Below are positions 1-64,000 of a DNA stretch of 64,000 nucleotides, in pieces (within the stretch, counting starts at the first letter, position 1; each line of letters begins with the position of its first letter). Position numbers and translations under genes: made by a program. Source of the stretch: Arthrobacter sp. APC 3897 (GTDB lineage Bacteria > Actinomycetota > Actinomycetes > Actinomycetales > Micrococcaceae); the NCBI RefSeq assembly GCF_030407495.1, contig NZ_JASDDG010000004.1:1-64000 (forward strand). Reading direction: 5' to 3'. The notes under the pieces are model-generated. The model was given only the letters and a program-made list of their open reading frames with translations, was not told the origin of the DNA and did no database searches.

Positions 1-939
1 ACTTTCAACCGGTCCGGATATTTGCGCGGGCTGCTGGATTCGGTGTCCGCCCTGGATCCGGCGCCGGAGCGGATTGTGGTGGTGGACAATGCCAGCACCG
101 ATGACACCCAGGACGTCATAACAGCCGCTGCCTCCCGGCTCACGATGCCGCTGGTAAACGTGCGGCTGTCCGTCAATGCCGGCGGTGCCGGCGGATTCGC
201 GGCCGGCGTCGAGCGTGCCCTGGACGAAGGCGCGTCATGGCTGTGGCTGATGGACGACGACGTCGTGGTGCTTCCGGGTGCCGTGACGGCACTTCGCAAA
301 TGGACCGGAACGTACGGCTGCATCCACGGCAGACGCCTGGACGAGGCAGGCACTCCGTTCTTCTGGCAGCACCGTTTCCTTCCGTTCCTCGGCATCCACA
401 TTCCGGTCCGCGGCAACGTCTTCCGGGACAGCGCGGCTTTCTCAACGAATGTGGGCTGCTTTGAAGGCATGCTGATTTCAGCTGATCTCGTGCGCCGAAT
501 CGGGCTTCCGGACGAGCGGTACTTCATCAACGGCGATGATGAGATCTACGGCTGGCTTGCTTCCCGCCTCACCGACGTGGTCTACGTCAATGACTTTGTG
601 CTGCAGAAGGTCCGCCCGCAGAAACAGATTGACCTGGGAATCCGGCACTTGAACGATTCCAGTGACCTCAGCCGCTTCTATTCCATGCGCAACCGGGGCC
701 ACACCGGCCAGTACCTGCGGGCACACGGGCGGTACAACCGCCTCGGCTTTGCACTGGGTACGCTGCTGACGGCAGGCAAGGAGATTCTCCGGCTGGTTGC
801 CGTGGAGCGCCGCGTTGCCGGAGTGCCGAGCCTGTGGCGCGGTTGGCGGGAAAGCCGGTTGATCCTGCACGATGGATCATGGCAGCCCATGAGGCCGCTT
901 GACCCGGACCCCTCCCCCGATCGGAAGCACCAGGTTTGA
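1..939 (+). CDS. Glycosyltransferase family 2 (GlfT/rhamnosyltransferase-like), 5' truncated
   Basis: This is the C-terminal part of a family 2 glycosyltransferase, a cytoplasmic or membrane-face enzyme that moves a sugar from a nucleotide donor to a growing glycan. The frame is open from base 1, and the first residues (TFNRSGYLRGLLDS) match the start of a GT-A fold, so the true start lies just left of the window and the TTG at 22 is an internal Leu. The nucleotide-binding segment VVVDNASTDD and the metal-binding LMDDDVV motif are visible. A later NGDDEIYGWL segment resembles the acceptor-side acidic motif of galactofuranosyl- and rhamnosyltransferases. The stop overlaps the start of the next gene, which implies an operon for cell-wall or capsule glycan. 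Donor and acceptor cannot be read from the sequence. Confidence 0.85.
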   Translation, partial: TFNRSGYLRGLLDSVSALDPAPERIVVVDNASTDDTQDVITAAASRLTMPLVNVRLSVNAGGAGGFAAGVERALDEGASWLWLMDDDVVVLPGAVTALRKWTGTYGCIHGRRLDEAGTPFFWQHRFLPFLGIHIPVRGNVFRDSAAFSTNVGCFEGMLISADLVRRIGLPDERYFINGDDEIYGWLASRLTDVVYVNDFVLQKVRPQKQIDLGIRHLNDSSDLSRFYSMRNRGHTGQYLRAHGRYNRLGFALGTLLTAGKEILRLVAVERRVAGVPSLWRGWRESRLILHDGSWQPMRPLDPDPSPDRKHQV

Positions 940-1949
940 CGTACTCTTTTCCGCACCATCCCGCAGTTCAGAGCTCCAGCGCCGGCGAGCCGCCGCGCCC
1001 GGGCGTTTGGGCCGTGCTGGGATCCTCCGGTTTCATCGGCAGCGCCTTATGCGCCTCGCTGCGTGCCGCCGGGCTTAGCGTGCGTGCTGTAACAGCACCC
1101 AGGCTTGAATCGAGCGCCGAAGATACGGAGGGGCTGCTGAAGGAAGCTTTTGCGCTGGCTGCGGTGCGGGCGGAGCTCGCGGACGCCTTGGCCGGTGCCG
1201 ACGTCGTTATTAATGCCGCCGGTCTCGCCACGCCCGGGGGAACAGACTCCCCCGCTCTCCGCGGCGCAAATGGGCTGCTGCCGCTGGTGGTTGCCGATGC
1301 CGCAGACACCGCCGGGGTTCGACGTTTCGTCCATCTGAGCAGCGCCGCCGTCCAGGGGCACCGTCCGTTCCTTGATGAAACCAGCTATGTGCAGCCGTTT
1401 TCCGCCTATTCGCGGTCCAAGGCCCTGGGTGAGCGCGGTTTGGCGGCACGGTCCGGGGGTTCCTGCGGCGTTGTGACTATCCGGGCTACCTCTGTTCAGG
1501 GACCGCAGCGGCCCACCACGGTCAGTCTTGCCCGTTTGGCCTCCTCGCCCCTGGCCACTGTTGCGGGCACAGGATCGGCGCCTTCCCCGGTCAGCTCGGT
1601 GGATTCACTCGTGCAGTTCGTCCGCACGGTGGGCCTGCACTCAGGCCCTGTTCCCGCCGTCGTCCTGCAGCCCTGGGAGCAGGCCACGGTGGCAGGCGTG
1701 CTGGAAGCGGCGGGCGGGCGGAAGCCGCTGCGCCTGCCCCAATGGCTGTGCCGCAGCGCCCTCCGGATCGGCTACCGACTCTCCTCCCTCGCCGGGGAGC
1801 GCCTGCACGGTCCGCTGCGCCGTCTGGAAATGATGTGGTTTGGCCAGCGGCAGGTTCCCGGGTGGGCCGAAGCGACCGGCAACGTTCCCGAGCCCCGGGT
1901 GCAGGAAGTCCTGCGCTCGGTGCAGGTCCGGGAACCGGCGAACCGCTAG
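936..1949 (+). CDS. NAD-dependent epimerase/dehydratase (extended SDR)
   Basis: The product (337 aa) is an extended short-chain dehydrogenase/reductase of the sugar-nucleotide epimerase type. The N-terminus carries a Rossmann motif (GSSGFIGSAL). A Ser-rich strand (HLSSAAVQG) precedes YSRSK, the catalytic YxxxK pair. The substrate half (after about residue 200) is not distinctive. The start is TTG and overlaps the glycosyltransferase stop by four bases, so the two genes are probably translated together. The likely role is modification of a nucleotide sugar or lipid-linked sugar for the same glycan. Other members of this superfamily act on non-sugar substrates, so the exact reaction is open. 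The next gene is convergent. Confidence 0.75.
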   Translation: MTYSFPHHPAVQSSSAGEPPRPGVWAVLGSSGFIGSALCASLRAAGLSVRAVTAPRLESSAEDTEGLLKEAFALAAVRAELADALAGADVVINAAGLATPGGTDSPALRGANGLLPLVVADAADTAGVRRFVHLSSAAVQGHRPFLDETSYVQPFSAYSRSKALGERGLAARSGGSCGVVTIRATSVQGPQRPTTVSLARLASSPLATVAGTGSAPSPVSSVDSLVQFVRTVGLHSGPVPAVVLQPWEQATVAGVLEAAGGRKPLRLPQWLCRSALRIGYRLSSLAGERLHGPLRRLEMMWFGQRQVPGWAEATGNVPEPRVQEVLRSVQVREPANR

Positions 1950-2066
1950 CCCGTTCGCGGGTGGCCCCGCACCGCCCCCGCACCCTCCCCGCCGAGTGTA
2001 GAGATCACGCCGCTTCGGCCGCGGCCGGAAAACCGCACGACGTCGACACTCAAGCGGGATCTGGCC

Positions 2067-2738
2067 TTAGGCTGCGTCCTGAGACGGACCCTGAACTCCC
2101 GGCACGACCTCCTGCAGCCGCTCCAGGCTGATCGCACCCTGCCGCACCACGCGCAGGGTGTCGGAGGTGGCATCGATAATGGTGGACGGCACGCCGGCCT
2201 CGCCGTGTTCAGGACGGGGTCCGGCCTCCAGATAAACCTCCACAGACTCGGCCAGCTGCTCACGGGCCTGGGCCGCAGTCTGAGCTGCGGGGTTGCCGGT
2301 GCGGTTAGCCGATGAGACTGCCAGCGGCCCGGTGAGGTTCAGCAGTTCCAGGGCAACGGGGTCATCGGGCATCCGCAGGGCAACAGTACCCATCGTGTCG
2401 CCAAGGTCCCAGGTCAGGGAGGGCTGGGCATGGAAAATCAGCGTCAGCCCGCCGGGCCAGAAGGCCTGGGCCAGCGCCCGCGCGTCCTCGGAAACATCCG
2501 TGGCCAGCCCGTCCATGGTCTGCATCCGGGGGATCAGCACGGGCGGCGGCATTGACCGGCCCCGGCCTTTCGAAGCCAGCAGAGTTGCCACGGCCTGGGG
2601 CGAAAAGGCGTCAGCACCGATGCCGTACACGGTGTCGGTGGGCAGGACCACGCACTGCTTGGCAGCCACAGCCTGCTGGGCCTTGGCCAGGCCCTCGCTT
2701 CGGCTCTGCGGATCAGTGCAGTCGTAAGTGGTAGTCAC
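2067..2738 (-). CDS. tsaC: L-threonylcarbamoyladenylate synthase (YrdC/Sua5 family)
   Basis: The enzyme makes threonylcarbamoyl-AMP from Thr, bicarbonate and ATP, the first step of the t6A37 modification of ANN-decoding tRNAs. The 223-aa protein is a single YrdC domain: LPTDTVYGIG near residue 35, KGRGRSMPPPV (the KxR motif that binds the nucleotide), FWPGGLT, and SSANRTGNP near 150. I chose the GTG at 2738 because AAGGAA lies a few bases upstream; the frame is open further upstream, but that part is proline/arginine-rich and overlaps prmC. It is the last gene of the rho-prfA-prmC-tsaC run, a common actinobacterial order. The long Sua5 C-terminal domain is absent. Confidence 0.92.
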   Translation of the reverse strand: MTTTYDCTDPQSRSEGLAKAQQAVAAKQCVVLPTDTVYGIGADAFSPQAVATLLASKGRGRSMPPPVLIPRMQTMDGLATDVSEDARALAQAFWPGGLTLIFHAQPSLTWDLGDTMGTVALRMPDDPVALELLNLTGPLAVSSANRTGNPAAQTAAQAREQLAESVEVYLEAGPRPEHGEAGVPSTIIDATSDTLRVVRQGAISLERLQEVVPGVQGPSQDAA

Positions 2739-2794
2739 GGGGTTCCTTGTTTCCTTGGGATCAGTACATCTGTTTGATGTGAGGTTCAGTGGGT

Positions 2795-3667
2795 TTAGCC
2801 GGGGTACGGGGTCCGCACCGCGGAAGTGGCCCGCGGACGTCCGTTCAAATCGGTGTGCGTGGCAACGCCGCTCCAGCACGCTTGCGCGGACAGCAGCGCA
2901 GCAATCCGCTCGGCCTGGACCTCGGCGTGTTCCATGACAAAGTAACCGTCCGGAAGCAGCAGCCGGGCAGCGGTGGCCGCCGCAGCCAGCGGCAGTTCAA
3001 GTCCGTCCTGCCCGCCGCCGTACAGTGCCATGGCCGGATCATGCTCGGCGGCTTCGGGTTCATTGGGAACGGCATCGGCGGGGACGTAGGGCGGGTTGGA
3101 GACCACCACGTCAAAGCTGCCGTTTTCATCCGCCAGAGCGGTCCGCAGGTCTGCGTGCAGGAGGCGGACTCCTCGCGGTTCAAGGTTTTGCCGTGCCCAG
3201 GCCAGCGCCAGCGGGCTCAGCTCGACGGCGGTCACCTCGGCCTCCGGAACCTCGGAGGCCAGGGCTGCGGCAATGGCCCCGGAGCCGGTGCCCAAATCCA
3301 CGGCCCGAACCGCAGGCTTCCCTGCGGCCAGAACCGCACGGGCATGGTCGATGGCCAGCTGCACCACCGTCTCCGTCTCGGGCCGGGGCACAAAGACGCC
3401 GGGGCCTACCTTCAGCTCGAGGTAGCGGAAGGACGCGGAACCAGTCAGGTGCTGCAGCGGCACGCGGGTGGCCCGCTCGGCCACCAGCTCGGCGTAGCCC
3501 GCCGGAACCGGTGCCTCGGTGAAGGCCAGCGCCTTCACCCTGCCGCGGGACTCCCCCAGCAGATGGGCGGCCAGCAGTTCGGCGTCCACGGCCGGGGTGG
3601 GTACCCCGGCGGCGGCCAGAGTGGCTGTCGCCTCACGCAGAGCCGCTGCCAGGGTGGTGGATTCCAT
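2795..3667 (-). CDS. prmC: Release factor glutamine methyltransferase PrmC (HemK)
   Basis: PrmC N5-methylates the Gln of the GGQ motif in release factors 1 and 2, using S-adenosylmethionine. The 290-aa protein has the family layout: a helical N-terminal substrate domain (to about residue 90), then a class I methyltransferase with VDLGTGSGAIA as the SAM loop and SNPPYVPAD, the catalytic NPPY motif that binds the Gln side chain. The ATG at 3667 is 7 nt downstream of the prfA stop; a GTG at 3688 inside prfA is an alternative. Its direct substrate, RF1, is encoded immediately upstream, so enzyme and target share an operon. Confidence 0.94.
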   Translation of the reverse strand: MESTTLAAALREATATLAAAGVPTPAVDAELLAAHLLGESRGRVKALAFTEAPVPAGYAELVAERATRVPLQHLTGSASFRYLELKVGPGVFVPRPETETVVQLAIDHARAVLAAGKPAVRAVDLGTGSGAIAAALASEVPEAEVTAVELSPLALAWARQNLEPRGVRLLHADLRTALADENGSFDVVVSNPPYVPADAVPNEPEAAEHDPAMALYGGGQDGLELPLAAAATAARLLLPDGYFVMEHAEVQAERIAALLSAQACWSGVATHTDLNGRPRATSAVRTPYPG

Positions 3668-3674
3668 CGGCAGG

Positions 3675-4754
3675 TTAGTTCTCGTCACCAATGGCGTCCA
3701 GGCGGGCCTGCTCATCCATTTCGATGGCGGCCTGGACCACGGCTTCAAGCTCGCCGTTCAGGACGGTGTCCAGGTTGTACGCCTTGTAGCCGGTGCGGTG
3801 ATCCACAATCCGGTTTTCCGGGTAGTTGTACGTGCGGATGCGCTCGGAGCGGTCCATGGTGCGGATCTGCGACTTCCGGATATCCGAGTTCGCGGCGTCG
3901 ATCTTCTCCTGCTCGTGCGCAAGGATGCGGGAGCGGAGGACACGCATGGCGGCTTCGCGGTTCTGCAGCTGCGATTTCTCGTTCTGCATGGCCACCACAA
4001 TTCCCGTGGGCAGGTGGGTAATGCGCACGGCGGAGTCGGTGGTGTTCACTGACTGTCCGCCGGGGCCGGAGGAACGGTAGACGTCGATCTTCAGGTCATT
4101 CTGGTTGATTTCGACTTCTTCAGGCTCATCCACTTCGGGCAGCACCAGCACGCCGGCGGCCGAGGTGTGGATGCGGCCCTGGGACTCAGTCACGGGCACA
4201 CGCTGGACGCGGTGCACGCCGCCCTCATACTTCAGACGGGCGTAAACGCCTTCCGCCGGGTCATTCGAATTGCCCTTGATAGCCATCGAGACATCCTTGT
4301 AGCCGCCCAGATCGGACTCGGTGGCGGAGATAATCTCGGTGCGCCAGCCGCGGTGTTCGGCATAACGGGTGTACATGCGCAGCAGATCCCCGGCGAACAG
4401 TGCTGCTTCGTCGCCGCCTTCGCCGCCCTTGACCTCGATGATGACATCACGGCCGTCATTGGGGTCACGCGGAATCAGCAGGCGGCGCAGGATTTCCTGT
4501 GCCTCAGCCAGCTGCTCCTTCAGGACCGGCACCTCGGCGGCAAATTCCGGATCCTCCGCTGCCATCTCGGACGCTGCTGCGAGGTCGTCTTCGAGGGCGT
4601 GCCACTTGTTGTAGGCGTCCACGATGCGGCTGAGCTCGGCATAGCGCCGCCCAAGCCGCCGGGCCAGGCCCTGATCCGCATGCACTGCGGGATCGGAAAG
4701 CCGCAGCTGCAGCTCTGCGTGCTCATCCAACAGACCCTGTATGGACTCAAACAT
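3675..4754 (-). CDS. prfA: Peptide chain release factor 1
   Basis: RF1 reads UAA and UAG in the ribosomal A site and triggers peptide release. The 359-aa protein has the standard length. The codon-recognition tripeptide appears as PVT in [12 protein letters not shown], where RF1 carries PxT rather than the SPF of RF2. The peptidyl-transferase motif [10 protein letters not shown] contains the GGQ that PrmC, encoded next, methylates. The ATG at 4754 follows AGAGGAA. A strong hairpin (4780-4805) lies in its leader. Rho is upstream on the same strand, 218 bp away; rpmE, which sits between rho and prfA in mycobacteria, is absent here. Confidence 0.96.
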
Positions 4755-4779
4755 GTTTTACGTTCCTCTTTCCATGGTT

Positions 4780-4805
4780 GGAACCGTCCCAAACCGGACG
4801 GTTCC
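4780..4805 (-). promoter_or_regulatory. Perfect 10-bp hairpin in the prfA leader
   Basis: GGAACCGTCC and its exact complement are separated by 6 nt, just upstream of the prfA ribosome-binding site. No T tract follows on either strand, so it is not a classical intrinsic terminator of rho. It could be an RNA processing or stability element, or could affect prfA translation. The role is inference. Confidence 0.5.
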
Positions 4806-4972
4806 ATGGCAATTTCACGGCGGAGATTATTCGACTGCCCACCAGCAGTTTATCCGCGCCCGGCCGCCCGGTGTGCCTGAGCCTCCGGGACCGCGCGTTA
4901 ACTGCCAAGCCGCCCAGACTCCGTCCGTCCGCGGAAGGCGGAGGCCGGAATATGAGCGGCTTGGTAAGGCAG

Positions 4973-7156
4973 CTAGTTGTCCTTGGTGCCCAGGGTGGTC
5001 TGCTGGACCTGCATCAGGAACTCAACATTGGACTGCGTCTCCCGGATCTTTCCGGTGAGCAGCTCCAGCGCCTGCTGGGTGTCCAGGCCGGACAGGACGC
5101 GGCGCAGCTTCCACATGATCTTGACCTCGTCCGGAGACAGCAGGTTCTCTTCGCGGCGGGTACCGGACGCGTTGACGTCCACGGCTGGGAAGATGCGCTT
5201 GTCCGCAAGATTGCGGGACAGGCGCAGTTCCATGTTGCCGGTGCCCTTGAATTCCTCGAAGATGACCTCGTCCATCTTGGATCCGGTCTCCACCAGGGCT
5301 GTGGCCAGGATGGTCAGCGAACCGCCGTTTTCGATGTTGCGGGCAGCACCGAAGAAACGCTTGGGCGGGTACAGTGCGGACGAATCCACACCACCGGACA
5401 GGATACGGCCCGACGCCGGAGCGGCCAGGTTGTAGGCACGGCCCAGGCGGGTCATGGAGTCCAGGAGGACGACGACGTCGTTCCCCATTTCCACGAGGCG
5501 CTTGGCCCGCTCGATGGCGAGTTCGGCGACCGTGGTGTGGTCATCGGCGGGACGGTCGAAGGTGGAGGCGATGACCTCGCCCTTGACCGTTCGCTGCATG
5601 TCCGTGACTTCTTCGGGACGCTCGTCCACGAGGACCATCATGAGGTGAACCTCAGGATTGTTGATCGTGATGGCGTTGGCGATTGCCTGCAGGATCAGGG
5701 TCTTACCGGCCTTCGGCGGGGAGACGATCAGGCCGCGCTGGCCCTTGCCGATCGGAGCAACGAGGTCAATGACCCGGGGGCCGATCACCTTGGCGGAGGT
5801 CTCCAGGCGCAGGCGTTCTGAGGGGTACAGGGGAACCAGCTTGGAGAACTCCACGCGGTCCTTGTTGTCCTCCGCGGGCTTGCCGTTGACCGAGGTCAGA
5901 CGAACCAGTGCGTTGAACTTCTGGCGCTGGTTGCCGCCCTGGTTTTCGCCTTCACGCGGTGCACGGATGGCGCCGACAACGGCGTCACCCTTGCGCAGGT
6001 TGTACTTCTTGACCTGGGCAAGGGACACGTAGACGTCGTTCGGGCCCGGCAGGTAACCGGAGGTGCGGACAAACGCGTAGTTTTCCAGGACGTCCAGGAT
6101 GCCGGCTACGGGCAGCAGAACGTCATCGTCGGTGACCTCGACGTCGTCAACATCCGGGTTCTGGTTCCGGTTGCGGCGGCGCTCGTTGCGGTCACGGAAA
6201 CGGTCGTTCCGGTCGCTGCGGTCATTGCGGTCATTCCGGTTGCGGTTGCGGCGGTTGCGTCCGCGCCCGTTCTCGTCGCCGTCGTTGTCGCGGCTGTCGC
6301 TGCGGTCATTCCGGTTGTTGTCGCGGCTGTCGCTGCGGTCATTCCGGTTGTTGTCGCGGCTGTCGCTGCGGTCATTCCGGTTGTTCTCGCGCTCGCCGCG
6401 GTTGCTGTCACGATCGCCGCGGTTGTTCTCGCGCTCGCCGCGGTTATTGTCGCGCTTGTTCTCACGGCTGTCGCTGCGGCTGTTGTCGCGGCGGTCCTCG
6501 GAGGGCGTGCCGTTTGCCGGGGCGCCCGCACCGTTCTCCGAAGCGTTGGACTGCGCGGAGTCGGCGTTCGACTGCTCGGCCTTGCTGTTGTCTGTCCGGC
6601 TGTTCTCGGAAAGGCCGTCGCTGTCCGCACGGCGGCTGCGTGAACGGCGGTTGGTGCGCTCGCGCTGCGGCTGCTCTTCATGCGGAGCTTCCTCGCGGGA
6701 GTTTTCCTCGCGCGGTGCCTCGGCCTGTGCGGGCTCAGCGGCGTTGCGCGCGGGAGCCTCGGCGGCGGGCGTGGTGACTACTCCGTCACTGGCTGCACGG
6801 CGGTTGCGGTTACGGGTCCGCGCAGGACGCTCGGGAGCAGTCTGCTCTGCGGCCGGAGCCTCAGCTGCGGCCGGGGCGGCGGACGCAGCAGTGGCAACAT
6901 CGGCCTGGGCGGTCTCGGTCTTGGCGCCCCGGACCGGCCGGTCGGCGACTGCGCCGCCCCGCTGATGGTTGGAGATGGCCGTTACGAGATCTCCCTTACG
7001 CATGCGGGATCCGCCGGTAATGCCCAGCTGGCCGGCAAGCGCCTGAAGCTGTGCAAGCTTGAGGCCTGCCAGTCCGGAGCTCTTTGAAGTCGCTTCGCCG
7101 TTGGTTCCGGCGGTAGCTGAGTCCACACCTGTTGTCAGGTCAGTGGTATCGGTCAC
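4973..7156 (-). CDS. rho: Transcription termination factor Rho with extended N-terminal insert
   Basis: Rho is the hexameric RNA-dependent ATPase that ends untranslated transcription. The 727-aa protein is much longer than E. coli Rho (about 420 aa). In order it has a Rho_N/SAP-like helical segment (about residues 27-70), an Ala/Glu/Pro-rich stretch, an Arg/Asp/Asn-rich low-complexity region (about 150-340), the cold-shock RNA-binding domain (GILDVLENYAFVRTSGYL) and the RecA-type ATPase with SPPKAGKT as Walker A and LLDSMTRLGRAY nearby. Long inserts of this kind are known in actinobacterial Rho and add RNA binding. Part of the insert is encoded by near-identical 33-bp tandem repeats (6291-6389). 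It lies between thrB and prfA with 380 bp of non-coding DNA upstream, enough for its own promoter. Confidence 0.96.
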   Translation of the reverse strand: MTDTTDLTTGVDSATAGTNGEATSKSSGLAGLKLAQLQALAGQLGITGGSRMRKGDLVTAISNHQRGGAVADRPVRGAKTETAQADVATAASAAPAAAEAPAAEQTAPERPARTRNRNRRAASDGVVTTPAAEAPARNAAEPAQAEAPREENSREEAPHEEQPQRERTNRRSRSRRADSDGLSENSRTDNSKAEQSNADSAQSNASENGAGAPANGTPSEDRRDNSRSDSRENKRDNNRGERENNRGDRDSNRGERENNRNDRSDSRDNNRNDRSDSRDNNRNDRSDSRDNDGDENGRGRNRRNRNRNDRNDRSDRNDRFRDRNERRRNRNQNPDVDDVEVTDDDVLLPVAGILDVLENYAFVRTSGYLPGPNDVYVSLAQVKKYNLRKGDAVVGAIRAPREGENQGGNQRQKFNALVRLTSVNGKPAEDNKDRVEFSKLVPLYPSERLRLETSAKVIGPRVIDLVAPIGKGQRGLIVSPPKAGKTLILQAIANAITINNPEVHLMMVLVDERPEEVTDMQRTVKGEVIASTFDRPADDHTTVAELAIERAKRLVEMGNDVVVLLDSMTRLGRAYNLAAPASGRILSGGVDSSALYPPKRFFGAARNIENGGSLTILATALVETGSKMDEVIFEEFKGTGNMELRLSRNLADKRIFPAVDVNASGTRREENLLSPDEVKIMWKLRRVLSGLDTQQALELLTGKIRETQSNVEFLMQVQQTTLGTKDN
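6291..6389 (-). repeat. Three tandem 33-bp repeats within rho
   Basis: Copies at 6291-6323, 6324-6356 and 6357-6389 encode an 11-residue unit of the type NDRSDSRDNNR. The first two are identical in DNA and the third differs by one base. The lack of synonymous drift suggests recent expansion by slippage or unequal recombination. Confidence 0.9.
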
Positions 7157-7536
7157 GAAGGATCCTTCCCCCTCGTCGGGCGGTCCGGCGCAATGCCGGC
7201 CGCGGATGATTTGGCCCTGGTCCCCCGATGGTCAGACATGGGGGTCAGGGTTCGCCGGTTCCGGCAAGAGCCGGGCAACGGCGAATCTACTGGTGCCTCT
7301 TGGAAAGAAATCCACAGGAGTTAGGTCAGCTTTGCTGCCGAACTACGCGGCATTCAAGGGAACTGACCTTTTCTTGGCAGTACCCGAAGGCTGCACCGAG
7401 GATTTGCGCTTCCGCAATTGAATAAGAGTATTCAACACGATGCTTGGACAGTATGCCCCTGACAGCGAGTTTTCAACAATTACTCAGGGCGGTCCAGATA
7501 CGGACGGCCTGGATGCGGGAGCACAAAAGACGGTTA
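7157..7536. other. Non-coding region between thrB and rho (380 bp)
   Basis: No convincing gene was found on either strand. The region should hold the rho leader and promoter and the thrB 3' end. An inverted repeat, TTGAAT-N6-ATTCAA, lies at 7418-7435. A short stem, CGGT-AATA-ACCG followed by TCTTTT, overlaps the thrB stop on the minus strand and may be a weak terminator. Local AT content is higher near 7400-7540 than in the coding DNA around it, which fits promoter DNA. Confidence 0.5.
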
Positions 7537-8541
7537 TTACCGCTGGTGCTCTTCCACTCTAGCACCAACACGATCAACACTCAGCCGCAAAACACGCCAG
7601 AAGTCGGCAGTTTTCGCGGCTGCAAGGTGGCTGGCGATCAACCGCTCGGCCTGCTCCGCCTGGGCCTCGCCGTTGGCCAGCGCCATCACCGTCGGACCCG
7701 CACCGGAAATGACCGCCGCAATGCCGTGTTTGCGCAGGTGCAGCATGAGGGCGGCACTGGGTGCCATTGCTGCCGCCCGGTATTCCTGGTGCAGGAAATC
7801 AACTGTTCCTTCGGGCAGCAGCGCGGGTTCGGTGCCAAGGGCATGAATGAGCAGGGCAGCCCGCCCGGAGTTCGCCGCAGCGGCAGCATGCGGAACCTCT
7901 CCCGGGAGCAAACCGCGGGCGCTCTCAGTGGACAGCTCGGTGGCCGGGACCGCGGCAACCGGGATGATCTCCCCGTGCACCGGCGCGCTGACCGACCGGA
8001 AGATGCCGTCCTCTTCCCAGGAGATTGCCAAACCGCCGGCCAGTGCAGGGGCCACATTGTCCGGGTGGCCTTCCAGCCTCGAGCAGAGATCCAGCAAAGC
8101 TGCGGCATCCAAACGCTGTTCTGCGGGCAGCAGGGCATTGCCTGCCAGCACCCCTGACACAATGGCGGACGCCGAGGAGCCCAGACCGCGGCCGTGCGGA
8201 ATAACGTTCTGTGCCTCCAGCTGCAGCCCGGGCACGGAAAACCCGGCGGACGCAACGGTTTCCCGGATGGTTCGGACCACCAGATGGGTGTCATCCGTGG
8301 GCAGCGTTGCGGCGCCTTCCCCGCTGATGCTCACCGTGGTGCCGGGCTCCGCCGAAGTGCGCACCCGCACGGTGTCATACAGACCAACAGCAAGCCCCAG
8401 GCTGTCGAAGCCCGGACCCAGGTTGGCGCTGGTCGCCGGCACACGGACGGTGATGTCCTGTCCGGCGGCAACGGCTGCCCCCGCAGCTCCGAACGGAGCC
8501 GCGGGGGCGGTGCGGGATGCGGCGGAATCGCTCACGTGCAT
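7537..8541 (-). CDS. thrB: Homoserine kinase
   Basis: ThrB phosphorylates homoserine with ATP, the penultimate step of threonine synthesis. The 334-aa protein is a GHMP kinase: VRVPATSANLGPGFDSLG at the N-terminus, the ATP loop HGRGLGSSASAI (family motif PxxxGLGSSAA), and the C-terminal ISGAGPTVMAL motif. An Ala/Gly-rich extension of about 30 residues precedes the domain, so the ATG at 8541 could be a little upstream of the true start. It begins 6 nt after the thrC stop and is the last gene of the hom-thrC-thrB group. Confidence 0.95.
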   Translation of the reverse strand: MHVSDSAASRTAPAAPFGAAGAAVAAGQDITVRVPATSANLGPGFDSLGLAVGLYDTVRVRTSAEPGTTVSISGEGAATLPTDDTHLVVRTIRETVASAGFSVPGLQLEAQNVIPHGRGLGSSASAIVSGVLAGNALLPAEQRLDAAALLDLCSRLEGHPDNVAPALAGGLAISWEEDGIFRSVSAPVHGEIIPVAAVPATELSTESARGLLPGEVPHAAAAANSGRAALLIHALGTEPALLPEGTVDFLHQEYRAAAMAPSAALMLHLRKHGIAAVISGAGPTVMALANGEAQAEQAERLIASHLAAAKTADFWRVLRLSVDRVGARVEEHQR

Positions 8542-8547
8542 GTTCGC

Positions 8548-9663
8548 CTAGCCCGCAGCCTGTGCTTCCAGGCCCAGTGCAGCGGCAACGGAAACGACGT
8601 CGAAGTCCACCTTGGTGGGTTCAACATCGGAACCGTCCGCGGTGCGCAGGGCCCACTGCGGATCCTTCAGGCCGTGGCCGGTGACGGTGATGACAATTTT
8701 CTTGCCGGCGGGAGCTTCCCCGGCGGCGTGCTTCTTGAGCAGCCCTGCCACTCCCGCGGCGGAGGCCGGCTCCACAAAGACGCCTTCCCGGGAGGACAGC
8801 CAGCGGTGCGCTTCGAGGATCTCGGTATCCGTCACGGCTTCGATCAGGCCGCCGGACTCGTCGCGGGCGGCAATGGCCTGCTCCCAGGAGGCGGGGTTGC
8901 CAATGCGGATGGCGGTGGCAATGGTGTCCGGGTCCGTCACCGGGTGGCCCTTGACCAGCGGCGATGCGCCTTCGGCTTGGAAACCCCACATGACGGGAGT
9001 CTTGGTGGCCACCGGGGCCAGTTCCTCGCCTGCAACGTTGGTGTAGGGCTCGGCGTATTCCCGGTAGCCCTTCCAGTACGCGGTGATGTTTCCGGCGTTG
9101 CCCACGGGCAGCAGGTGGTAATCGGGGGCATCACCGAGGTAGTCCACCACTTCGAAGGCAGCGGTCTTCTGGCCTTCGATGCGGGCGGGGTTGACGGAGT
9201 TCACGAGGAACACCGGGTAGGCCTCGGCGAGCTTGCGGGCCACGTCCAGGCAGTTGTCGAAGTTGCCGTTAACCTGCAGCAGTTCAGCGCCGTGCGCAAT
9301 GGCCTGGCTGAGCTTGCCCATGGAGATCTTGCCGTCCGGAACCAGGACGGCGCAGGTGATGCCGGCCTGCGTTGCATACGCGGCGGCCGAAGCGGAGGTA
9401 TTGCCGGTGGAGGCGCACACCACGGCCTTGGCGCCGGATTCGACGGCGGCCGTCATGGCCATCGTCATCCCGCGGTCCTTGAAGGAGCCGGTGGGATTCA
9501 TGCCCTCGACCTTGAGGTAAACCTCGTTGCCGGTCAGTTCGGAAAGGGCCTTCGCCTTCACCAGCGGAGTACCGCCCTCACCGAGGGTAATGATCTCGGT
9601 GCTCTCGGTGACGGGAAGACGATCGGCGTATTCGGCGATGACGCCGCGCCATTGATGAGCCAC
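8548..9663 (-). CDS. thrC: Threonine synthase
   Basis: This PLP enzyme converts O-phosphohomoserine to threonine. The 371-aa length and the motif [10 protein letters not shown], whose Lys forms the Schiff base, place it in the shorter, bacterial/archaeal-type threonine synthase group. [13 protein letters not shown] is the phosphate/PLP-binding turn, and [12 protein letters not shown] lies in the core. The start is GTG at 9663 with GAAGGGG upstream, 4 nt from the hom stop, so translation is probably coupled. Its substrate is made by ThrB, encoded next. Confidence 0.95.
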
Positions 9664-9667
9664 GGTA

Positions 9668-10966
9668 TTAGACCCCTTCTACCCGCAGGACGGATGTGAC
9701 TGAATTGATGATGTCCAGGCCCTTGATGGCCTCGACGGTGGCGGCCAGTGCAGCCTCGGATGCACGGTGCGTAACAAAACGCAGTTCGGCGGATGACGCC
9801 GTGCCGTCAGCATGGATGGTTTGGCGCATGGTCTCGATGGACACACCGTGCTCGGCGAAGACCCGCGCAACCGCAGCCAGGACGCCCGGCTGGTCGGTGA
9901 CCTGCAGGCCGATGCTGTAGCTGGTGGTGACCTTGGCGAACGGCAGTGCCGGCACGGATCCGGTGGGCGTTTCAGCACCGAGCGGTCCGCCCAGGACGAG
10001 TCGGCGGGCGGTGGAGACGACGTCGCCCATCACGGCCGACGCCGTGGGTGCGCCGCCGGCGCCCTGGCCGTAGAACATGAGTTCCCCGGCGTTTTCGGCT
10101 TCCACGAACACCGCGTTGAAGGCCCCGTGCACAGCGGCGAGAGGATGTGTGCGCGGCAGCAGCGTGGGATGTACGCGGACACTGACGCCGGGTTCGCCGT
10201 CGTTGTCCAGCTTTTCCGCGATGGCCAGCAGCTTGATGACAAAGCCGGCGTCCTTTGCCGCGGCAATGTCATCGGCCGTCACGGAAGAGATTCCCTCACA
10301 GGACACATTCGCCAGGTCAAAGTTGGTGTGGAAGGCCAGCGAGGCGAGGATGGCACCCTTGGCGGCGGCGTCGTGTCCTTCAACGTCTGCGGTGGGATCC
10401 GCTTCCGCGTAGCCCAGGCGCTGCGCCTCGGCCAGGGCATCGGCGAACTGGGCGCCGGTGCTGTCCATGGCGTCCAGGATGTAGTTGGTGGTGCCGTTGA
10501 CGATGCCCATGACCTTGGTGATGCGGTCACCGGAGAGGCTGTCGCGGATGGGGCGCAGGATGGGAATGGCTCCGGCGACGGCGGCTTCGTAAGCCAGCCG
10601 GACACCTGCTGCGTCGGCCTTTTCGAACAGTGCGGCTCCATCGGCGGCGAGCAGGGCCTTGTTGCCGGTGACCACTGAAGCGCCGTGGCCGATGGCGTGC
10701 AGCATCAGCGAGCGGGCCGGCTCCATGCCGCCCATCAGCTCGATGACAATATCCGCGTCTTCCACCAGCTTCTCGGCATCGGTGGTGAACAGGTTCCGCG
10801 GCAGCTCCGTGTCGCGCGGCGCGTCCGGATTGCGCACGGCAATGCCGGTCAGTTCCAAACGGGCTCCGGTGCGCGAGGCCAGGTCTTCGGCGTCGTCAAG
10901 AAGGATCCGGGCAACCTGCGAGCCAACGTTTCCGCAGCCCAGCAGGGCAACTTTCAGGGTCTTCAT
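9668..10966 (-). CDS. hom: Homoserine dehydrogenase with ACT domain
   Basis: Hom reduces aspartate semialdehyde to homoserine with NAD(P)H, the branch point toward Thr and Met. The 432-aa protein has the nucleotide-binding [10 protein letters not shown] at the N-terminus, the catalytic domain with [14 protein letters not shown] and [12 protein letters not shown], and a C-terminal ACT domain (from about residue 350, [20 protein letters not shown]). ACT domains in this family usually bind threonine for feedback inhibition. It sits between lysA (17 nt upstream) and thrC. Confidence 0.96.
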
Positions 10967-10983
10967 GGTGCGTGCCTTCTCCT

Positions 10984-12435
10984 TCAGCGATTCGGGCGGT
11001 CGGGCGCCGGTGTATCTACGTCCCGGGCCAGCAGGTCTTCTTCGGTTTCTCCGCGGATAATGAGCCGCGCGGCGCCGTTCGATACGGCAACCACGGGCGG
11101 ACGGGCAATGTAGTTGTAATTGCTGGACAGGGCCCAGCAGTACGCGCCCGTTCCCGGAACGGCCAGCAGATCGCCGTCGCCGGTGTCCGCCGGAAGATAG
11201 ACGTCCCGAACCACTATGTCCCCGCTCTCGCAGTGTTTGCCAACTACGCGTGACATAACGGCGTCATGTTCCGACGTCCGCGAGGCAAGCACGGCGGAAT
11301 AGTCAGCGTCGTAGAGCACGGGGCGGGCGTTGTCGCTCATGCCGCCGTCCACTGAAACGTAACGGCGTTCGGCGGTACCGCCGCCGGCAGTGTCCACCCG
11401 CACCGTCTTGACCGTCCCGGCGCGGTACAGGGTGAAGGTGGTGGGGCCAACGATGGCGCGGCCGGGCTCAATCGAGATCCGCGGAACGGCCAGTCCCAGC
11501 TCGGTGCAGGTGGAGCCGACGACGGCGGCCATCGCCTGCGCGATTTCGGCCGGCGGGCGCGGGGTGTCCGCTTCGGTATAGGCAATGCCGTAACCGCCGC
11601 CAAGGTCCAGCTCCGGCAGTTCGACGCCGTGGGCTGCCTTGATGTCCGCCAAAAAGCCCAGCAGCCGCTTGGCGGCCAGTTCAAAGCCTTCGGGTTCGAA
11701 GATCTGCGAGCCGATGTGGCAGTGCAGGCCCAGCAGGCGGATGCCCCTGGCGTCCAGCGCAGCGGCTACAGCGGCAGCGGCCGGCGATACGCCGCCGGCA
11801 GCCGGGTCCGGTGCCATGGAGAGGCCGAACTTCTGGTCCTCGTGGGCCGTGGCAATGAATTCATGCGTGTGCGCGTGCACACCGGGGGTTAGCCGCAGCA
11901 TGACGTTGGCCTGTTCCCCGCGGGACACCGCCAGGGCGTCCAAACGCTGCAGCTCGGCCATGCTGTCCACCACAATCCGCCCCAGGCCCATGTCCAGGGC
12001 GCGGATCAGCTCGGCGTCGGACTTGTTGTTGCCGTGCAGGCCGAGTTCGCTGCCGGGAATCCCGGCGCGGCGGGCCACGGCCAGCTCCCCGCCGGAGCAG
12101 GTGTCCAGCCGCAGACCTTCTTCCCGCACCCAGCGGGCCACCGCGGTGCAGAGGAACGCCTTGCCCGCATAGTAGACGTCCACTCCCCCGCACAGATCGG
12201 CAAAGGCAGCGTCAAAGGAATCCTTGAAATCGCGGGCACGGGCACGGAAGTCCGCTTCGGAGACTACGAACAGCGGGGTGCCGAACTCCTCGGCCAGTGC
12301 GGAGACGGACACGCCGGCCACCTGCAGTTCGCCGTGGGTGCTGCGGCTGACGTCGCGGGCCCACATCTGCGGGCGCAGTGCATCGGCGTCCTCCGGGTGG
12401 CTGAGCCATTCGGGGGCGAGCGGGGAAACAGTCAT
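10984..12435 (-). CDS. lysA: Diaminopimelate decarboxylase
   Basis: LysA decarboxylates meso-diaminopimelate to lysine, with PLP. The 483-aa protein is a fold-type III enzyme: the PLP lysine is in YYAGKAFLC near residue 90, the Gly-rich and His motifs are LHCHIGSQIF and DLGGGYGIAY, and CESGDIVV supplies the active-site Cys from the partner subunit of the dimer. It starts 3 nt after the argS stop, as in corynebacteria, where argS-lysA are co-transcribed and arginine and lysine both affect expression. Confidence 0.96.
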   Translation of the reverse strand: MTVSPLAPEWLSHPEDADALRPQMWARDVSRSTHGELQVAGVSVSALAEEFGTPLFVVSEADFRARARDFKDSFDAAFADLCGGVDVYYAGKAFLCTAVARWVREEGLRLDTCSGGELAVARRAGIPGSELGLHGNNKSDAELIRALDMGLGRIVVDSMAELQRLDALAVSRGEQANVMLRLTPGVHAHTHEFIATAHEDQKFGLSMAPDPAAGGVSPAAAAVAAALDARGIRLLGLHCHIGSQIFEPEGFELAAKRLLGFLADIKAAHGVELPELDLGGGYGIAYTEADTPRPPAEIAQAMAAVVGSTCTELGLAVPRISIEPGRAIVGPTTFTLYRAGTVKTVRVDTAGGGTAERRYVSVDGGMSDNARPVLYDADYSAVLASRTSEHDAVMSRVVGKHCESGDIVVRDVYLPADTGDGDLLAVPGTGAYCWALSSNYNYIARPPVVAVSNGAARLIIRGETEEDLLARDVDTPAPDRPNR

Positions 12436-12438
12436 GAA

Positions 12439-14088
12439 TTACATCCGTTCCGGAGCGGAGACTCCCAGCAGGCCCAGGCCGTTGGCCAGGACCTGGCGGG
12501 TGGCAAGGTTCAGCCACAGGCGGGTGCGGTTCACATCGGTGATTTCCTCGTCACCCTGGGGTGCGATGCGGCAGGCGTCGTACCAGCGGTGGTAGGTGCC
12601 GGCAATAACTTCCAGATGGCGGGCCACGCGGTGCGGTTCACGGAACGCGCTGGCCTGCGCGACGACGCCGGGGAACTGTCCCAGCGCAGCCAGCAGTTCG
12701 CCCTCGGTGGGGTGCGTCAGCAGGGACGCATCGAAGGCCGAGTCGTCTACGCCGGCGGCCTCGGCATTGCGGGCCAGGGCGTAGGTGCGGGCGTGGGCGT
12801 ACTGGACGTAGAACACCGGATTCTCGTTGCTGCGCTTGGTCAGCAGGTCCAGATCAATGTCAATGTTGGAGTCGGCGGAGAAGCGGGCCAGCGTGTAGCG
12901 GGCCGCGTCCACGCCCACGGCGTCCACCAGGTCCTCAAGGGTAACCACGGTGCCGTTGCGCTTGGACATGCGCACGGGCTTGCCGTCCTTGACCAGGTTC
13001 ACCATCTGGCCGATCAGCACCTCAACGCACTCCGGGTCATGGCCCAGAGCGGCGGCAGCGGCTTTGAGCCGGGCCACGTAGCCGTGGTGGTCGGCGCCGA
13101 GCATATAGAAGTTCAGGTCGAAGCCGCGGTCGCGCTTGTTCTGGATGTAGGCGATGTCTCCGGCGATGTAAGCGGCGTTGCCGTCGGACTTGATGACTAC
13201 GCGGTCCTTGTCATCACCGAACTCGGAGGAGTTCAGCCACCAGGCGCCGTCCTTCTCATACAGGTTCCCCGAACCCTTGAGCTGCTCCAGCAGCTTGTCC
13301 ACCTGGCCGTTTTCATGCAGGGAATCTTCATGGAAGAAGACGTCAAAGTCCACGCCGAAGTTATGCAGGGATTCTTTGATGTCGGCGAACATAAAGTCGA
13401 CGCCGGCTGCGCGGAAGTGTTCCTGGGCTTCGGCGTCAGGCAGTTCCATAATGTCCGGTTCCACCGCCAGGATGCGGTTGGCAATGTCTTCAATGTATCC
13501 GCCGGCGTAGCCGTCCTCGGGAGCGGCCTCGCCCTTGGCTGAGGCCAGCAGGGACCGGGCAAAGCGGTCAATCTGCGCGCCGTGGTCATTGAAGTAGTAC
13601 TCGCGGGTGACTTCGGCGCCCTGCGACTGGAAGATTCGGGCCAGGGCGTCGCCGACGGCGGCCCAGCGGGTTCCGCCCAGGTGGATGGGTCCGGTGGGGT
13701 TCGCGGAAACAAACTCGAGGTTGATCCGGGTGCCCTTGAGGATCTCCGAGGTGCCGTAGGACTCACCGGCATCCACAATGGTCTTGACCAGCTCGCCGGC
13801 GGCACCGGCGTCGAGCGTAATGTTCAGGAAGCCGGGTCCGGCAATGTCCACCTTGGCAACGCCGTCGATCTTTTCAAGGCGGCCCTTGAGAATCTCCGCG
13901 AACTGGCGCGGGTTCATGCCGGCCTGCTTGGAGAGCTGCAGCGCGATGTTGGTGGCCCAGTCACCGTGGTCGCGGTTCTTCGGCCGCTCCACGCGCACCT
14001 CCCGGGGCACGTCGATGCTGAAATCACCGGCATCGATGGCGTCTTGGAGGCAGGCAGTTACGGCGGAGGAAAGTTCTTCAGGAGTCAC
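12439..14088 (-). CDS. argS: Arginyl-tRNA synthetase
   Basis: ArgS charges tRNA-Arg in the cytoplasm. The 549-aa class I synthetase has an N-terminal Add-1 tRNA-binding domain, the HIGH-like motif in PTGPIHLGG and the KMSKS-like motif in VRMSKRNGT. The C-terminal anticodon-binding helices include the [19 protein letters not shown] segment. The start is GTG at 14088 with an AGGA-rich upstream sequence. It leads the argS-lysA-hom-thrC-thrB run. Confidence 0.97.
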
Positions 14089-14275
14089 CGGTTAAGCATA
14101 GCCTCCGGGCAGGTGCCGGTCCGCGAACTGTGACGGCGCCCGCTCACAGTCATCCAGCCCCGCGGCCGGGACGGGTCCGGAGGGGACGGCAGCACCCGCT
14201 GCTCAGGCGGGGCACAGGCAAGGCACATCCGAATACGTTGTAATGGATAGGGATCCCGCCTCCAAGGAGAGAATA

Positions 14276-14713
14276 ATGACCCCCACACGCAAGACCCTGC
14301 TGTTCGCCGCCGCATCAATGACGCTGGCCTCCACTGCCTGCGCCGGCACAGCGAACGACGGCGCTTCCGCCGCGGAAGAGTCTCCGGCTGCGGAGTCGCC
14401 GGTTCGTACCGGCAGCTACGGGGACGGAACGTACTCCGCCGCCGGAAGTTACATCCCGCCGTCCAACCAGACCGAAGAAGTGGATGTGACGCTGACGCTG
14501 GAAGGCAACGTTGTCACCTCCCTGGACGTTCAAACGTCCGGCAACAACCCCACCTCCAAGCAGTATCAGCGCGAATTCACCTCCGGCATCGAGTCACAGG
14601 TGGTCGGCAAGAAGCTTGATGAGCTGAATGTGGACAAGGTTGCCGGCTCGTCCCTGACCAGCTCCGGATTCAACAAGGCCCTGGACGCCATCCGGATGGA
14701 AGCCGCGAGCTGA
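14276..14713 (+). CDS. FMN-binding domain lipoprotein, predicted flavinylated electron carrier
   Basis: The 145-aa protein has a signal peptide ending in LASTAC (Cys22 as the lipidation site), a Ser/Ala/Glu-rich linker, and a C-terminal FMN-binding domain (about 48-145) of the type found in NqrC/RnfG. In that family ApbE attaches FMN through a phosphoester to the last Thr of an SGAT motif. Here the matching segment is VDKVAGSSLTSSG, so the acceptor would be Ser126. The ATG at 14276 has AAGGAGAG just upstream. apbE follows after 7 nt and an NqrB/RnfD-like reductase after that, so this is probably the extracytoplasmic carrier of the module. Confidence 0.8.
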   Translation: MTPTRKTLLFAAASMTLASTACAGTANDGASAAEESPAAESPVRTGSYGDGTYSAAGSYIPPSNQTEEVDVTLTLEGNVVTSLDVQTSGNNPTSKQYQREFTSGIESQVVGKKLDELNVDKVAGSSLTSSGFNKALDAIRMEAAS

Positions 14714-14720
14714 CCTTTCC

Positions 14721-15587
14721 ATGCCGGATTTCAGCTTCGAGGCCATTGGCACCGCCTGGACCGTGAGCACCGCCGCCCCGCTGACGGTCCAGGAGCGGGC
14801 CGCCCTCGCAGAGGCGGTGGAGTCCTATGACCGGACTTACTCACGTTTCCGGCAGGACTCGGCCATCGCACCGCTGGCCGCAGCCCCGGGGACCGTGGAC
14901 CTTCCGGTCACCGCTGCACCGCTGCTGAGTCTCTTCGACACCCTCCACCGGCTCAGCGGCGGCGCCGTCAATCCCCTGGTCGGGTCGTCGCTGGAGAAGC
15001 TCGGCTACGACGCGGCGTACTCGTTTGCCTCCGCAGGCCCGTCTCCGGCACCGGACTGGGCGGCTTCGGCGTCCTGGCAGGCGCTTGGGGACCGAACCGT
15101 GCTGAACACCTCAGTGCCGGTGACCTTCGACATCGGCGCCGCGGGAAAGGGACAGCTGGTTGACCTGGTCTTCGAGCTGCTGCACGCGTCCGGACACCGG
15201 GAGCTGACGGTGGACGCCGGTTCCGACCTGCGGCACAGCGGCCCCCGCCCGCTGCGGGTGGCCCTGGAACACCCGTATGACACCACGCGGGCCGTGGGTG
15301 TGCTTCCGCTGCACAACCGGGCGCTGTGTGCCTCGGCGTCCAACCGCCGGCAATGGGGAGACGGACTGCACCATATTGTTGATGCAGGGACCGGCCGTCC
15401 CGTGGAGACGGTGGCAGCCGCCTGGGTGCTGGCAGATGACGCCATGACCGCCGACGGGCTGGCCACCGCCCTGTTTTTCACCGACCCCGGCACGCTCGCC
15501 GAAGAATTCGCCTTTGACTATGTGCGGATGTTTTCGGACGGGCGGGCCACTTTCTCAGATGCCATGGCTGGAGTTCTGTTTTCATGA
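14721..15587 (+). CDS. apbE: FAD:protein FMN transferase (ApbE)
   Basis: ApbE transfers the FMN part of FAD to a Thr or Ser of a target protein, with Mg2+. The 288-aa protein shows the family blocks in order: FDIGAAGKGQLVD (about residue 135), VDAGSDLRHSG, HHIVDAGTGRPV, and DAMTADGLATALF with the metal-binding acidic residues. No signal peptide or lipobox is seen, so it is probably a cytoplasmic form or is exported by an unrecognised route. It lies between the FMN-binding lipoprotein, its likely substrate, and a membrane reductase whose start overlaps its stop (ATGA). Confidence 0.88.
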   Translation: MPDFSFEAIGTAWTVSTAAPLTVQERAALAEAVESYDRTYSRFRQDSAIAPLAAAPGTVDLPVTAAPLLSLFDTLHRLSGGAVNPLVGSSLEKLGYDAAYSFASAGPSPAPDWAASASWQALGDRTVLNTSVPVTFDIGAAGKGQLVDLVFELLHASGHRELTVDAGSDLRHSGPRPLRVALEHPYDTTRAVGVLPLHNRALCASASNRRQWGDGLHHIVDAGTGRPVETVAAAWVLADDAMTADGLATALFFTDPGTLAEEFAFDYVRMFSDGRATFSDAMAGVLFS

Positions 15588-17125
15588 GTCTTTCCCTGTC
15601 CGCCACCTCCCGCCGGCTGGACGCTTTCGCCGGCCGCTGGACGATGTACCGGCTGACCGTTGTCCTGCTGCTGGTCATGACGGCGTGGTCCTTTGCGCTC
15701 TCCGTTGCCGGACAGCTGTTCTACACTCCGGCCGAACTCGCGGCCACGGCCGCCACCGCCGTTGTCTCCTCATTGGTGGCCAGCCGCGTCATGGGGCTGC
15801 TGTTCCGCACCCGGCCGCAGACCGACTCTTCGCTGATTACCGGTTTGCTTCTCTTCTTCCTGTTCTGGCCCTCCACCGAAGGAGGCCAGCTCCTGACCGT
15901 GGCGCTCGCGGCCGGGGCTGCCACGGCGTCCAAGTACCTGCTGGTGTGGCGCGGCCGGCACATCTTCAATCCCGCGGCCTTCGGCGCAGCTCTGCTGGCC
16001 GTCACCGGCCTGAACAGCGCCGTGTGGTGGGTGGCGGCACCGCTGATCCTGGTGGTTGTCCTGCCCGCTGCCGCGCTGATTCTTTACCGCAACCGGCTGC
16101 TGCCCATGGCCGGAGTGTTCCTGCTGGCCTCGGGGACAATCATCACGGCGCGGTTCCTGTCCGGCGGGGAACCGCTGACGACGGCGCTGGCCACCCTGTT
16201 TGCGTCCTACCCGGTGCTGTTCTTCGCCGGATTCATGCTGTCCGAGCCGCTGACCCTGCCGCCCAGGCATATCCAGCGCCTGCTGGAGGCCGCCGTCGTC
16301 GGCGTCCTGTTTGCCGTACCGCTAAACCTGGGTCCGGTTTATATGTCCCCTGAACTGGCGCTGCTCGCCGGGAACCTGCTGGCCTTTGCCTTGGCACCGC
16401 GTGCAGGAATCCGGCTGCGGCTGCGGGACAACCGCGCACTGACGCCCACGGCCCGGGAGCTGGTCTTTGAGCCGCTGCGGCCGCTGAAGTTCCGCCCGGG
16501 ACAGTATGTGGAGCTGAGCCTGCCCCATGCCAGCCCCGATGCCCGCGGCGCCCGCCGCATCTTCAGCCTCACCACGGCACCGGAAAAGCCGGAAACAGTG
16601 GCGGTGGGGCTGCGCGTCAGCGAACCGTCCAGCTCCTTCAAAGCCACCCTGATGAAGCTGAAGCCCGGTTCTGTGGTGACCGGAACGTCAGTGGCCGGGG
16701 ACTTCCTGCTCCCCCGCCGTCCCGGCGTTCCTGTGCTGCTGATAGCTTCCGGCATCGGAATCACTCCATTCATGAGCCAGCTGCGTTCGCTGGCCGCGCG
16801 CGGGCAGATCGGCAGGGGCACCAACGGATCCGACATCGTCCTGGTCTACGCGGCCTCTTCAACGGAGGAACTGGCCTATGCGGCGGAACTGCACGGCATG
16901 GGAATCCGCGTTTTGGCCTGCACTCCCACCGATCCGCAGATCAGCGGATGGACCTGGCTGGGACCCGGCCTGCCGGATGCACAGGCCCTGGGCCGCGCGG
17001 TTCCCGACGCCGCACGGCGTGCCGCCTACATCTCCGGTTCCCCCTCGGCAGTGGCTGAGGCACGTGCCGCAGTCCGCGGAGCCGGCGTCCGCACCGTGAA
17101 GACGGATGCCTTTCTGGGCTACTGA
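15584..17125 (+). CDS. NqrB/RnfD-like membrane domain fused to ferredoxin-NAD(P)+ reductase
   Basis: The 513-aa fusion has about eight membrane helices (residues 22-275), with HIFNPAAFGAAL and FMLSEPLTLPPR matching conserved NqrB/RnfD segments, then a cytoplasmic FNR module. In the FNR half, RRIFSLTTAP binds FAD, ASGIGITPFMSQL binds NAD(P), and KTDAFLGY is the usual C-terminus. The likely role is to pass electrons from cytoplasmic NAD(P)H across the membrane to the flavinylated lipoprotein encoded in the same operon. In RnfD the SGATPL segment carries covalent FMN; here the matching residues 193-198 read SGGEPL, so the acceptor Thr seems lost. The electron acceptor outside the cell is unknown. 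Confidence 0.8.
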   Translation: MSLSLSATSRRLDAFAGRWTMYRLTVVLLLVMTAWSFALSVAGQLFYTPAELAATAATAVVSSLVASRVMGLLFRTRPQTDSSLITGLLLFFLFWPSTEGGQLLTVALAAGAATASKYLLVWRGRHIFNPAAFGAALLAVTGLNSAVWWVAAPLILVVVLPAAALILYRNRLLPMAGVFLLASGTIITARFLSGGEPLTTALATLFASYPVLFFAGFMLSEPLTLPPRHIQRLLEAAVVGVLFAVPLNLGPVYMSPELALLAGNLLAFALAPRAGIRLRLRDNRALTPTARELVFEPLRPLKFRPGQYVELSLPHASPDARGARRIFSLTTAPEKPETVAVGLRVSEPSSSFKATLMKLKPGSVVTGTSVAGDFLLPRRPGVPVLLIASGIGITPFMSQLRSLAARGQIGRGTNGSDIVLVYAASSTEELAYAAELHGMGIRVLACTPTDPQISGWTWLGPGLPDAQALGRAVPDAARRAAYISGSPSAVAEARAAVRGAGVRTVKTDAFLGY

Positions 17126-17138
17126 TTCAGGCTGCGTT

Positions 17139-17167
17139 TTCACACGGCGCGCCGGACCTGCTAAGCT
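17139..17167 (+). promoter_or_regulatory. Candidate tRNA-Arg promoter
   Basis: TTCACA (17139-17144) and TAAGCT (17162-17167) are spaced by 17 bp, a fit to the housekeeping sigma pattern, about 40 bp upstream of the tRNA. This is based on motif reading only. Confidence 0.35.
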
Positions 17168-17207
17168 TCTTGAGTCCCACAGGACCTGCCGGTTTACCGG
17201 CGTCCTT

Positions 17208-17280
17208 GCCCTCGTAGCTCAGGGGATAGAGCGGTTGCCTCCGGAGCAACAGGCCGTAGGTTCGAATCCTATCGAGGGCA
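17208..17280 (+). tRNA. tRNA-Arg(CCG)
   Basis: The 73-nt sequence folds as a full cloverleaf. The acceptor arms are GCCCTCG and CGAGGGC, with discriminator A at 17280. The D arm is GCTC/GAGC. The anticodon stem GTTGC/GCAAC encloses CTCCGGA with anticodon CCG (17241-17243), which reads CGG. The T arm has GTTCGAAT-type loop sequence. CCA is not encoded. A strong terminator follows at once. Confidence 0.97.
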
Positions 17281-17293
17281 CTTTGAGACAGAA

Positions 17294-17323
17294 AGAACCC
17301 CGCACTGGTTGCGGGGTTCTTTT
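17294..17323 (+). terminator. Intrinsic terminator after tRNA-Arg
   Basis: A perfect 10-bp stem (AGAACCCCGC and GCGGGGTTCT) with a 7-nt loop is followed by TTT. It lies 14 nt beyond the tRNA and would separate it from tetR. Confidence 0.88.
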
Positions 17324-17542
17324 GCGTTCCGGGTTTCTGAGTTCCGGGTTCCTGCGTTCCGGCGATTTCCGCATTTCCCGGCGGCCCGCTGTTCATGGGC
17401 GCGCTGCCGCGTCCGGCTGACCCCTTGGTGGGGCGGGTCCAGGACGGGGATCAGACCACGTAGTAAAAATTCACCCGCCCCGCAAATAGTTACTCAAAAC
17501 CCTTGCGCAGAGCAGGCCGGCGGGCGGTATGGTGTGGCACAT

Positions 17543-17556
17543 ACCAACCGGTCGGT
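17543..17556. promoter_or_regulatory. TetR-type operator, copy 1 (tetR promoter)
   Basis: ACCAACCGGTCGGT is a 14-bp palindrome with one mismatch. Nearly the same sequence recurs at 19278-19291 and 25535-25548. It lies 68 bp upstream of the tetR start and just after a candidate -10, as expected for autorepression. Copies 1 and 2 also share the flank CAT before the motif. Confidence 0.75.
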
Positions 17557-17623
17557 TCCTCGATCTCGAGAAGCCGGGTCCGGGTGGCCGAATCCCGCTA
17601 CGAGAAACACGGAACACCGCCCC

Positions 17624-18220
17624 ATGAAAACCCTGAACATCAAAGAGGAACTCACCCGCGTTTCCGTGGACCTCTTCGCCACCCAAGGCTATGCCAAAAC
17701 GAGCGTCCAGCAGATTGTCGACGCCGCCGGAGTCACCAAGGGGGCGCTGTACCACTACTTCGATTCCAAGGATGATCTGCTTTTCGATATCTACGACCGC
17801 ATCCTGACCCTGCAGCACCGCAACCTGGAAGAAATTACGGCACGGAACCTTCCGGTGGAGGAGACCGTGCGGCTGGCGTGTGAAGACGTCCTCATCACCT
17901 CGATTGAGTGGATCCGCGAAGGCGCCGTCTTTTTCCGCTCCCAGCACATGCTCAGCCCCGACCGGATGGAAGAAGTAAAGAGACGGCGCCGCAGTTACAG
18001 CGAGGTCTTCGCTGCCCTGATCGTCCGCGGCCAAAACGAAGGCGTTTTCCGCAGCGACATTCCCACAGCTGTCCTCGTGGCCAACTTTTTCGCCAACCCG
18101 CACTATCTCTCGTACTGGTACCAGCCGCACGGCCCCCTGACCAAGCAGCAGGTGGCAAAACAACTGACCGATCTGTACCTCGCCGGGCTGCGGCCTGCTT
18201 CCCTCGAAGGATCCCCATGA
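17624..18220 (+). CDS. TetR/AcrR family transcriptional regulator
   Basis: The 198-aa repressor has an N-terminal TetR helix-turn-helix: SVQQIVDAAGVTKGALYHYF at about residues 27-46, then DSKDDLL. The C-terminal ligand domain has no obvious relatives readable by eye; its ends fit acyl-CoA- or fatty-acid-responsive TetR regulators. I chose the ATG at 17624 because the domain starts right after it; upstream in-frame sequence crosses the promoter and tRNA terminator. Its stop overlaps the next gene (ATGA), so regulator and quinone-reductase-like enzyme are one operon. Three matching palindromes near this gene, the transporter and fabG mark the probable regulon. Confidence 0.9.
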   Translation: MKTLNIKEELTRVSVDLFATQGYAKTSVQQIVDAAGVTKGALYHYFDSKDDLLFDIYDRILTLQHRNLEEITARNLPVEETVRLACEDVLITSIEWIREGAVFFRSQHMLSPDRMEEVKRRRRSYSEVFAALIVRGQNEGVFRSDIPTAVLVANFFANPHYLSYWYQPHGPLTKQQVAKQLTDLYLAGLRPASLEGSP

Positions 18221-19191
18221 AAGCCTGGAACGTCGTAACCCTTGCCGAGCCGCGTGAGGCCCTGCGCCTCACGGATCTGCCCTCCCCATCCGCTGCACCG
18301 GGGTCGCTGGTGCTGAAAACCCTCGCCGTGGCGCTGAATTTCCCCGATGTGCTGCTGTGCCGCGGGGAATACCAGGAAAAGCCGGAGCTGCCCTTCGTGC
18401 CGGGCATCGAACTCTGCGGCACCGTCACCGGAATCGGCGACGGAGTCAGCGGCTTTCAACTGGGCGACCGCGTCATTGCCACGCATCTGGGCGTGATGGC
18501 CGAGGAGGTGCAGGTTCCGGCTGCCACGGCATTTCCTGCTCCGGCATCCCTCTCCGACGCCGAAGCCGCCGCCCTGTGCATCGGCTACCAGACCGGCTAC
18601 TTTGGGCTGCACCGGCGGGCACGGATTGTCCCCGGCGAAACCCTGCTGGTCCATGCCGCAGCGGGCGGCGTGGGCACGGCAGCCGTGCAGCTGGGCAAAG
18701 CCGCCGGCGCCACCGTGATCGGCGTGGTGGGCAACGAAGCCAAACGCAGGGTTGCGGAAACGGCAGGCGCGGACATTGTCGTTAATCGCAGCACCGAGGA
18801 CTTTGTCCAAGTTGTCAACGAAGCAACCGGCGGCCGCGGAGCCGACGTCATCTACGATCCCGTGGGCGGCGAAACCTTTGACCGCTCCACCAAGTGCATC
18901 GCCTTCGAAGGACGCATTGTCATCGTCGGGTTTGCCGGCGGAACCCTGCAGACCGCCCGCATGAACCATGCCCTGGTCAAGAACTACTCGCTCCTGGGAC
19001 TGCACTGGGCGCTGTACACCAAGAAGGCACCGGAACTCGTTGCCGAGGTGCATGAACAGCTCACCCTTCTGGCGGACAAGGGGTTGATCCGTCCCGTGGT
19101 CACCGAAACCGCACCGTTTGCATCAGCCCCCGACGCCGTCCAGCGCCTGGGCGACGGCAAGACCGCAGGGCGGGTGGTGCTGACCCTGTAA
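18217..19191 (+). CDS. NADPH:quinone oxidoreductase-like MDR protein
   Basis: The 324-aa protein is a medium-chain reductase/dehydrogenase: FPDVLLCRGEYQ and PFVPGIELCGTV in the GroES-like domain, then the Rossmann motif HAAAGGVGTAAVQLG near residue 150 and YDPVGGETFD. The catalytic-zinc Cys/His set of alcohol dehydrogenases is not seen, so it belongs with the zinc-free quinone reductase/enoyl reductase group. These enzymes use NADPH to reduce quinones or alpha,beta-unsaturated carbonyl or acyl-CoA compounds. The neighbours (TetR, importer, and coregulated fabG/maoC) favour a role on an enoyl intermediate of an imported carboxylic acid; that is inference. Confidence 0.83.
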   Translation: MKAWNVVTLAEPREALRLTDLPSPSAAPGSLVLKTLAVALNFPDVLLCRGEYQEKPELPFVPGIELCGTVTGIGDGVSGFQLGDRVIATHLGVMAEEVQVPAATAFPAPASLSDAEAAALCIGYQTGYFGLHRRARIVPGETLLVHAAAGGVGTAAVQLGKAAGATVIGVVGNEAKRRVAETAGADIVVNRSTEDFVQVVNEATGGRGADVIYDPVGGETFDRSTKCIAFEGRIVIVGFAGGTLQTARMNHALVKNYSLLGLHWALYTKKAPELVAEVHEQLTLLADKGLIRPVVTETAPFASAPDAVQRLGDGKTAGRVVLTL

Positions 19192-19262
19192 CTGCACGCG
19201 CCAACGCGGCTCAGCCCGATCCGTTTCAACACAGGAAGCTTCAACGAGACAACGGAGTACTC

Positions 19263-20060
19263 ATGGAAGTTATACATACCGACCAGTCGGTTTTAGAACC
19301 GCCACGTCTGCGCTTCGCCGGTGTCAGTGTGCGGTTCGGCGGCCTGACAGCCCTGGACTCGGTGTCATTCGCTGTCCCGGCGGGCGCCGTCGTCGGCATT
19401 ATCGGACCCAACGGCGCCGGCAAGACGACGCTCTTCAACGTCATCTGCGGGTTCACCACGCAGGCATCAGGATCCCTGGAACTCGACGGTGAAGCGTTCC
19501 GGCCGCGGCGCCACCGGCTCACGCGTCAAGGTGTCGCCAGAACCCTCCAGGGCCTGGGCCTGTTTCCCGGTTTGACCGTCCTGGAAAACGTCATGCTCGG
19601 GCTGGAAAGCACCGCCCGGCACAACCCTGCGGAGGATGCCCTGGCCCTGCCCCGCTCCCGGCGCGGAGAGGCACTGCTGCGCGAGCGCGGACTCCGGAGC
19701 CTGGATGACCTCGGCATTGTGTCCTTTGCGGCCGCGCTGCCGGACACCCTCCCCTACGGCATCCGGAAGAAGGTAGCCCTCGCCCGCGCACTCGCAGGTG
19801 CTCCCCGCCTCCTGCTGCTGGATGAACCCGCCGGCGGACTGGCGCACGAGGACATCGATGAACTTGCCGCGATCATCCAGTCCGTTCCGGCAACCGGCTG
19901 TTCCGTGGTCCTGGTGGAACACCACGTTGACCTGGTCATGAACGTCTGCGAGCGCATTGCGGTCCTGGACTTCGGCAAGCTGATTGCCGAAGGCACCCCC
20001 GCGGAAATCGGTGCCAACCAAGCCGTCACTGATGCTTATCTGGGAGTTGAACCGGTATGA
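19263..20060 (+). CDS. livG: Branched-chain-type ABC transporter ATPase, LivG-like
   Basis: The 265-aa ATPase has Walker A GPNGAGKTT near residue 50, the LivG-type signature LPYGIRKKVALARAL and Walker B LLLLDEPAGGL. It powers a HAAT-family importer for branched-chain or aromatic amino acids, amides or similar acids. The ATG at 19263 has CGGAG about 8 nt upstream and is the only standard start before the conserved core; a GTG at 19329 would cut into the first strand. Codons 6-10 contain operator copy 2, so repressor binding would block the operon at its very start. The gene overlaps livF by four bases. Confidence 0.9.
   Translation: MEVIHTDQSVLEPPRLRFAGVSVRFGGLTALDSVSFAVPAGAVVGIIGPNGAGKTTLFNVICGFTTQASGSLELDGEAFRPRRHRLTRQGVARTLQGLGLFPGLTVLENVMLGLESTARHNPAEDALALPRSRRGEALLRERGLRSLDDLGIVSFAAALPDTLPYGIRKKVALARALAGAPRLLLLDEPAGGLAHEDIDELAAIIQSVPATGCSVVLVEHHVDLVMNVCERIAVLDFGKLIAEGTPAEIGANQAVTDAYLGVEPV
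19278..19291. promoter_or_regulatory. TetR-type operator, copy 2 (inside the livG start)
   Basis: ACCGACCAGTCGGT is a 14-bp palindrome with one mismatch, matching the sites at 17543 and 25535. It lies 15-28 bp downstream of the livG ATG, within codons 6-10, and directly after TATACA (19271-19276). It could act as a roadblock just after the start, or as a promoter-overlapping site if transcription begins here and translation starts further on. Confidence 0.72.
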
Positions 20061-20773
20061 GCGGACTCCTGGTGATGGAATCAGTCAGTGCCGGCTACGG
20101 CCCGGTTCCGGTCCTGCACGGCGTCAGCCTCAGTGTGGCGGCAGGCAGCATCACCGCCGTCGTCGGCGCCAACGGTGCGGGCAAAACCACCCTGCTGCGC
20201 ACGATCATCGGTCAGCTGCAACCGGCCGCGGGATACATCAGTTTCGACGGCGCTGCCCTGGCCGGCACCAAGGTGGAAAACATGGTGCGCCGCGGCATCG
20301 CACTCGTACCGGAGGGCCGCGGCGTCATCACCGAACTGACAGTGGAGGAAAACCTGCGCCTGGGCGGCTTGTGGCGCCGGGACCGTGCCGCAGCGGCAAC
20401 TCTGCTGGCGCGCATGTACGAACTGTTTGAGCCGCTGGCCCGGCGCCGCAGGGCCCCCGGGCATCAGCTCTCCGGCGGTGAACGCCAGATGCTCGCCCTC
20501 GGCCGCGCCCTCATGGCCAATCCGCGGCTGCTGTTGCTCGATGAACCCTCGCTCGGCCTGGCTCCGCGCATCACCGCCCAGATTCTGGGCCTGCTGCGCA
20601 CCCTGTGCGACGACACCGGCCTGACCGTCCTGCTGATCGAGCAGAACGTCCGCAGCGCCCTTTCCGTGGCCGACGACGGCGTGGTCCTCAACCTCGGCTC
20701 CGTCGTCGCTGCCCGCTCCGCTGCCGACCTGGCTGCGGACACCGACCTGCGCCACACCTACCTGGGGTTCTGA
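20057..20773 (+). CDS. livF: Branched-chain-type ABC transporter ATPase, LivF-like
   Basis: The second ATPase of the importer (238 aa) has Walker A GANGAGKTTLLRTI, the ABC signature LSGGERQMLALGRAL and Walker B LLLLDEPSLGL. EGRGVITELTVEENL is typical of LivF. It pairs with LivG as a heterodimer under the membrane subunits. It overlaps livG by ATGA and is followed 1 nt later by the permease gene, so the operon is tightly coupled. Confidence 0.93.
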   Translation: MSGLLVMESVSAGYGPVPVLHGVSLSVAAGSITAVVGANGAGKTTLLRTIIGQLQPAAGYISFDGAALAGTKVENMVRRGIALVPEGRGVITELTVEENLRLGGLWRRDRAAAATLLARMYELFEPLARRRRAPGHQLSGGERQMLALGRALMANPRLLLLDEPSLGLAPRITAQILGLLRTLCDDTGLTVLLIEQNVRSALSVADDGVVLNLGSVVAARSAADLAADTDLRHTYLGF

Positions 20774-20774
20774 C

Positions 20775-21653
20775 ATGGACAGATTTCTCTTCCTCACCGT
20801 CGACGGTCTGGCCCGCGGTGCCGTACTGGCCGCCTTCGCGCTTTCACTGGTCATCATCTGGCGCGCCGCCCGCATCGTGAACTTCGCCCAGGGAGCGATG
20901 GCCGTGGCCACCACGTACATCGCCTTCACCGTCACCAGCGCCACCGGCAACTACTGGCTGGGGCTGGCGTCCGCAGTCGTCGCCGGGCTGGTGCTTGGCG
21001 CCCTGGTGGAACGGACCGTGATGCGGTTTGTGGGAAACACCAATCCCTTGAACTCGGTGATTGCCGGGCTGGGCCTGCTGCTGGTGATACAGGCTGCCCT
21101 GGGCATGATCTTCGGCAACGGTTACCGGGCCATGGCCACACCGTTCAGCTCCACCCCGATTTCCGTCGGCGGCGTCAGCGCCGTCTCCCCCTACGATCTG
21201 TTCATCTTCATCTGCGTAGGACTGATGGTGGTTGGCCTTGCCCTGCTCTTCACGAAAACCTCCCTGGGGCTGCGGCTGCGGGCCTCGGCCTTTGCCCCGG
21301 ATCTGGCCCGGCTGCTGGGCGTGCGCTCCTCCCGCATGCTGACCCTGGGATGGGCCCTGTCCTCGGCCGTGGGCGCCCTGGCCGCACTGCTGATCATCCC
21401 CACGGAGCTGGGGCTGAACCCGCATGCCGTGGACACCGTCTTCGTCTACGCCTTCACCGTTGCCGTGGTGGGCGGACTCGACTCCGCCGGCGGTGCGGTT
21501 GCGGGCGGGCTGGCCGTGGGCGTGGTGCTCAGCTGGGTCAGCGGCTATCTGGGTGCCACCCTGACTCCCATCGCGGTGCTGGTCCTGCTGCTGGCAGTGC
21601 TGCTGCTCCGCCCCGCGGGACTGTTTTCGATGACGAAGGAGCGCACGGCATGA
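20775..21653 (+). CDS. livH: Branched-chain-type ABC permease, LivH-like
   Basis: The 292-aa integral membrane protein has about eight hydrophobic helices. Early IVNFAQGAM is the LivH signature, and GLRLRASAFAPDLARLLGV is the cytoplasmic EAA-like loop that meets the ATPase. The last helices are followed by LLLRPAGLF, the usual LivH end. It forms the channel with LivM. Its stop overlaps the livM start. Confidence 0.92.
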   Translation: MDRFLFLTVDGLARGAVLAAFALSLVIIWRAARIVNFAQGAMAVATTYIAFTVTSATGNYWLGLASAVVAGLVLGALVERTVMRFVGNTNPLNSVIAGLGLLLVIQAALGMIFGNGYRAMATPFSSTPISVGGVSAVSPYDLFIFICVGLMVVGLALLFTKTSLGLRLRASAFAPDLARLLGVRSSRMLTLGWALSSAVGALAALLIIPTELGLNPHAVDTVFVYAFTVAVVGGLDSAGGAVAGGLAVGVVLSWVSGYLGATLTPIAVLVLLLAVLLLRPAGLFSMTKERTA

Positions 21654-22831
21654 GACCGCTGACACCCCTGGTTTCCCTGCTGCTGGCTGCCGCCGCGGCG
21701 GCGGCACTGATCGGACTGACGTTCGTCGTCGAACCCTTCCGGTCCTATCAATTGGCCACCGCGTGCGCGTACCTGTGCGCCGTGGCCGGGCTGACCCTCC
21801 TGACCGGAGCCGGCGGGCAGCTCTCCCTGGGGCAGGCGGCGCTCATGGCCGCCGGCGCCTACAGCTACGCCCTCAGCGCCAACGCACTCGCCGGGGCCGG
21901 AGTGGAAGGCGCCCTCCTGCTGCTGGTGCCGCTCGGCGCCTCCATCCTGGGCGCCTCCATCCTGGGCGTGGTCATCGGATGCGCCGCCGGACGGCTGCAC
22001 GGGCCGTACCTCGCCGGCTTCACCCTTGCCCTGGTGGTGGCCATACCTGCGGTCACAAGCACGTTCTCCGCCGTTCTGGGCGGAGACCAGGGCCTGTGGA
22101 TCACAGTGGAGAAGCGTCCGACGGCGCTGCGCGGCACCGTCAGCAACGAGCAGTGGCAGGCATGGCTGGCCATCATCTGCGCCGTCGCCGTGATGGTGGT
22201 GCTGAATAACCTGCTGCGCGGACGGTTTGGCCGCCAGCTGCGGGCCGTGCGCGACAACGACGCCGCTGCTTCCCTGTCCGGTGTCAACGCGGCCCGCACC
22301 AAGATCATCTCCTTTACGGTCAGTGCCGCCGCGGCGGGGCTGGGCGGAGGCCTGCTCGCCTACGTCACCCAAAGCGCCAGCCCCGGGGCCTACTCGCTGG
22401 TGCTGTCCCTCTATCTGCTGATGGCAGCGGTCATTGGCGGCATCGGCTCGCTCACCGGGGCGGTCTGGGGCGCTCTGATCATGGTGTTCCTGCCCTACGC
22501 GGTCAATACGTTCACTGCCAATCTGCCGGTCTCCGCCGACGTCGCCGCCCGGCTGGACGGCAACCTCGCCGTAGCGGTGTTCGGCACCATCCTCGTGCTG
22601 GTCATCCTCCTCGCCCCGCGGGGCATCCAGGGGCTGATCACGGCCGCCGGGCGGCGGTTCCGGGCCCGTTTCCCGCCCGGACAAAGCCCTTCCAACCCTG
22701 CCTCCGCCGTCGTACCCGTTCCGCAGTCCCGCCCATCAGCAGAAACTCCCTCATCAGGAACACAAGCTCCTGCCACAGAAACAGGCACTCCCCCTTCAGG
22801 AACACTGTCCACCACGAAAGGTCAACGATGA
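21650..22831 (+). CDS. livM: Branched-chain-type ABC permease, LivM-like, with Pro/Ser/Thr-rich tail
   Basis: The 393-aa permease has about nine to ten helices, LTGAGGQLSLGQAALMAAGAY near residue 45 as the LivM signature, and AVRDNDAAASLSGVN as the coupling loop. A 15-bp tandem duplication (21935-21964) encodes GASIL twice. After LAPRGIQGL the chain goes on for about 60 residues with a Pro/Ser/Thr-rich tail that most LivM proteins lack; it should be cytoplasmic. The ATG at 21650 overlaps the livH stop. The livK start overlaps its own stop. Confidence 0.9.
   Translation: MRPLTPLVSLLLAAAAAAALIGLTFVVEPFRSYQLATACAYLCAVAGLTLLTGAGGQLSLGQAALMAAGAYSYALSANALAGAGVEGALLLLVPLGASILGASILGVVIGCAAGRLHGPYLAGFTLALVVAIPAVTSTFSAVLGGDQGLWITVEKRPTALRGTVSNEQWQAWLAIICAVAVMVVLNNLLRGRFGRQLRAVRDNDAAASLSGVNAARTKIISFTVSAAAAGLGGGLLAYVTQSASPGAYSLVLSLYLLMAAVIGGIGSLTGAVWGALIMVFLPYAVNTFTANLPVSADVAARLDGNLAVAVFGTILVLVILLAPRGIQGLITAAGRRFRARFPPGQSPSNPASAVVPVPQSRPSAETPSSGTQAPATETGTPPSGTLSTTKGQR
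21935..21964 (+). repeat. 15-bp tandem duplication in livM
   Basis: Two identical 15-bp copies, 21935-21949 and 21950-21964, add five residues within a predicted membrane helix. The reading frame is kept. Confidence 0.85.
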
Positions 22832-24165
22832 TTGTTTCCCAGCACCCCGGCCCTGTCCGCAGCACTCCTGCCCAGAGGCGCCCCGCCGCAAACAAGCGCA
22901 GACACAGCGTCCTCGCCGCAGCGGTCACGGCGGCGGCCCTGACCCTGGCGGCCTGCGGATCCTCCGGAGAAGGTACGTCAACGGCAGCTGAAGACGTTCC
23001 GGGGATCACCGACAGCACGGTCACAGTGGGAACGCACCAGCCCCTGACCGGGCCGGCGGCAGCAGGATATGCCTCGATTTCACCGGCCACCAAGGCCTAC
23101 TTCGACCACGTCAACGCCAACGGCGGAATCCACGGCCGCACCATTGAGTACACGGTCAAGGATGACGGCTACAACCCCGCCAATACCCAGAGCGTGGTGC
23201 GCGAAATGGTGCTCCAGGACGAAGTGTTCGCGGTCGTCGGCGGCCTCGGCACGCCGCCGCACAGCTCAGTGCTGGACTTCCTGAATGACAACGAGGTCCC
23301 GGATCTGTTTGTTGCCTCGGGAAGCCCCACCTGGAACCAGCCCGAAAACTATCCCTACACCTACGGTTTCATGCAGGACTATGACACCGAGGCCAAGGGC
23401 CTGGCTGCCTATGTGCAGGAAGAGTTTCCGGACGCCACGTACTGCCTTTTCGGCCAGGACGACGACTTCGGAGCGGACTTCAAGACCGGGCTTGAGTCGG
23501 CGCTGGGCAGTGACTCGCTGGCCAGCACCCAGGTGTATTCCACGACGAACACTGACGTGGCAGCGCAGATCAGTGACCTGCAGGCCGCCGGCTGCGATGT
23601 CAACTTCCTGGCGTCCATCAACGGCTTCACCGCACAGGCCATCGGAACGGCGGCCAAGCTGGGCTATATGCCGAGGTGGGCGGCGTCCTCTGCCGGCGGG
23701 GATTACAACACGCTGTCCAGTTACCTCGGCGAGAACACCGACGCACTCCTGGAGGGTTTCATCAGTTCGAACTACCTTCCGGCCAACACCGACACGGACG
23801 ATGAGTGGACGGCCAAGTTCAAGGAGATCAACGAGGAATACAATCCGGGAGCTGCATTTGACGGAAACACCATTTTCGGCATGTCCATTGGCTATCTCTT
23901 CGCCGAAGCCCTTCATGAGGCGGGCGAGAACCCCACAAGGGAGTCGCTGCTGGAGGCACTGGAGTCCGGCGATGTACAGGGCAACGGACATGTGCCGCTG
24001 GGCTTCAGCGCAGACAGCCATGCCGGTTACACCGGAGGCATGATCACCCTGGTTTCGGACGGCGTGCAGGCCTACACGGGATCGCCGTACTCCGCTGACG
24101 GCGATTCGGTCAGCGCCTACACCGAAGACCGTCCGGCAATGCCGGAGAACGGTATTCCGCAGTAG
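22828..24165 (+). CDS. livK: Branched-chain-type ABC substrate-binding lipoprotein, LivK-like
   Basis: The 445-aa protein has a lipoprotein signal with LTLAAC (Cys43) after an unusually long, Arg-rich N-terminal region; an internal start could shorten this. The mature part is a periplasmic-binding-protein type 1 fold: VTVGTHQPLTGPAAAGY, FDHVNANGGIHGRTI and YNPANTQSVVREMV. It gives the importer its specificity, which cannot be read from sequence alone. It is the last gene of the operon, unlike the usual order where the binding protein comes first, and is followed by a strong terminator. Confidence 0.9.
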   Translation: MIVSQHPGPVRSTPAQRRPAANKRRHSVLAAAVTAAALTLAACGSSGEGTSTAAEDVPGITDSTVTVGTHQPLTGPAAAGYASISPATKAYFDHVNANGGIHGRTIEYTVKDDGYNPANTQSVVREMVLQDEVFAVVGGLGTPPHSSVLDFLNDNEVPDLFVASGSPTWNQPENYPYTYGFMQDYDTEAKGLAAYVQEEFPDATYCLFGQDDDFGADFKTGLESALGSDSLASTQVYSTTNTDVAAQISDLQAAGCDVNFLASINGFTAQAIGTAAKLGYMPRWAASSAGGDYNTLSSYLGENTDALLEGFISSNYLPANTDTDDEWTAKFKEINEEYNPGAAFDGNTIFGMSIGYLFAEALHEAGENPTRESLLEALESGDVQGNGHVPLGFSADSHAGYTGGMITLVSDGVQAYTGSPYSADGDSVSAYTEDRPAMPENGIPQ

Positions 24166-24186
24166 GCCCCTCCGGGCGGCTGCATC

Positions 24187-24229
24187 AAAAAAGGGACGGA
24201 TCCGCCGGCGGCGGGTCCGTCCCTTTCCT
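24187..24229. terminator. Bidirectional terminator between livK and maoC
   Basis: AAGGGACGGA (24191-24200) pairs with TCCGTCCCTT (24216-24225), with additional GC pairing inside. A-rich sequence on one side and T-rich on the other allow it to serve both convergent operons; on the minus strand six T residues follow. Confidence 0.85.
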
Positions 24230-24257
24230 GTCCGTCCCGTTCAGCGTCCTGCCGGGC

Positions 24258-24710
24258 TCAAGCCAGCACGTACAGCGTGATCCAGTCGGCAACCACGGCC
24301 GGCTTGTCCGCACCCTCCAGTTCAATGGTGATGCCGGTGACAACACGGAGGCCCTGGACTGTGCTCTGAACCTTCGAGAGCTCGGAGACCACCCGGACCC
24401 GGCTGTTCACCGGTACGGGGTGCGGAAACCGTACGCGGTCCAGACCGTAATTGATGCCCATGACGGTTCCGTCGAGGCTCACGCGCTCCGCGGTCAGCGC
24501 GGGCAGCAGTGAGAGGACCAGGAAACCGTGGGCAATGGTGGCGCCGAACGGGCCGGCGGCAGCCCGTTCAGGCTCGGTGTGGATCCACTGATGATCATCC
24601 GTGGCATCCGCGAAACGGTTGATCCGGTCCTGGTCGATCGTGATCCACTCGCTCGTTTCGCGCTGTCCCACCGCGGCTTCAAGTTCTTGGACGGAGGCAT
24701 AGTGTGTCAT
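24258..24710 (-). CDS. MaoC-family hot-dog dehydratase (R-specific enoyl-CoA hydratase-like)
   Basis: The 150-aa hot-dog protein has the hydratase-2 motif: FADATDDHQWIHTEPERAA places the catalytic Asp and His, followed by GPFGATIAHGFLVLSLL. Members hydrate trans-2-enoyl-CoA to (R)-3-hydroxyacyl-CoA or act as related dehydratases. The ATG at 24710 is 2 nt after the fabG stop, so the two are co-translated. With a 3-hydroxyacyl reductase next to it, the pair could interconvert enoyl-, hydroxyacyl- and ketoacyl-thioesters. The fabG promoter upstream carries operator copy 3. Confidence 0.87.
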   Translation of the reverse strand: MTHYASVQELEAAVGQRETSEWITIDQDRINRFADATDDHQWIHTEPERAAAGPFGATIAHGFLVLSLLPALTAERVSLDGTVMGINYGLDRVRFPHPVPVNSRVRVVSELSKVQSTVQGLRVVTGITIELEGADKPAVVADWITLYVLA

Positions 24711-24712
24711 TG

Positions 24713-25486
24713 CTAGGCCTTCGGTCCGCCGGCTACGTACAGTACCTGGCCGGAAACAAAGGATGCTTCCTCCCGAATGAAGAACGATGCCGCAGCGGCA
24801 ATGTCAGCCGGAGTCCCTGCACGGCCCACCGGGATTTCCGCCACCGCATGCTTCACGAAGTCGTCAAACGGCACTCCGACCCGCTCCGCCGTCGCCCGGG
24901 TCATGTCGGTTTCAATGAAGCCCGGGGCAATGGCATTGACCGTGACGTTGTACCGGCCCAGCTCGATGGCGAGTGTTTTGGTGAACCCCTGCAGCCCCGC
25001 TTTGGCAGCGGCGTAGTTGGCCTGGCCGCGGTTGCCCAGGGCAGAGGTGCTGGAAAGGTTGACGATACGCCCCCATTTCTCCTGCACCTGGTGCACCTGG
25101 ACGGCACGGCTCATCAGGAAGGCGCCGCGCAGGTGAACGCCCATGACGGCATCCCAGTCCGTGTCCGTCATCTTGAACAACAGGTTGTCCCGCAGGATGC
25201 CGGCGTTGTTGACCAGGATGGCGGGGGCGCCCAGTTCGTCCGCGATCCGCGCTACTGCCGTTTCGACTGCCCCCGCGTCCGAGACATCCGCTCCCACCCC
25301 CACCGCTTTTCCGCCGGAATAGTTGATGGCTTCGACTGTGGCGGCGGTGTCCTCCTCCCGCAGGTCGATCACACCGACCCGGTGGCCGTCGGCCGCCAGA
25401 CGGGCGGCAACGGCGGCGCCGATGCCCCGCGCTGCCCCGGTGACAATGGCGGTCCGCTGAAAAGGAGGTGCCTGGGCTTCGGTCAT
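24713..25486 (-). CDS. SDR-family 3-oxoacyl-(ACP/CoA) reductase, FabG-like
   Basis: The 257-aa classical SDR has the Rossmann motif VTGAARGIGAAVA, NNAGILRDN, the catalytic SSTSALGNRGQANYAAAKAG (Ser, Tyr, Lys) and IAPGFIETDMTRA. It reduces 3-ketoacyl thioesters with NAD(P)H, or runs in the oxidative direction on (R)-3-hydroxyacyl-CoA. The ATG at 25486 follows GAGGAGA. It is unlikely to be the main fatty-acid-synthesis FabG, because it is paired with maoC and has a TetR-type operator in its promoter, which suggests a catabolic role tied to the divergent-convergent liv operon. Confidence 0.88.
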   Translation of the reverse strand: MTEAQAPPFQRTAIVTGAARGIGAAVAARLAADGHRVGVIDLREEDTAATVEAINYSGGKAVGVGADVSDAGAVETAVARIADELGAPAILVNNAGILRDNLLFKMTDTDWDAVMGVHLRGAFLMSRAVQVHQVQEKWGRIVNLSSTSALGNRGQANYAAAKAGLQGFTKTLAIELGRYNVTVNAIAPGFIETDMTRATAERVGVPFDDFVKHAVAEIPVGRAGTPADIAAAASFFIREEASFVSGQVLYVAGGPKA

Positions 25487-25529
25487 CTTTTCTCCTCGAA
25501 GAGTGAGCTGGGTCATACTGTCACGGCTG

Positions 25530-25558
25530 AGCGTACCGACCGGGCGGTACGTAAGCAA
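25530..25558 (-). promoter_or_regulatory. fabG-maoC promoter with operator in its spacer
   Basis: On the minus strand TTGCTT (25553-25558), a 17-bp spacer and TACGCT (25530-25535) form a good housekeeping promoter. The 14-bp palindrome occupies most of the spacer and touches the -10, the classical arrangement for repression. The start codon is about 44 bp further on. Confidence 0.6.
25535..25548. promoter_or_regulatory. TetR-type operator, copy 3 (fabG promoter)
   Basis: ACCGACCGGGCGGT matches the sites at 17543 and 19278, and the symmetry extends outward (CGTACC and GGTACG). Only one central base breaks the dyad. Confidence 0.75.
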
Positions 25559-25597
25559 TCACTCTCCGGTTGATGCCTTCAACCGGCCGCCCGGCCA

Positions 25598-26242
25598 TCA
25601 CTGACGGTGCACGTACAAGTCCCGGAGGAGTGCGACTTCGGCCAGGTGATGGATCATCTCGCGGTGGATATGCAGGACCAGCTCTGCCATGGGTGCCTGG
25701 GACCAGTTTCCCTCCGCCTCACCCACCGGCACGGCGAGCGCTGCGTCATCCAGTGCCCCCACGGACCGGATCCAGGTCCCGTAATACTCATCCAGCAGCT
25801 CCAGCGCTCCCGCCGCTGTTCCAGGGTACTCAAACGTTTCGTAGCTGACCGCCGGAGCGCCGAAGTGCGCAGCATTGCGCATGCCCAGCACCCCTACGAG
25901 GATGTGGCTGAGCCGCCAGGCAATCGTGGTGAACGGAGCAGGAACCGGTTCCGGATACTCAAAGTCGATCGTGAAACCGCCCTTCCCGGGCACCTCCGCA
26001 CCCGCGCCCGAGGGCCGCGGCCGTACATTCCAGGCTCCCGGCACGGGTTCCCGGAAATACTCGTCGTCCGTCAGCCCTTCCAGCCGCGGGCGGGCCTGGT
26101 TTTCCCAATGCCACTGCATCTGGTCAGTCAGCAGGCGCGGAATATCCAGCGGGCCTCCGGACCTTCGGCTTTCTCCGCCTGACGGCCCCCTGCCCTCCTC
26201 TTCCGCAGCGGGTGCCTCAACCATGTCCCGTTCGCGTTCCAT
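25598..26242 (-). CDS. DinB-superfamily protein
   Basis: The 214-aa protein has a charged N-terminal extension of about 30 residues and then a four-helix DinB/YfiT-like bundle. Candidate metal-binding His residues are in RLSHI near residue 110 and LHIHREMIHHLAEV near 195, fitting the three-His site of the family. Several actinobacterial members are mycothiol- or bacillithiol-dependent S-transferases; others are hydrolases of unknown substrate, so function stays open. Tandem CGGAAGG copies precede the ATG, the nearer one acting as ribosome-binding site. It is divergent from the WYL regulator at 26393. Confidence 0.75.
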   Translation of the reverse strand: MERERDMVEAPAAEEEGRGPSGGESRRSGGPLDIPRLLTDQMQWHWENQARPRLEGLTDDEYFREPVPGAWNVRPRPSGAGAEVPGKGGFTIDFEYPEPVPAPFTTIAWRLSHILVGVLGMRNAAHFGAPAVSYETFEYPGTAAGALELLDEYYGTWIRSVGALDDAALAVPVGEAEGNWSQAPMAELVLHIHREMIHHLAEVALLRDLYVHRQ

Positions 26243-26247
26243 AACCT

Positions 26248-26267
26248 TTACCTTCCGTTACCTTCCG
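26248..26267. repeat. Tandem 10-bp direct repeat upstream of the DinB-like gene
   Basis: TTACCTTCCG occurs twice head to tail at 26248-26257 and 26258-26267. One copy holds the ribosome-binding site of the DinB-like gene on the minus strand. The one-helical-turn spacing would also suit a regulator operator. Confidence 0.6.
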
Positions 26268-26392
26268 TATCGAAGCGACGGGACTGCCGGAACTCCGGTG
26301 CCCAAGTCGCCGTGTCCTTCAACCGCTCAGTCACTTCACCCTAGAAGCACATGAGGACAGCTTTCGTCCGCATATGGGAGTAGCTTGAAACC

Positions 26393-27391
26393 ATGTTGGA
26401 AACCTCGGCTCGGCTGCTGCACCTGCTCTCACTGCTGCAGATGAGGCGGGAGTGGACCGGGGCTGCCCTGGCGGACCGGATGACGGTCACCGAGCGCACG
26501 GTGCGGCGCGACATCAGCAAGCTGCGCAGCCTGGGGTATCCGATCTCCGCTTCCCCGGGCATCGCCGGAGGTTACCAGCTGGGATCCGGCGCGCAGCTTC
26601 CGCCGCTGCTGCTGGACGACGACGAAGCGCTCGCCGTCGCCCTCGGACTGACCGCCGTCGCCACCGGTCCCGTGTCCGGGATCGGTGAAGCTTCGGTCCG
26701 CGCCCTCGCAAAACTGGAACAGGTCCTTCCCGGACGCCTCCGGCCCAAGTTTTCCGCGCTTCGCCAGTCCGTCAGCGTGCTGGGCGGCAATGCCGCGAAC
26801 GTGGATCCGCAAACTCTGACCGCCATGTCCGGAGCCATTGCCGAACAGCGTGTGGTCTCGTTCCGCTACACGGCGGCCGGCAACGCCCCCGGACGACGGC
26901 TCGTGGAACCCTACAAGCTGGTGAGCACCGGCCGGCGCTGGTACCTGGCGGCCTGGGATCTTGAACGGCAGGACTGGCGGACCTTCCGCATGGACCGCTG
27001 CCAGAGCATTCCGGCCATCCGTGAGCGCTTTTTCCCGCGCCCGCTGCCGGCCAGGGACATGGCCGCCTATGTCCAGGACTCCATTACGCGCTTTCCCTAC
27101 CGGTACGACGTCGTATTGCGGCTGGCCGCGCCCGTTACCGACCTGCAGGAGCGGATTCCGCCGGAGGCAGCCTCACTGGAGGCAGACGGGCCGGAACACA
27201 CCATCCTGCGCGGCGGCTGGGATTCCCTGGATTTGCCGCTGATGCGCCTGGCCGCCCTGGACATCGAGTTCGAAATCCTGGCACCGGCCGAAATGCGGGA
27301 CCGGGCGCGGGCGGCGGCAGCGCTGCTCCAGCGGGCCGGCGGTGTCCAGCCCTCGGCGGAATACGGGAAGGCCGCGGATTCCAGCGATTAG
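26393..27391 (+). CDS. HTH and WYL-domain transcriptional regulator (YafY type)
   Basis: The 332-aa protein has an N-terminal winged helix-turn-helix (TGAALADRMTVTERTVRRDI, residues about 21-40), a linker with a DEALAVALGL segment, then a WYL domain (about 145-225), where the motif appears in RRWYLAAWDLERQDWRTFRMD, followed by a WCX-like C-terminal domain. WYL domains bind nucleic acids or small ligands. It is divergent from the DinB-like gene, which it may control, as pairs of this kind are common in actinobacteria. hrpA starts 13 nt after its stop. Confidence 0.88.
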   Translation: MLETSARLLHLLSLLQMRREWTGAALADRMTVTERTVRRDISKLRSLGYPISASPGIAGGYQLGSGAQLPPLLLDDDEALAVALGLTAVATGPVSGIGEASVRALAKLEQVLPGRLRPKFSALRQSVSVLGGNAANVDPQTLTAMSGAIAEQRVVSFRYTAAGNAPGRRLVEPYKLVSTGRRWYLAAWDLERQDWRTFRMDRCQSIPAIRERFFPRPLPARDMAAYVQDSITRFPYRYDVVLRLAAPVTDLQERIPPEAASLEADGPEHTILRGGWDSLDLPLMRLAALDIEFEILAPAEMRDRARAAAALLQRAGGVQPSAEYGKAADSSD

Positions 27392-27404
27392 ACTGGGAAC
27401 AATC

Positions 27405-30400
27405 ATGGCACTGACTATTTCCTACCCCGCGCTCCTGCCCGTTTCGGAGCGCCGTGAAGACATCATGGCGGCCATCGCCGCCAACCAGGTGACAATCATC
27501 GCCGGCGAAACCGGTTCCGGCAAGACCACCCAGATCCCCAAGATGTGCCTGGAACTCGGGTTGGCGGAAAAGGGGCTCATCGGCCACACCCAGCCGCGGC
27601 GCCTCGCTGCCCGCACGGTGGCCGAACGCATCGCCGAAGAGCTCGACGTCGAACTGGGCGCCGAAGTGGGCTACCAGGTGCGCTTTACCGGTGAAACCAG
27701 CCGCTCAACCAAGATCAAGCTGATGACCGACGGCATCCTGCTGGCCGAGATCCAGCACGACCGCAAGCTGAAGAAATACAGCACCATCATCATTGATGAG
27801 GCGCACGAGCGCAGCCTGAACATCGACTTCATCCTTGGCTACCTGCGCCGGCTGCTGCCGGAACGCCCGGATCTGAAGGTCATCATCACCTCGGCCACCA
27901 TTGATCCGGAACGCTTCGCCAAACATTTCGCGGCGGACGGCAAACCGGCCCCCATCATCGAGGTGTCCGGACGAACGTTCCCGGTGGAGATCCGCTACCG
28001 TCCGCTGAACCAGCCGGCCAACGGCGGATCGGACGACGAAGACGTCGACGATGAGCTGGAAGAGGACCGCGATCCGGTGGACGCCGTCTGCGACGCCGTC
28101 GAAGAGCTCTCCCGCGAAGCCCCCGGCGACATCCTGGTGTTCTTCTCCGGCGAGCGTGAAATCCGCGACGCCGCCGACGCGCTGCGCTCCTCGGTCCAGC
28201 GGGTCCCGCGGCTGGCCAACACCGAAATTCTGCCGCTGTATGCCCGGCTTTCCCTGGCCGACCAGCACAAGGTGTTCCACCCCGGCAAGCACCGGCGCAT
28301 CATCCTGGCCACCAACGTTGCCGAGACCTCGCTGACCGTGCCGGGCATCAAGTACGTCATCGACACGGGCACCGCGCGCATCTCCCGGTACTCGCACCGC
28401 ACCAAGGTCCAGCGGCTGCCCATCGAGCGCATCTCCCAGGCCTCCGCCAACCAGCGTTCGGGACGTTGCGGCCGCGTCTCCGACGGCATCGCCATCCGGC
28501 TCTACTCCCAGGAGGACTTCGAATCCCGTCCGGAGTTCACGGATCCCGAGATCCTGCGCACCAACCTTGCCGCCGTCATCCTGCAGATGGCCGCCATGGG
28601 CGTGGCCAAGGGGCCCAAGGATGTGGCCGATTTCCCCTTCGTCCAGCCCCCGGACTCCAAAGCCATCAACGACGGCGCCACGCTGCTCAAAGAACTCGGC
28701 GCCCTTCAGCCGGCCGGCGGCATCACCCCGGTGGGCCGCAAGCTGTCCCAGCTGCCGGTTGACCCGCGGCTGGGCCGGATGATCGTGGAGGCGGGCGCAC
28801 GGGGCTGCGCCAAGGAAGTCATGGTGCTCACCGCCGCGCTGACCATCCAGGATCCGCGCGAGCGCCCCTCGAAGGACGATGCGGCCCGCGCCCAGAAGGC
28901 CGCCGAGCTGCACAAGCGCTTCGTGGACGAGAACTCCGATTTCACCGGCTACCTGAACCTGTGGCGCTACGTACAGGAGAAGCAAAAGGAACTCTCGTCG
29001 TCGGCCTTCCGCCGGCTGTGCAAAAACGAGTTCCTGAATTATCTGCGCATCCGTGAGTGGCAGGACCTGTTCACCCAGCTGCGCCAGATTGCCAAGCCGC
29101 TGGGCATTACGCTGTCCCCCGGCCCGGTGGATCCGGTGGCACATGACAAAGAAATCCATATGAGCCTGCTGGCCGGCCTGCTCAGCCACATCGGTCTCTA
29201 CGACCAGCGCAAGCGGGAATACTCCGGTGCCCGCGGCACACGCTTTGCGGTCTTTCCCGGCTCGGCCCTGTTCAAGAAGACACCGGACTGGGTCATGGCC
29301 GCCGAGCTGGTGGAAACCTCGCGCCTGTGGGCCCGCGTAGCTGCCAAGTTTGACCCGCTGTGGGTGGAGGAAGTGGCTCCCCACCTGATCAAGCGCAGTT
29401 ACAGCGAGCCGCACTGGTCCAAGAGCCGCGGCTCGGTGATGGCCTACGAAAAGGTCACGCTCTACGGTGTGCCGGTCATTCCCCAGCGGAGCATCAACTA
29501 CGGCCGGGTGGACCCGGAACTGTCCCGGGAAATGTTCATCCGTCATGCCCTGGTGGAGGGCGACTGGCGCACCCACCACAAGTTCTTCCACCGCAACCAG
29601 GCGCTGCTGGCCGAAGTGGAGGAGCTGGAGAACCGGGTTCGCCGCCGTGGCCTGCGGGTGGACGACGAGACGCTCTTCGAGTTCTACGACGAGCGCGTGG
29701 GCAAGGATGTGGTCTCCGAACGGCACTTCGACAAGTGGTGGAAGAGCGCCCGGCACGAGAATCCGACGCTGCTGGACTTCGACCCCGAGGCTCTGCGCAC
29801 CGACGACGCCTCCGGGCTGGATGAAAACGACTTCCCGAAGAGTTTCCGCTACGGCGACTTTGACCTGCCGCTGACCTACGAGTTCTCCCCCGGCGTTGCC
29901 GGGGCGGGCGACGGCGTCAGCGTGGAGGTTCCCGTGCTGTTCCTGAACCAGCTCGATCCCGAGCCGTTCAAGTGGCAGATTCCGGGCCTGCGGGCCGAAC
30001 TGATCACCGCGCTGATCAAGTCGCTGCCCAAGGCCATCCGGAAGAATTTCATTCCTGCCCCCGACGTGGCACGTGCGGCTGCGGCTGCACTGGCTGCTGA
30101 CTTCGACCCCGCACAGGACGCACTCGAGCCCTCCCTCGAACTGGCGCTGCGCCGGCTCAAGGGCCACATCATCCCGCCCGGGTCCTGGAACTGGGACGCT
30201 GTGCCTGAACACCTGCGCATGAGTTTCAGCGTGGTGGACGGCTCGGGCAGGGTCCTGGACGAAGGCAAGGACCTTGCCGCACTGCAGGAATCCCTCGCCC
30301 CCGCCACCCGCCGCGCCATTGCCGAGTCGCTGGGCGCCACTCCCAAAACCGTGACGCCCAAGGCGGCCGGCAAGCACGGGGGCAAGCCTTCCGGACCGGC

Positions 30401-31319
30401 GGCAAACACCGTAGCAGGACAGCCGGCGTCGTCGTCGGGCCCCTCGCTGGCAGAACAGACGGGGCTGACGGAGTGGAGCGTCGGCACCATCGACAAGCAG
30501 GTGCAGCGGCTTGTGGCCGGGCATATGGTCACCGGCTATCCCGCACTGGTGGATGAAGGGAAAAGCGTCGGACTGCGCATGTTCCAGAATGCCGCAGAAC
30601 AGGCCGCTGCCATGCGCGGCGGCGTGATCCGGCTGCTGGTGCTGCGCGTTCCGAGCCCGGCAAAATACGTCCTGGAGCACCTGAGCAACACGGAGAAGCT
30701 GACCTTCAGCCAGAATCCGCACGGCTCAGTGGCCGCGCTGATTGAAGACTGCACCCTGGCCGCCGTCGACAAGCTCACGCCCGAGGCCCTCCCGTGGACC
30801 CGGGAACAGTTTGATGAACTGTATGAAAAGGTCCGGGCCGAGCTGATCGATACTGTCTTCACCGTGACCGCCACGGTGGAGAAGATCCTCTCCAGCACCC
30901 GCCGCATCACCAAGGCGCTGAAGGGAACACAGTCCCTGGCCCTCATCAGCGCCCTGAATGACATCCGCGCACAACTGGACTCGCTGGTGTACCCGGGGTT
31001 TGTGGCACGCACCGGCTACGCCCAGCTGACGCACCTGCCGCGTTACCTGGCGGGGGTTGAGCGGCGGCTGGAAAAGCTGCCCACCAACGTGCAGCGTGAT
31101 GCGCAGCAGATGGCAGTGGTGCAGGCGCTGGAGGACGACTACGACGACGCCGTCGCGGCGCTGCTCCCCGGCGCAGGAACACCCCCTGCGCTGACCGAAG
31201 TCCGGTGGATGATCGAGGAGCTGCGGATCAGCTTCTTCGCCCAGGAACTGGGAACCGTGCGGTCGGTGTCGGAAAAGCGGATCCGCACCGCCCTGAACGC
31301 TGCTTTGGCTCCGGCCTAG
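27405..31319 (+). CDS. hrpA: ATP-dependent RNA helicase HrpA
   Basis: The 1304-aa DEAH-box helicase has about the length of E. coli HrpA (1300 aa). Walker A is GETGSGKTTQIP near residue 35, the DEAH box is in IIIDEAHERSLN near 130, motif III is TSATIDPERF, and motif VI is QRSGRCGRVSDG. Helicase-associated and OB-fold domains follow, then the long C-terminal DUF3418 region typical of HrpA. It acts on structured mRNA and stalled ribosomes. No clear Shine-Dalgarno lies before the ATG, and TAGACT at 27389-27394 could be a -10 for a leaderless or near-leaderless transcript. Its stop overlaps the stop of the convergent HIT gene. Confidence 0.95.
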   Translation: MALTISYPALLPVSERREDIMAAIAANQVTIIAGETGSGKTTQIPKMCLELGLAEKGLIGHTQPRRLAARTVAERIAEELDVELGAEVGYQVRFTGETSRSTKIKLMTDGILLAEIQHDRKLKKYSTIIIDEAHERSLNIDFILGYLRRLLPERPDLKVIITSATIDPERFAKHFAADGKPAPIIEVSGRTFPVEIRYRPLNQPANGGSDDEDVDDELEEDRDPVDAVCDAVEELSREAPGDILVFFSGEREIRDAADALRSSVQRVPRLANTEILPLYARLSLADQHKVFHPGKHRRIILATNVAETSLTVPGIKYVIDTGTARISRYSHRTKVQRLPIERISQASANQRSGRCGRVSDGIAIRLYSQEDFESRPEFTDPEILRTNLAAVILQMAAMGVAKGPKDVADFPFVQPPDSKAINDGATLLKELGALQPAGGITPVGRKLSQLPVDPRLGRMIVEAGARGCAKEVMVLTAALTIQDPRERPSKDDAARAQKAAELHKRFVDENSDFTGYLNLWRYVQEKQKELSSSAFRRLCKNEFLNYLRIREWQDLFTQLRQIAKPLGITLSPGPVDPVAHDKEIHMSLLAGLLSHIGLYDQRKREYSGARGTRFAVFPGSALFKKTPDWVMAAELVETSRLWARVAAKFDPLWVEEVAPHLIKRSYSEPHWSKSRGSVMAYEKVTLYGVPVIPQRSINYGRVDPELSREMFIRHALVEGDWRTHHKFFHRNQALLAEVEELENRVRRRGLRVDDETLFEFYDERVGKDVVSERHFDKWWKSARHENPTLLDFDPEALRTDDASGLDENDFPKSFRYGDFDLPLTYEFSPGVAGAGDGVSVEVPVLFLNQLDPEPFKWQIPGLRAELITALIKSLPKAIRKNFIPAPDVARAAAAALAADFDPAQDALEPSLELALRRLKGHIIPPGSWNWDAVPEHLRMSFSVVDGSGRVLDEGKDLAALQESLAPATRRAIAESLGATPKTVTPKAAGKHGGKPSGPAANTVAGQPASSSGPSLAEQTGLTEWSVGTIDKQVQRLVAGHMVTGYPALVDEGKSVGLRMFQNAAEQAAAMRGGVIRLLVLRVPSPAKYVLEHLSNTEKLTFSQNPHGSVAALIEDCTLAAVDKLTPEALPWTREQFDELYEKVRAELIDTVFTVTATVEKILSSTRRITKALKGTQSLALISALNDIRAQLDSLVYPGFVARTGYAQLTHLPRYLAGVERRLEKLPTNVQRDAQQMAVVQALEDDYDDAVAALLPGAGTPPALTEVRWMIEELRISFFAQELGTVRSVSEKRIRTALNAALAPA

Positions 31320-31744
31320 GCCTCCGGCACGAACTCCCCGTGTCCTGCGTCGCGCAGCGCCCGGCGGAGCTTTTCCGCATTGGCGTCCATACGCTGCGGA
31401 TCGGGATTGGACTCGGCCCGGCTGAAGTCGAAGTCCTGCAGGGAATTAGTCGGCCAGACATGCAGGTGCAGGTGGTCGATTTCGAAGCCGGCAATGCTCA
31501 GCCCCGCCCGTTCCGAACCGAAAGCGGCAACCTGCGCCTGCCCAATGGCATGCGCAACGGCTGTGAGCTTCTGCATCAGATCAGCGGGGGCATCCGTCCA
31601 TTTGTCGACCTCCTGCCGCGGCACCACCAGAGTGTGGCCGTCGCTCAGGGGGCCGATGCTCAGGAACGCCACCACGTCGTCGTCCTTCCAGACAAAGCGG
31701 CCGGGGATCTCGCCGTTGATGATCTTGGTGAAAAGAGTGGGCAT
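31316..31744 (-). CDS. HIT-family (histidine triad) nucleotide-binding protein
   Basis: The 142-aa protein carries the histidine triad HLHLHVWP near residue 98, whose central His is the nucleophile in hydrolysis of nucleoside phosphoramidates or other AMP/GMP conjugates. The N-terminus MPTLFTKIINGEIPG is typical of Hint proteins. The ATG at 31744 has AGGAGC just upstream; upstream in-frame sequence is low-complexity. Its stop codon overlaps that of hrpA (CTAG read on both strands). Confidence 0.92.
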   Translation of the reverse strand: MPTLFTKIINGEIPGRFVWKDDDVVAFLSIGPLSDGHTLVVPRQEVDKWTDAPADLMQKLTAVAHAIGQAQVAAFGSERAGLSIAGFEIDHLHLHVWPTNSLQDFDFSRAESNPDPQRMDANAEKLRRALRDAGHGEFVPEA

Positions 31745-31879
31745 GGGTGCTCCTGGAGACTGTTGGGGGGAAGGGGATGGGTTCCGGGCAGCGCCGGCTG
31801 CGGTGGAGGGCTGCGTGTTGGCAGGTACCTTCAGGCGCAGGGGCGGCGGAACTGGTCGGCCGGTCATCATGTTTAGACG

Positions 31880-32752
31880 CTATCTCTTTTTGGCTGTCCC
31901 CGGCCATTCCCCTGCGCGCGTTCCCACGGCAACCGGCGAGCCCTTGGTGGAGGACCACTGGGACCAGGATCCCGGGTAAAGGGCGGCCCGGTAGCCGGCT
32001 ACTTCCAGTGCCACAACGTTGTGGGCAGCGCTGACGCCGGACCCGCAGTACACGGCAACGGGGGCATCGCGGCGCACGCCCAGCTCCTCGTAGACGGCGC
32101 GCAGTTCCTCCGGGGTGCGGAAGGTGCCCTCCTCAGTCAGGTTGTGCGCGGCGGGCGCATTGACGGCACCGGGAATGTGCCCGGCCCGCGGGTCCACCGG
32201 CTCACGGTCCCCGCGGTAGCGCTCCCTGGCCCGGGCATCGAGCAGGCGACCGCCTGCCACTACCGCCGGAACATCCCACATCTCCAGGACCGGCATCCGG
32301 CCCCAGGAGAGCTCCACGTTCCCGGGGACGGGTTCCACGGGTCCGCCCTCCAAAGCGAAACCTGCCCGGTGCCAGGCGACGATGCCGCCGTCGAGCAGGT
32401 AGACGGACTCCAGTCCGGCGTGACGCAGCAGCCACCAGGCGCGTGCAGCGGAGGTGCCGCCAACGGCGTCATACACAACGACGGTATCCCCCTGGCTCAC
32501 CCCCCAGCGGCGGACCGTGCGGTGAAAATCTTCCGGGTCCGGCAGCGGATGCCGGCCCCCGGCACCCTTCCCCGCCGGGGCAGCCAACTCCTTTTCCAGA
32601 TCCACATAAACGGCGCCCGGGATGTGCCCGCGCTCGTGCTGCTTGTGCCCGTCAGTGTGGCCCAGGGCCCATCTCACATCCAGCAGCGCCACCGGTTCGC
32701 CGCTCGCCAGCAGCTCCTGCAGGGTCTGGACATCGATCACCGGCCCGCTCAT
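31880..32752 (-). CDS. Tandem-rhodanese sulfurtransferase
   Basis: The 290-aa protein consists of two rhodanese domains, as in thiosulfate and 3-mercaptopyruvate sulfurtransferases. The N-terminal domain (to about 130) lacks the Cys, having VVYDAVGGTSA at the matching loop. The C-terminal domain has the catalytic loop VYCGSGVSAAHN (Cys near residue 242). The loop CGSGVSA is closer to the mercaptopyruvate type (CGSGVTA) than to classical rhodanese (CRKGVTA), which suggests 3-mercaptopyruvate as donor. Its start overlaps the stop of the metallo-hydrolase gene by four bases. Confidence 0.9.
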   Translation of the reverse strand: MSGPVIDVQTLQELLASGEPVALLDVRWALGHTDGHKQHERGHIPGAVYVDLEKELAAPAGKGAGGRHPLPDPEDFHRTVRRWGVSQGDTVVVYDAVGGTSAARAWWLLRHAGLESVYLLDGGIVAWHRAGFALEGGPVEPVPGNVELSWGRMPVLEMWDVPAVVAGGRLLDARARERYRGDREPVDPRAGHIPGAVNAPAAHNLTEEGTFRTPEELRAVYEELGVRRDAPVAVYCGSGVSAAHNVVALEVAGYRAALYPGSWSQWSSTKGSPVAVGTRAGEWPGTAKKR

Positions 32753-33423
32753 ATCTGCACCGAATCACCGGCGGACAGGTGCTGATACACGGTTCCGTAC
32801 AGTTCACCGAAACGGGTCACATGACTCTCGGCGATCCCCAGGCCGCGCTCATTCAACAGTGCGTCATGGATCGGATAGGCCCGCTCGGCGCCGGACGCGA
32901 TGACAAAGTCGATGACCTCCCCCACCTTGGACCAGGGAGCGTGGATGGGTACCAGGAGGGTCTGCACGGTCAGCCCGTTCGGGATCACGAAGGAATCCCC
33001 CGGATGGTAAAGGCTCCCGTCGATCAGGTAGCCGAGGTTCGCCACCACCGGCACGAGGGGATGGATCAGCGCGTGCTGTCCGCCGAAGGAGCGCACTTCG
33101 AAGCCCGCAGCGTCAAAGGCAGTGTTGGGTTCAACGTCGATGATCCGGTCCGCGGCACCGCTGCCGGTCCCGGAGCCGGCCAGCGCCGACCGCAGCTCTG
33201 CGGCCAGGGCCGCCGGGGCGTAGAGCACCAGGTTCGGAGCTGTGTCCATGACGGCCAGGACGCGGTCCCGGTCCAGATGATCGGCGTGCTCATGGGTGAT
33301 CAGTACTGCTGACGCACCGTCCAGGGCTTCCTCCACCTCGGAGAATGAACCGGGATCCAGTACGAGCACGTTGCCGCCGCGCTCCAGCCGCACGCAGGAA
33401 TGGGTGTACTTGGTCAGTTTCAT
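32749..33423 (-). CDS. Metallo-beta-lactamase-fold hydrolase
   Basis: The 224-aa MBL-fold protein has TKYTHSCVRLE at the N-terminus, the metal motif THEHADHLD (HxHxDH) near residue 55, then GGQHALIHP, YHPGDSF and PIHDALLNE, which complete a dinuclear metal site. The layout matches the UlaG-like/UPF0173 group of metal-dependent hydrolases; the substrate is unknown. It is co-transcribed with the rhodanese downstream, as MBL-fold sulfur dioxygenases often are, but it lacks clear persulfide dioxygenase features. The ATG at 33423 is divergent from zur. Confidence 0.82.
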   Translation of the reverse strand: MKLTKYTHSCVRLERGGNVLVLDPGSFSEVEEALDGASAVLITHEHADHLDRDRVLAVMDTAPNLVLYAPAALAAELRSALAGSGTGSGAADRIIDVEPNTAFDAAGFEVRSFGGQHALIHPLVPVVANLGYLIDGSLYHPGDSFVIPNGLTVQTLLVPIHAPWSKVGEVIDFVIASGAERAYPIHDALLNERGLGIAESHVTRFGELYGTVYQHLSAGDSVQI

Positions 33424-33600
33424 AGGGTCACAGTACCCCCGGTGTCCGTTCTTGGCCGGAAGGCTTCACCTTGACCCGCAGTGGCCGTGGTGGGCCGGTG
33501 CGATAATCTGGAGGTTGCGCAGGCTGCGGGCTGAAAAGTTCATGTCCCGCTGTTGCCCTGCCGGGGCCGCGGCACCGGCACCACCGTTCCAAGGAGGAGC

Positions 33601-34023
33601 ATGTCATCCGAGACGTCCCGCCCAGCGAAGCGGACCCCCGAACAGCGGGTCACGCGCCAGCGGCTCGCCGTCGGCCGGACCCTGGACGAGCTTGATGATT
33701 TCGTCAGCACCCAGGAGCTCTACCGTCTGCTGCATGAACGCGGCGACAGTGTCTCCCTCGCCACCACGTACCGCATCCTGCAGTCCATGGCGGAAGAGAA
33801 CCAGGTCGATGTGCTGCGCAACAGCGACGGCGAAGCGCTTTACCGCCGCTGCACCGTCGAGCACCACCACCACCACCTGGTCTGCCGAAACTGCGGGAAA
33901 GCCGTGGAAGTGGAAGCTCCCGCCGTAGAAGCATGGGCAGCGGGGCTGGGAGCCCAGTACGGCTTCACCGATGTGGCCCACACAGTGGAGATCTTCGGGC
34001 TCTGTCCGGACTGCAGCGCCTAA
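33601..34023 (+). CDS. zur: Fur-family regulator, probably zinc-responsive Zur
   Basis: The 140-aa protein has a winged helix (SLATTYRILQSMAEE), then HHHHHLVCRNCGKAVEVE and GLCPDCSA, whose two CxxC pairs hold the structural zinc. Family rule and context point to Zur: znuB, znuC and znuA for zinc uptake lie next to it, convergent. Zur with Zn2+ represses uptake genes, and a candidate box is at 36841-36853. The ATG at 33601 follows a full AAGGAGG. Fur itself is less likely because no iron genes are near. Confidence 0.9.
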   Translation: MSSETSRPAKRTPEQRVTRQRLAVGRTLDELDDFVSTQELYRLLHERGDSVSLATTYRILQSMAEENQVDVLRNSDGEALYRRCTVEHHHHHLVCRNCGKAVEVEAPAVEAWAAGLGAQYGFTDVAHTVEIFGLCPDCSA

Positions 34024-34063
34024 GCCCTGCCGGGGCTCCTGAGCCCTGGACGACAGCTGAGCC

Positions 34064-34939
34064 CTACGCGGCAGCGCCCGCCCGCACCCGTCCCTTCGTC
34101 CGCGTCCGCTTAATCAGGCGGCAGACCAGGTAGATCAGGAATGAGATGGTGGTGATGTAGGGGCTGATCGAGATCCGCCCGCCCAGCGCCAGGAGAATGC
34201 CGCCCACCGCCGACGTCACGGCGAAGAGCACGCTGAGCAGCACAACCAGCCGCGGCGACGAGGTCACCAGCAGTGCCGCGGCCGACGGCGTGATCAGGAG
34301 CGAGAGCACCAGCAGCGCACCCACCACCTGGATGGACAGGGCCACTGAGAGCCCCAGCAGGATCATGAAGACAATGGAGAGCACGCGCACGGGAACGCCG
34401 CGCGCCTCAGCCAGCTCCGGGTCCGCGCTGGCGAAGGTCAGCGGCCGCCAGATCAGGACCAGCCCGGCCACAACAACGACGGCGGTGCCGGCCAGCAGGT
34501 TCAGCTGCACCGTATCAACGGCAACGATCTGCCCGGTCAGCAGGCCGAACTTGTTGGCCGAGCGGCCCTCATAAAGGCCCAGGAACAGGATGCCCAGTCC
34601 TAGCCCGAAGGGCATGATTACCCCTGTCACGGAGTTTCGGTCCCGGGCTTTCAGCCCCATAACCGCCAGCAGCACCGCAGCAGCCACGGAACCCGCCAGG
34701 GACCCGAACACCACATTGGCGCCGATCAGCAGCGCAAACGCCGCACCGGCGAAGGACAGTTCGGCAATGCCGTGCACGGCGAAGGCCAGATCCCGCATCA
34801 GGACGAAGGTGCCGATCAGGCCGCCCACCAGCCCAAGGATGGCGGCTGCCCAGATGGAGTTGGAGACCAGGGGCAGCAGCTGCCCGTAATCACTGAAGTC
34901 GAAGACGGCAGAGAAGTAATCACTCAAGTCCATGGTCAT
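34064..34939 (-). CDS. znuB: Zinc ABC transporter permease
   Basis: The 291-aa permease has about eight to nine helices of the ABC-3 family; GIAELSFAGAAFALL and GLLTGQIVAVD are typical cytoplasmic and membrane motifs. It moves Zn2+ delivered by ZnuA. The ATG at 34939 overlaps the end of znuC by 20 nt; an ATG two codons later (34933) is equally possible. It is the last gene of znuACB and converges with zur. Confidence 0.92.
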   Translation of the reverse strand: MTMDLSDYFSAVFDFSDYGQLLPLVSNSIWAAAILGLVGGLIGTFVLMRDLAFAVHGIAELSFAGAAFALLIGANVVFGSLAGSVAAAVLLAVMGLKARDRNSVTGVIMPFGLGLGILFLGLYEGRSANKFGLLTGQIVAVDTVQLNLLAGTAVVVVAGLVLIWRPLTFASADPELAEARGVPVRVLSIVFMILLGLSVALSIQVVGALLVLSLLITPSAAALLVTSSPRLVVLLSVLFAVTSAVGGILLALGGRISISPYITTISFLIYLVCRLIKRTRTKGRVRAGAAA

Positions 34940-35735
34940 CCCCGCTCTCGCCGTGGACATGGGTGGTGGCATCGGGGATACCCAGCACAACAATCCGGCC
35001 GTGGCTGCGCAGGACTTCCACGCGGCTTCCGTACATTTCCGAGAGCACGTCCGAGCGCAGCACCTCCGACGGCGTTCCGGTGCGGAAAGTTCCGCCGGCC
35101 AGGTACAGGACCCGGTCCACATAGTCGATCACCGGGTTGATCTCATGCGTCACGAACACCACGGCCGAGTTCTCCCGGTGGCATCGGCGGTCGATCAGGG
35201 CGCTGATGGCCTGCTGGTGGTGCAGGTCCAGGGACAGCAGCGGTTCATCGCAGAGCAGCAGATCGGGGTCGGTGGCCAGCGCCTGTGCGGCACGCAGCCG
35301 CTGGAGCTCGCCGCCGGACAGCAGCCCCACGGGCTCATTGGCGTACCGGGTGGCGCCCACCTGGTCCAGGAGCTCATCCACCCGGCGCCGCACCGGGGAC
35401 CGGTTCAGGCGCAGTCCCCATTTGTTGCCGTCGACGCCGAGACCCACCAGGTCTCTTGCGCGCAGGGGGGTTCCCGGGCCAAAGGCCTTCTGCTGGGGAA
35501 TGTAGCCAATGTCCCGGCTGCCGCGCTGGGCGGGCCTTCCGTTGATTTCAACGGTTCCCCGGCTCAGTTGCTGCAGGCCGAGCAGGATCTTCAGGAAGCT
35601 TGTCTTGCCGGAACCGTTGGGTCCCAGCACCGCCAGGAATTCTCCGGCATGGATGTCCAGATCCAAACCGTCCCAGAGAGTGCGGGAACCGTAGGACAGC
35701 CCGGCGTTTCGCAGCCGGACAACGGGGTCGCTCAC
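34920..35735 (-). CDS. znuC: Zinc ABC transporter ATP-binding protein
   Basis: The 271-aa ATPase has Walker A GPNGSGKTSFLK near residue 36, the ABC signature LLSGGELQRLRAAQAL and Walker B LLLCDEPLLSLD, then the switch His in VTHEINPV. GTG at 35735 overlaps the znuA stop (GTGA). The partner proteins are ZnuB and ZnuA on either side. The metal is inferred to be zinc from the His-rich loop of ZnuA and from zur nearby. Confidence 0.92.
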   Translation of the reverse strand: MSDPVVRLRNAGLSYGSRTLWDGLDLDIHAGEFLAVLGPNGSGKTSFLKILLGLQQLSRGTVEINGRPAQRGSRDIGYIPQQKAFGPGTPLRARDLVGLGVDGNKWGLRLNRSPVRRRVDELLDQVGATRYANEPVGLLSGGELQRLRAAQALATDPDLLLCDEPLLSLDLHHQQAISALIDRRCHRENSAVVFVTHEINPVIDYVDRVLYLAGGTFRTGTPSEVLRSDVLSEMYGSRVEVLRSHGRIVVLGIPDATTHVHGESGDDHGLE

Positions 35736-36757
35736 CGCAGGACGTCGTCGATGGCGGTCACGTTGGACCCCATCCACCCCAGATAGTCCTGGCCGTCAGG
35801 CAGGGTTTCGGAGAAGTCCAGCACGGGTACGCCTGCATCCTCTGCGACCGCCCGGACAGTTTCTGTCTGTGCCGTGGAGGTTTGGGTGTTGTAGGCCAGG
35901 AAGGCCACGTCGCCGGAGCGCAGCAGATCCTGCATCTCCTTCAGCACTGCCGGCGGAACGTCGGCGCCTTCTTCCACGGCAGCGGTGAAGTCAGCGGGCG
36001 TTACGTTGTGCAGGCCGGCAGCTTCAAACAGGTATTCGGGAACAGGTTCCGTCACCGCTACATCCCGGCCGCCGGCCGCGGCAGAGTCTTCGGCCAGGTT
36101 TGCCGTGAGCTCGTCGATGCCGCTGTTGAAGGCTGCGGCGTTGTCCCGGTAGGTGGAGGCGTGATCCGGGTCCACGGTGGCCAGGCGTTCTGCGGCCGCC
36201 TCGGCGAGCAGCCCCATCGCCTCGGGGCTGTACCAAACGTGTTCGTTGAAGGAACCGTGGGAATGTCCGGCGTGGCCGTGCGCGTGCCCGTCCCCGCTCC
36301 CGGCGGTGGAGTCGCCGCTGTGTGCTTCGTCGTCGTGTGCTTCACCGCCGTCGTGCGTTTCACCGGCTGTGTCCTCCAGTCCTGAAATCTCCACGGCGTT
36401 GAGGACGTCCGCACTGTCGATGCCGGAATCTGCCACCAGCGTCTCCATGAAGGTGTCGTAGCCCCCGCCGTTCAGGACCACGAGGTCCGCCTCGGAGACG
36501 GCCAGCTTGTCGCGCGCCGTCGCTTCATAGGAGTGCGGGTCCTGGCTGGGACGGTCGATGATCGAAGTGACGCTGACCCGGTCCCCGCCCACGCTCTCCA
36601 TGATGTTCCCGTAAACATTGGTGGAAGCCACCACGTCAAGCGTGCCGTCGCCCCCGCCTCCGGAGGATCCGGTGCCGGATTCGCTGGAGCAGCCGGAGAG
36701 CAGCAGGGCTCCCCCGGCCAGGTAGAGGCCGGCAAGACGGACGGAGGGTCGTCGCAT
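35732..36757 (-). CDS. znuA: Zinc-binding lipoprotein of the ABC importer
   Basis: The 341-aa cluster A-1 binding protein has a lipoprotein signal (LLLSGC, Cys23) and a Ser/Gly-rich linker. VVLNGGGYDTFME lies in the first lobe. A long His/Asp-rich loop, with GHAHGHAGHSH at its centre, is typical of zinc-specific ZnuA. The metal-site residues that follow are in HVWYSPEAM; Asp in FSETLPDG near the end fits the last ligand. It captures Zn2+ outside the membrane for ZnuBC. The ATG at 36757 has AGGGAA upstream; an in-frame ATG at 36790 has no ribosome-binding site. Confidence 0.93.
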   Translation of the reverse strand: MRRPSVRLAGLYLAGGALLLSGCSSESGTGSSGGGGDGTLDVVASTNVYGNIMESVGGDRVSVTSIIDRPSQDPHSYEATARDKLAVSEADLVVLNGGGYDTFMETLVADSGIDSADVLNAVEISGLEDTAGETHDGGEAHDDEAHSGDSTAGSGDGHAHGHAGHSHGSFNEHVWYSPEAMGLLAEAAAERLATVDPDHASTYRDNAAAFNSGIDELTANLAEDSAAAGGRDVAVTEPVPEYLFEAAGLHNVTPADFTAAVEEGADVPPAVLKEMQDLLRSGDVAFLAYNTQTSTAQTETVRAVAEDAGVPVLDFSETLPDGQDYLGWMGSNVTAIDDVLR

Positions 36758-36840
36758 AAGTTTTTGTTTCCCTGTCGAGCGGAAGTACATGGAGATGAAG
36801 GGGGAGTCCCGCGTGGGAACTCCCCCAGCATAACCTAAAC

Positions 36841-36853
36841 GCGAATCATTCGC
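36841..36853. promoter_or_regulatory. Candidate Zur box upstream of znuA
   Basis: GCGAATCATTCGC is a perfect palindrome around one central base. On the znuA strand its core GAATGATTC resembles actinobacterial Zur boxes built around ATGAT. It lies 84 bp upstream of the znuA start, near TAGGTTAT, a possible -10. Confidence 0.65.
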
Positions 36854-36882
36854 ATCTAGGAATGCCTGATACCGGTCACGGG

Positions 36883-37953
36883 TTACTCGGAATAGCTTTC
36901 CCCGGACCGCCGAAAACCCTGGGCCTGCGTAGCGTCACGAATCTCGCCCACCAGCTGCTCAATAATGTCTTCCAGGAAGAGCACGCCGCGCGTCTGGTTG
37001 TCCGGGCCGAGCACACGGGCCAAGTGGGATCCGGTGCGCTGCATGGTGGCCAGGGCATCCTCAATCCCGTCCTCGAGCCGCAGGTTCGCCAGCGTCCGCA
37101 CCTTGTTTTCGGTCAGCGGACGGTCATAAGCATCCAGCGGCATGGCCATGATGTCCTTCAGGTGCATGTACCCCGTCAGGTTGCCGTGTTCATCCATCAG
37201 TACAAACCGGGAGAAACCCGTGCGTCCCACGGCTTTTTCGAATTCTGCCGGGGTGGTGTCGGTGCTCAGCGTGACAAGCTCGTCCAGCGGCACCATCACT
37301 GTCCCGGCGGACTGCCCGGAGAACTCCAGCGCTCCCGAGATAACGCCCGAATCATCGGCCACCAACCCGTGCTTCGTGGACTCCTGCACAATGGACTGCA
37401 TTTCTTCCAGGGTGAAGGCCGAGGACACCTCATCCTTGGGGGTAATGCCCATGACCCGCAGCGCATGGTTGGCCAGCCAGTTCAGGCTCCCAATCACAGG
37501 CCGGACCAGCCGGGAAATGAAGACCAGCGGAGGCGCCAGAAGCAGCGCCGCCCGGTCCGCCACGGACACGGAGATATTCTTCGGCACCATTTCACCGAAG
37601 GTCACGTGCAGGAAAGTAACAATCAGCAGCGCCACCAGGAACCCGGCGCCGTCGGCGAATTCCACCGGAAGGCCCAGGGCCTCCAGCGGAGCGGCCAGCA
37701 GGTGGTGGATCGCCGGTTCGGCCACGGAGAGAATGAGCAGGGAGCACACCGTGATGCCCAGCTGGGCGCAGGCCAGCATCAGGGAGACGTGCTCCATGGC
37801 CCACAATGTGGTTTTCGCCCGCTTGGACCCCGCTTCGGCCAACGGCTCAATTTGGCTGCGGCGCGCGGACATGACGGCAAATTCGCCGCCCACGAAGAAC
37901 GCGTTGCCGATCAGCAGAACCACCAGCCAGAAAATACCCATGACGTCGCTCAT
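36883..37953 (-). CDS. CNNM/CBS-domain membrane protein without CorC domain
   Basis: The 356-aa protein has an N-terminal CNNM (DUF21) membrane domain of three to four helices (VGGEFAVMSARRSQIE near residue 22, FGEMVPKNISVS near 120), then a CBS pair (about 195-340; VMVPLDELVTL and RFVLMDEHGNLTGYMHL). It lacks the C-terminal CorC_HlyC domain that its upstream neighbour has. CNNM proteins are linked to Mg2+ (or Co2+) efflux, with CBS domains that bind ATP-Mg. Its start overlaps the neighbour's stop, so the two may form a heteromer. Confidence 0.85.
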   Translation of the reverse strand: MSDVMGIFWLVVLLIGNAFFVGGEFAVMSARRSQIEPLAEAGSKRAKTTLWAMEHVSLMLACAQLGITVCSLLILSVAEPAIHHLLAAPLEALGLPVEFADGAGFLVALLIVTFLHVTFGEMVPKNISVSVADRAALLLAPPLVFISRLVRPVIGSLNWLANHALRVMGITPKDEVSSAFTLEEMQSIVQESTKHGLVADDSGVISGALEFSGQSAGTVMVPLDELVTLSTDTTPAEFEKAVGRTGFSRFVLMDEHGNLTGYMHLKDIMAMPLDAYDRPLTENKVRTLANLRLEDGIEDALATMQRTGSHLARVLGPDNQTRGVLFLEDIIEQLVGEIRDATQAQGFRRSGESYSE

Positions 37954-39368
37954 CGCTGGTTCCCCCCGCCGGCAGCATCCTTCACCGGAGCATCAGCTCC
38001 GGCTTCGCTCTTGGGCCCGGACTTTTTCGAAGCAGCGGGCGCACTTTCATCGACAGCGGAAGGATCGTCGTCGTCGTACCGGGGAATGAAACTGACGCGG
38101 TCAATGCGCCGGCCGTCCATGCGTTCAACTTCCAGGAGACCGCCCTCAACGTTCACGCGGTCACCCGCGGCTGCAATGCGGCCCAGCTCGGCCATGATGT
38201 AGCCGCCCACCGTTTCATAACCGGATTCATCGGGAATGTTCAGCAGCGGCACAAGCCTGGAGACTTCGTCAGGCCGCATGATGCCCGGGAAGTACCAGGC
38301 GCCGGCGGCGCTCTGCAGCACGCCCGGCTTGATCTTGTCGTGTTCGTCGGAGACTTCCCCGACGATCTCCTCCACCAGGTCCTCAAGGGTTGCTACCCCT
38401 GCTGTTCCGCCCCATTCATCGAGTACGACGGCGAGCTGCAGGTTTGCACCCCGGAGCTCGGAGAGCAGACTGTCCAGGTGCACCGTTTCGGGCACGCGGA
38501 GGACCTCGCTCATAATGGCTCCCGCCGGCAGGTCCGCGCGGCGGCTGCGGGGCACAGCCACGGCCTTTTTCACGTGCACCACTCCCCTGATGTCATCCGG
38601 GGAATCCCCCAGGACGGGAAAGCGTGAATATCCGGTGCGGCGGGCAGCTTCAATGACATCCGCCACGGACTGCTCCGAATCAATGGTCTCCAGCCGGATG
38701 CGCGGCGTCATGACATCGGCCGCCGTCCGCTCCGCGAAGGAAAACGTGCGGGACAGGAAGTTCGCTGTTCCCTGGTCCAGGGTGCCCATCTCGGCTGACC
38801 TGCGGACCATGGAAGAAAGCTCGGCGGGGGTGCGCGCTCCGGTGACTTCCTCCTTGGCCTCGAGGCCAAAGAGGTTCAGGACCTTGTTGGAGAAGCCGTT
38901 GAGCACCAGGATGGCCGGCTTGAAGACCACGGTGAAGGCCAGCTGCGGCCGGGCAAGGGCGCGCCCCATGCGGAACGGCAGTGAGATGGACATGTTCTTG
39001 GGGATCAGCTCACCCAGGAGCATGGACAGGAACGTCGCCAGGACCATGGCCGTCACGACGGACACCGAATCCACTGCAACGGGCGGCAGTCCCAGCGCCG
39101 CCAGCGGGGTTTTCAGCAGGCGGCCCACTGACGGTTCCATCACGAAACCGGTCAGCAGCGTGGTGAGCGTAATGCCCAGCTGGCAGCTGGACAGCTGCGT
39201 GGACAGGGAGGTCAGGCAGCGCAGGAGCGGCTCGGCGCCCTTGTCGCCGTTTTCCACCGCCCGCCGGACCGTGGGCTGGTCGAGGGCAACCAGGGAAAAC
39301 TCAACAGCCACAAAAAAGCCGGTGCCGAGAATCAGCACCAGGCCAAAGAAGAGATATAACCATTCCAT
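37950..39368 (-). CDS. CNNM/CBS/CorC_HlyC hemolysin-family membrane protein
   Basis: The 472-aa protein has the full layout: CNNM membrane domain (VAVEFSLVALDQPTV near residue 22, LGELIPKNMSIS near 120), CBS pair (about 215-345; VMTPRIRLETI and LDEWGGTAGVATLEDLVEEI), then a CorC_HlyC domain (about 355-440), and a charged Ala/Lys-rich tail. Proteins of this type are annotated as hemolysin or magnesium/cobalt efflux proteins; ion transport is the better supported role. It leads the two-gene operon. The start ATG at 39368 has GGAAG 7 nt upstream. Confidence 0.87.
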   Translation of the reverse strand: MEWLYLFFGLVLILGTGFFVAVEFSLVALDQPTVRRAVENGDKGAEPLLRCLTSLSTQLSSCQLGITLTTLLTGFVMEPSVGRLLKTPLAALGLPPVAVDSVSVVTAMVLATFLSMLLGELIPKNMSISLPFRMGRALARPQLAFTVVFKPAILVLNGFSNKVLNLFGLEAKEEVTGARTPAELSSMVRRSAEMGTLDQGTANFLSRTFSFAERTAADVMTPRIRLETIDSEQSVADVIEAARRTGYSRFPVLGDSPDDIRGVVHVKKAVAVPRSRRADLPAGAIMSEVLRVPETVHLDSLLSELRGANLQLAVVLDEWGGTAGVATLEDLVEEIVGEVSDEHDKIKPGVLQSAAGAWYFPGIMRPDEVSRLVPLLNIPDESGYETVGGYIMAELGRIAAAGDRVNVEGGLLEVERMDGRRIDRVSFIPRYDDDDPSAVDESAPAASKKSGPKSEAGADAPVKDAAGGGNQR

Positions 39369-39864
39369 TTAAGCTTCCACCGCCGGAATCATCAGGGGAA
39401 GCGCGGCAGGAAGCACCGCTGGGGAGTGCCCGCAGTGTGCGGCAGGCGGGGGGTGATCGGCCGAAGCCGGTCTGGAAGGCTCCGATGCGGCGCCGGGGGT
39501 GCGGGGTGAGTGGGTGCGGGCGTGGCCGGCTCTGTGCGTGCGGTCCGCAGGAGCTGCGGACGGGGACGCAGGCCGGCGCCTAGAGAAACTGTCCATGAGA
39601 TTTTCAGTTTACAGGTTTGGGTTTGCCGCGCCACTGGTAAAACGGAACGGCCGCGCACCCGCGGAGAAGCCTGCGCGCGTGAGACCCCGCTGCAGGACGG
39701 ATGTCAAACAGAATTGGCCAGTTGTCCCGCAATGTCACTAGACTGGCATGAAGTCTCGGTCACTGCGCACCGGCCGGGCCGCACCAGTGAGCTTTGAGGC
39801 TTCTTGCCCTCAGACATGGTGCCAATCAGGGCAAAAGGCAACTCATGGAAGAGGCGTATTAACA
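39369..39864. other. Intergenic region between the CNNM operon and kgd (496 bp)
   Basis: No convincing gene is seen on either strand; open frames here are short and have biased composition. The region must hold divergent promoters. TAGACT at 39739-39744 is a possible -10 for kgd, with TTGGCC 19 bp upstream as a weak -35. The kgd leader would then be about 115 nt long. Confidence 0.5.
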
Positions 39865-42800
39865 GTGCCAGACCAATCCAACCACCGGCTGCCGGAAGAA
39901 TTCGGCGGCAACGAGTGGCTTGTCGATGAACTCTACGAGCAGTACCTCAAGGACAAGAACTCGGTTGACAAGAAGTGGTGGAGCATTTTCGACTCCTTTA
40001 AGAACGAGGAAGCCGGGGACTCCGCTTCAGCTGCTTCCCGTGGAAACGGATCGTCAGCTCCGAGCGAACTCGGCGCCAATCCCACAACGCGCCAGCTCCC
40101 TGTAGTGCAGGCCGAGTCCGCCAAGCCGAAGGCCTCCGGCGAATCCCCCGCCTCCACCCAGCAGTCCGGCAAGCCTCCGGTTGCCAAGGAGTCCGCAGCG
40201 TCCAACTCGGCCGCCAAGGACTCCAAGCCCGCAGCAGGCAAGGCCGAAGCTGAGGGAACCAAGCCAGCAGAGAGCAAGACTCCGCCGATTCCGGCCCAGC
40301 TGCCCAAGACCCAGCCCAACAGCAAGCCCTCGGAAGAGGACAAGGTCAACGTCCTGCGCGGACCGGCCAAGGCCATCGCCACCAACATGGACCTGAGCCT
40401 GAGCGTCCCCACGGCAACCACTGTGCGTGCCGTGCCCGCAAAGCTGCTGATCGACAACCGCATTGTCATCAACAGCCATCTGGAGCGCGCCCGCGGCGGC
40501 AAGGTCTCCTTCACCCACCTCCTCGGCTACGCCATCATCCGCGCCGCAGCCCAGTTCCCGTCACAGAACGTCTACTACGACGTCGTGGACGGCAAGCCTG
40601 TGGCTGTGCAGCCCGCGCATGTGAACTTCGGCCTGGCCATTGATATGCCGAAGCCGGACGGAACCCGCCTGCTTGTGGTGCCGAACATCAAGAAGGCCGA
40701 AACGCTGAACTTCTCGGAGTTCTGGCAGGCGTATGAAGATCTCGTGAAGAAGGCCCGGAACGGCAAGCTCACGGCGGACGATTACAAGGGCACCACCATC
40801 TCGCTGACCAACCCGGGCGGCATTGGAACGGTCCACTCCGTTCCCCGCCTGTCCAAGGGCCAGGCCTGCATCATCGGTGCCGGCGCCCTGGATTACCCGG
40901 CTGAGTTCCAGGGTTCCAACGAGAAGATCCTGGCCCAGAATGCCATCTCCAAGGTCATCACCCTGACCTCCACCTACGATCACCGCGTGATCCAGGGTGC
41001 CGGCAGCGGCGAATTCCTGCGGATCATCCACCAGCTGCTCCTCGGCGAGCAGGGGTTCTACGACGAGATTTTCGAATCCCTGCGGATCCCCTACGAGCCC
41101 GTGCGCTGGAGCCCGGACATCCAGGTCAATCCGGACGAGCAGATCAACAAGGTTGCCCGCATCCAGCAGCTGATCCATGCGTACCGCGTCCGCGGACACC
41201 TGATGGCGGACACCAACCCGCTGGAGTACGTCCAGCGCCGCCACGCGGACCTGGATGTGCTGACCCACGGCCTGACCCTTTGGGACCTGGACCGGGAGTG
41301 GCCCACCGGCGGCTTCGGCGGCAAGCCCATGCTCAAGCTGCGCAAGATTCTTGGCGTGCTCCGCGATGCGTACTGCCGCACCGCCGGAATCGAGTACATG
41401 CACATCCAGGATCCGGCGGAACGCGAGTGGTTCCAGAACCGTCTGGAAACCAAGTACAGCAAGCCGACGCGCGAAGAACAGCTGCGCATCCTCGGCAAGC
41501 TGAATGCGGCCGAAGCTTTCGAGACCTTCCTGCAGACGAAGTTCGTCGGCCAGAAGCGCTTCTCGCTGGAAGGCGGCGAGTCCCTGATCCCGCTGCTGGA
41601 CACCGTGATTTCCGGTGCCGCCGACGACGGTCTGGCTGAGGTCGGCATCGGCATGGCCCACCGCGGCCGCCTGAACGTGCTGACCAACATCGCAGGCAAG
41701 ACCTACGCCCAGGTCTTCCGTGAATTCGAAGGAACCCAGGACCCGCGCAGCGTCCAGGGCTCCGGTGACGTGAAGTACCACCTCGGCACCGAAGGCACCT
41801 TCACCTCGGACAACGGCAACCAGACCAAGGTGTATCTGGCTGCCAACCCGTCCCACCTCGAAGCCGGGGATTCCGTGCTCGAAGGCATCGTGCGTGCCAA
41901 GCAGGACCGCCTGGACCAGGGTGACGAGTTCCCTGTCCTGCCGATCCTGATCCACGGCGACGCCGCTTTTGCCGGCCAGGGCGTGGTGGCGGAGACGCTG
42001 AACCTTTCCCAGCTCCGCGGCTACCGCACCGGCGGAACCATCCACGTTGTGGTCAACAACCAGGTGGGTTTCACCACCTCGCCCACGTCGTCGCGCTCCT
42101 CGGTGTACTCCACCGACGTCGCCAAGATGGTTCAGGCTCCGATCTTCCACGTGAACGGCGATGACCCGGAGCAGGTGGTGCGCATTGCGCAGCTGGCCTA
42201 TGACTACCGCCAGCGCTTCCACAAGGATGTCGTCATCGACATGGTCTGCTACCGCCGCCGCGGGCACAACGAGGGCGATGACCCCTCGATGACCCAGCCG
42301 ATGATGTACAGCCTGATCGAGGCCAAGCGCTCCGTGCGCAAGCTGTACACCGAGTCCCTGATCGGACGCGGAGACATCAGCCAGGAAGAAGCGGAACAGG
42401 CACTGCGCGACTACCAGGGCCGCCTGGAACGGGTGTTCGCAGAAACACACGCTGCCCAGACCTCTCCCCTGCCGGTCATCACCAAGGACACCGAAGCCGT
42501 CTCGGATCTGGAACGCCCGGCGTCCCAGCAGGAAGGCAGCACCATTGTCTCCCCGGCGTCCACGGCCATTTCCGCCGAGGTCCTGGCACACATCGGCAAG
42601 GCTCACGTAGCCGTACCCGAAGGCTTCACGGTGCACCCGAAGCTGAAGGCCCTGCTGGAAAAGCGCGAGCAGATGTCCCGCGAAGGCGGCATCGACTGGG
42701 GCTTTGCTGAGATCGCAGCCTTTGGCTCGTTGGTCATGGAAGGCGTCCCCGTCCGCCTTGCCGGCCAGGATTCCCGCCGCGGTACCTTCACGCAGCGCCA

Positions 42801-43713
42801 TGCCGTCTTCCACGACCGGGCAACCGGTGAGGAATGGATGCCGCTGGCCGACCTGGATCCGAACCAGGCCAAGCTGTGGATCTACGACTCGCTGCTGTCG
42901 GAATTCGCTGCCATGGGCTTCGAGTACGGATACTCCGTGGAGCGACCGGATGCCCTCGTGCTGTGGGAAGCGCAGTTTGGCGACTTCGTCAACGGTGCGC
43001 AGACCATCATCGACGAGTTCATCTCCTCGGCGGAACAGAAGTGGGGCCAGCGTTCCTCGCTGGTGCTGATGCTTCCGCACGGCTACGAAGGCCAGGGCCC
43101 GGACCACTCCTCGGCCCGGATTGAGCGCTTCCTGCAGATGTGCGCCGAGGACAACATGATCGTGGCGAACCCCACCACGGGTGCTTCGCACTTCCACCTG
43201 CTGCGCCGCCAGGCCTACAGCCGGCCGCGGAAGCCGCTGATTATCTTCACGCCGAAGCAGCTGCTGCGCCTGAAGGCAGCAGCAACGTCCGTGGAAGACT
43301 TCACGCAGGGTTCGTTCCAGCCGGTCATCCCGGAGCACGCAGACCTGGACGCGAACGCCGTCGACCGCGTGCTGCTCGTCTCCGGCCGCCTGTACTACGA
43401 TCTGCTGGCCAACCGGCAGAAGACAGGTGACGAAAAGACGGCCATTGTCCGTGTCGAGCAGCTGTACCCGCTGCCCGTCGCGGAAATCCAGGCGGCTGTC
43501 GCCAAGTACCCGAACGCTGACATCGTTTGGGCACAGGATGAGCCTGCCAACCAGGGTCCCTGGCCGTTCATCGGCCTGAACCTGCCGGCACAGCTGGACC
43601 GTCCGCTGCGCCTGGTGTCGCGTCCGGCATCCGCGTCCACTGCCACCGGCTCGGCCAAGCGGCACGCCGTGGAGCAGGACATTCTTGTCAAGAAGGCCTT
43701 CGAGCGTCAGTAG
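39865..43713 (+). CDS. kgd: Multifunctional 2-oxoglutarate dehydrogenase/decarboxylase (Kgd, E1 with fused E2-like domain)
   Basis: Kgd is the thiamine diphosphate enzyme of 2-oxoglutarate oxidation in actinobacteria, working in a complex with lipoylated E2p and Lpd. The 1282-aa protein has an N-terminal segment with [13 protein letters not shown], an Ala/Lys/Pro-rich linker, an E2-type acyltransferase core (about 160-400) with [14 protein letters not shown], and the E1 domains, including [12 protein letters not shown], a ThDP-binding [11 protein letters not shown] and HNEGDDPS. Mycobacterial Kgd (about 1227 aa) has the same layout. GTG at 39865 has GGAAGAGG upstream and begins the conserved N-terminus. 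In relatives an FHA protein inhibits it by binding an N-terminal Thr; the conserved Thr was not seen here in an obvious form. Confidence 0.95.
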
Positions 43714-43721
43714 GCTAAGTT

Positions 43722-43756
43722 GGGGTGGGGCGCCGCGGCGCCCCACCCCGTTTTTT
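43722..43756 (+). terminator. Intrinsic terminator after kgd
   Basis: A perfect 14-bp inverted repeat (43722-43735 with 43736-43749), very GC-rich and with almost no loop, is followed by GTTTTTT. It starts 9 nt after the kgd stop. Confidence 0.9.
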
Positions 43757-43776
43757 GTGACCGGAGAAGGTGACTA

Positions 43777-44376
43777 GTGGAACAACGCAAAATCAGGCTT
43801 GCAGCCGTCGGCGACGAGCTGCTGGCCGGGCACGGCGACCCTCGCGCCCTGGGCTGGCTGGGCCGCGTTTTGGCCCGCACCACCCCCGAAAACGTCAATG
43901 TACAGGCGTATACCCTTGCGGCGCCCCAGGAGGGAACCGAGTCGCTGGCCAACCGCTGGCTGCAGGAAGCCGGCCGCCGTTTTGACGAAAGATGTGAAAA
44001 CCGGCTGGTGATCGGGCTGTCCGACCGGGACCTGGATCTCGATCTGTCTACAGCCAGAAGCCGCCTCAACCTGGCGAATATCCTCGACGGGGCTGCACAG
44101 ATGAGCATCAAGGTTTTCGTCGTCGGTCCCCCGCCGGGGCTGGATGCCGAGCGGAACCGCCGCCTGTCCGATCTCTCAGCGGCTTTTGGTGACGTGACTA
44201 CACGGCGCAAGCACATGTACGTGGACACCCTGACCCCGCTGCTCAACCATGAACAGTGGCGCACTGATCTGGCATCCAACGGTGGAACACCCGGACAGGC
44301 CGGCTACGGCCTCATGGCCTGGCTGGTCCTCCACCGCGGCTGGTACCGCTGGCTGGACCTTCCGGATATGAACTGA
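43777..44376 (+). CDS. SGNH/GDSL-hydrolase-like protein lacking catalytic residues
   Basis: The 199-aa protein begins RLAAVGDELLAG, which matches block I of SGNH hydrolases (GDSL), but the nucleophile Ser is Glu14. Near the end, SNGGTPGQAGYGLM matches block V (usually DGxHPxxxGY), with Asp168 replaced by Asn and His171 by Thr. GLSDRDL near residue 80 sits where block III (GxND) should be. The fold seems kept while the triad is gone, so it is probably a binding or scaffold protein, or has another activity. GTG at 43777 is the likely start, with GGAGAAGG about 8 nt upstream. Strong hairpins on both sides isolate it as a single-gene unit. Confidence 0.75.
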   Translation: MEQRKIRLAAVGDELLAGHGDPRALGWLGRVLARTTPENVNVQAYTLAAPQEGTESLANRWLQEAGRRFDERCENRLVIGLSDRDLDLDLSTARSRLNLANILDGAAQMSIKVFVVGPPPGLDAERNRRLSDLSAAFGDVTTRRKHMYVDTLTPLLNHEQWRTDLASNGGTPGQAGYGLMAWLVLHRGWYRWLDLPDMN

Positions 44377-44397
44377 AAATAGAAAAAAGCACTCCCT

Positions 44398-44428
44398 GAG
44401 GGCCCCCGGCGACACGCCGGGGGCCCTC
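44398..44428. terminator. Strong GC-rich hairpin after the SGNH-like gene
   Basis: Perfect 14-bp arms (44398-44411 and 44415-44428) enclose 3 nt. No T run follows on the plus strand; on the minus strand CTTTTTT comes about 10 nt later. It is most probably a terminator with a weak tail. Confidence 0.7.
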
Positions 44429-44718
44429 TACACATTAAGTCGCATTGCCCCAAGTAGTTTTCCCCGCCCGCTCTGGCGGCGGCAACAGGAAATCCGTGCA
44501 GAACCGCGGAGTTACGGTCCGCTTCTGCACCCAACGCACCTTCCTGCACAACCCTGCTGACGCGCTTTCCAGGTAACAATCAGTTAACGTCCGCTCACAG
44601 TTAGCACAGCGGAAACATTTAGTGACTAGTCTTTCGGAACATGTGGCGGTCATCACGATCGCTTGGGGGAGCCGCCAGCGGTGGTTCCTGACGACTTCTT
44701 CACAAGTTAGGACTACGA

Positions 44719-46473
44719 ATGCGTACAAAGCGCACGGCAACTCTTGCCGCACTTTCCGTGGGAGCCCTCTTCCTGGGCGCCTGCGGTTCAGCCGGAGGCG
44801 GAGAAACCACTGAAGGCGACAGCACCGAGGACGCCAACCTCGCGTCGTCCATCTCCGTTGCCATCAGCCAGGCCCCGGATTTCTACAACGGCGGCACGTC
44901 CAAGTCCAACAGCGTGTACAACACGTACGTGGACAACTTGGTCCACAGCAACTTCTCGGAGTACAGCCCCGAGGGTGTTATTCGCAATGAAGAGTTTGGC
45001 ACCTTCGAAAAGACCAGCGACGATCCCCTGACCGTTGAATACAAGATCAACGAGGACGCCCAGTGGTCCGACGGTACGCCCATCGACTTCGATGACGTGC
45101 TGCTGAACTGGGCCGCGTTCTCCGGCAAGGTGGTGGACGGAGAGGCAGAAATCTTCGAGCCTTCCTCCAACAACGGCTACGAGTACCTGGCCATGCCCGA
45201 AGGCGAAGCCGGAGACAAGGAATTCACCTACGTTTTCGAGCAGCCTTACGCTGACTGGGAAAACCTCATGATCGGCTCCATCATGCCGGCCCACGTTGCG
45301 GCTGAGCAGGGTGGCCTGAGCACCGAGAACAACGGCGAAGCACTTGTTGCCGCCATCCAGGACAACGATCTGGCTTCCCTGAAGCCCGTTGCCGAGTTCT
45401 GGAACACCGGCTGGGGTTATGCCGAAGGCCTCCCCTCGCTTCCTGATGCAGCCCTCATCCCCTCCTCGGGACCGTACACGCTGGACAACGCAGCCGGCGG
45501 CAACCTTACGCTGACCAAGAATGAGAACTACTGGGGCGAAGAGCGCGCCGGCGCCACGGAGAGCATCGTCTTCAAGACCATCGAGGACACCGAAGCCGTG
45601 CAGGCACTGCAGAACGGCGATGTTGACGTCATCGAGCCGTCCGGCCCCACCGGTGACACCAAGTCCCAGATCGAGGCCATCGGCGAGTCCGTGAACATGC
45701 TCACCGGCACGGGCATGACGTTCTCGCACATCGACCTGGACCAGTCCGAAAACGGTGTGTTCAAAGACATCAAGGTTCGCCAGGCATTCTCCAAGTGCGT
45801 TCCGCGCCAGGACATCGTTGACAAGTTCGTCAAGCCGGTCGATCCCGAAGCCACCGTGGTCAACCTGCGCGAATACCAGCCCTCACAGCCTGAGTACGAC
45901 GAGATCCTCGAGGGTGCACCTGCTGCGAGCGAATACGACGAAGTTGATCTTGAAGGCGCCAAGGCCCTCATGGCTGAAGCCGGAAAGACCGAGCCCGTTG
46001 ACGTCCGCGTGCTCTTCTCCTCAGCCAGCCAGGTCCGCGCTGACATGACCGCCCTGATCAAGGATTCCTGCGACCAGGCCGGCTTCAACATCATTGCCAC
46101 CCCGGATGCCGAGTGGACCAAGAAGCTTGATGAGCTTGGTTCCTGGGACGCAGCCCTGTTCGGTTGGGCCGGTTCCGGCCTGGTCGCCAGCGGCCAGTCG
46201 ATCTACGACTCCGAGGGTGTCCAGAACTACGGCAAGTTCAAGAGCGAAAAGGTCGACGACCTGTGGGATGAAATTGCCCAGACCACAGACGCCGACAAGG
46301 TCAAGGAGCTGAAGATGCAGCTCGAAGAGGAACTCGCCAAGGACGTCTACAACGTCCTCCTCTTCGCCAACGCCGACATCGTTGCCCATAACTCCACCAT
46401 GGAGGAAGTGGTGTACAACCCCACCCAGAGCGGCGTCACCTGGAACGCCTTCGAGTGGACCAAGCAGGCCTAA
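44719..46473 (+). CDS. Oligopeptide ABC transporter substrate-binding lipoprotein (DppA/OppA family)
   Basis: The 584-aa protein has a lipoprotein signal (FLGACG, Cys22), an acidic linker, and a family 5 solute-binding fold: WSDGTPIDFDDVLLNW near residue 115, ENYWGEERAGA near 275 and RQAFSKCVPRQDIV near 355 are typical. It captures peptides or nickel-like or sugar cargo outside the membrane; specificity is not readable. AGGA precedes the ATG. About 290 bp of non-coding DNA upstream should hold the operon promoter. A stem-loop separates it from the permease genes. Confidence 0.93.
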   Translation: MRTKRTATLAALSVGALFLGACGSAGGGETTEGDSTEDANLASSISVAISQAPDFYNGGTSKSNSVYNTYVDNLVHSNFSEYSPEGVIRNEEFGTFEKTSDDPLTVEYKINEDAQWSDGTPIDFDDVLLNWAAFSGKVVDGEAEIFEPSSNNGYEYLAMPEGEAGDKEFTYVFEQPYADWENLMIGSIMPAHVAAEQGGLSTENNGEALVAAIQDNDLASLKPVAEFWNTGWGYAEGLPSLPDAALIPSSGPYTLDNAAGGNLTLTKNENYWGEERAGATESIVFKTIEDTEAVQALQNGDVDVIEPSGPTGDTKSQIEAIGESVNMLTGTGMTFSHIDLDQSENGVFKDIKVRQAFSKCVPRQDIVDKFVKPVDPEATVVNLREYQPSQPEYDEILEGAPAASEYDEVDLEGAKALMAEAGKTEPVDVRVLFSSASQVRADMTALIKDSCDQAGFNIIATPDAEWTKKLDELGSWDAALFGWAGSGLVASGQSIYDSEGVQNYGKFKSEKVDDLWDEIAQTTDADKVKELKMQLEEELAKDVYNVLLFANADIVAHNSTMEEVVYNPTQSGVTWNAFEWTKQA

Positions 46474-46504
46474 CCAAGGCATCACGCCATAACGGTTAGA
46501 AAGC

Positions 46505-46535
46505 GGGATGGGCAGACCCATGGTCTGCCCATCCC
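46505..46535 (+). terminator. Intercistronic stem-loop between binding-protein and permease genes
   Basis: Perfect 14-bp arms (46505-46518 and 46522-46535) enclose a 3-nt loop, and AAACTTTTG follows. Such structures after binding-protein genes cause partial termination or protect the upstream mRNA, giving more binding protein than permease. Confidence 0.75.
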
Positions 46536-46588
46536 AAACTTTTGCCCCGCTAGCGGCTTTACGTACCACCCCCCAATAGGAGCCTTCG

Positions 46589-48121
46589 GTGTTCTTTTTC
46601 ATCCTTAGAAGAGCGGTGACCTCGTTCTTCGTCCTTCTCGCCGCCACAGTGCTGATGTTTATCCTTGCCGTCAACTCGGGCGATCCCTTTCATGACCTGA
46701 TTGAATTGCAGAGCGCGGACCGCGAGTCACGCATTGCCCAGCGAACCGCTGCCCTGAACCTGGACCAGCCCGTGCCCGTCCGCTATCTCCTCTGGCTGCA
46801 GGAAGTGGGACGCTGCATGATCCCCGGCGGCGCCGAATGTACGCTCGGACTGAACCGTGCCGGGAACCCCGTCATCGAACAGCTGCAGACCGCCATCGGT
46901 TCCACTTTCCGGCTCGTCGTCGTAGCCACCCTGGTGGCCATTGTCCTGGGCGTCGCCGTTGGCCTGATCACGGCCCTGCGCCAGTACAGCGTCTTTGACT
47001 ACTCCATTACCTTCGTTGCCTTCCTGCTCTTCTCCATGCCGCTGTTCTGGCTCTCCACACTGCTCAAGCAGTACCTGGCGATTGACCTGAACAGCTGGCT
47101 GGCGGACCCGCAAATGTCCTATCTGGGCATAGCCGCCGTCGGGCTCGCAGCGGGTGTCGTCGCAGCTGTCGTCATCGGCGGCGACAGGAACCGCCGCCTG
47201 CGTGTCTTCGCCATTGCCGCCGTTGCCACGTCAGTCACGTTCTACCTGCTGCTTATTACCAACTGGTTCAAGACTCCGGGCCTGGGCCCCATCGGCCTCC
47301 TCATTACGGCCTTTGGCCTGGCTCTTGGGCTGACCGCCCTGCTGGCGGGATTCCGCCGCCGCCGGATCGTGTATGCGGCCCTTGCCACTGCAGCTGTTGG
47401 CTTTATCGGGTACCTGGTGACCCAGCCGCTGATGCAGGATCCGAACTGGGTCCTCATTGCCGGCCTCGCTGCCGTTACCCTCCTGGTTTCCCTGGCTCTT
47501 GGCCACTTCATCGGCGGACCCTATGCCAAGCAAACACGCAACCTGACCGCCGTCATCGGGCTCGCCATCGGCTTCTTTGTCTTCATTGACGCGCTGCTGG
47601 GTGCTTATCCTTCGCTCGCCCGCAAAAACGGCGGCCGTCCCATTCCCACCACGGGTTCCTCCACGCCCAACCTGCAGGGCACGTTCTGGGAGATCAACCT
47701 GGACTACGCCCTCTACCTGGTCCTGCCGACCATTGCCATCATGCTGATCTCCTTTGCCACCTACACCCGGTACACGCGTGCCAGCATGCTTGAAGTCATG
47801 AACCAGGATTATGTCCGCACCGCCCGGGCCAAGGGCCTGAGCGAGCGCTCCGTGGTCGTCAAGCATGCGTTCCGCAATGCCATGATTCCCATCACCACAC
47901 TGATGGCCTTCGACTTTGCCGGCGTTCTGGGCGGTGCGGTCATCACCGAGGCCGTCTTCGGCTGGAGCGGCATGGGCAGAATGTTCACGGACGGTCTGAA
48001 CAACGTGGATCCCAATGTCATCATGGCCTTCTTCCTCGTGACCGGCGTGGCAGCGGTGACCTTCAACATGCTGGCCGACATCGCATACGCGTTCCTCGAC
48101 CCGCGCATTAGCCTGAACTGA
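46589..48121 (+). CDS. Oligopeptide ABC permease (DppB type) with extra membrane block
   Basis: The 510-aa permease is about 170-200 residues longer than usual DppB (310-340 aa). The N-terminus and first helices, FRLVVVATLVAIVLGVAVGL and the coupling loop YVRTARAKGLSERSVVVKHA near residue 407 with GGAVITEAVFGWSGMG, are standard. Between about residues 170 and 330 lies an added stretch with some five to six hydrophobic helices and short charged loops. I see no frameshift or foreign codon use. The GTG at 46589 has AGGAG upstream. It pairs with the next gene to form the channel. Confidence 0.87.
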   Translation: MFFFILRRAVTSFFVLLAATVLMFILAVNSGDPFHDLIELQSADRESRIAQRTAALNLDQPVPVRYLLWLQEVGRCMIPGGAECTLGLNRAGNPVIEQLQTAIGSTFRLVVVATLVAIVLGVAVGLITALRQYSVFDYSITFVAFLLFSMPLFWLSTLLKQYLAIDLNSWLADPQMSYLGIAAVGLAAGVVAAVVIGGDRNRRLRVFAIAAVATSVTFYLLLITNWFKTPGLGPIGLLITAFGLALGLTALLAGFRRRRIVYAALATAAVGFIGYLVTQPLMQDPNWVLIAGLAAVTLLVSLALGHFIGGPYAKQTRNLTAVIGLAIGFFVFIDALLGAYPSLARKNGGRPIPTTGSSTPNLQGTFWEINLDYALYLVLPTIAIMLISFATYTRYTRASMLEVMNQDYVRTARAKGLSERSVVVKHAFRNAMIPITTLMAFDFAGVLGGAVITEAVFGWSGMGRMFTDGLNNVDPNVIMAFFLVTGVAAVTFNMLADIAYAFLDPRISLN

Positions 48122-48133
48122 TAGGCGATAGAT

Positions 48134-49171
48134 ATGACTGAGAAAATACCGTCCGGAACCACGGGCAGCAGCCCGGAGCTGACGAGCATGACTCTGGAAA
48201 GCCAGAGAACGGATATCGCAGATGCGCCCGCAACCCGGGCCGTCACCGCGGATCCACAGATCACCGCTGCCAAGAGCCAGGGCCAGCTGGTCCGGGAACG
48301 GTTCTTCCGCCACAAGGGAGCACTCGTAGGCCTCAGCGGGCTGATCTTCATCATGCTGCTGGCCTTTACCTCAATTGGGATCTCCGTAGGGCCCCTGCGC
48401 ATCCCCGGCTGGTGGCCCCACACGTTCTCCACCGTCATGCCGCTGGAGGACGGCGGGTCTCCGACCCTCTCCTGGACCGGGCTGGGGAACCACCCGTTCG
48501 GCCAGGACACCCTGGGACGCGACTACTTTGCCATGACCATGCGCGGCGCCCAGATCTCGCTGACCATTGCCTTCATTGTCGGGATAGTCGGAACCGTGGT
48601 GGGAACTGTCATTGGTGCACTTGCCGGCTATTTCCGCGGTTTCACCGAGGCCGTCCTGATGCGCCTGACCGACGTCATCATCACCATCCCCCTTCTGGTG
48701 GTGGCTGCAGTGCTGGCCAGCGTGGTCTCGAAATACGGCATCGTGGTGTTCGCCATCTTCCTGGGCCTGCTGACCTGGACCGGGCTGGCCCGCATCGTCC
48801 GCGGCGAATTCCTGTCCCTGCGGGAAAAGGAGTTCGTCGAAGCCGCTAAATCCGTGGGCGCCAGTTCGCGCCGCATTATCTTCAAGCACATCCTGCCCAA
48901 CACCGTTGGCGTCATCATCGTGTCCGCAACGCTGGCCATCTCCGGGGCCATCCTGCTGGAGACGGCCCTGAGCTTCCTGGGCCTGGGCGTGCAGCCGCCG
49001 GACACGTCGCTGGGCAAGCTCATCAATGAAAACCGGGCGGCCATGACCACCCGTCCGTGGCTCTTTTTCTGGCCCGGCATCTTTATTGTCGCCATCGCGC
49101 TCACCGTGAACTTCATCGGCGACGGCCTCCGGGACGCGTTTGATCCCCGACAGACAAGGAACAAGCAATGA
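48134..49171 (+). CDS. Oligopeptide ABC permease (DppC type)
   Basis: The 345-aa permease has a charged N-terminal region of about 50 residues, then an OppC-type first helix, HPFGQDTLGRDYFA, and the coupling loop EFVEAAKSVGASSRRIIFKHILPN near residue 235. About six helices are visible. It is the second channel half, follows the DppB-like gene by 12 nt and overlaps the ATPase start by four bases. Confidence 0.94.
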   Translation: MTEKIPSGTTGSSPELTSMTLESQRTDIADAPATRAVTADPQITAAKSQGQLVRERFFRHKGALVGLSGLIFIMLLAFTSIGISVGPLRIPGWWPHTFSTVMPLEDGGSPTLSWTGLGNHPFGQDTLGRDYFAMTMRGAQISLTIAFIVGIVGTVVGTVIGALAGYFRGFTEAVLMRLTDVIITIPLLVVAAVLASVVSKYGIVVFAIFLGLLTWTGLARIVRGEFLSLREKEFVEAAKSVGASSRRIIFKHILPNTVGVIIVSATLAISGAILLETALSFLGLGVQPPDTSLGKLINENRAAMTTRPWLFFWPGIFIVAIALTVNFIGDGLRDAFDPRQTRNKQ

Positions 49172-50955
49172 GTTCGGCACCCCTGTACAGCGACGTCGCC
49201 CCGACGGCGACAACGGCTCCCATTCTGGAAGTTTCGGGTCTGGGCGTCGATTTCAGCGTGGACAACAAATGGGTGATGGCAGCGGAGGACGTCTCCTTCA
49301 CAGTTTCGCCCGGCGAGATCCTGGCCATCGTGGGTGAATCCGGTTCAGGAAAAAGCATGTCGTCCATGGCGCTGCTGGGCCTGCTTCCCGGCAACGGACG
49401 TTCCAAAGGCAGCGCCAAGCTTCAGGGCAAGGAGCTGATCGGTGCTCCGCAGTCGGCGCTGCGGAAAATCCGCGGCAATGACATCGCCATGATTTTCCAG
49501 GAACCCATGACGGCGCTCAATCCCGTCCTGACTGTCGGTGAGCAGATCAAGGAAATCATCGAACAGCACACGGATGCTTCTCCGGCGCAGGCCAGGGAAC
49601 GGGCCATCGAGTTGCTGCGCATGGTGGAAATTCCGGAGCCGGAGAGGCGTTACGAGTCCTATCCCCACCAGTTCTCCGGCGGACAGCGCCAGCGGGCCAT
49701 GATTGCCATCGCCATCGCCAATGACCCCATCCTGCTCGTCGCTGATGAGCCCACCACCGCGCTGGATGTCACGGTCCAGGCCGAAGTCCTGGAACTGCTG
49801 CGGAACCTCAGCAAGCGGCTGAACAGCGCCGTCATGCTGATCACCCACGACATGGGTGTGGTGGCGGACCTCGCTGACAAAGTGGTTGTTATGGAGAAGG
49901 GCCGGATTGTTGAGTCCGCACCCGTGGCTGAACTGTTTTCCAACCCGAAGGAGGAGTACACCCGCCAACTGCTGGCAGCTGTGCCCCACTTGGGCTCCAT
50001 AGTCGGCGGTGTGCTGTCGTCCGTTGAGGTGGAGGAAGGCGGAGCGCTGCAGATCTCCGACGCTCCGCGGGCCGTGCTCCGGGACTCTGCAGACCTCGTC
50101 ACAGCTGACGCCGGCATCGTGCCCGCACTGCAGCTGACCGGGGTGTCCATTGAATACCCGGGACGGTTCCGCCAGCCCGGGTTCAAAGCCGTGAACGATG
50201 TTTCCTTCGTCATCAATCCCGGCGAGGTCATGGGACTGGTGGGTGAATCCGGGTCCGGAAAATCGACCATTGCCCGGGCCGTAACCGGCCTGCTTCCGGT
50301 CAGTGCCGGCAGCGTGGACATCAACGGCACCAACATCGCCGGTTTGTCACCCAAAAAGATGCTGCCGCTGCGCAGGAAGTTCGCCATCGTGTTCCAGGAC
50401 CCGGCGGCGTCGCTGAATCCGCGCATGTCCATCGGCGAATCCATCGGAGAGCCGTTGTTCCTGCACGAGAAGCTCTCCCGCAAGGACCTCGATCACCGGG
50501 TGGAGGGGTTGCTTGACGATGTTCAGCTTCCCACCAGTTTCCGCAACCGGTACCCGCATGAGCTGTCCGGCGGGCAGCGGCAGCGGGTCGGTATTGCCCG
50601 GGCACTCTCGCTGCGGCCTTCGCTGCTCGTGGCCGATGAGCCAACGTCAGCACTGGACGTCTCGGTTCAGGCCAGGGTGCTTTCCCTTCTCCAGGACCTG
50701 CAGCAGCAGTATGGTTTCGCGTGCCTGTTCGTCAGCCACGACCTGGCAGTGGTGGAAATCCTGGCCAGCCACATTGCCGTGCTGAATAAGGGCGTCATGG
50801 TGGAGCAGGGGTCAACGGAGCAGGTGCTGCGGTATCCGCAGGACGCCTACACCCGCCGGCTGCTCGCCGCCGCTCCGGTGCCGGACCCGGCCGAGCAGGC
50901 CCTTCGCCGGGAACAGCGCAACGCCCTGATGGCTGCAGGCAGTTCGATCGAGTAG
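49168..50955 (+). CDS. Fused oligopeptide ABC transporter ATPase (DppD-DppF)
   Basis: The 595-aa protein holds two complete ATPase domains. The first (about 20-275) has [24 protein letters not shown] and [11 protein letters not shown]. The second (about 315-560) has [27 protein letters not shown] and [11 protein letters not shown]. Both sets of motifs look intact, so it should act as an intramolecular DppDF pair. The ATG at 49168 overlaps the permease stop (ATGA). It ends the four-gene importer. Confidence 0.95.
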
Positions 50956-50956
50956 G

Positions 50957-50989
50957 CGGACCGGTTCCGCGGACCGGTTCCGCGGACCG
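50957..50989. repeat. 13-bp tandem repeat after the peptide importer
   Basis: CGGACCGGTTCCG occurs twice in tandem from 50958, followed by a partial third copy. The unit is close to self-complementary and could form small hairpins. It may be part of a transcript end, although no T run follows. Confidence 0.6.
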
Positions 50990-51071
50990 ACCCGCGCCGC
51001 GGTTTAGGTTGTCGGGCTCACCTTGTGGGACACTGGAGGGCAGAACTTTCAGCAAATCGAAGGAGGCAGCT

Positions 51072-51146
51072 ATGAGCAAGCGTGCACGCAAGCGTCGTGA
51101 CCGTAAGCGCGGCGGCGCCAATCACGGTAAGCGTCCCAACACTTAA
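51072..51146 (+). CDS. Ribosomal protein bL37 (24 aa)
   Basis: This very short gene encodes a Lys/Arg-rich 24-residue protein starting MSKRARKRRDRK and ending ANHGKRPNT. It matches, from memory of the family, the small 50S protein bL37 first seen in mycobacterial ribosome structures and conserved in actinobacteria. The evidence for translation is strong: a full AAGGAGG 6 nt before the ATG, an intact frame to TAA, and a perfect terminator about 35 nt later. It is monocistronic, between the peptide importer and the convergent rsrA-sigR pair. It is easy to miss by automatic gene calling because of its size. Confidence 0.88.
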   Translation: MSKRARKRRDRKRGGANHGKRPNT

Positions 51147-51179
51147 GTCTTGGACTAACCGTGTGGCCCATCGCCACTA

Positions 51180-51223
51180 ACAGAAAACCCCCGGGAGCCT
51201 TACGGCCGCCGGGGGTTTTCTGT
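51180..51223. terminator. Bidirectional terminator between bL37 and rsrA
   Basis: ACAGAAAACCCCCGG (51180-51194) and its exact complement (51209-51223) form a 15-bp stem with TTTT within the descending arm. It can serve both bL37 (+) and rsrA (-). Confidence 0.9.
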
Positions 51224-51253
51224 TATTCAGTCTTCGGTACGGATCACGGCCTG

Positions 51254-51514
51254 CTAATGCTCGGCGGTCTGGATCTGGCTGATCCTTGCCAGGATGTTGG
51301 CCTTGAGTGTTTCCGGAGCGGCTTCGGTGCAGGACCGCTTCACCACTGACCGGATGACGCACTCCAAATCATGCTCTTCGGCGCATTCGGGGCAACCGTC
51401 CAGGTGCTCTTTGATTTCGACGATGTCCTCATGGGACAGCGCACCGTCAAGGTATTCGTACAGCCGTGCGATGCGGGCATCCTCGCAATCGCCCAGGCTT
51501 TGGCAATCGCTCAT
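51254..51514 (-). CDS. rsrA: Zinc-binding anti-sigma factor RsrA
   Basis: The 86-aa protein has the ZAS motif HLDGCPEC (His37, Cys41, Cys44; HX3CX2C) plus Cys at positions 4 and 10 and further Cys after it. In this family thiol oxidation releases zinc and the bound sigma factor, which then activates thiol-stress genes (thioredoxin and mycothiol systems). Its ATG overlaps the sigR stop (ATGA), so the regulator and its sigma factor are made together. The size is slightly below Streptomyces RsrA (105 aa). Confidence 0.94.
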
Positions 51515-52296
51515 AGCGTGTTCCCCTGTTTCTTGTTCTGGCTGGCCGCGGCGGGTGCAGGTGCTGCCTTGCCGCGGATGCCGCGTTCGTGTGCATATTC
51601 GGCCAATAGTTCACGGAGCATTTTGCGGCCCCGGTGCAGGCGCGACATTACGGTTCCGATGGGAGTGTTCATGATTTCCGAGATTTCCTTGTATGCGAAT
51701 CCCTCCACGTCGGAGAAATACACAGCCAAACGGAATTCCTCGGGAATGGACTGCAGGGCATTCTTTACATCCGAATCGGGAAGGTGGTCCAGCGCCACCG
51801 CTTCGGCGGAGCGCAGCCCGGTGGAGCTGTGTTCAGCCGCACGGGCCAGCTGCCAATCTTCCACACCGTCCGAGTTCGCCTGCAGCGGTTCGCGCTGACG
51901 CTTCCGGTACAGGTTGATGTAGGTGTTTGTCAGGATCCGGTACAGCCAGGCCTTCAGATTGGTCCCGGGACGGTACTGGTGGAACGCAGAGAAGGCCTTG
52001 GTATAGGCCTCCTGGACCAGGTCCTCGGCGTCGGAGGGGTTACGGGCCATGCGCATAGCTGCAGAGTAGAGCTGGTCCACGTACTGCATGGCATCGCGCT
52101 CAAAGCGTATTTTGCGGGCCTCTTCCGATTCGGAAGCGACATCCAGCTCGGAGTCTTCCACCTGGGGGCTGCCTTCCGGCACATCAGTTCTCATCACTTC
52201 CAAGTCTACGGTGCGGGGCGCCGGTCCCACACGCAACTGAACTGCAGACGCGGAAGCTTCACGCTGCGCATCTGTCATGACCAAAGCAGCTGGCAC
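51511..52296 (-). CDS. sigR: ECF sigma factor SigR/SigH (group ECF12, thiol stress)
   Basis: The 261-aa sigma factor has region 2 ([20 protein letters not shown] and [20 protein letters not shown], about residues 95-140) and region 4 ([22 protein letters not shown] and [17 protein letters not shown], about 190-235). It is held by RsrA, encoded next. I chose GTG at 52296 because GAGGAG lies 7 nt upstream; the frame is open further upstream, but without such a site, and an ATG at 52278 lacks one. The N-terminal 70 residues are variable. In relatives SigR transcribes its own operon; I did not find a convincing GGAAT-N16-GTT promoter here. Confidence 0.92.
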
Positions 52297-52549
52297 GTTC
52301 ACTCTCCTCACTTGGGGACCGCTTCTGCCAGTCACTTGTCCGCAGGCAGCCGACGGTCCTCGAATCCGGTAATCCCCCCTTTCAGAAAGAATGCCGTACA
52401 CCCTTCCAACACAGAGGCCCGGGGACTTATTCCGCCGCCGGGATTTGCCCGCACAGCGCGGCACAAGGTGTGCCAGCTCCGCAAAAGTGCCAAACTAGGA
52501 GTATTCTGCCCGGTAATTTCCGAGAACGGGCAGCAACCAGGAGGTCAAT

Positions 52550-53131
52550 ATGTCGATTGTCCGTTTGCTCGCCCGTCCGCTGCTGGCCACAGGTTTTATC
52601 GCAGCCGGTGTTGACCGCCTGCGGGATTCAGATCAGACAGCTCATCAGCTGCGCCCCACCCTGGACCGCGTGGGCGCACTGGTGCCTTCGGCTGCATCCG
52701 TCACCGGGAACCCCCAGCTGGTAGCCAAGGTGCTTGGCGCCACGCAGGTGGGTGCCGGTTCGCTGCTGGCAATGGGCAAGCTGCCGCGTCTCTCCGGCCT
52801 GCTGCTCACGGGCACGGCTGTGCTGAACGCAGTCGTCGAGTACAAGAACGCCGAAACGGACACCGCCGATGAGCGCAAGGCCCGCCGTGCGGCCCTGCTC
52901 AAGAACCTGTCGCTGATCGGCGCCGTTCTTCTGGTCGCCGTTGACACCAACGGCCGCCCCGGCCTGGCGTGGCGTGCCGGCCACCTTGCTGATGACACGC
53001 GCCGCGGCGTTGCTTCCCTGGGCAAGGATGCCGGCCGCAAGTCGCGGTCGGTCCAGAAGGATGCCGCCAAGCAGCTCAAGAAGGCCAACAAGACCGTCCG
53101 CACCACCGCAGCCGGCATTGTGGGTTCCTAG
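52550..53131 (+). CDS. DoxX-family membrane protein with basic C-terminal tail
   Basis: The 193-aa protein has four hydrophobic segments of a DoxX-like domain (to about residue 130): LLATGFIAAGVDRLRD, LGATQVGAGSLLAMG, LSGLLLTGTAVLNAVV and LSLIGAVLLVAVD. The remaining 60 residues are hydrophilic and Lys/Arg-rich (KDAAKQLKKANKTVRTT) and should be cytoplasmic. Family members are poorly understood; in mycobacteria a DoxX protein works with SseA and SodA in a membrane oxidoreductase complex. AGGAGG precedes the ATG. It is divergent from sigR, 4 nt before aroA. Confidence 0.85.
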   Translation: MSIVRLLARPLLATGFIAAGVDRLRDSDQTAHQLRPTLDRVGALVPSAASVTGNPQLVAKVLGATQVGAGSLLAMGKLPRLSGLLLTGTAVLNAVVEYKNAETDTADERKARRAALLKNLSLIGAVLLVAVDTNGRPGLAWRAGHLADDTRRGVASLGKDAGRKSRSVQKDAAKQLKKANKTVRTTAAGIVGS

Positions 53132-53135
53132 CTCC

Positions 53136-54452
53136 ATGTCTTTTTCCGCCGATCCGCAGACAGTCTCTCCCTGGCCCGCTCCCCGGGTGTCCGCGCCGCT
53201 GGACGCCGACGTCCGGGTGCCGGGTTCCAAGTCCCTGACCAACAGGTATCTGGTCCTCGCTGCCTTGGCTGACGGCCCCAGCAGGCTCCGCGCTCCCCTC
53301 CATTCCCGGGACACCGCGCTCATGGTCCAGTCATTGCGTGCGCTGGGCGCCACGGTGACCGAGATCGACGGCGACGGTTCCTTCGGACCGGATCTGGAGA
53401 TCCGTCCAATGGATTCGGGCAGCGCAACCGGAACAGGCATTGACTGCGGGTTGGCGGGAACCGTCATGAGGTTTGTGCCTCCCCTGGCCGCACTGAAAGC
53501 CGGAAGCACCGAGTTTGACGGCGATCCCCACGCGCGCGAGCGGCCGATGGCTGCGATCATTGATGCCCTCCGGGCGCTGGGCGTGACGGTGCACGACGAC
53601 GGCACCGGATCCCTTCCGTTTACCGTGGCCGGCACCGGCGCGGTGGCCGGAGGCCGGCTGGAGATTGACGCAGGCGCGTCGTCCCAGTTTGTCTCTGCGC
53701 TGCTGCTGGCGGGGGCGCGGTTCGCCAACGGGCTGCACCTGGTCCATGTGGGCTCCACCCTCCCCAGCCGTGAACACATTGCCATGACGGTGCAGGTCCT
53801 GCGCGGTGTCGGCGTTCAGGTGGATGACTCCGTTCCCAACGAATGGCGGGTCTCCCCCGGTCCCATCCGGGCCTTCGACGTCGCCATCGAACCCGACCTG
53901 TCCAATGCCGGACCGTTTCTGGGAGCAGCGCTCGTGGCCGGCGGTACCGTGCGGCTGCACGGCTGGCCAGAGCACACCACGCAGGTGGGCGACCGCTGGC
54001 GGAGCATCCTGCCCGCCCTCGGCGGCACGGCTACCCTGTCCGGAGGCACCCTGACAGTTACCGGCACCGGCCGCATTACCGGAGCACGGCTCGCCGACAC
54101 CAGCGAGCTGGCGCCCACAGCGGCTGCCCTGTGCGCATTGGCTGACTCCCCGTCAGTCCTTACCGGCATTGCACATCTGCGGGGCCACGAAACCGACCGG
54201 CTTGCAGCCCTGGTCAGCGAGATCAACCGGCTGGGCGGCGATGCCGAAGAGACGGCGGACGGCCTGATCATCCGGCCGGCCCCGCTGCACGGCGGCGTCT
54301 TTGAAACGTATGCGGATCACCGGATGGCCACCGCCGGCGCCCTGATCGGCCTGGCTGTCCCCGACGTGCTGGTGCAGGACATCGGGACCACAGCCAAGAC
54401 CCTGCCGGAGTTCCCGCGGCTGTGGCGCGAACTCACGGGAGGAATGCACTGA
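53136..54452 (+). CDS. aroA: 3-phosphoshikimate 1-carboxyvinyltransferase (EPSP synthase)
   Basis: AroA joins phosphoenolpyruvate to shikimate-3-phosphate, the sixth step of the shikimate pathway. The 438-aa protein has PGSKSLTNRYLVLAALADG near residue 27, CGLAGTVMRFVPPLAAL near 107, ERPM after DGDPHAR, SSQFVSALLLAGA and DHRMATAG near 395. Against the common LFLGNAGTAMR motif, the Gly/Ala positions are conserved here. The ATG at 53136 lies 4 nt after the DoxX gene stop. It overlaps rsgA by one base (TGATG). Confidence 0.95.
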   Translation: MSFSADPQTVSPWPAPRVSAPLDADVRVPGSKSLTNRYLVLAALADGPSRLRAPLHSRDTALMVQSLRALGATVTEIDGDGSFGPDLEIRPMDSGSATGTGIDCGLAGTVMRFVPPLAALKAGSTEFDGDPHARERPMAAIIDALRALGVTVHDDGTGSLPFTVAGTGAVAGGRLEIDAGASSQFVSALLLAGARFANGLHLVHVGSTLPSREHIAMTVQVLRGVGVQVDDSVPNEWRVSPGPIRAFDVAIEPDLSNAGPFLGAALVAGGTVRLHGWPEHTTQVGDRWRSILPALGGTATLSGGTLTVTGTGRITGARLADTSELAPTAAALCALADSPSVLTGIAHLRGHETDRLAALVSEINRLGGDAEETADGLIIRPAPLHGGVFETYADHRMATAGALIGLAVPDVLVQDIGTTAKTLPEFPRLWRELTGGMH

Positions 54453-55567
54453 TGGCCCGCTCTACCGGCAGCTGGGATGAATCAGACGTCCGGATCCGTC
54501 CGAACAAAAAGGGCTCGCGCCCCCGCACCAAAGACCGGCCGGCCTACGACGAGGCCGTAACCGGACGCATCATCACTGTGGACCGGGGACGCTACACCGC
54601 CGTCGTGGATGAAGACACCCCCGCTGAACGCATCGTCATTGCAGCCCGGGCCCGTGAGCTGCGCCGAAACCCGGTGGTTGCCGGCGACCTCGTGTCGCTG
54701 GTGGGGGATGTGTCGGGCGGACCCGACACGCTGGCCCGCCTGGTGCGCATCCAGGACCGCCGGACCCTGCTGCGCCGCAGCGCCGATGACACCGATCCCG
54801 TGGAACGCGCCGTCGTCGCCAACGCTGACCAGCTGGTCATCGTGGTGGCCGCAGCCAACCCAGAGCCGCGCACCGGGTTCATCGACCGCGCCCTGGTTGC
54901 CGCTTACGACGCCGGCATCTCACCGCTGCTGTGCATCACCAAAGCAGATATCAAAGACCCCGCGGAGCTGCTGGCCAATTACGAGCATTTGGATCTGGAC
55001 GTGATTATCAGCCGCACGGCGGCAGATGATGCGTCCGGGATCGACGCCCGTTCCGACGACGGATTGTCTGCCCGCCTGCAGGGAGACGCAGTGCAGCAGC
55101 TGCACCGTCATCTCGAGGGCAAGGTCTCGGTCCTGGTGGGGCATTCCGGTGTCGGCAAGTCCACGCTGGTGAATGCGCTGACCGGCTCCGACCGCGCCAC
55201 CGGCGGCGTCAACGCCGTGACCGGCCGCGGCCGGCACACCTCCTCGTCAGCGCTCGCCCTGAAGGTCCTGGAGGCGCCGTCGGGCAGCTGGATCATTGAC
55301 ACTCCCGGCATCCGTTCCTTTGGCCTTGCACATGTGGACCCGGACCGCATCCTCCAGGCGTTCCCGGATCTGGCACCCGGGACTGAAGCCTGCGAACGCG
55401 GGTGCCGGCACGACGACCAGGCTAAAAACTGCGGCTTGGACCCGTGGGTGGAATCAGGGCAGGCCGGCACTGCCGGCCCGGCCCGGCTCGCTTCCCTGCG
55501 CAGGCTCCTGGGCTCAGGGACCCGGACGGAAAACCGGGCATCCGCCAAGGAGCTCGGCGCGCAGTGA
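54452..55567 (+). CDS. rsgA: Ribosome small-subunit-dependent GTPase RsgA (YjeQ)
   Basis: RsgA helps mature and check the 30S subunit. The 371-aa protein has an N-terminal OB-fold and a circularly permuted GTPase in which G4 (TKAD, 163-166) precedes the P-loop GHSGVGKS (230-237) and DTPG (283-286). A zinc-binding segment follows with Cys314, Cys318, His320 and Cys327. The permuted order is diagnostic for the family. The start overlaps the aroA stop, so both are in one operon, with hisN downstream. Confidence 0.94.
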   Translation: MARSTGSWDESDVRIRPNKKGSRPRTKDRPAYDEAVTGRIITVDRGRYTAVVDEDTPAERIVIAARARELRRNPVVAGDLVSLVGDVSGGPDTLARLVRIQDRRTLLRRSADDTDPVERAVVANADQLVIVVAAANPEPRTGFIDRALVAAYDAGISPLLCITKADIKDPAELLANYEHLDLDVIISRTAADDASGIDARSDDGLSARLQGDAVQQLHRHLEGKVSVLVGHSGVGKSTLVNALTGSDRATGGVNAVTGRGRHTSSSALALKVLEAPSGSWIIDTPGIRSFGLAHVDPDRILQAFPDLAPGTEACERGCRHDDQAKNCGLDPWVESGQAGTAGPARLASLRRLLGSGTRTENRASAKELGAQ

Positions 55568-55682
55568 CGCCTGCCGGCAACACCCCGGCAGTCCGCCGGT
55601 TCTTCCCCGGGACAGCGCCACGGCGGGCCCCGGGCCGTGTAATCGTGGGCACCGCCCACCGAATAAGGATAAGTTGAACAGT

Positions 55683-56492
55683 ATGCCGTTCGCCCAGAAC
55701 TACAACGATGATCTCCGACTCGCCCACGTCATGGCCGATTCCGTGGACGATCAGACAATGTCCCGCTTCAAGGCCCTGGACTTGAAGGTCGAAACCAAGC
55801 CGGACCTGACCCCCGTGACCGATGCCGACAAGGCGGCGGAAGATGCCATCCGCGGCCAGCTCTCCCGTGCCCGGCCGCGGGACGCGGTCCTCGGTGAAGA
55901 GTTTGGCTCCACCGGAAACGGCCCGCGCCGCTGGGTTATTGATCCCATTGACGGGACCAAGAACTTTATCCGCGGCGTCCCCGTCTGGGCCACCCTGATT
56001 TCCCTGGTGGACGACGGCGTTCCCGTCCTGGGGGTCGTCAGTGCCCCGGCGCTCGGCAAGCGCTGGTGGGCGGCCACGGGAACCGGCGCCTATATGGGAC
56101 GGTCCCTGGCCTCGGCCACACGCCTGCGGGTGTCCAATGTTTCGAACCTCTCAGACGCGTCGCTGTCCTACTCCAGCCTCGGAGGCTGGAAGGAACGCGG
56201 CAACTTTGACGAGTTCATCGGGCTGACGGAATCAGTCTGGCGCACCCGGGCGTTCGGCGATTTCTGGTCCTACTGCATGGTTGCCGAGGGCGCCGTGGAT
56301 ATTGCCTGCGAGCCTGAGCTGAACCTCTATGACATGGCGGCGCTGGTCCCCATCATTACCGAGGCCGGGGGCCGGTTCACTTCCCTGGAAGGTGAAGACG
56401 GTCCGTTCGGCGGCAACGCCCTGGCCACCAACGGCGCGCTGCACAGTGACGTCCTCCGCCGCCTGAACCCGGCTCTGGACGACCTGCTCTGA
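55683..56492 (+). CDS. hisN: Histidinol-phosphatase (inositol-monophosphatase family)
   Basis: The 269-aa protein is an IMPase-fold phosphatase: GEEFG near residue 75 and WVIDPIDGTKNFIRG near 92 give the metal and phosphate sites, and ELNLYDMAALVPIITEAGG near 220 the C-terminal motif (usually WD; here YD). In actinobacteria this type dephosphorylates histidinol-phosphate in His synthesis. Inositol- or PAP-phosphatase activity cannot be excluded. ATG at 55683 was chosen; a TTG three codons upstream is an alternative. It lies 115 nt after rsgA. Confidence 0.88.
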   Translation: MPFAQNYNDDLRLAHVMADSVDDQTMSRFKALDLKVETKPDLTPVTDADKAAEDAIRGQLSRARPRDAVLGEEFGSTGNGPRRWVIDPIDGTKNFIRGVPVWATLISLVDDGVPVLGVVSAPALGKRWWAATGTGAYMGRSLASATRLRVSNVSNLSDASLSYSSLGGWKERGNFDEFIGLTESVWRTRAFGDFWSYCMVAEGAVDIACEPELNLYDMAALVPIITEAGGRFTSLEGEDGPFGGNALATNGALHSDVLRRLNPALDDLL

Positions 56493-56494
56493 CG

Positions 56495-57304
56495 ATGGCA
56501 CCGTCAACGTCCGGCCCCCGGCTGGAAGCGCTGCGCCGGCGGGAACTGGCGCGCAGCTATGAGGACGGCGGGGAACACTATGACCGCATCCGGCCCGGCT
56601 ACCCCGCCGAGGCCGTTCAGTGGTTGTTTGCCGGGGACCGGGGCACAGCTGTTGAGCCGGGTGCCCCGGTGGCCGACATCGGGGCGGGTACCGGTAAGTA
56701 CACCCGGTCCCTGGCCGCCGCCGGATACCGGCCAACCGCCGTCGACCCTTCCGCCGGCATGCTCAAACAGCTGCAGCAGATGCTGCCCGGAGTACCGGCT
56801 CTACAGGGCACGGCCGAGGCAACCGGAATCCCGTCCTCCTCCATGGCCGCCGCCACCGTGGCACAGGCCTGGCACTGGTGCGATCCCCTCGCGGCGAGCA
56901 CCGAGCTGGCACGAATTCTGCGGCCCGGCGGCATCCTGGGCCTGATCTGGAACCAGCTGGACGTCAGCGTTCCCTGGGTTCACCGCTATTCCCGCATCAT
57001 CCATGCCGGAGACGTCCTCAAGCCCGGATTCCGGCCGGTGGTTGGCCCCGAGTTTGTTCCCGACGCATCCCACACCACGCGCTGGTCCCAGGAAATGACG
57101 CCCGTGGATCTGATGGAACTGGCGAAGTCCCGTTCCTACTACCTCTCAGCCTCCGAGCCGGTCCGGGAGAAGGTCATGGCGAACCTGACCTGGTATCTGT
57201 TTGAGCATTTGGACTACCGCCCGGGGCAAGCCCTGGAGCTGCCTTATCTGACGCTTACCTGGCGGATGGCGTTGTCAGGAGCTGATGAGCAGCGGGTCAG
57301 GTAG
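56495..57304 (+). CDS. Class I SAM-dependent methyltransferase
   Basis: The 269-aa protein has the SAM loop VADIGAGTGKYTRSLAAAG (residues about 52-70), DPSAGML in motif II and QAWHWCDPLAASTELARIL, then LGLIWNQLD. These fit the Methyltransf_11/25 group with a YcgJ/UbiE-like fold. It begins 2 nt after the hisN stop. The substrate is unknown; the family includes small-molecule methylases. Confidence 0.8.
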   Translation: MAPSTSGPRLEALRRRELARSYEDGGEHYDRIRPGYPAEAVQWLFAGDRGTAVEPGAPVADIGAGTGKYTRSLAAAGYRPTAVDPSAGMLKQLQQMLPGVPALQGTAEATGIPSSSMAAATVAQAWHWCDPLAASTELARILRPGGILGLIWNQLDVSVPWVHRYSRIIHAGDVLKPGFRPVVGPEFVPDASHTTRWSQEMTPVDLMELAKSRSYYLSASEPVREKVMANLTWYLFEHLDYRPGQALELPYLTLTWRMALSGADEQRVR

Positions 57305-57407
57305 TACCTGTTCGCCAAGACCCCGCGGCCTGTAGTCTGAGGCCTCCGGCTCCGATGGGTGGCCGGACTTGTCCTGCAATACTCTGCTGCGGAACGGGGG
57401 CACGCAC

Positions 57408-58520
57408 GTGGTCACCTTTGGAATCGAAGAAGAATTCCTGCTCGTCAACCCTGACAGTGACATGCCCAGCTCCCGTGCCGGCGAGGTAATCGCGGCGCTG
57501 ATTCCCGGTGACGGCCTCAGTCTTACCAGCAGCGCGGAACTGCTGGCCTGCCAGGTGGAAAGCTCCACCCCGGTATGCAGCACCGGGGAGGAAGCGGCTG
57601 TTTCCCTGCTGCATTTCCGCAAGCGCCTCGCCGAAGCGGCTGCCGCTGCGGGTCTCGACGTCGCTCCCACCGGGGCAGCCCCCTCCATGGGGCCCGGGCC
57701 GGCGGTGGTCAGTGCCACCGAACGCTACCAAAGTATGGGGGAAATGGCCGGGGCCGTTGCGGACGAGCACTATGTCAATGGAACCCACGTCCACGTGGCG
57801 GTTCCCAGCCGCGAGGCAGGGGTCCGTGTCCTGAATCATCTGCGCCCCTGGTTGGCAACGCTCGGCGCCATCAGCACCAATTCCCCGTACTGGCTGGGCC
57901 GGGATACCCGTTTTGCCAGCTGGCGGCTCATCCAGTACCGCCGCTGGTCCATCCAGGGCTGCCCCCCGTATTTCCATGGATCAGCTGATTATGATGCGCG
58001 GCTGGCCAAACTCGTAGCAACCGACGTTGTCCTTGATCCCGGCCATATCGGTTGGCTCGCCCGCCTCTCCGACCGCTTCCCCACCGTCGAGATCCGGGTG
58101 GCTGATACCCAGTTGGAGGCAGCGGACGCGGTCCTGCTGGCTCTGCTCATCCGGGGGCTGGTGAGCACGGTCCTCTCCCGCGATCCCGCCGGTTCCGGCG
58201 GAGGTCCGGACGCGCCGGCCGATCCCGAAATCCTTGACGCCGGACTTTGGCAGGCTGCACGGTTCGGACTGCGGGGCAACCTGTTGGATCACGGCCCCCG
58301 CGGCGCTGACCTCAGCCGTGCCGCCCCGGAACAGGTGTCCGCGCTGCTGGACTACGTCCGGCCGGCTCTGGAGGACTCCGGAGACGAGATTTTTGTCCGC
58401 ACCGGCATGGCCCGCATGCTGGCCGCGGGAACGGGTGCGCAGCGGCAGCGCGAGGCAGTCCGAAGCGGCGGATTCGCCGCGCTCCGCCCCCTCTTTGCCG
58501 GTTCGCTGACTGCGTCCTGA
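57408..58520 (+). CDS. Carboxylate-amine ligase, YbdK-type glutamate-cysteine ligase family
   Basis: The 370-aa protein matches the GCS2/YbdK family in length (about 372 aa): TFGIEEEFLLV at the N-terminus, NGTHVHVAVPS near residue 125, NSPYWLGRDTRFASWR near 163 and EIRVADTQLEAADAV near 230. E. coli YbdK has weak glutamate-cysteine ligase activity. This organism should rely on mycothiol, so the substrate may be another amino acid or amine. GTG at 57408 starts the conserved block with GGGGG about 10 nt upstream. It converges with the DUF2568 gene with 3 nt between stops. Confidence 0.87.
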   Translation: MVTFGIEEEFLLVNPDSDMPSSRAGEVIAALIPGDGLSLTSSAELLACQVESSTPVCSTGEEAAVSLLHFRKRLAEAAAAAGLDVAPTGAAPSMGPGPAVVSATERYQSMGEMAGAVADEHYVNGTHVHVAVPSREAGVRVLNHLRPWLATLGAISTNSPYWLGRDTRFASWRLIQYRRWSIQGCPPYFHGSADYDARLAKLVATDVVLDPGHIGWLARLSDRFPTVEIRVADTQLEAADAVLLALLIRGLVSTVLSRDPAGSGGGPDAPADPEILDAGLWQAARFGLRGNLLDHGPRGADLSRAAPEQVSALLDYVRPALEDSGDEIFVRTGMARMLAAGTGAQRQREAVRSGGFAALRPLFAGSLTAS

Positions 58521-58523
58521 AGC

Positions 58524-58970
58524 TCAGCGCTTTGCGGAACGCCGCCCGGCAGGACGCGCTGCAGAGCGAACAGCCGGGTGACCGGCAGCCAGGTCCCAGA
58601 TCAGGTTAACGACGGCGGCAGCAGCCAGCAGCACCGCGCCCCGGGGCATCCCGCTGACCACGAGGGCGCCGGCACCGGCGAAGAAGGCTCCGCCTGCTAC
58701 CAGCGGAAGCACGGGCCAGGGCAGCCGGTACTTGGCGCGCGGAGCCAGCAGGAGTCCCCACAGAACTACCGACACTGCCAGGGCTACGGCCGCGGCTGCG
58801 GCCCGCTGCGCGGGGAAGGCGTTGATGGCCCAGTACGCCACGGCGAAGAGCAGGCCTGTCTCCAGGGCGAAGGCCAGAATCTGCCGAAGAAGGATCGTCC
58901 ACGGACGCAGGTGAGTCTGCGCTGCCGGCTCTGCGGCGGTACGGTTCCGTGATGCGGTGTACTCATTCAC
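58524..58970 (-). CDS. DUF2568/YrdB-family membrane protein
   Basis: The 148-aa protein has four hydrophobic helices: LAFALETGLLFAVAYWAI, AAAVALAVSVVLWGLLL, LPLVAGGAFFAGAGALVV and AVLLAAAAVVNLIW. LLLAPRAKYRLP between helices 2 and 3 is typical of DUF2568. Function unknown. The start is GTG at 58970; an internal start would shorten a hydrophilic N-terminus. It follows the GH13 gene on the other side in the same direction. Confidence 0.7.
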   Translation of the reverse strand: MNEYTASRNRTAAEPAAQTHLRPWTILLRQILAFALETGLLFAVAYWAINAFPAQRAAAAAVALAVSVVLWGLLLAPRAKYRLPWPVLPLVAGGAFFAGAGALVVSGMPRGAVLLAAAAVVNLIWDLAAGHPAVRSAARPAGRRSAKR

Positions 58971-59006
58971 AGTGGCAACTGTAGTCCCACCCGCTCAGAA
59001 ATCCGG

Positions 59007-60716
59007 CTACCCGGCCTCATAGGTGGAAATATCCAGAATCCGTGCTTCCCAGGGGCGGAGGCGGTGCGGATCCCCCGGTTCCGGGTAATTGCCCAGGATC
59101 AGATCCCCGCTGCCAAGGTTGGACGGCAGGTCCAGGGCTTCGCCGGACACGTTGCATTCCACCAGGAACTGCTGGTCTCCGCGGCCGCGCCGGAACGCGT
59201 ACAGCGTGGGATGTTCAGGATCCAGCAGGTGGAAGTCCCCGAGTGCCACCACGGAGGATTCGTGCCGCAGCCGAATCAGCTTTTGGTAATAGCGGTAGAC
59301 GGACCTTTCGGAGGCCAGGTCTTCCTCCGCATTGAGGTGCCGGTAGTTCGCATTCACCGGAATCCACGGTGTTCCGGTGGTGAATCCGGCATTCGCTTCA
59401 CCGTTCCACTGCATGGGGGTGCGGGCGTTGTCCCGGCTCATGGCCGCCAGCGCAGCAAGGGCAGCCTCGGGGGCGGACCCCCGGCTGAGGGCATCGGCGT
59501 AGAAGTTCAGGGATTCCACATCGCGGTACTGATCGATGGAGGTGAACCCGGCGCTGGTCATCCCCAGCTCCTCGCCCTGGTAAATATAGGGTGTTCCCCG
59601 GTGCAGGTGCAGCAGGGTGGCCAGGAGGGTTGCCGATTCATAGCGGTGCTTTCCGTCATCTCCGAACCGCGAGACCTGGCGCGGCTGGTCATGGTTTCCC
59701 AGATACAGGCTGTTCCAGCCCGTTTCCGCCAGCCCCCGCTGCCACCGGTTCCAGCTTGTCTTGAGGTCCCTCAGATCCAGTTTCCGGTAGTCCCATTTGT
59801 TGCCTGGACTCTGGTCGAGACTGACATGTTCAAACTGAAAGACCATGTCCAGCTCCCCGCGGTGCGGATCAGTGAAAAGCAGTGCCTGCTCAACGGTGGC
59901 CCCTGGAGTCTCGCCGACGGTCAGGTAGTCCCCTGTGCGGTTCGCAAAAACGGCCCGCCGCATCTCCTGGAGGAATTCATGGATTCGGGGGCCGGAGGTG
60001 AAGTAGGGAGCTCCGTCGCCCCACACTCCCCCGGGCTCCACCACGCCGTCCGGCAAGGCAGGATCCTTGGAAATGAAGTTGATGACGTCCATTCGAAACC
60101 CGTCCACACCCCGGTCAATCCACCAGTTCATGACGTCATGGACGCCTTCCCGCACCCTCGGGTTCTCCCAGTTGAGATCGGGCTGCTGCGGGGTGAAGAG
60201 GTGCAGATAATATTGCTTGGTCACCGGATCGTAGGTCCAGGCAGAGCCGCTGAAGTGCGAGCCCCAATTATTGGGTTCGGCCCCGGGCTCTCCGGGTTCG
60301 AAACCCGGCCGGGGATCACGCCACCAATAGGTTTCGCGTTCCTCGTTGTCCCGGGACCGTGACGAAACACGAAACGCCTCGTGCTCGCTGGAGGTATGGT
60401 TCACCACGAGGTCCATGATGAGCTTCATGCCCCGGACATGGATGCCGTTAAGCAGCTCATCGAAATCCTCTTCGGAGCCAAACAGGGTATCAATGCGCCG
60501 ATAATCGCTGATGTCGTAGCCGTTGTCGAACTGCGGCGACTGATGCACCGGCGAAAGCCAGATGACGTCCACGCCCAGCTCGGCGATGTAATCCAGCCGC
60601 GCCGTGATTCCCGCGAGGTCACCGGTGCCGGTGCCGGTGCTGTCAGCAAAACTGCGCGGATAGACCTGATAAACAACGGCATTGGTCCACCATGCCGGCT
60701 GGTCCGGATCGCTCAT
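59007..60716 (-). CDS. GH13 alpha-glucosidase (oligo-1,6-glucosidase/trehalose-hydrolase type)
   Basis: The 569-aa protein is an alpha-amylase family enzyme. It opens with WWTNAVVYQVYPRSFAD; DLVVNHTSSEH is region I, GFRMDVINFISKD holds the nucleophile Asp (near residue 215), LTVGETPGA the acid/base Glu (near 275), and LGNHDQPRQ the third Asp. It releases glucose from maltose, isomaltose or sucrose-like oligosaccharides. VNHT/DVINF style motifs are typical of subfamilies 23 and 29-31. No signal peptide is seen, so it acts in the cytoplasm on imported sugar. The ATG at 60716 has AAAGG upstream. No regulator or sugar importer is near. Confidence 0.92.
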   Translation of the reverse strand: MSDPDQPAWWTNAVVYQVYPRSFADSTGTGTGDLAGITARLDYIAELGVDVIWLSPVHQSPQFDNGYDISDYRRIDTLFGSEEDFDELLNGIHVRGMKLIMDLVVNHTSSEHEAFRVSSRSRDNEERETYWWRDPRPGFEPGEPGAEPNNWGSHFSGSAWTYDPVTKQYYLHLFTPQQPDLNWENPRVREGVHDVMNWWIDRGVDGFRMDVINFISKDPALPDGVVEPGGVWGDGAPYFTSGPRIHEFLQEMRRAVFANRTGDYLTVGETPGATVEQALLFTDPHRGELDMVFQFEHVSLDQSPGNKWDYRKLDLRDLKTSWNRWQRGLAETGWNSLYLGNHDQPRQVSRFGDDGKHRYESATLLATLLHLHRGTPYIYQGEELGMTSAGFTSIDQYRDVESLNFYADALSRGSAPEAALAALAAMSRDNARTPMQWNGEANAGFTTGTPWIPVNANYRHLNAEEDLASERSVYRYYQKLIRLRHESSVVALGDFHLLDPEHPTLYAFRRGRGDQQFLVECNVSGEALDLPSNLGSGDLILGNYPEPGDPHRLRPWEARILDISTYEAG

Positions 60717-60979
60717 CGTGACGCCTTTCGCTGGTTCCTTCGGAGACCGGCCGCGGGCGGTCCTGCTGCCGTCCGACCAGGGGAATGATGCAGACACGGG
60801 AATGGGTGCATTCTACGTCGAAGTCCGGCCGGCAGACAGGGGTTCCCGCTACTCCACTAGTGTGCCCTCCCGGTCAGGCCAATTTCCTTGCCCCCGTGAA
60901 TCGGGCGTCGTTAGTGTGGGCGCTACTTCGTCCCCTTACGGTGGACGATTTCCGGATCCCGATGTTTGGAGACAACGCC

Positions 60980-61471
60980 ATGACAACACTGACCGTATGG
61001 AAATTTCCGGATTCAGGTGCTGCCGAACAAGCAACCGAAACACTCTCCAGCCTGCAGTCGCAGGGCCTGATCAATGTCCAGGATGAGGCCTACGTAAGTT
61101 GGCCCGCAGATAAGAAAAAGCCCCGCACCCATCAGGAACATCATCTGGTGGGGGCCGGCGCACTGGGCGGCGGTTTCTGGGGCCTCCTGTTCGGTTTGAT
61201 TTTCTTCATTCCCCTGATTGGCCTGGTAGTGGGAGCAGCGGTAGGTGCGCTCTCCGCTTCCATGGTTGACGTGGGCATTGACGATAACTTCATCAAGCAG
61301 GTGCGCAGCGAAGTCACTCCGGGAACGTCGGCGTTGTTTGTCCTCACATCGGATGCGGTGGAGGACCGGGTTCTGGATGCCTTCAAGAGCAGCTTCCCCG
61401 ATGCGAAGTTGATCTTCACCAACCTCTCCAAGGAGCAGGAAGCCAACCTGCGCCAGGCCTTCTCGGACTAG
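60980..61471 (+). CDS. DUF1269-family membrane protein
   Basis: The 163-aa protein begins MTTLTVWKFPDSGAAEQA, has a Gly-rich hydrophobic centre (GAGALGGGFWGLLFGLIFFI and GLVVGAAVGALSASM, about residues 58-100) and ends with a ferredoxin-like segment including SALFVLTSDAVEDRVLDAF. This layout matches DUF1269 stress-associated proteins with unknown function. GGAG lies 8 nt before the ATG at 60980. It is divergent from the GH13 gene, with 263 bp in between that hold both promoters. Confidence 0.82.
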   Translation: MTTLTVWKFPDSGAAEQATETLSSLQSQGLINVQDEAYVSWPADKKKPRTHQEHHLVGAGALGGGFWGLLFGLIFFIPLIGLVVGAAVGALSASMVDVGIDDNFIKQVRSEVTPGTSALFVLTSDAVEDRVLDAFKSSFPDAKLIFTNLSKEQEANLRQAFSD

Positions 61472-61589
61472 CTCCTTCGACGAAGCCCTGAAAAAGAGGG
61501 GGCCGGATTGTCCTGCGTGACAGTCCGGCCTTCGCGTGTGCGCGGGCCCGTGGAGCGGCTCCGTCCCGGTTCCCGTATCGTTGATGGGG

Positions 61590-61991
61590 ATGATTACGAG
61601 ACGCCAAGCTGCACTTGCTTTAGATATCCCCGTTGAGATGGCCGCACGCCATGGTATCCCTGCCCGCCTTAGCGAGGAGGAGCTGGACCGCCTGCAGACG
61701 GACCCGCCCGGGTGGCTGCTCCAGTCCCGGGCAAACCGGACGGGCAAGCGGCCCGTCTGGGTGGACCTGGAGTGCGAGGTGTGCGGTTACCGCGAAAAAG
61801 CCCGCCCCAAGAAGTGGTGGCCGGAGTTTTCCTTCCTGGCCTGCGCCGACCACACCCTTTCCGAACTTCCCCCGGTACCTGCCGGGCACGCGCTCGGAGA
61901 ATACGACGGCATCGGAACCCGTTTCACCGGGTACGTTCATGTGCCGGCGGATCAGGTTCCCCGCCGGCCGGAATCTTCGGACAGCTACTGA
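61590..61991 (+). CDS. Hypothetical protein with Cys/His (zinc-ribbon-like) pairs
   Basis: I do not recognise the function of this 133-aa protein. The N-terminal half has an HTH-like helix pair and SEEELDRLQTDPPGWLLQSR, which resembles the actinobacterial DUF5997 family. The middle holds CEVCGYREK (CxxC) and SFLACADHTL, spaced like a small zinc ribbon. The tail is Pro-rich. ATG at 61590 or 61584 are both possible, and neither has a Shine-Dalgarno. TATCGT (61576-61581) just upstream suggests a leaderless mRNA. A strong terminator follows its stop. Confidence 0.65.
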   Translation: MITRRQAALALDIPVEMAARHGIPARLSEEELDRLQTDPPGWLLQSRANRTGKRPVWVDLECEVCGYREKARPKKWWPEFSFLACADHTLSELPPVPAGHALGEYDGIGTRFTGYVHVPADQVPRRPESSDSY

Positions 61992-62017
61992 CGCCAGGGG
62001 TTTCTCCCCCGGACAGC

Positions 62018-62054
62018 AAAGACCAGGTGCCCCTTCCGGGGCACCTGGTCTTTT
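62018..62054. terminator. Bidirectional terminator between the Cys/His protein and UDG-like gene
   Basis: A 16-bp stem (62018-62033 and 62038-62053) with TTCC loop is followed by T residues on the plus strand and AAA on the other side. It separates two convergent genes. Confidence 0.92.
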
Positions 62055-62078
62055 CATGGTTCAGGGGACGCGGGCCCC

Positions 62079-62714
62079 TCAGTTGCCGGGAATGGCCAGG
62101 CCAGTGCGAGCCATCGCATCCTTATATGCGATGCGCATGGCCGCCAGGCCCTCTTCCTGACGTTCCGCCGTAGCGCCGAACGCACGTCCGTCAACGGAGC
62201 GGGCCTTGTAAATCTTGAAGCTGCGCCGGTAGATCATCCGGTTCTCGGTTTTGAGGAAGGCGGCGCACAGACGCTGGGCCTCAGTACCGTGGGCTACGAT
62301 CACCGAGGCGCGGGGTACCAGTGCGAGGAAGCGCAGAAGGGGCTTGAGCCCTTCCTGGATCTGTTCCTTGGTCAGTTTGCCGTTAGCCTCGCCGGGCACG
62401 TACCAGGGGTAGGTGTTCCACGGCATGACGTACTCCGGGCGCAGCCCAACCTGCCAGTGGACGCCGAGAAGGCGGGCGACGGCGTCGTCGTCACCTGCGG
62501 TGATGAAGCCCGATTTGTGGGCCGTGCCAATGTTGGAGTAAAGACTCACAATGCGGGTCTCGCCCACGTCGTGCATGGGATCAACGTACGGCACCTCGGT
62601 GCCCGGCTTCAGCGCTTTGAGTGAATCGCAGAGCTGATTAACCTCAGCTACGTTGTCGTCATAGCGACGGTTCCAGAGTTCTTCGGATTGTGTTCCATTG
62701 TCCAGGCTTTGCAT
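62079..62714 (-). CDS. Uracil-DNA glycosylase superfamily-like protein
   Basis: The 211-aa protein fits the UDG fold: VPYVDPMHDVGETRIVSLYS matches the first active-site block, where a DP pair lies near the uracil pocket, MPWNTYPWYVPG (near residue 100) the central WNxxPW block, and SVIVAHGTEAQRL (near 140) the last loop, where UDGs carry HPS-like residues. It resembles a group in actinobacteria annotated as uracil-DNA glycosylase, but true activity is unproven. ATG at 62714 has TAGGAGA 14 nt upstream. Confidence 0.62.
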   Translation of the reverse strand: MQSLDNGTQSEELWNRRYDDNVAEVNQLCDSLKALKPGTEVPYVDPMHDVGETRIVSLYSNIGTAHKSGFITAGDDDAVARLLGVHWQVGLRPEYVMPWNTYPWYVPGEANGKLTKEQIQEGLKPLLRFLALVPRASVIVAHGTEAQRLCAAFLKTENRMIYRRSFKIYKARSVDGRAFGATAERQEEGLAAMRIAYKDAMARTGLAIPGN

Positions 62715-63020
62715 AAGGTGGTGCGTCTCCTACAAGGTCGTATCGACCGGTTATAGCTCGTGTGCCCGGACGGAGCGCGTACGGGCGGGTGCTGCCGTGT
62801 CCCGCAGCGCTGTCATGCGCCTGTATTCGGGGACCGCCGGCGGCGGAAGGCCGGACGCGGTTCCTGGCAACAGGTTTCCGGCTCCTGCAAGTCTAGCAAT
62901 TCCAGCCGCCCCTCCTTCCCGGCTCTGCAGGACGGGGACGGAAAAACCGGGGTGCTGTGACCAAGAACTCCCCCCGAGCGGCAATCAGCACCCGCGGCGG
63001 AACAAACAGCCCGTTAACAC
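62715..63020. other. Intergenic region between UDG-like gene and ssrA terminator (306 bp)
   Basis: No gene was found. On the minus strand TATAAC near 62750-62755 is a possible -10 for the UDG-like gene, without a clear -35. Confidence 0.45.
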
Positions 63021-63055
63021 AAAAAACAGGGACGCTGCTTTGGGCAGCGTCCCTG
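63021..63055 (-). terminator. Intrinsic terminator of ssrA
   Basis: On the minus strand CAGGGACGCTGC pairs with GCAGCGTCCCTG (63027-63038 and 63044-63055), followed by six T residues. It lies 14 nt beyond the tmRNA 3' end. Confidence 0.92.
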
Positions 63056-63068
63056 CTTCTTTGTTATT

Positions 63069-63438
63069 GGGTGGAGATGGGGGGAATTGAACCCCCGTCC
63101 GATGTCGTGTTGTCAGGGCTTCTCCGGGCGCAGTCTGCGGTGGAATTTCTCGGCCCCAGCTGTCATGCAGACAAGCAGCTGATCCGGGCCCAGCCGTCTA
63201 AAAGTCCCGAGCACGCCAACGGCGAGCATACTCAGCAGTGGCCCTCTAAATGACGCCAGGATCCGGGACGAGAGCATTCCCGGGCTGACGGACTATGCCC
63301 GCTGCTTAGGCAGCGAGAGCGAAGTCAGTGCGCTTTGAATCGGCACTTATTGTTTTACAAGGAGCGTTTACGAGATAACCCTGTATCCTCGGCCCGCTTC
63401 ACCTGTCTCGACAAACACCGTCGAAACCTGTCATCCCC
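63069..63438 (-). ncRNA. ssrA: Transfer-messenger RNA (tmRNA)
   Basis: tmRNA rescues stalled ribosomes with SmpB. The minus-strand RNA begins GGGGATGACAGGTTTCGAC and ends with a T arm (GGGGGTTCAATTCCCCC) and CATCTCC, which pairs with the 5' GGGGATG as a tRNA-like acceptor. The tag frame (63344 down to 63306) reads ADSKRTDFALAA then TAA, with GCC as resume codon; mycobacteria have ADSHQRDYALAA. The genome has ACCC, not ACCA, after the acceptor stem, so the CCA end must be added by enzyme. smpB lies just upstream on the same strand. Confidence 0.96.
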
Positions 63439-63524
63439 AATGTGTTGCTAACCCATATGTACTTTCCAAAACCGGCAGGCAAGCCCGACCGGTGCGTTAA
63501 GTGTAGCCCATGTGTGACGGCGGG

Positions 63525-63998
63525 TCAGGCGCCGCGGTTTTTCGCCCGCATCTCGCGCAGCGCTTCCCTGTTGTCCTGCTTCTCCCGCAGGGTCTGGCGC
63601 TTGTCGTAGTCGCGCTTGCCCCGGGCAACGGCAATCTCCACCTTCGCCCGGCCGTCCAGGAAATACAGCTGAAGGGGGACGATCGTGAAACCGGATTCCC
63701 GCGTCTTCTGCATAATCTTGTCCAGCTGTTCGCGGTGCAGCAGGAGTTTCCGGCGCCTGCGGGCCGAATGATTGGTCCAGCTGCCGTTGAGGTACTCCGG
63801 AATATACGCTGCCTCAAGCCAGAGCTCATCGTTGTAGAAGGTGCCGAATCCGTCCACCAGTGACGCACGGCCTTCACGCAGTGACTTGACCTCGGTACCC
63901 ATCAAAACCATGCCGGCCTCGTAAGTATCGAGGATTTCATAGTTGTGCCGGGCCTTGCGGTTGGTGGCCACAACCTTACGGCCACTTTCTTTGGGCAC
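63525..63998 (-). CDS. smpB: SsrA-binding protein SmpB
   Basis: SmpB binds tmRNA and brings it to stalled ribosomes. The 157-aa protein has the OB-fold core with [20 protein letters not shown] near residue 13, [18 protein letters not shown] near 34 and the basic C-terminal tail ([14 protein letters not shown]) that enters the mRNA channel. GTG at 63998 gives the usual MPKESGRK start; only two more bases of the window remain, so a further upstream start or the ribosome-binding site cannot be checked. ssrA starts 87 nt downstream of its stop. Confidence 0.95.
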
Positions 63999-64000
63999 GG

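Follow-up and report, generated by a model that had tools for sequence, protein, structure and literature searches.

Does one TetR-type regulator, acting at one recurring palindrome, govern the genes around it in Arthrobacter sp. APC 3897? The preliminary description of a 64-kb stretch of this genome (64,000 nucleotides, hereafter the window) placed such a palindrome in three positions, and proposed that the TetR protein links its own gene, a quinone-reductase-like gene, a liv-type importer and a fabG-maoC pair. We retain in this set the regulator's own gene, the liv genes and fabG-maoC, on the basis of conserved sites, of the co-occurrence of tetR and livK, and of distant loci. The reductase gene qor is not a constant member: among the 21 genomes (of 29 of the genus) that carry a close TetR, it is present at the locus in 8 and was not found in 13.

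The gene cluster and its importer

17624..18220, plus strand: tetR, predicted PfmR/KstR2-like TetR repressor, 198 aa
18217..19191, plus strand: qor, medium-chain reductase like quinone and enoyl reductases, PIG3-related
19263..20060, plus strand: livG, ABC ATPase by profile matches; codons 6-10 carry the site S2
20057..20773, plus strand: livF, ABC ATPase
20775..21653, plus strand: livH, permease
21650..22831, plus strand: livM, permease
22828..24165, plus strand: livK, substrate-binding protein
24258..24710, minus strand: maoC, hydratase close to Rv0130
24713..25486, minus strand: fabG, 3-ketoacyl reductase (SDR)

The importer is of the liv type, with two ATPases, two permeases and a receptor of Pfam family Peripla_BP_6. 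The NCBIfam cut-offs for LivG, LivF, LivH and LivM were all missed, so that by those models these are not the amino-acid transport proteins. An importer for branched-chain amino acids, with a regulator answering a branched-chain acyl-CoA such as isovaleryl-CoA, is an unlikely reading of the locus. LivK, modelled with middling confidence (pLDDT 75), does resemble amino-acid as well as aromatic-acid receptors, but its best sequence match, 4n03, is titled fatty acid ABC transporter substrate-binding protein. Moreover, LivK has Ala289 at the position of Asp226 in the amino-acid receptor Atu2422 (3ip5), a residue which we take to hold the amino group of the ligand, and no branched-chain keto-acid dehydrogenase or transaminase was seen among the cluster genes. 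The liv-type fatty and aromatic acid importers represented by 4n03 and 4f8j share with LivK the receptor fold and the Pfam receptor family, at 18–21% identity. The importer would take up a carboxylic acid that has no alpha-amino group.

Import followed by CoA-level breakdown of the acid had been suggested. The importer, fabG and maoC are indeed present, but breakdown is only one possible direction, because (R)-3-hydroxyacyl compounds are the substrates of FabG and of MaoC hydratases like Rv0130. Among the cluster genes in the window, none was recognised as an acyl-CoA ligase, acyl-CoA dehydrogenase or thiolase.

Three palindromes and their conservation

17543..17556, no strand: S1, ACCAACCGGTCGGT, candidate tetR operator, from motif scan, same place in 21/21 genomes
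19278..19291, no strand: S2, ACCGACCAGTCGGT, candidate intragenic operator in livG, same place in 21/21 genomes
25535..25548, no strand: S3, ACCGACCGGGCGGT, candidate operator in the fabG promoter spacer, 20/21 genomes
17503..17533, plus strand: putative tetR promoter, TTGCGC (17503-17508) and TATGGT (17528-17533), 19-nt spacer
25530..25558, minus strand: putative fabG promoter, TTGCTT (25558-25553), 17 nt, TACGCT (25535-25530)

The three dyads were found exactly where they had been described, each one mismatch from ACCGACCGGTCGGT. The placement given to S1, before tetR, and to S3, in the putative fabG promoter, was correct; S2 is not merely at the livG start, as had been stated, but within the livG frame, 15 nt past the start codon. 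S1 begins 9 nt past the -10-like box of tetR, and S3 fills the spacer between the -35- and -10-like boxes of fabG. Upstream of tetR, the -35-like TTGCG lies at 19 nt in 20 of the 21 genomes and at 16 nt in the remaining one (G172), with TATGGT, TAGGGT or TATGAT as the -10-like box. For fabG, the spacing to the TTGC hexamer is 17 nt in 17 genomes out of 20 and one base more in 3, and the -10-like box reads TACCCT, TACGCT, TATTGT or TATCGT. A consensus promoter scan listed neither of these putative promoters, and neither that scan nor inspection by eye gave an outstanding -10/-35 pair immediately upstream of S2.

Within the window, five places match with at most two mismatches, against a mean of 0.48 in shuffled sequence, and five were reached in none of 100 shuffles; the two places besides S1–S3, at 6933 and 31254, have two mismatches and lie in long coding-like frames. 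At one mismatch or fewer, ACCGACCGGTCGGT has three matches, whereas among 104 other palindromes made of the same half-site letters, 101 have none, two have one and one has two. Genome-wide counts gave another picture: 6 places for the motif versus 5 for a reversed control pattern at one mismatch or fewer, and 29 versus 47 at two or fewer. The motif count is thus not enriched in the genome, and raw count was dropped as proof. The six places are S1–S3, the promoter of paaA, and two in coding-like frames, one of them identical in letters to S3. Leaving aside S1–S3 and paaA, 25 of the 29 places remain, of which a mechanical test put 18 in long coding-like frames and gave no coding-frame verdict for 7 (in L015, L020, L181, L182, L184, L185 and L186); we claim no further regulon member among these 25. 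Sixteen further places were read among the genus matches listed: nine fall on the same codons of a gltB-like gene (named by eye), three in another shared coding gene, one at paaA of G246, and three in open frames.

The decisive evidence for the sites is their conservation, not their count. Both tetR and livK are present in the same 21 of the 29 genus genomes and missing from the same 8, and 20 of the 21 also have a close maoC. S1 is present in all 21 TetR-bearing genomes, every copy with one mismatch. S2 is also in all 21 (19 copies with one mismatch, one perfect, one with two), and S3 in 20 (17 with one mismatch, 3 with two), the exception, G248, having a locus without maoC-fabG. Together, the 21 loci, which come from one genus and hence are not independent, hold 58 matches of at most one mismatch, against a maximum of 2 for any of the 104 permuted palindromes.

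As S2 lies entirely within the livG reading frame, it could be preserved by the protein sequence T-D-Q/R-S and not as DNA, leaving S1 and S3 as the only operators. A precedent for chance matches exists in the gltB-like gene, where the peptide TDRSV produces them in several genomes. The codons of that gene, however, differ between genomes, unlike the S2 codons ACC, GAC and TCG, which are invariant in 21/21 livG genes. All three invariant S2 residues keep a single codon in the 21 genomes, compared to 12 of the 117 other invariant LivG residues. Furthermore, the 15-nt position is fixed in both subclades while residue 8, which lies in the palindrome, is Q in some genomes and R in others, and LivG of Salinibacterium and Labedaea is without the S2 peptide. 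Preservation through the protein is, in view of these observations, quite improbable. S2 is retained at livG in the 13 of 21 genomes where qor is absent. Beyond the genus, two Salinibacterium tetR-qor-liv loci have no site in livG, and the livG of Labedaea has a palindrome 16 nt before its start codon.

The regulator, its relatives and the phenylacetate circuit

The protein encoded at 17624 belongs to the TetR family (TetR_N, 62.6 bits for a cut-off of 24; TetR_C_24, 74.2 for a cut-off of 26.4) and is predicted to fold into nine helices. Its nearest solved relatives include PfmR, KstR2 and AibR. KstR2 of Rhodococcus and Mycobacterium is close to it in sequence and fold, but controls cholesterol genes, unlike the candidate targets here, and the KstR2 operator differs from the window palindrome.

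The closest known system is that of PfmR (TTHB023) of Thermus thermophilus HB8, 26% identical to the window TetR at 68 bits, 3dcf and KstR2 scoring slightly higher. The published passages on PfmR give its operator as TACCGACCGNTNGGTN; the window sites, preceded by T and at most one mismatch from ACCGACCGGTCGGT, match it or come close when letters are compared. The PfmR regulon comprises fabG, maoC, acyl-CoA dehydrogenases, a ligase and a phosphotransferase, the dehydrogenase and phosphotransferase kinds being part of the Thermus operon in these passages. Of these, the window cluster has fabG and maoC, and shows no dehydrogenase, phosphotransferase or ligase; the first two occur in distant relatives only. 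Conversely, the published passages name no liv importer, and no site in the frame of the first gene. PA3973 of Pseudomonas was rejected as a match, its motif in the published passages being different. A limited literature search found no published account of the window regulon. It is a known kind of system, of which this is a new case, with an unusual predicted intragenic operator.

In a set of 245 family genomes, 17 of them from the genus itself, a TetR with an E value of 1e-20 or lower was found outside the genus in only 5, at 26–30% identity. For a wider comparison, 69 actinomycete loci with TetRs 43–49% identical were kept. The palindrome, with at most one mismatch, lies between 250 bp before and 40 bp after the start of the tetR match in 46 of them, whereas the reversed pattern falls below 4 mismatches in none of the 69; in 19, no site of two mismatches or fewer precedes tetR. 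The helix GVTKGA(L/M)YHYF is present in all 25 aligned clade members. Of 343 candidate loci the best 80 were retained (8 of them Arthrobacter, at least some being contigs of the genus genome set; gene calls mechanical, examples checked with Pfam); in these, sites precede acyl-CoA dehydrogenase genes in 18 loci and phosphotransferase genes in 8. On a Streptomyces plasmid, a fragmentary TetR match has acyl-CoA dehydrogenase, phosphotransferase and SDR genes as neighbours, in agreement with this picture; a Nonomuraea record bore no annotation.

The same letters are used elsewhere. PaaR of Burkholderia cenocepacia uses ACCGACCGGTCGGT and, at paaH, ACCAACCGGTCGGTT (quoted in PMC9493321), which is S1 plus its next base, in an inverted repeat located between -35 and -10; this likeness concerns operator letters. 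In the present genome, ACCGAACGGTCGGT precedes paaA, and the TetR of the paa cluster (C5:26374) shares its Pfam C-terminal family with the window TetR. That S1–S3 belong to this PaaR-type regulator, and the cluster to phenylacetate metabolism, is nevertheless very improbable: the paaA site, mostly AACGAACGGTCGGT, is conserved in every one of the 22 genomes inspected, among them all 8 that do not have the window TetR, whereas S1–S3 travel with that protein; in G223, tetR and liv occur together with the three sites, yet there is no paaA match (paaA is found in 28 of 29 genus genomes); and the paa TetR is 26% identical to the window TetR, with a different recognition helix. PaaR controls paa genes, and the window TetR is not such a regulator, as the 8 genomes and G223 indicate. 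In this genome the paa genes come with a TetR of their own and with another site consensus, and the paaA operator belongs to that other TetR.

Proposed circuit

We consider it fairly likely that the PfmR-like TetR represses tetR-(qor)-livGFHMK and fabG-maoC through the three palindromes, and that an acid-derived acyl-CoA releases it. A dimer of the protein would bind the three near-identical sites and repress two convergent operons, its own (tetR and livGFHMK, with qor in this species) and fabG-maoC. Bound to S1, it would cover the beginning of the tetR transcript; bound to S3, it would sit between the putative fabG -35 and -10 boxes. Both are classical repression sites. At S2, within the livG frame, TetR would most likely form a second block for the importer, by stopping elongation or by looping with S1, so that the repressor gene could stay at low expression while the importer is off. 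The releasing signal is probably an acyl-CoA to which the imported acid is converted; the relatives KstR2, PfmR, MbdR and AibR make a CoA thioester a plausible effector. FabG and MaoC, plus QOR where present, would act on the 3-hydroxy, 3-keto and enoyl-CoA forms of the acid.

A bolder proposal, which we put forward tentatively, is that the repressor acts partly as a transcription roadblock, through an operator that has become fixed, in each of the 21 genus genomes with the system, within an N-terminal extension of LivG, in a system dedicated to the uptake of (R)-3-hydroxy or other non-amino carboxylic acids. If so, the same stretch of DNA would be codons 6-10 and also act as a switch, setting the synthesis of repressor and importer apart although both are encoded in a single operon.

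For an uncharacterised route of acid uptake in Arthrobacter, the analysis supplies a regulator, an operator and a set of genes that can be put to the test, and it distinguishes this circuit from that of paa, its look-alike within the genome. Over several actinomycete orders, a single operator is matched to a single clade of regulators, and the livG site is a natural example of a candidate operator kept within a reading frame.

Three palindromes and their gene module

The preliminary description had placed three copies of a TetR-type palindrome in the window, each one mismatch from the perfect dyad ACCGACCGGTCGGT, and a pattern search agrees.

17543-17556: S1, palindrome before tetR
17624-18220: tetR, PfmR/KstR2-like repressor
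18217-19191: qor
19263-20060: livG
19278-19291: S2, palindrome in livG
after livG, to 24165 (end of livK): livF, livH, livM, livK
24258-24710: maoC, strand opposite to tetR-liv
24713-25486: fabG, strand opposite to tetR-liv
25535-25548: S3, palindrome before fabG

The tetR start lies 67 nt beyond the end of S1, and S3 is 48 nt upstream of fabG. FMN-binding, ApbE-like and reductase-like membrane genes (14243-17125, named by eye), with a tRNA-Arg (ccg) gene (17208-17281) downstream of them, are apparently unrelated to the regulon.

A close TetR was found in 21 of 29 genus genomes (72-95% identity, the window's own excluded), A. gandavensis, A. yangruifuii and A. zhaoxinii being among the named members; in the remaining 8, the best match was 23-29% identical. 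At E 1e-30, LivK is detected in the same 21 genomes and not in the other 8, and MaoC occurs at at least 66% identity in 20 of the 21. S1 is found upstream of tetR and S2 at livG in all 21, S3 upstream of fabG in 20; no maoC-fabG was seen in the locus of the sole genome without S3 (G248). Across the 21 loci, one S2 is perfect, one S2 and three S3 have two mismatches, and all remaining copies have one. The one-regulator regulon proposed earlier is therefore supported for tetR, liv and fabG-maoC, but less so for qor, found in 8 loci only; in the other 13, livG directly follows tetR and S2 is retained.

Promoters of tetR and fabG were predicted by reading the sequence only, and a general consensus promoter scan listed neither. 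In all 21 genomes, S1 begins 7-11 nt past a -10-like box (TATGGT, TAGGGT or TATGAT), preceded by TTGCG with a long 19-nt spacer in 20 genomes and 16 nt in one. S3 occupies, in 20 genomes, the spacer between a TTGC hexamer and TACCCT, TACGCT, TATTGT or TATCGT (17 nt in 17 genomes, 18 nt in 3).

The site inside livG

S1 and S3 precede their genes as first described, but S2, first placed at the livG start, lies within the reading frame, 15 nt past the start codon in 21/21 genomes, with tblastn alignment starts in agreement. This codon is ATG in 20 genomes and TTG in G172, and a conserved purine-rich stretch precedes S2. Among 120 LivG residues invariant across the 21 genomes (Met and Trp excluded), 15 use a single codon throughout: 3/3 within S2 versus 12/117 elsewhere. 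Under random codon retention, simple counting gives P = 0.0016, a guide only because the genomes are related. Codons are variable for the same TDRSV peptide in a gltB-like frame. By its codon pattern, S2 is conserved as DNA; it could act as an elongation block, in a loop, or in control of a promoter not seen.

Motif counts and the paa look-alike

The three sites exceed chance within the window: of 104 permuted palindromes with the same letters (≤1 mismatch), 101 had no match, two had one and one had two. A genome-wide pattern count gave no such excess and is uninformative, with 6 places versus 5 for the reversed pattern at ≤1 mismatch, and 29 versus 47 at ≤2. Two of the three one-mismatch places outside the window fall in coding-like frames, C6:43144 (gltB-like, named by eye) and C12:94477. 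The latter is identical in letters to S3, so the 14-mer alone is not sufficient for an operator. Elsewhere in the genome, a second TetR paralogue (27% identical; L187, G000:C56:11000-17000, at 3582-4133) lies close to a two-mismatch match, around 2067, within a CoA-transferase-like frame (by eye).

The third place, C5:33293, is upstream of paaA. This paa cluster (L017, G000:C5:24000-43000, at 181-13314) has paaZ-, paaI-, paaK- and paaABCDE-like genes by eye, PaaA and TetR being confirmed by Pfam; its own TetR (C5:26374) shares 26% identity with that of the window module. Upstream of paaA, AACGAACGGTCGGT or a close variant occurs in 22/22 genomes examined, six more with paaA being outside the sample. 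Since the paaA site is present in all 8 genomes without the window TetR, and G223 carries the window module with no paaA match at E 1e-40, the two circuits are separate. In the source genome (paaA site ACCGAACGGTCGGT) and two close ones (G246, G253), a single mismatch separates this site from the motif of the window, so that cross-binding is possible there.

Related loci and predicted function

Of 343 candidate loci from named genomes, the best 80 were kept, with mechanical gene calls in distant loci. Eight Arthrobacter, two Salinibacterium and one unclassified MAG have TetRs 68-86% identical; the other 69 have TetRs 43-49% identical. From 250 bp before to 40 bp after the tetR match start, 46 of these 69 carry the palindrome with ≤1 mismatch, 4 further loci with two, and 19 have none with ≤2; the reversed pattern never came under 4 mismatches. 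Sites were also located upstream of acyl-CoA dehydrogenase genes (18 of the best 80 loci) and of phosphotransferase genes (8 of the 80), with identities from Pfam on examples of L113 and L087. In Amycolatopsis marina (L113), fabG and maoC lie directly before a site of this kind. A related open frame, perhaps mechanical, is divergent from tetR with a common operator in 44/80 loci (e.g. L074, 9012-9794).

Labedaea (L102) has livGFHMK beside a related tetR, with ACCGTCCGGTCGGT 16 nt upstream of the livG start codon, an ordinary arrangement. In Salinibacterium (L068, L070), tetR-qor-liv are adjacent and ACCAACTGGTCGGT is upstream of an SDR gene, itself upstream of tetR; livG contains no palindrome. 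A weaker palindrome (3 mismatches) is kept in both genomes (L068, 7404-7417; L070, 7417-7430), in L068 directly ahead of a thioesterase gene.

LivK best matches the fatty-acid receptor 4n03 in sequence (~20% identity). By fold (model mean pLDDT 75), 3lop ranks first and 4n03 fourth, with aromatic-acid and amino-acid receptors close by. Ala289 of LivK aligns at Asp226 of Atu2422 (3ip5), the residue that holds the amino group there. MaoC is close to Rv0130; FabG and Rv0130-like hydratases act on (R)-3-hydroxyacyl thioesters, and the QOR family takes in enoyl reductases. As no ligase or acyl-CoA dehydrogenase was seen in the cluster, genes for the initial steps are expected to lie outside it.

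This kind of system is already known; our literature searches found no description of the present one, with importer and intragenic operator. Conservation and kinship make it highly likely that the TetR protein would bind these sites and repress. The earlier interpretation holds in outline. On the favoured reading, a PfmR-like repressor would control a module for acid uptake and CoA-level metabolism, and an acyl-CoA would release it.
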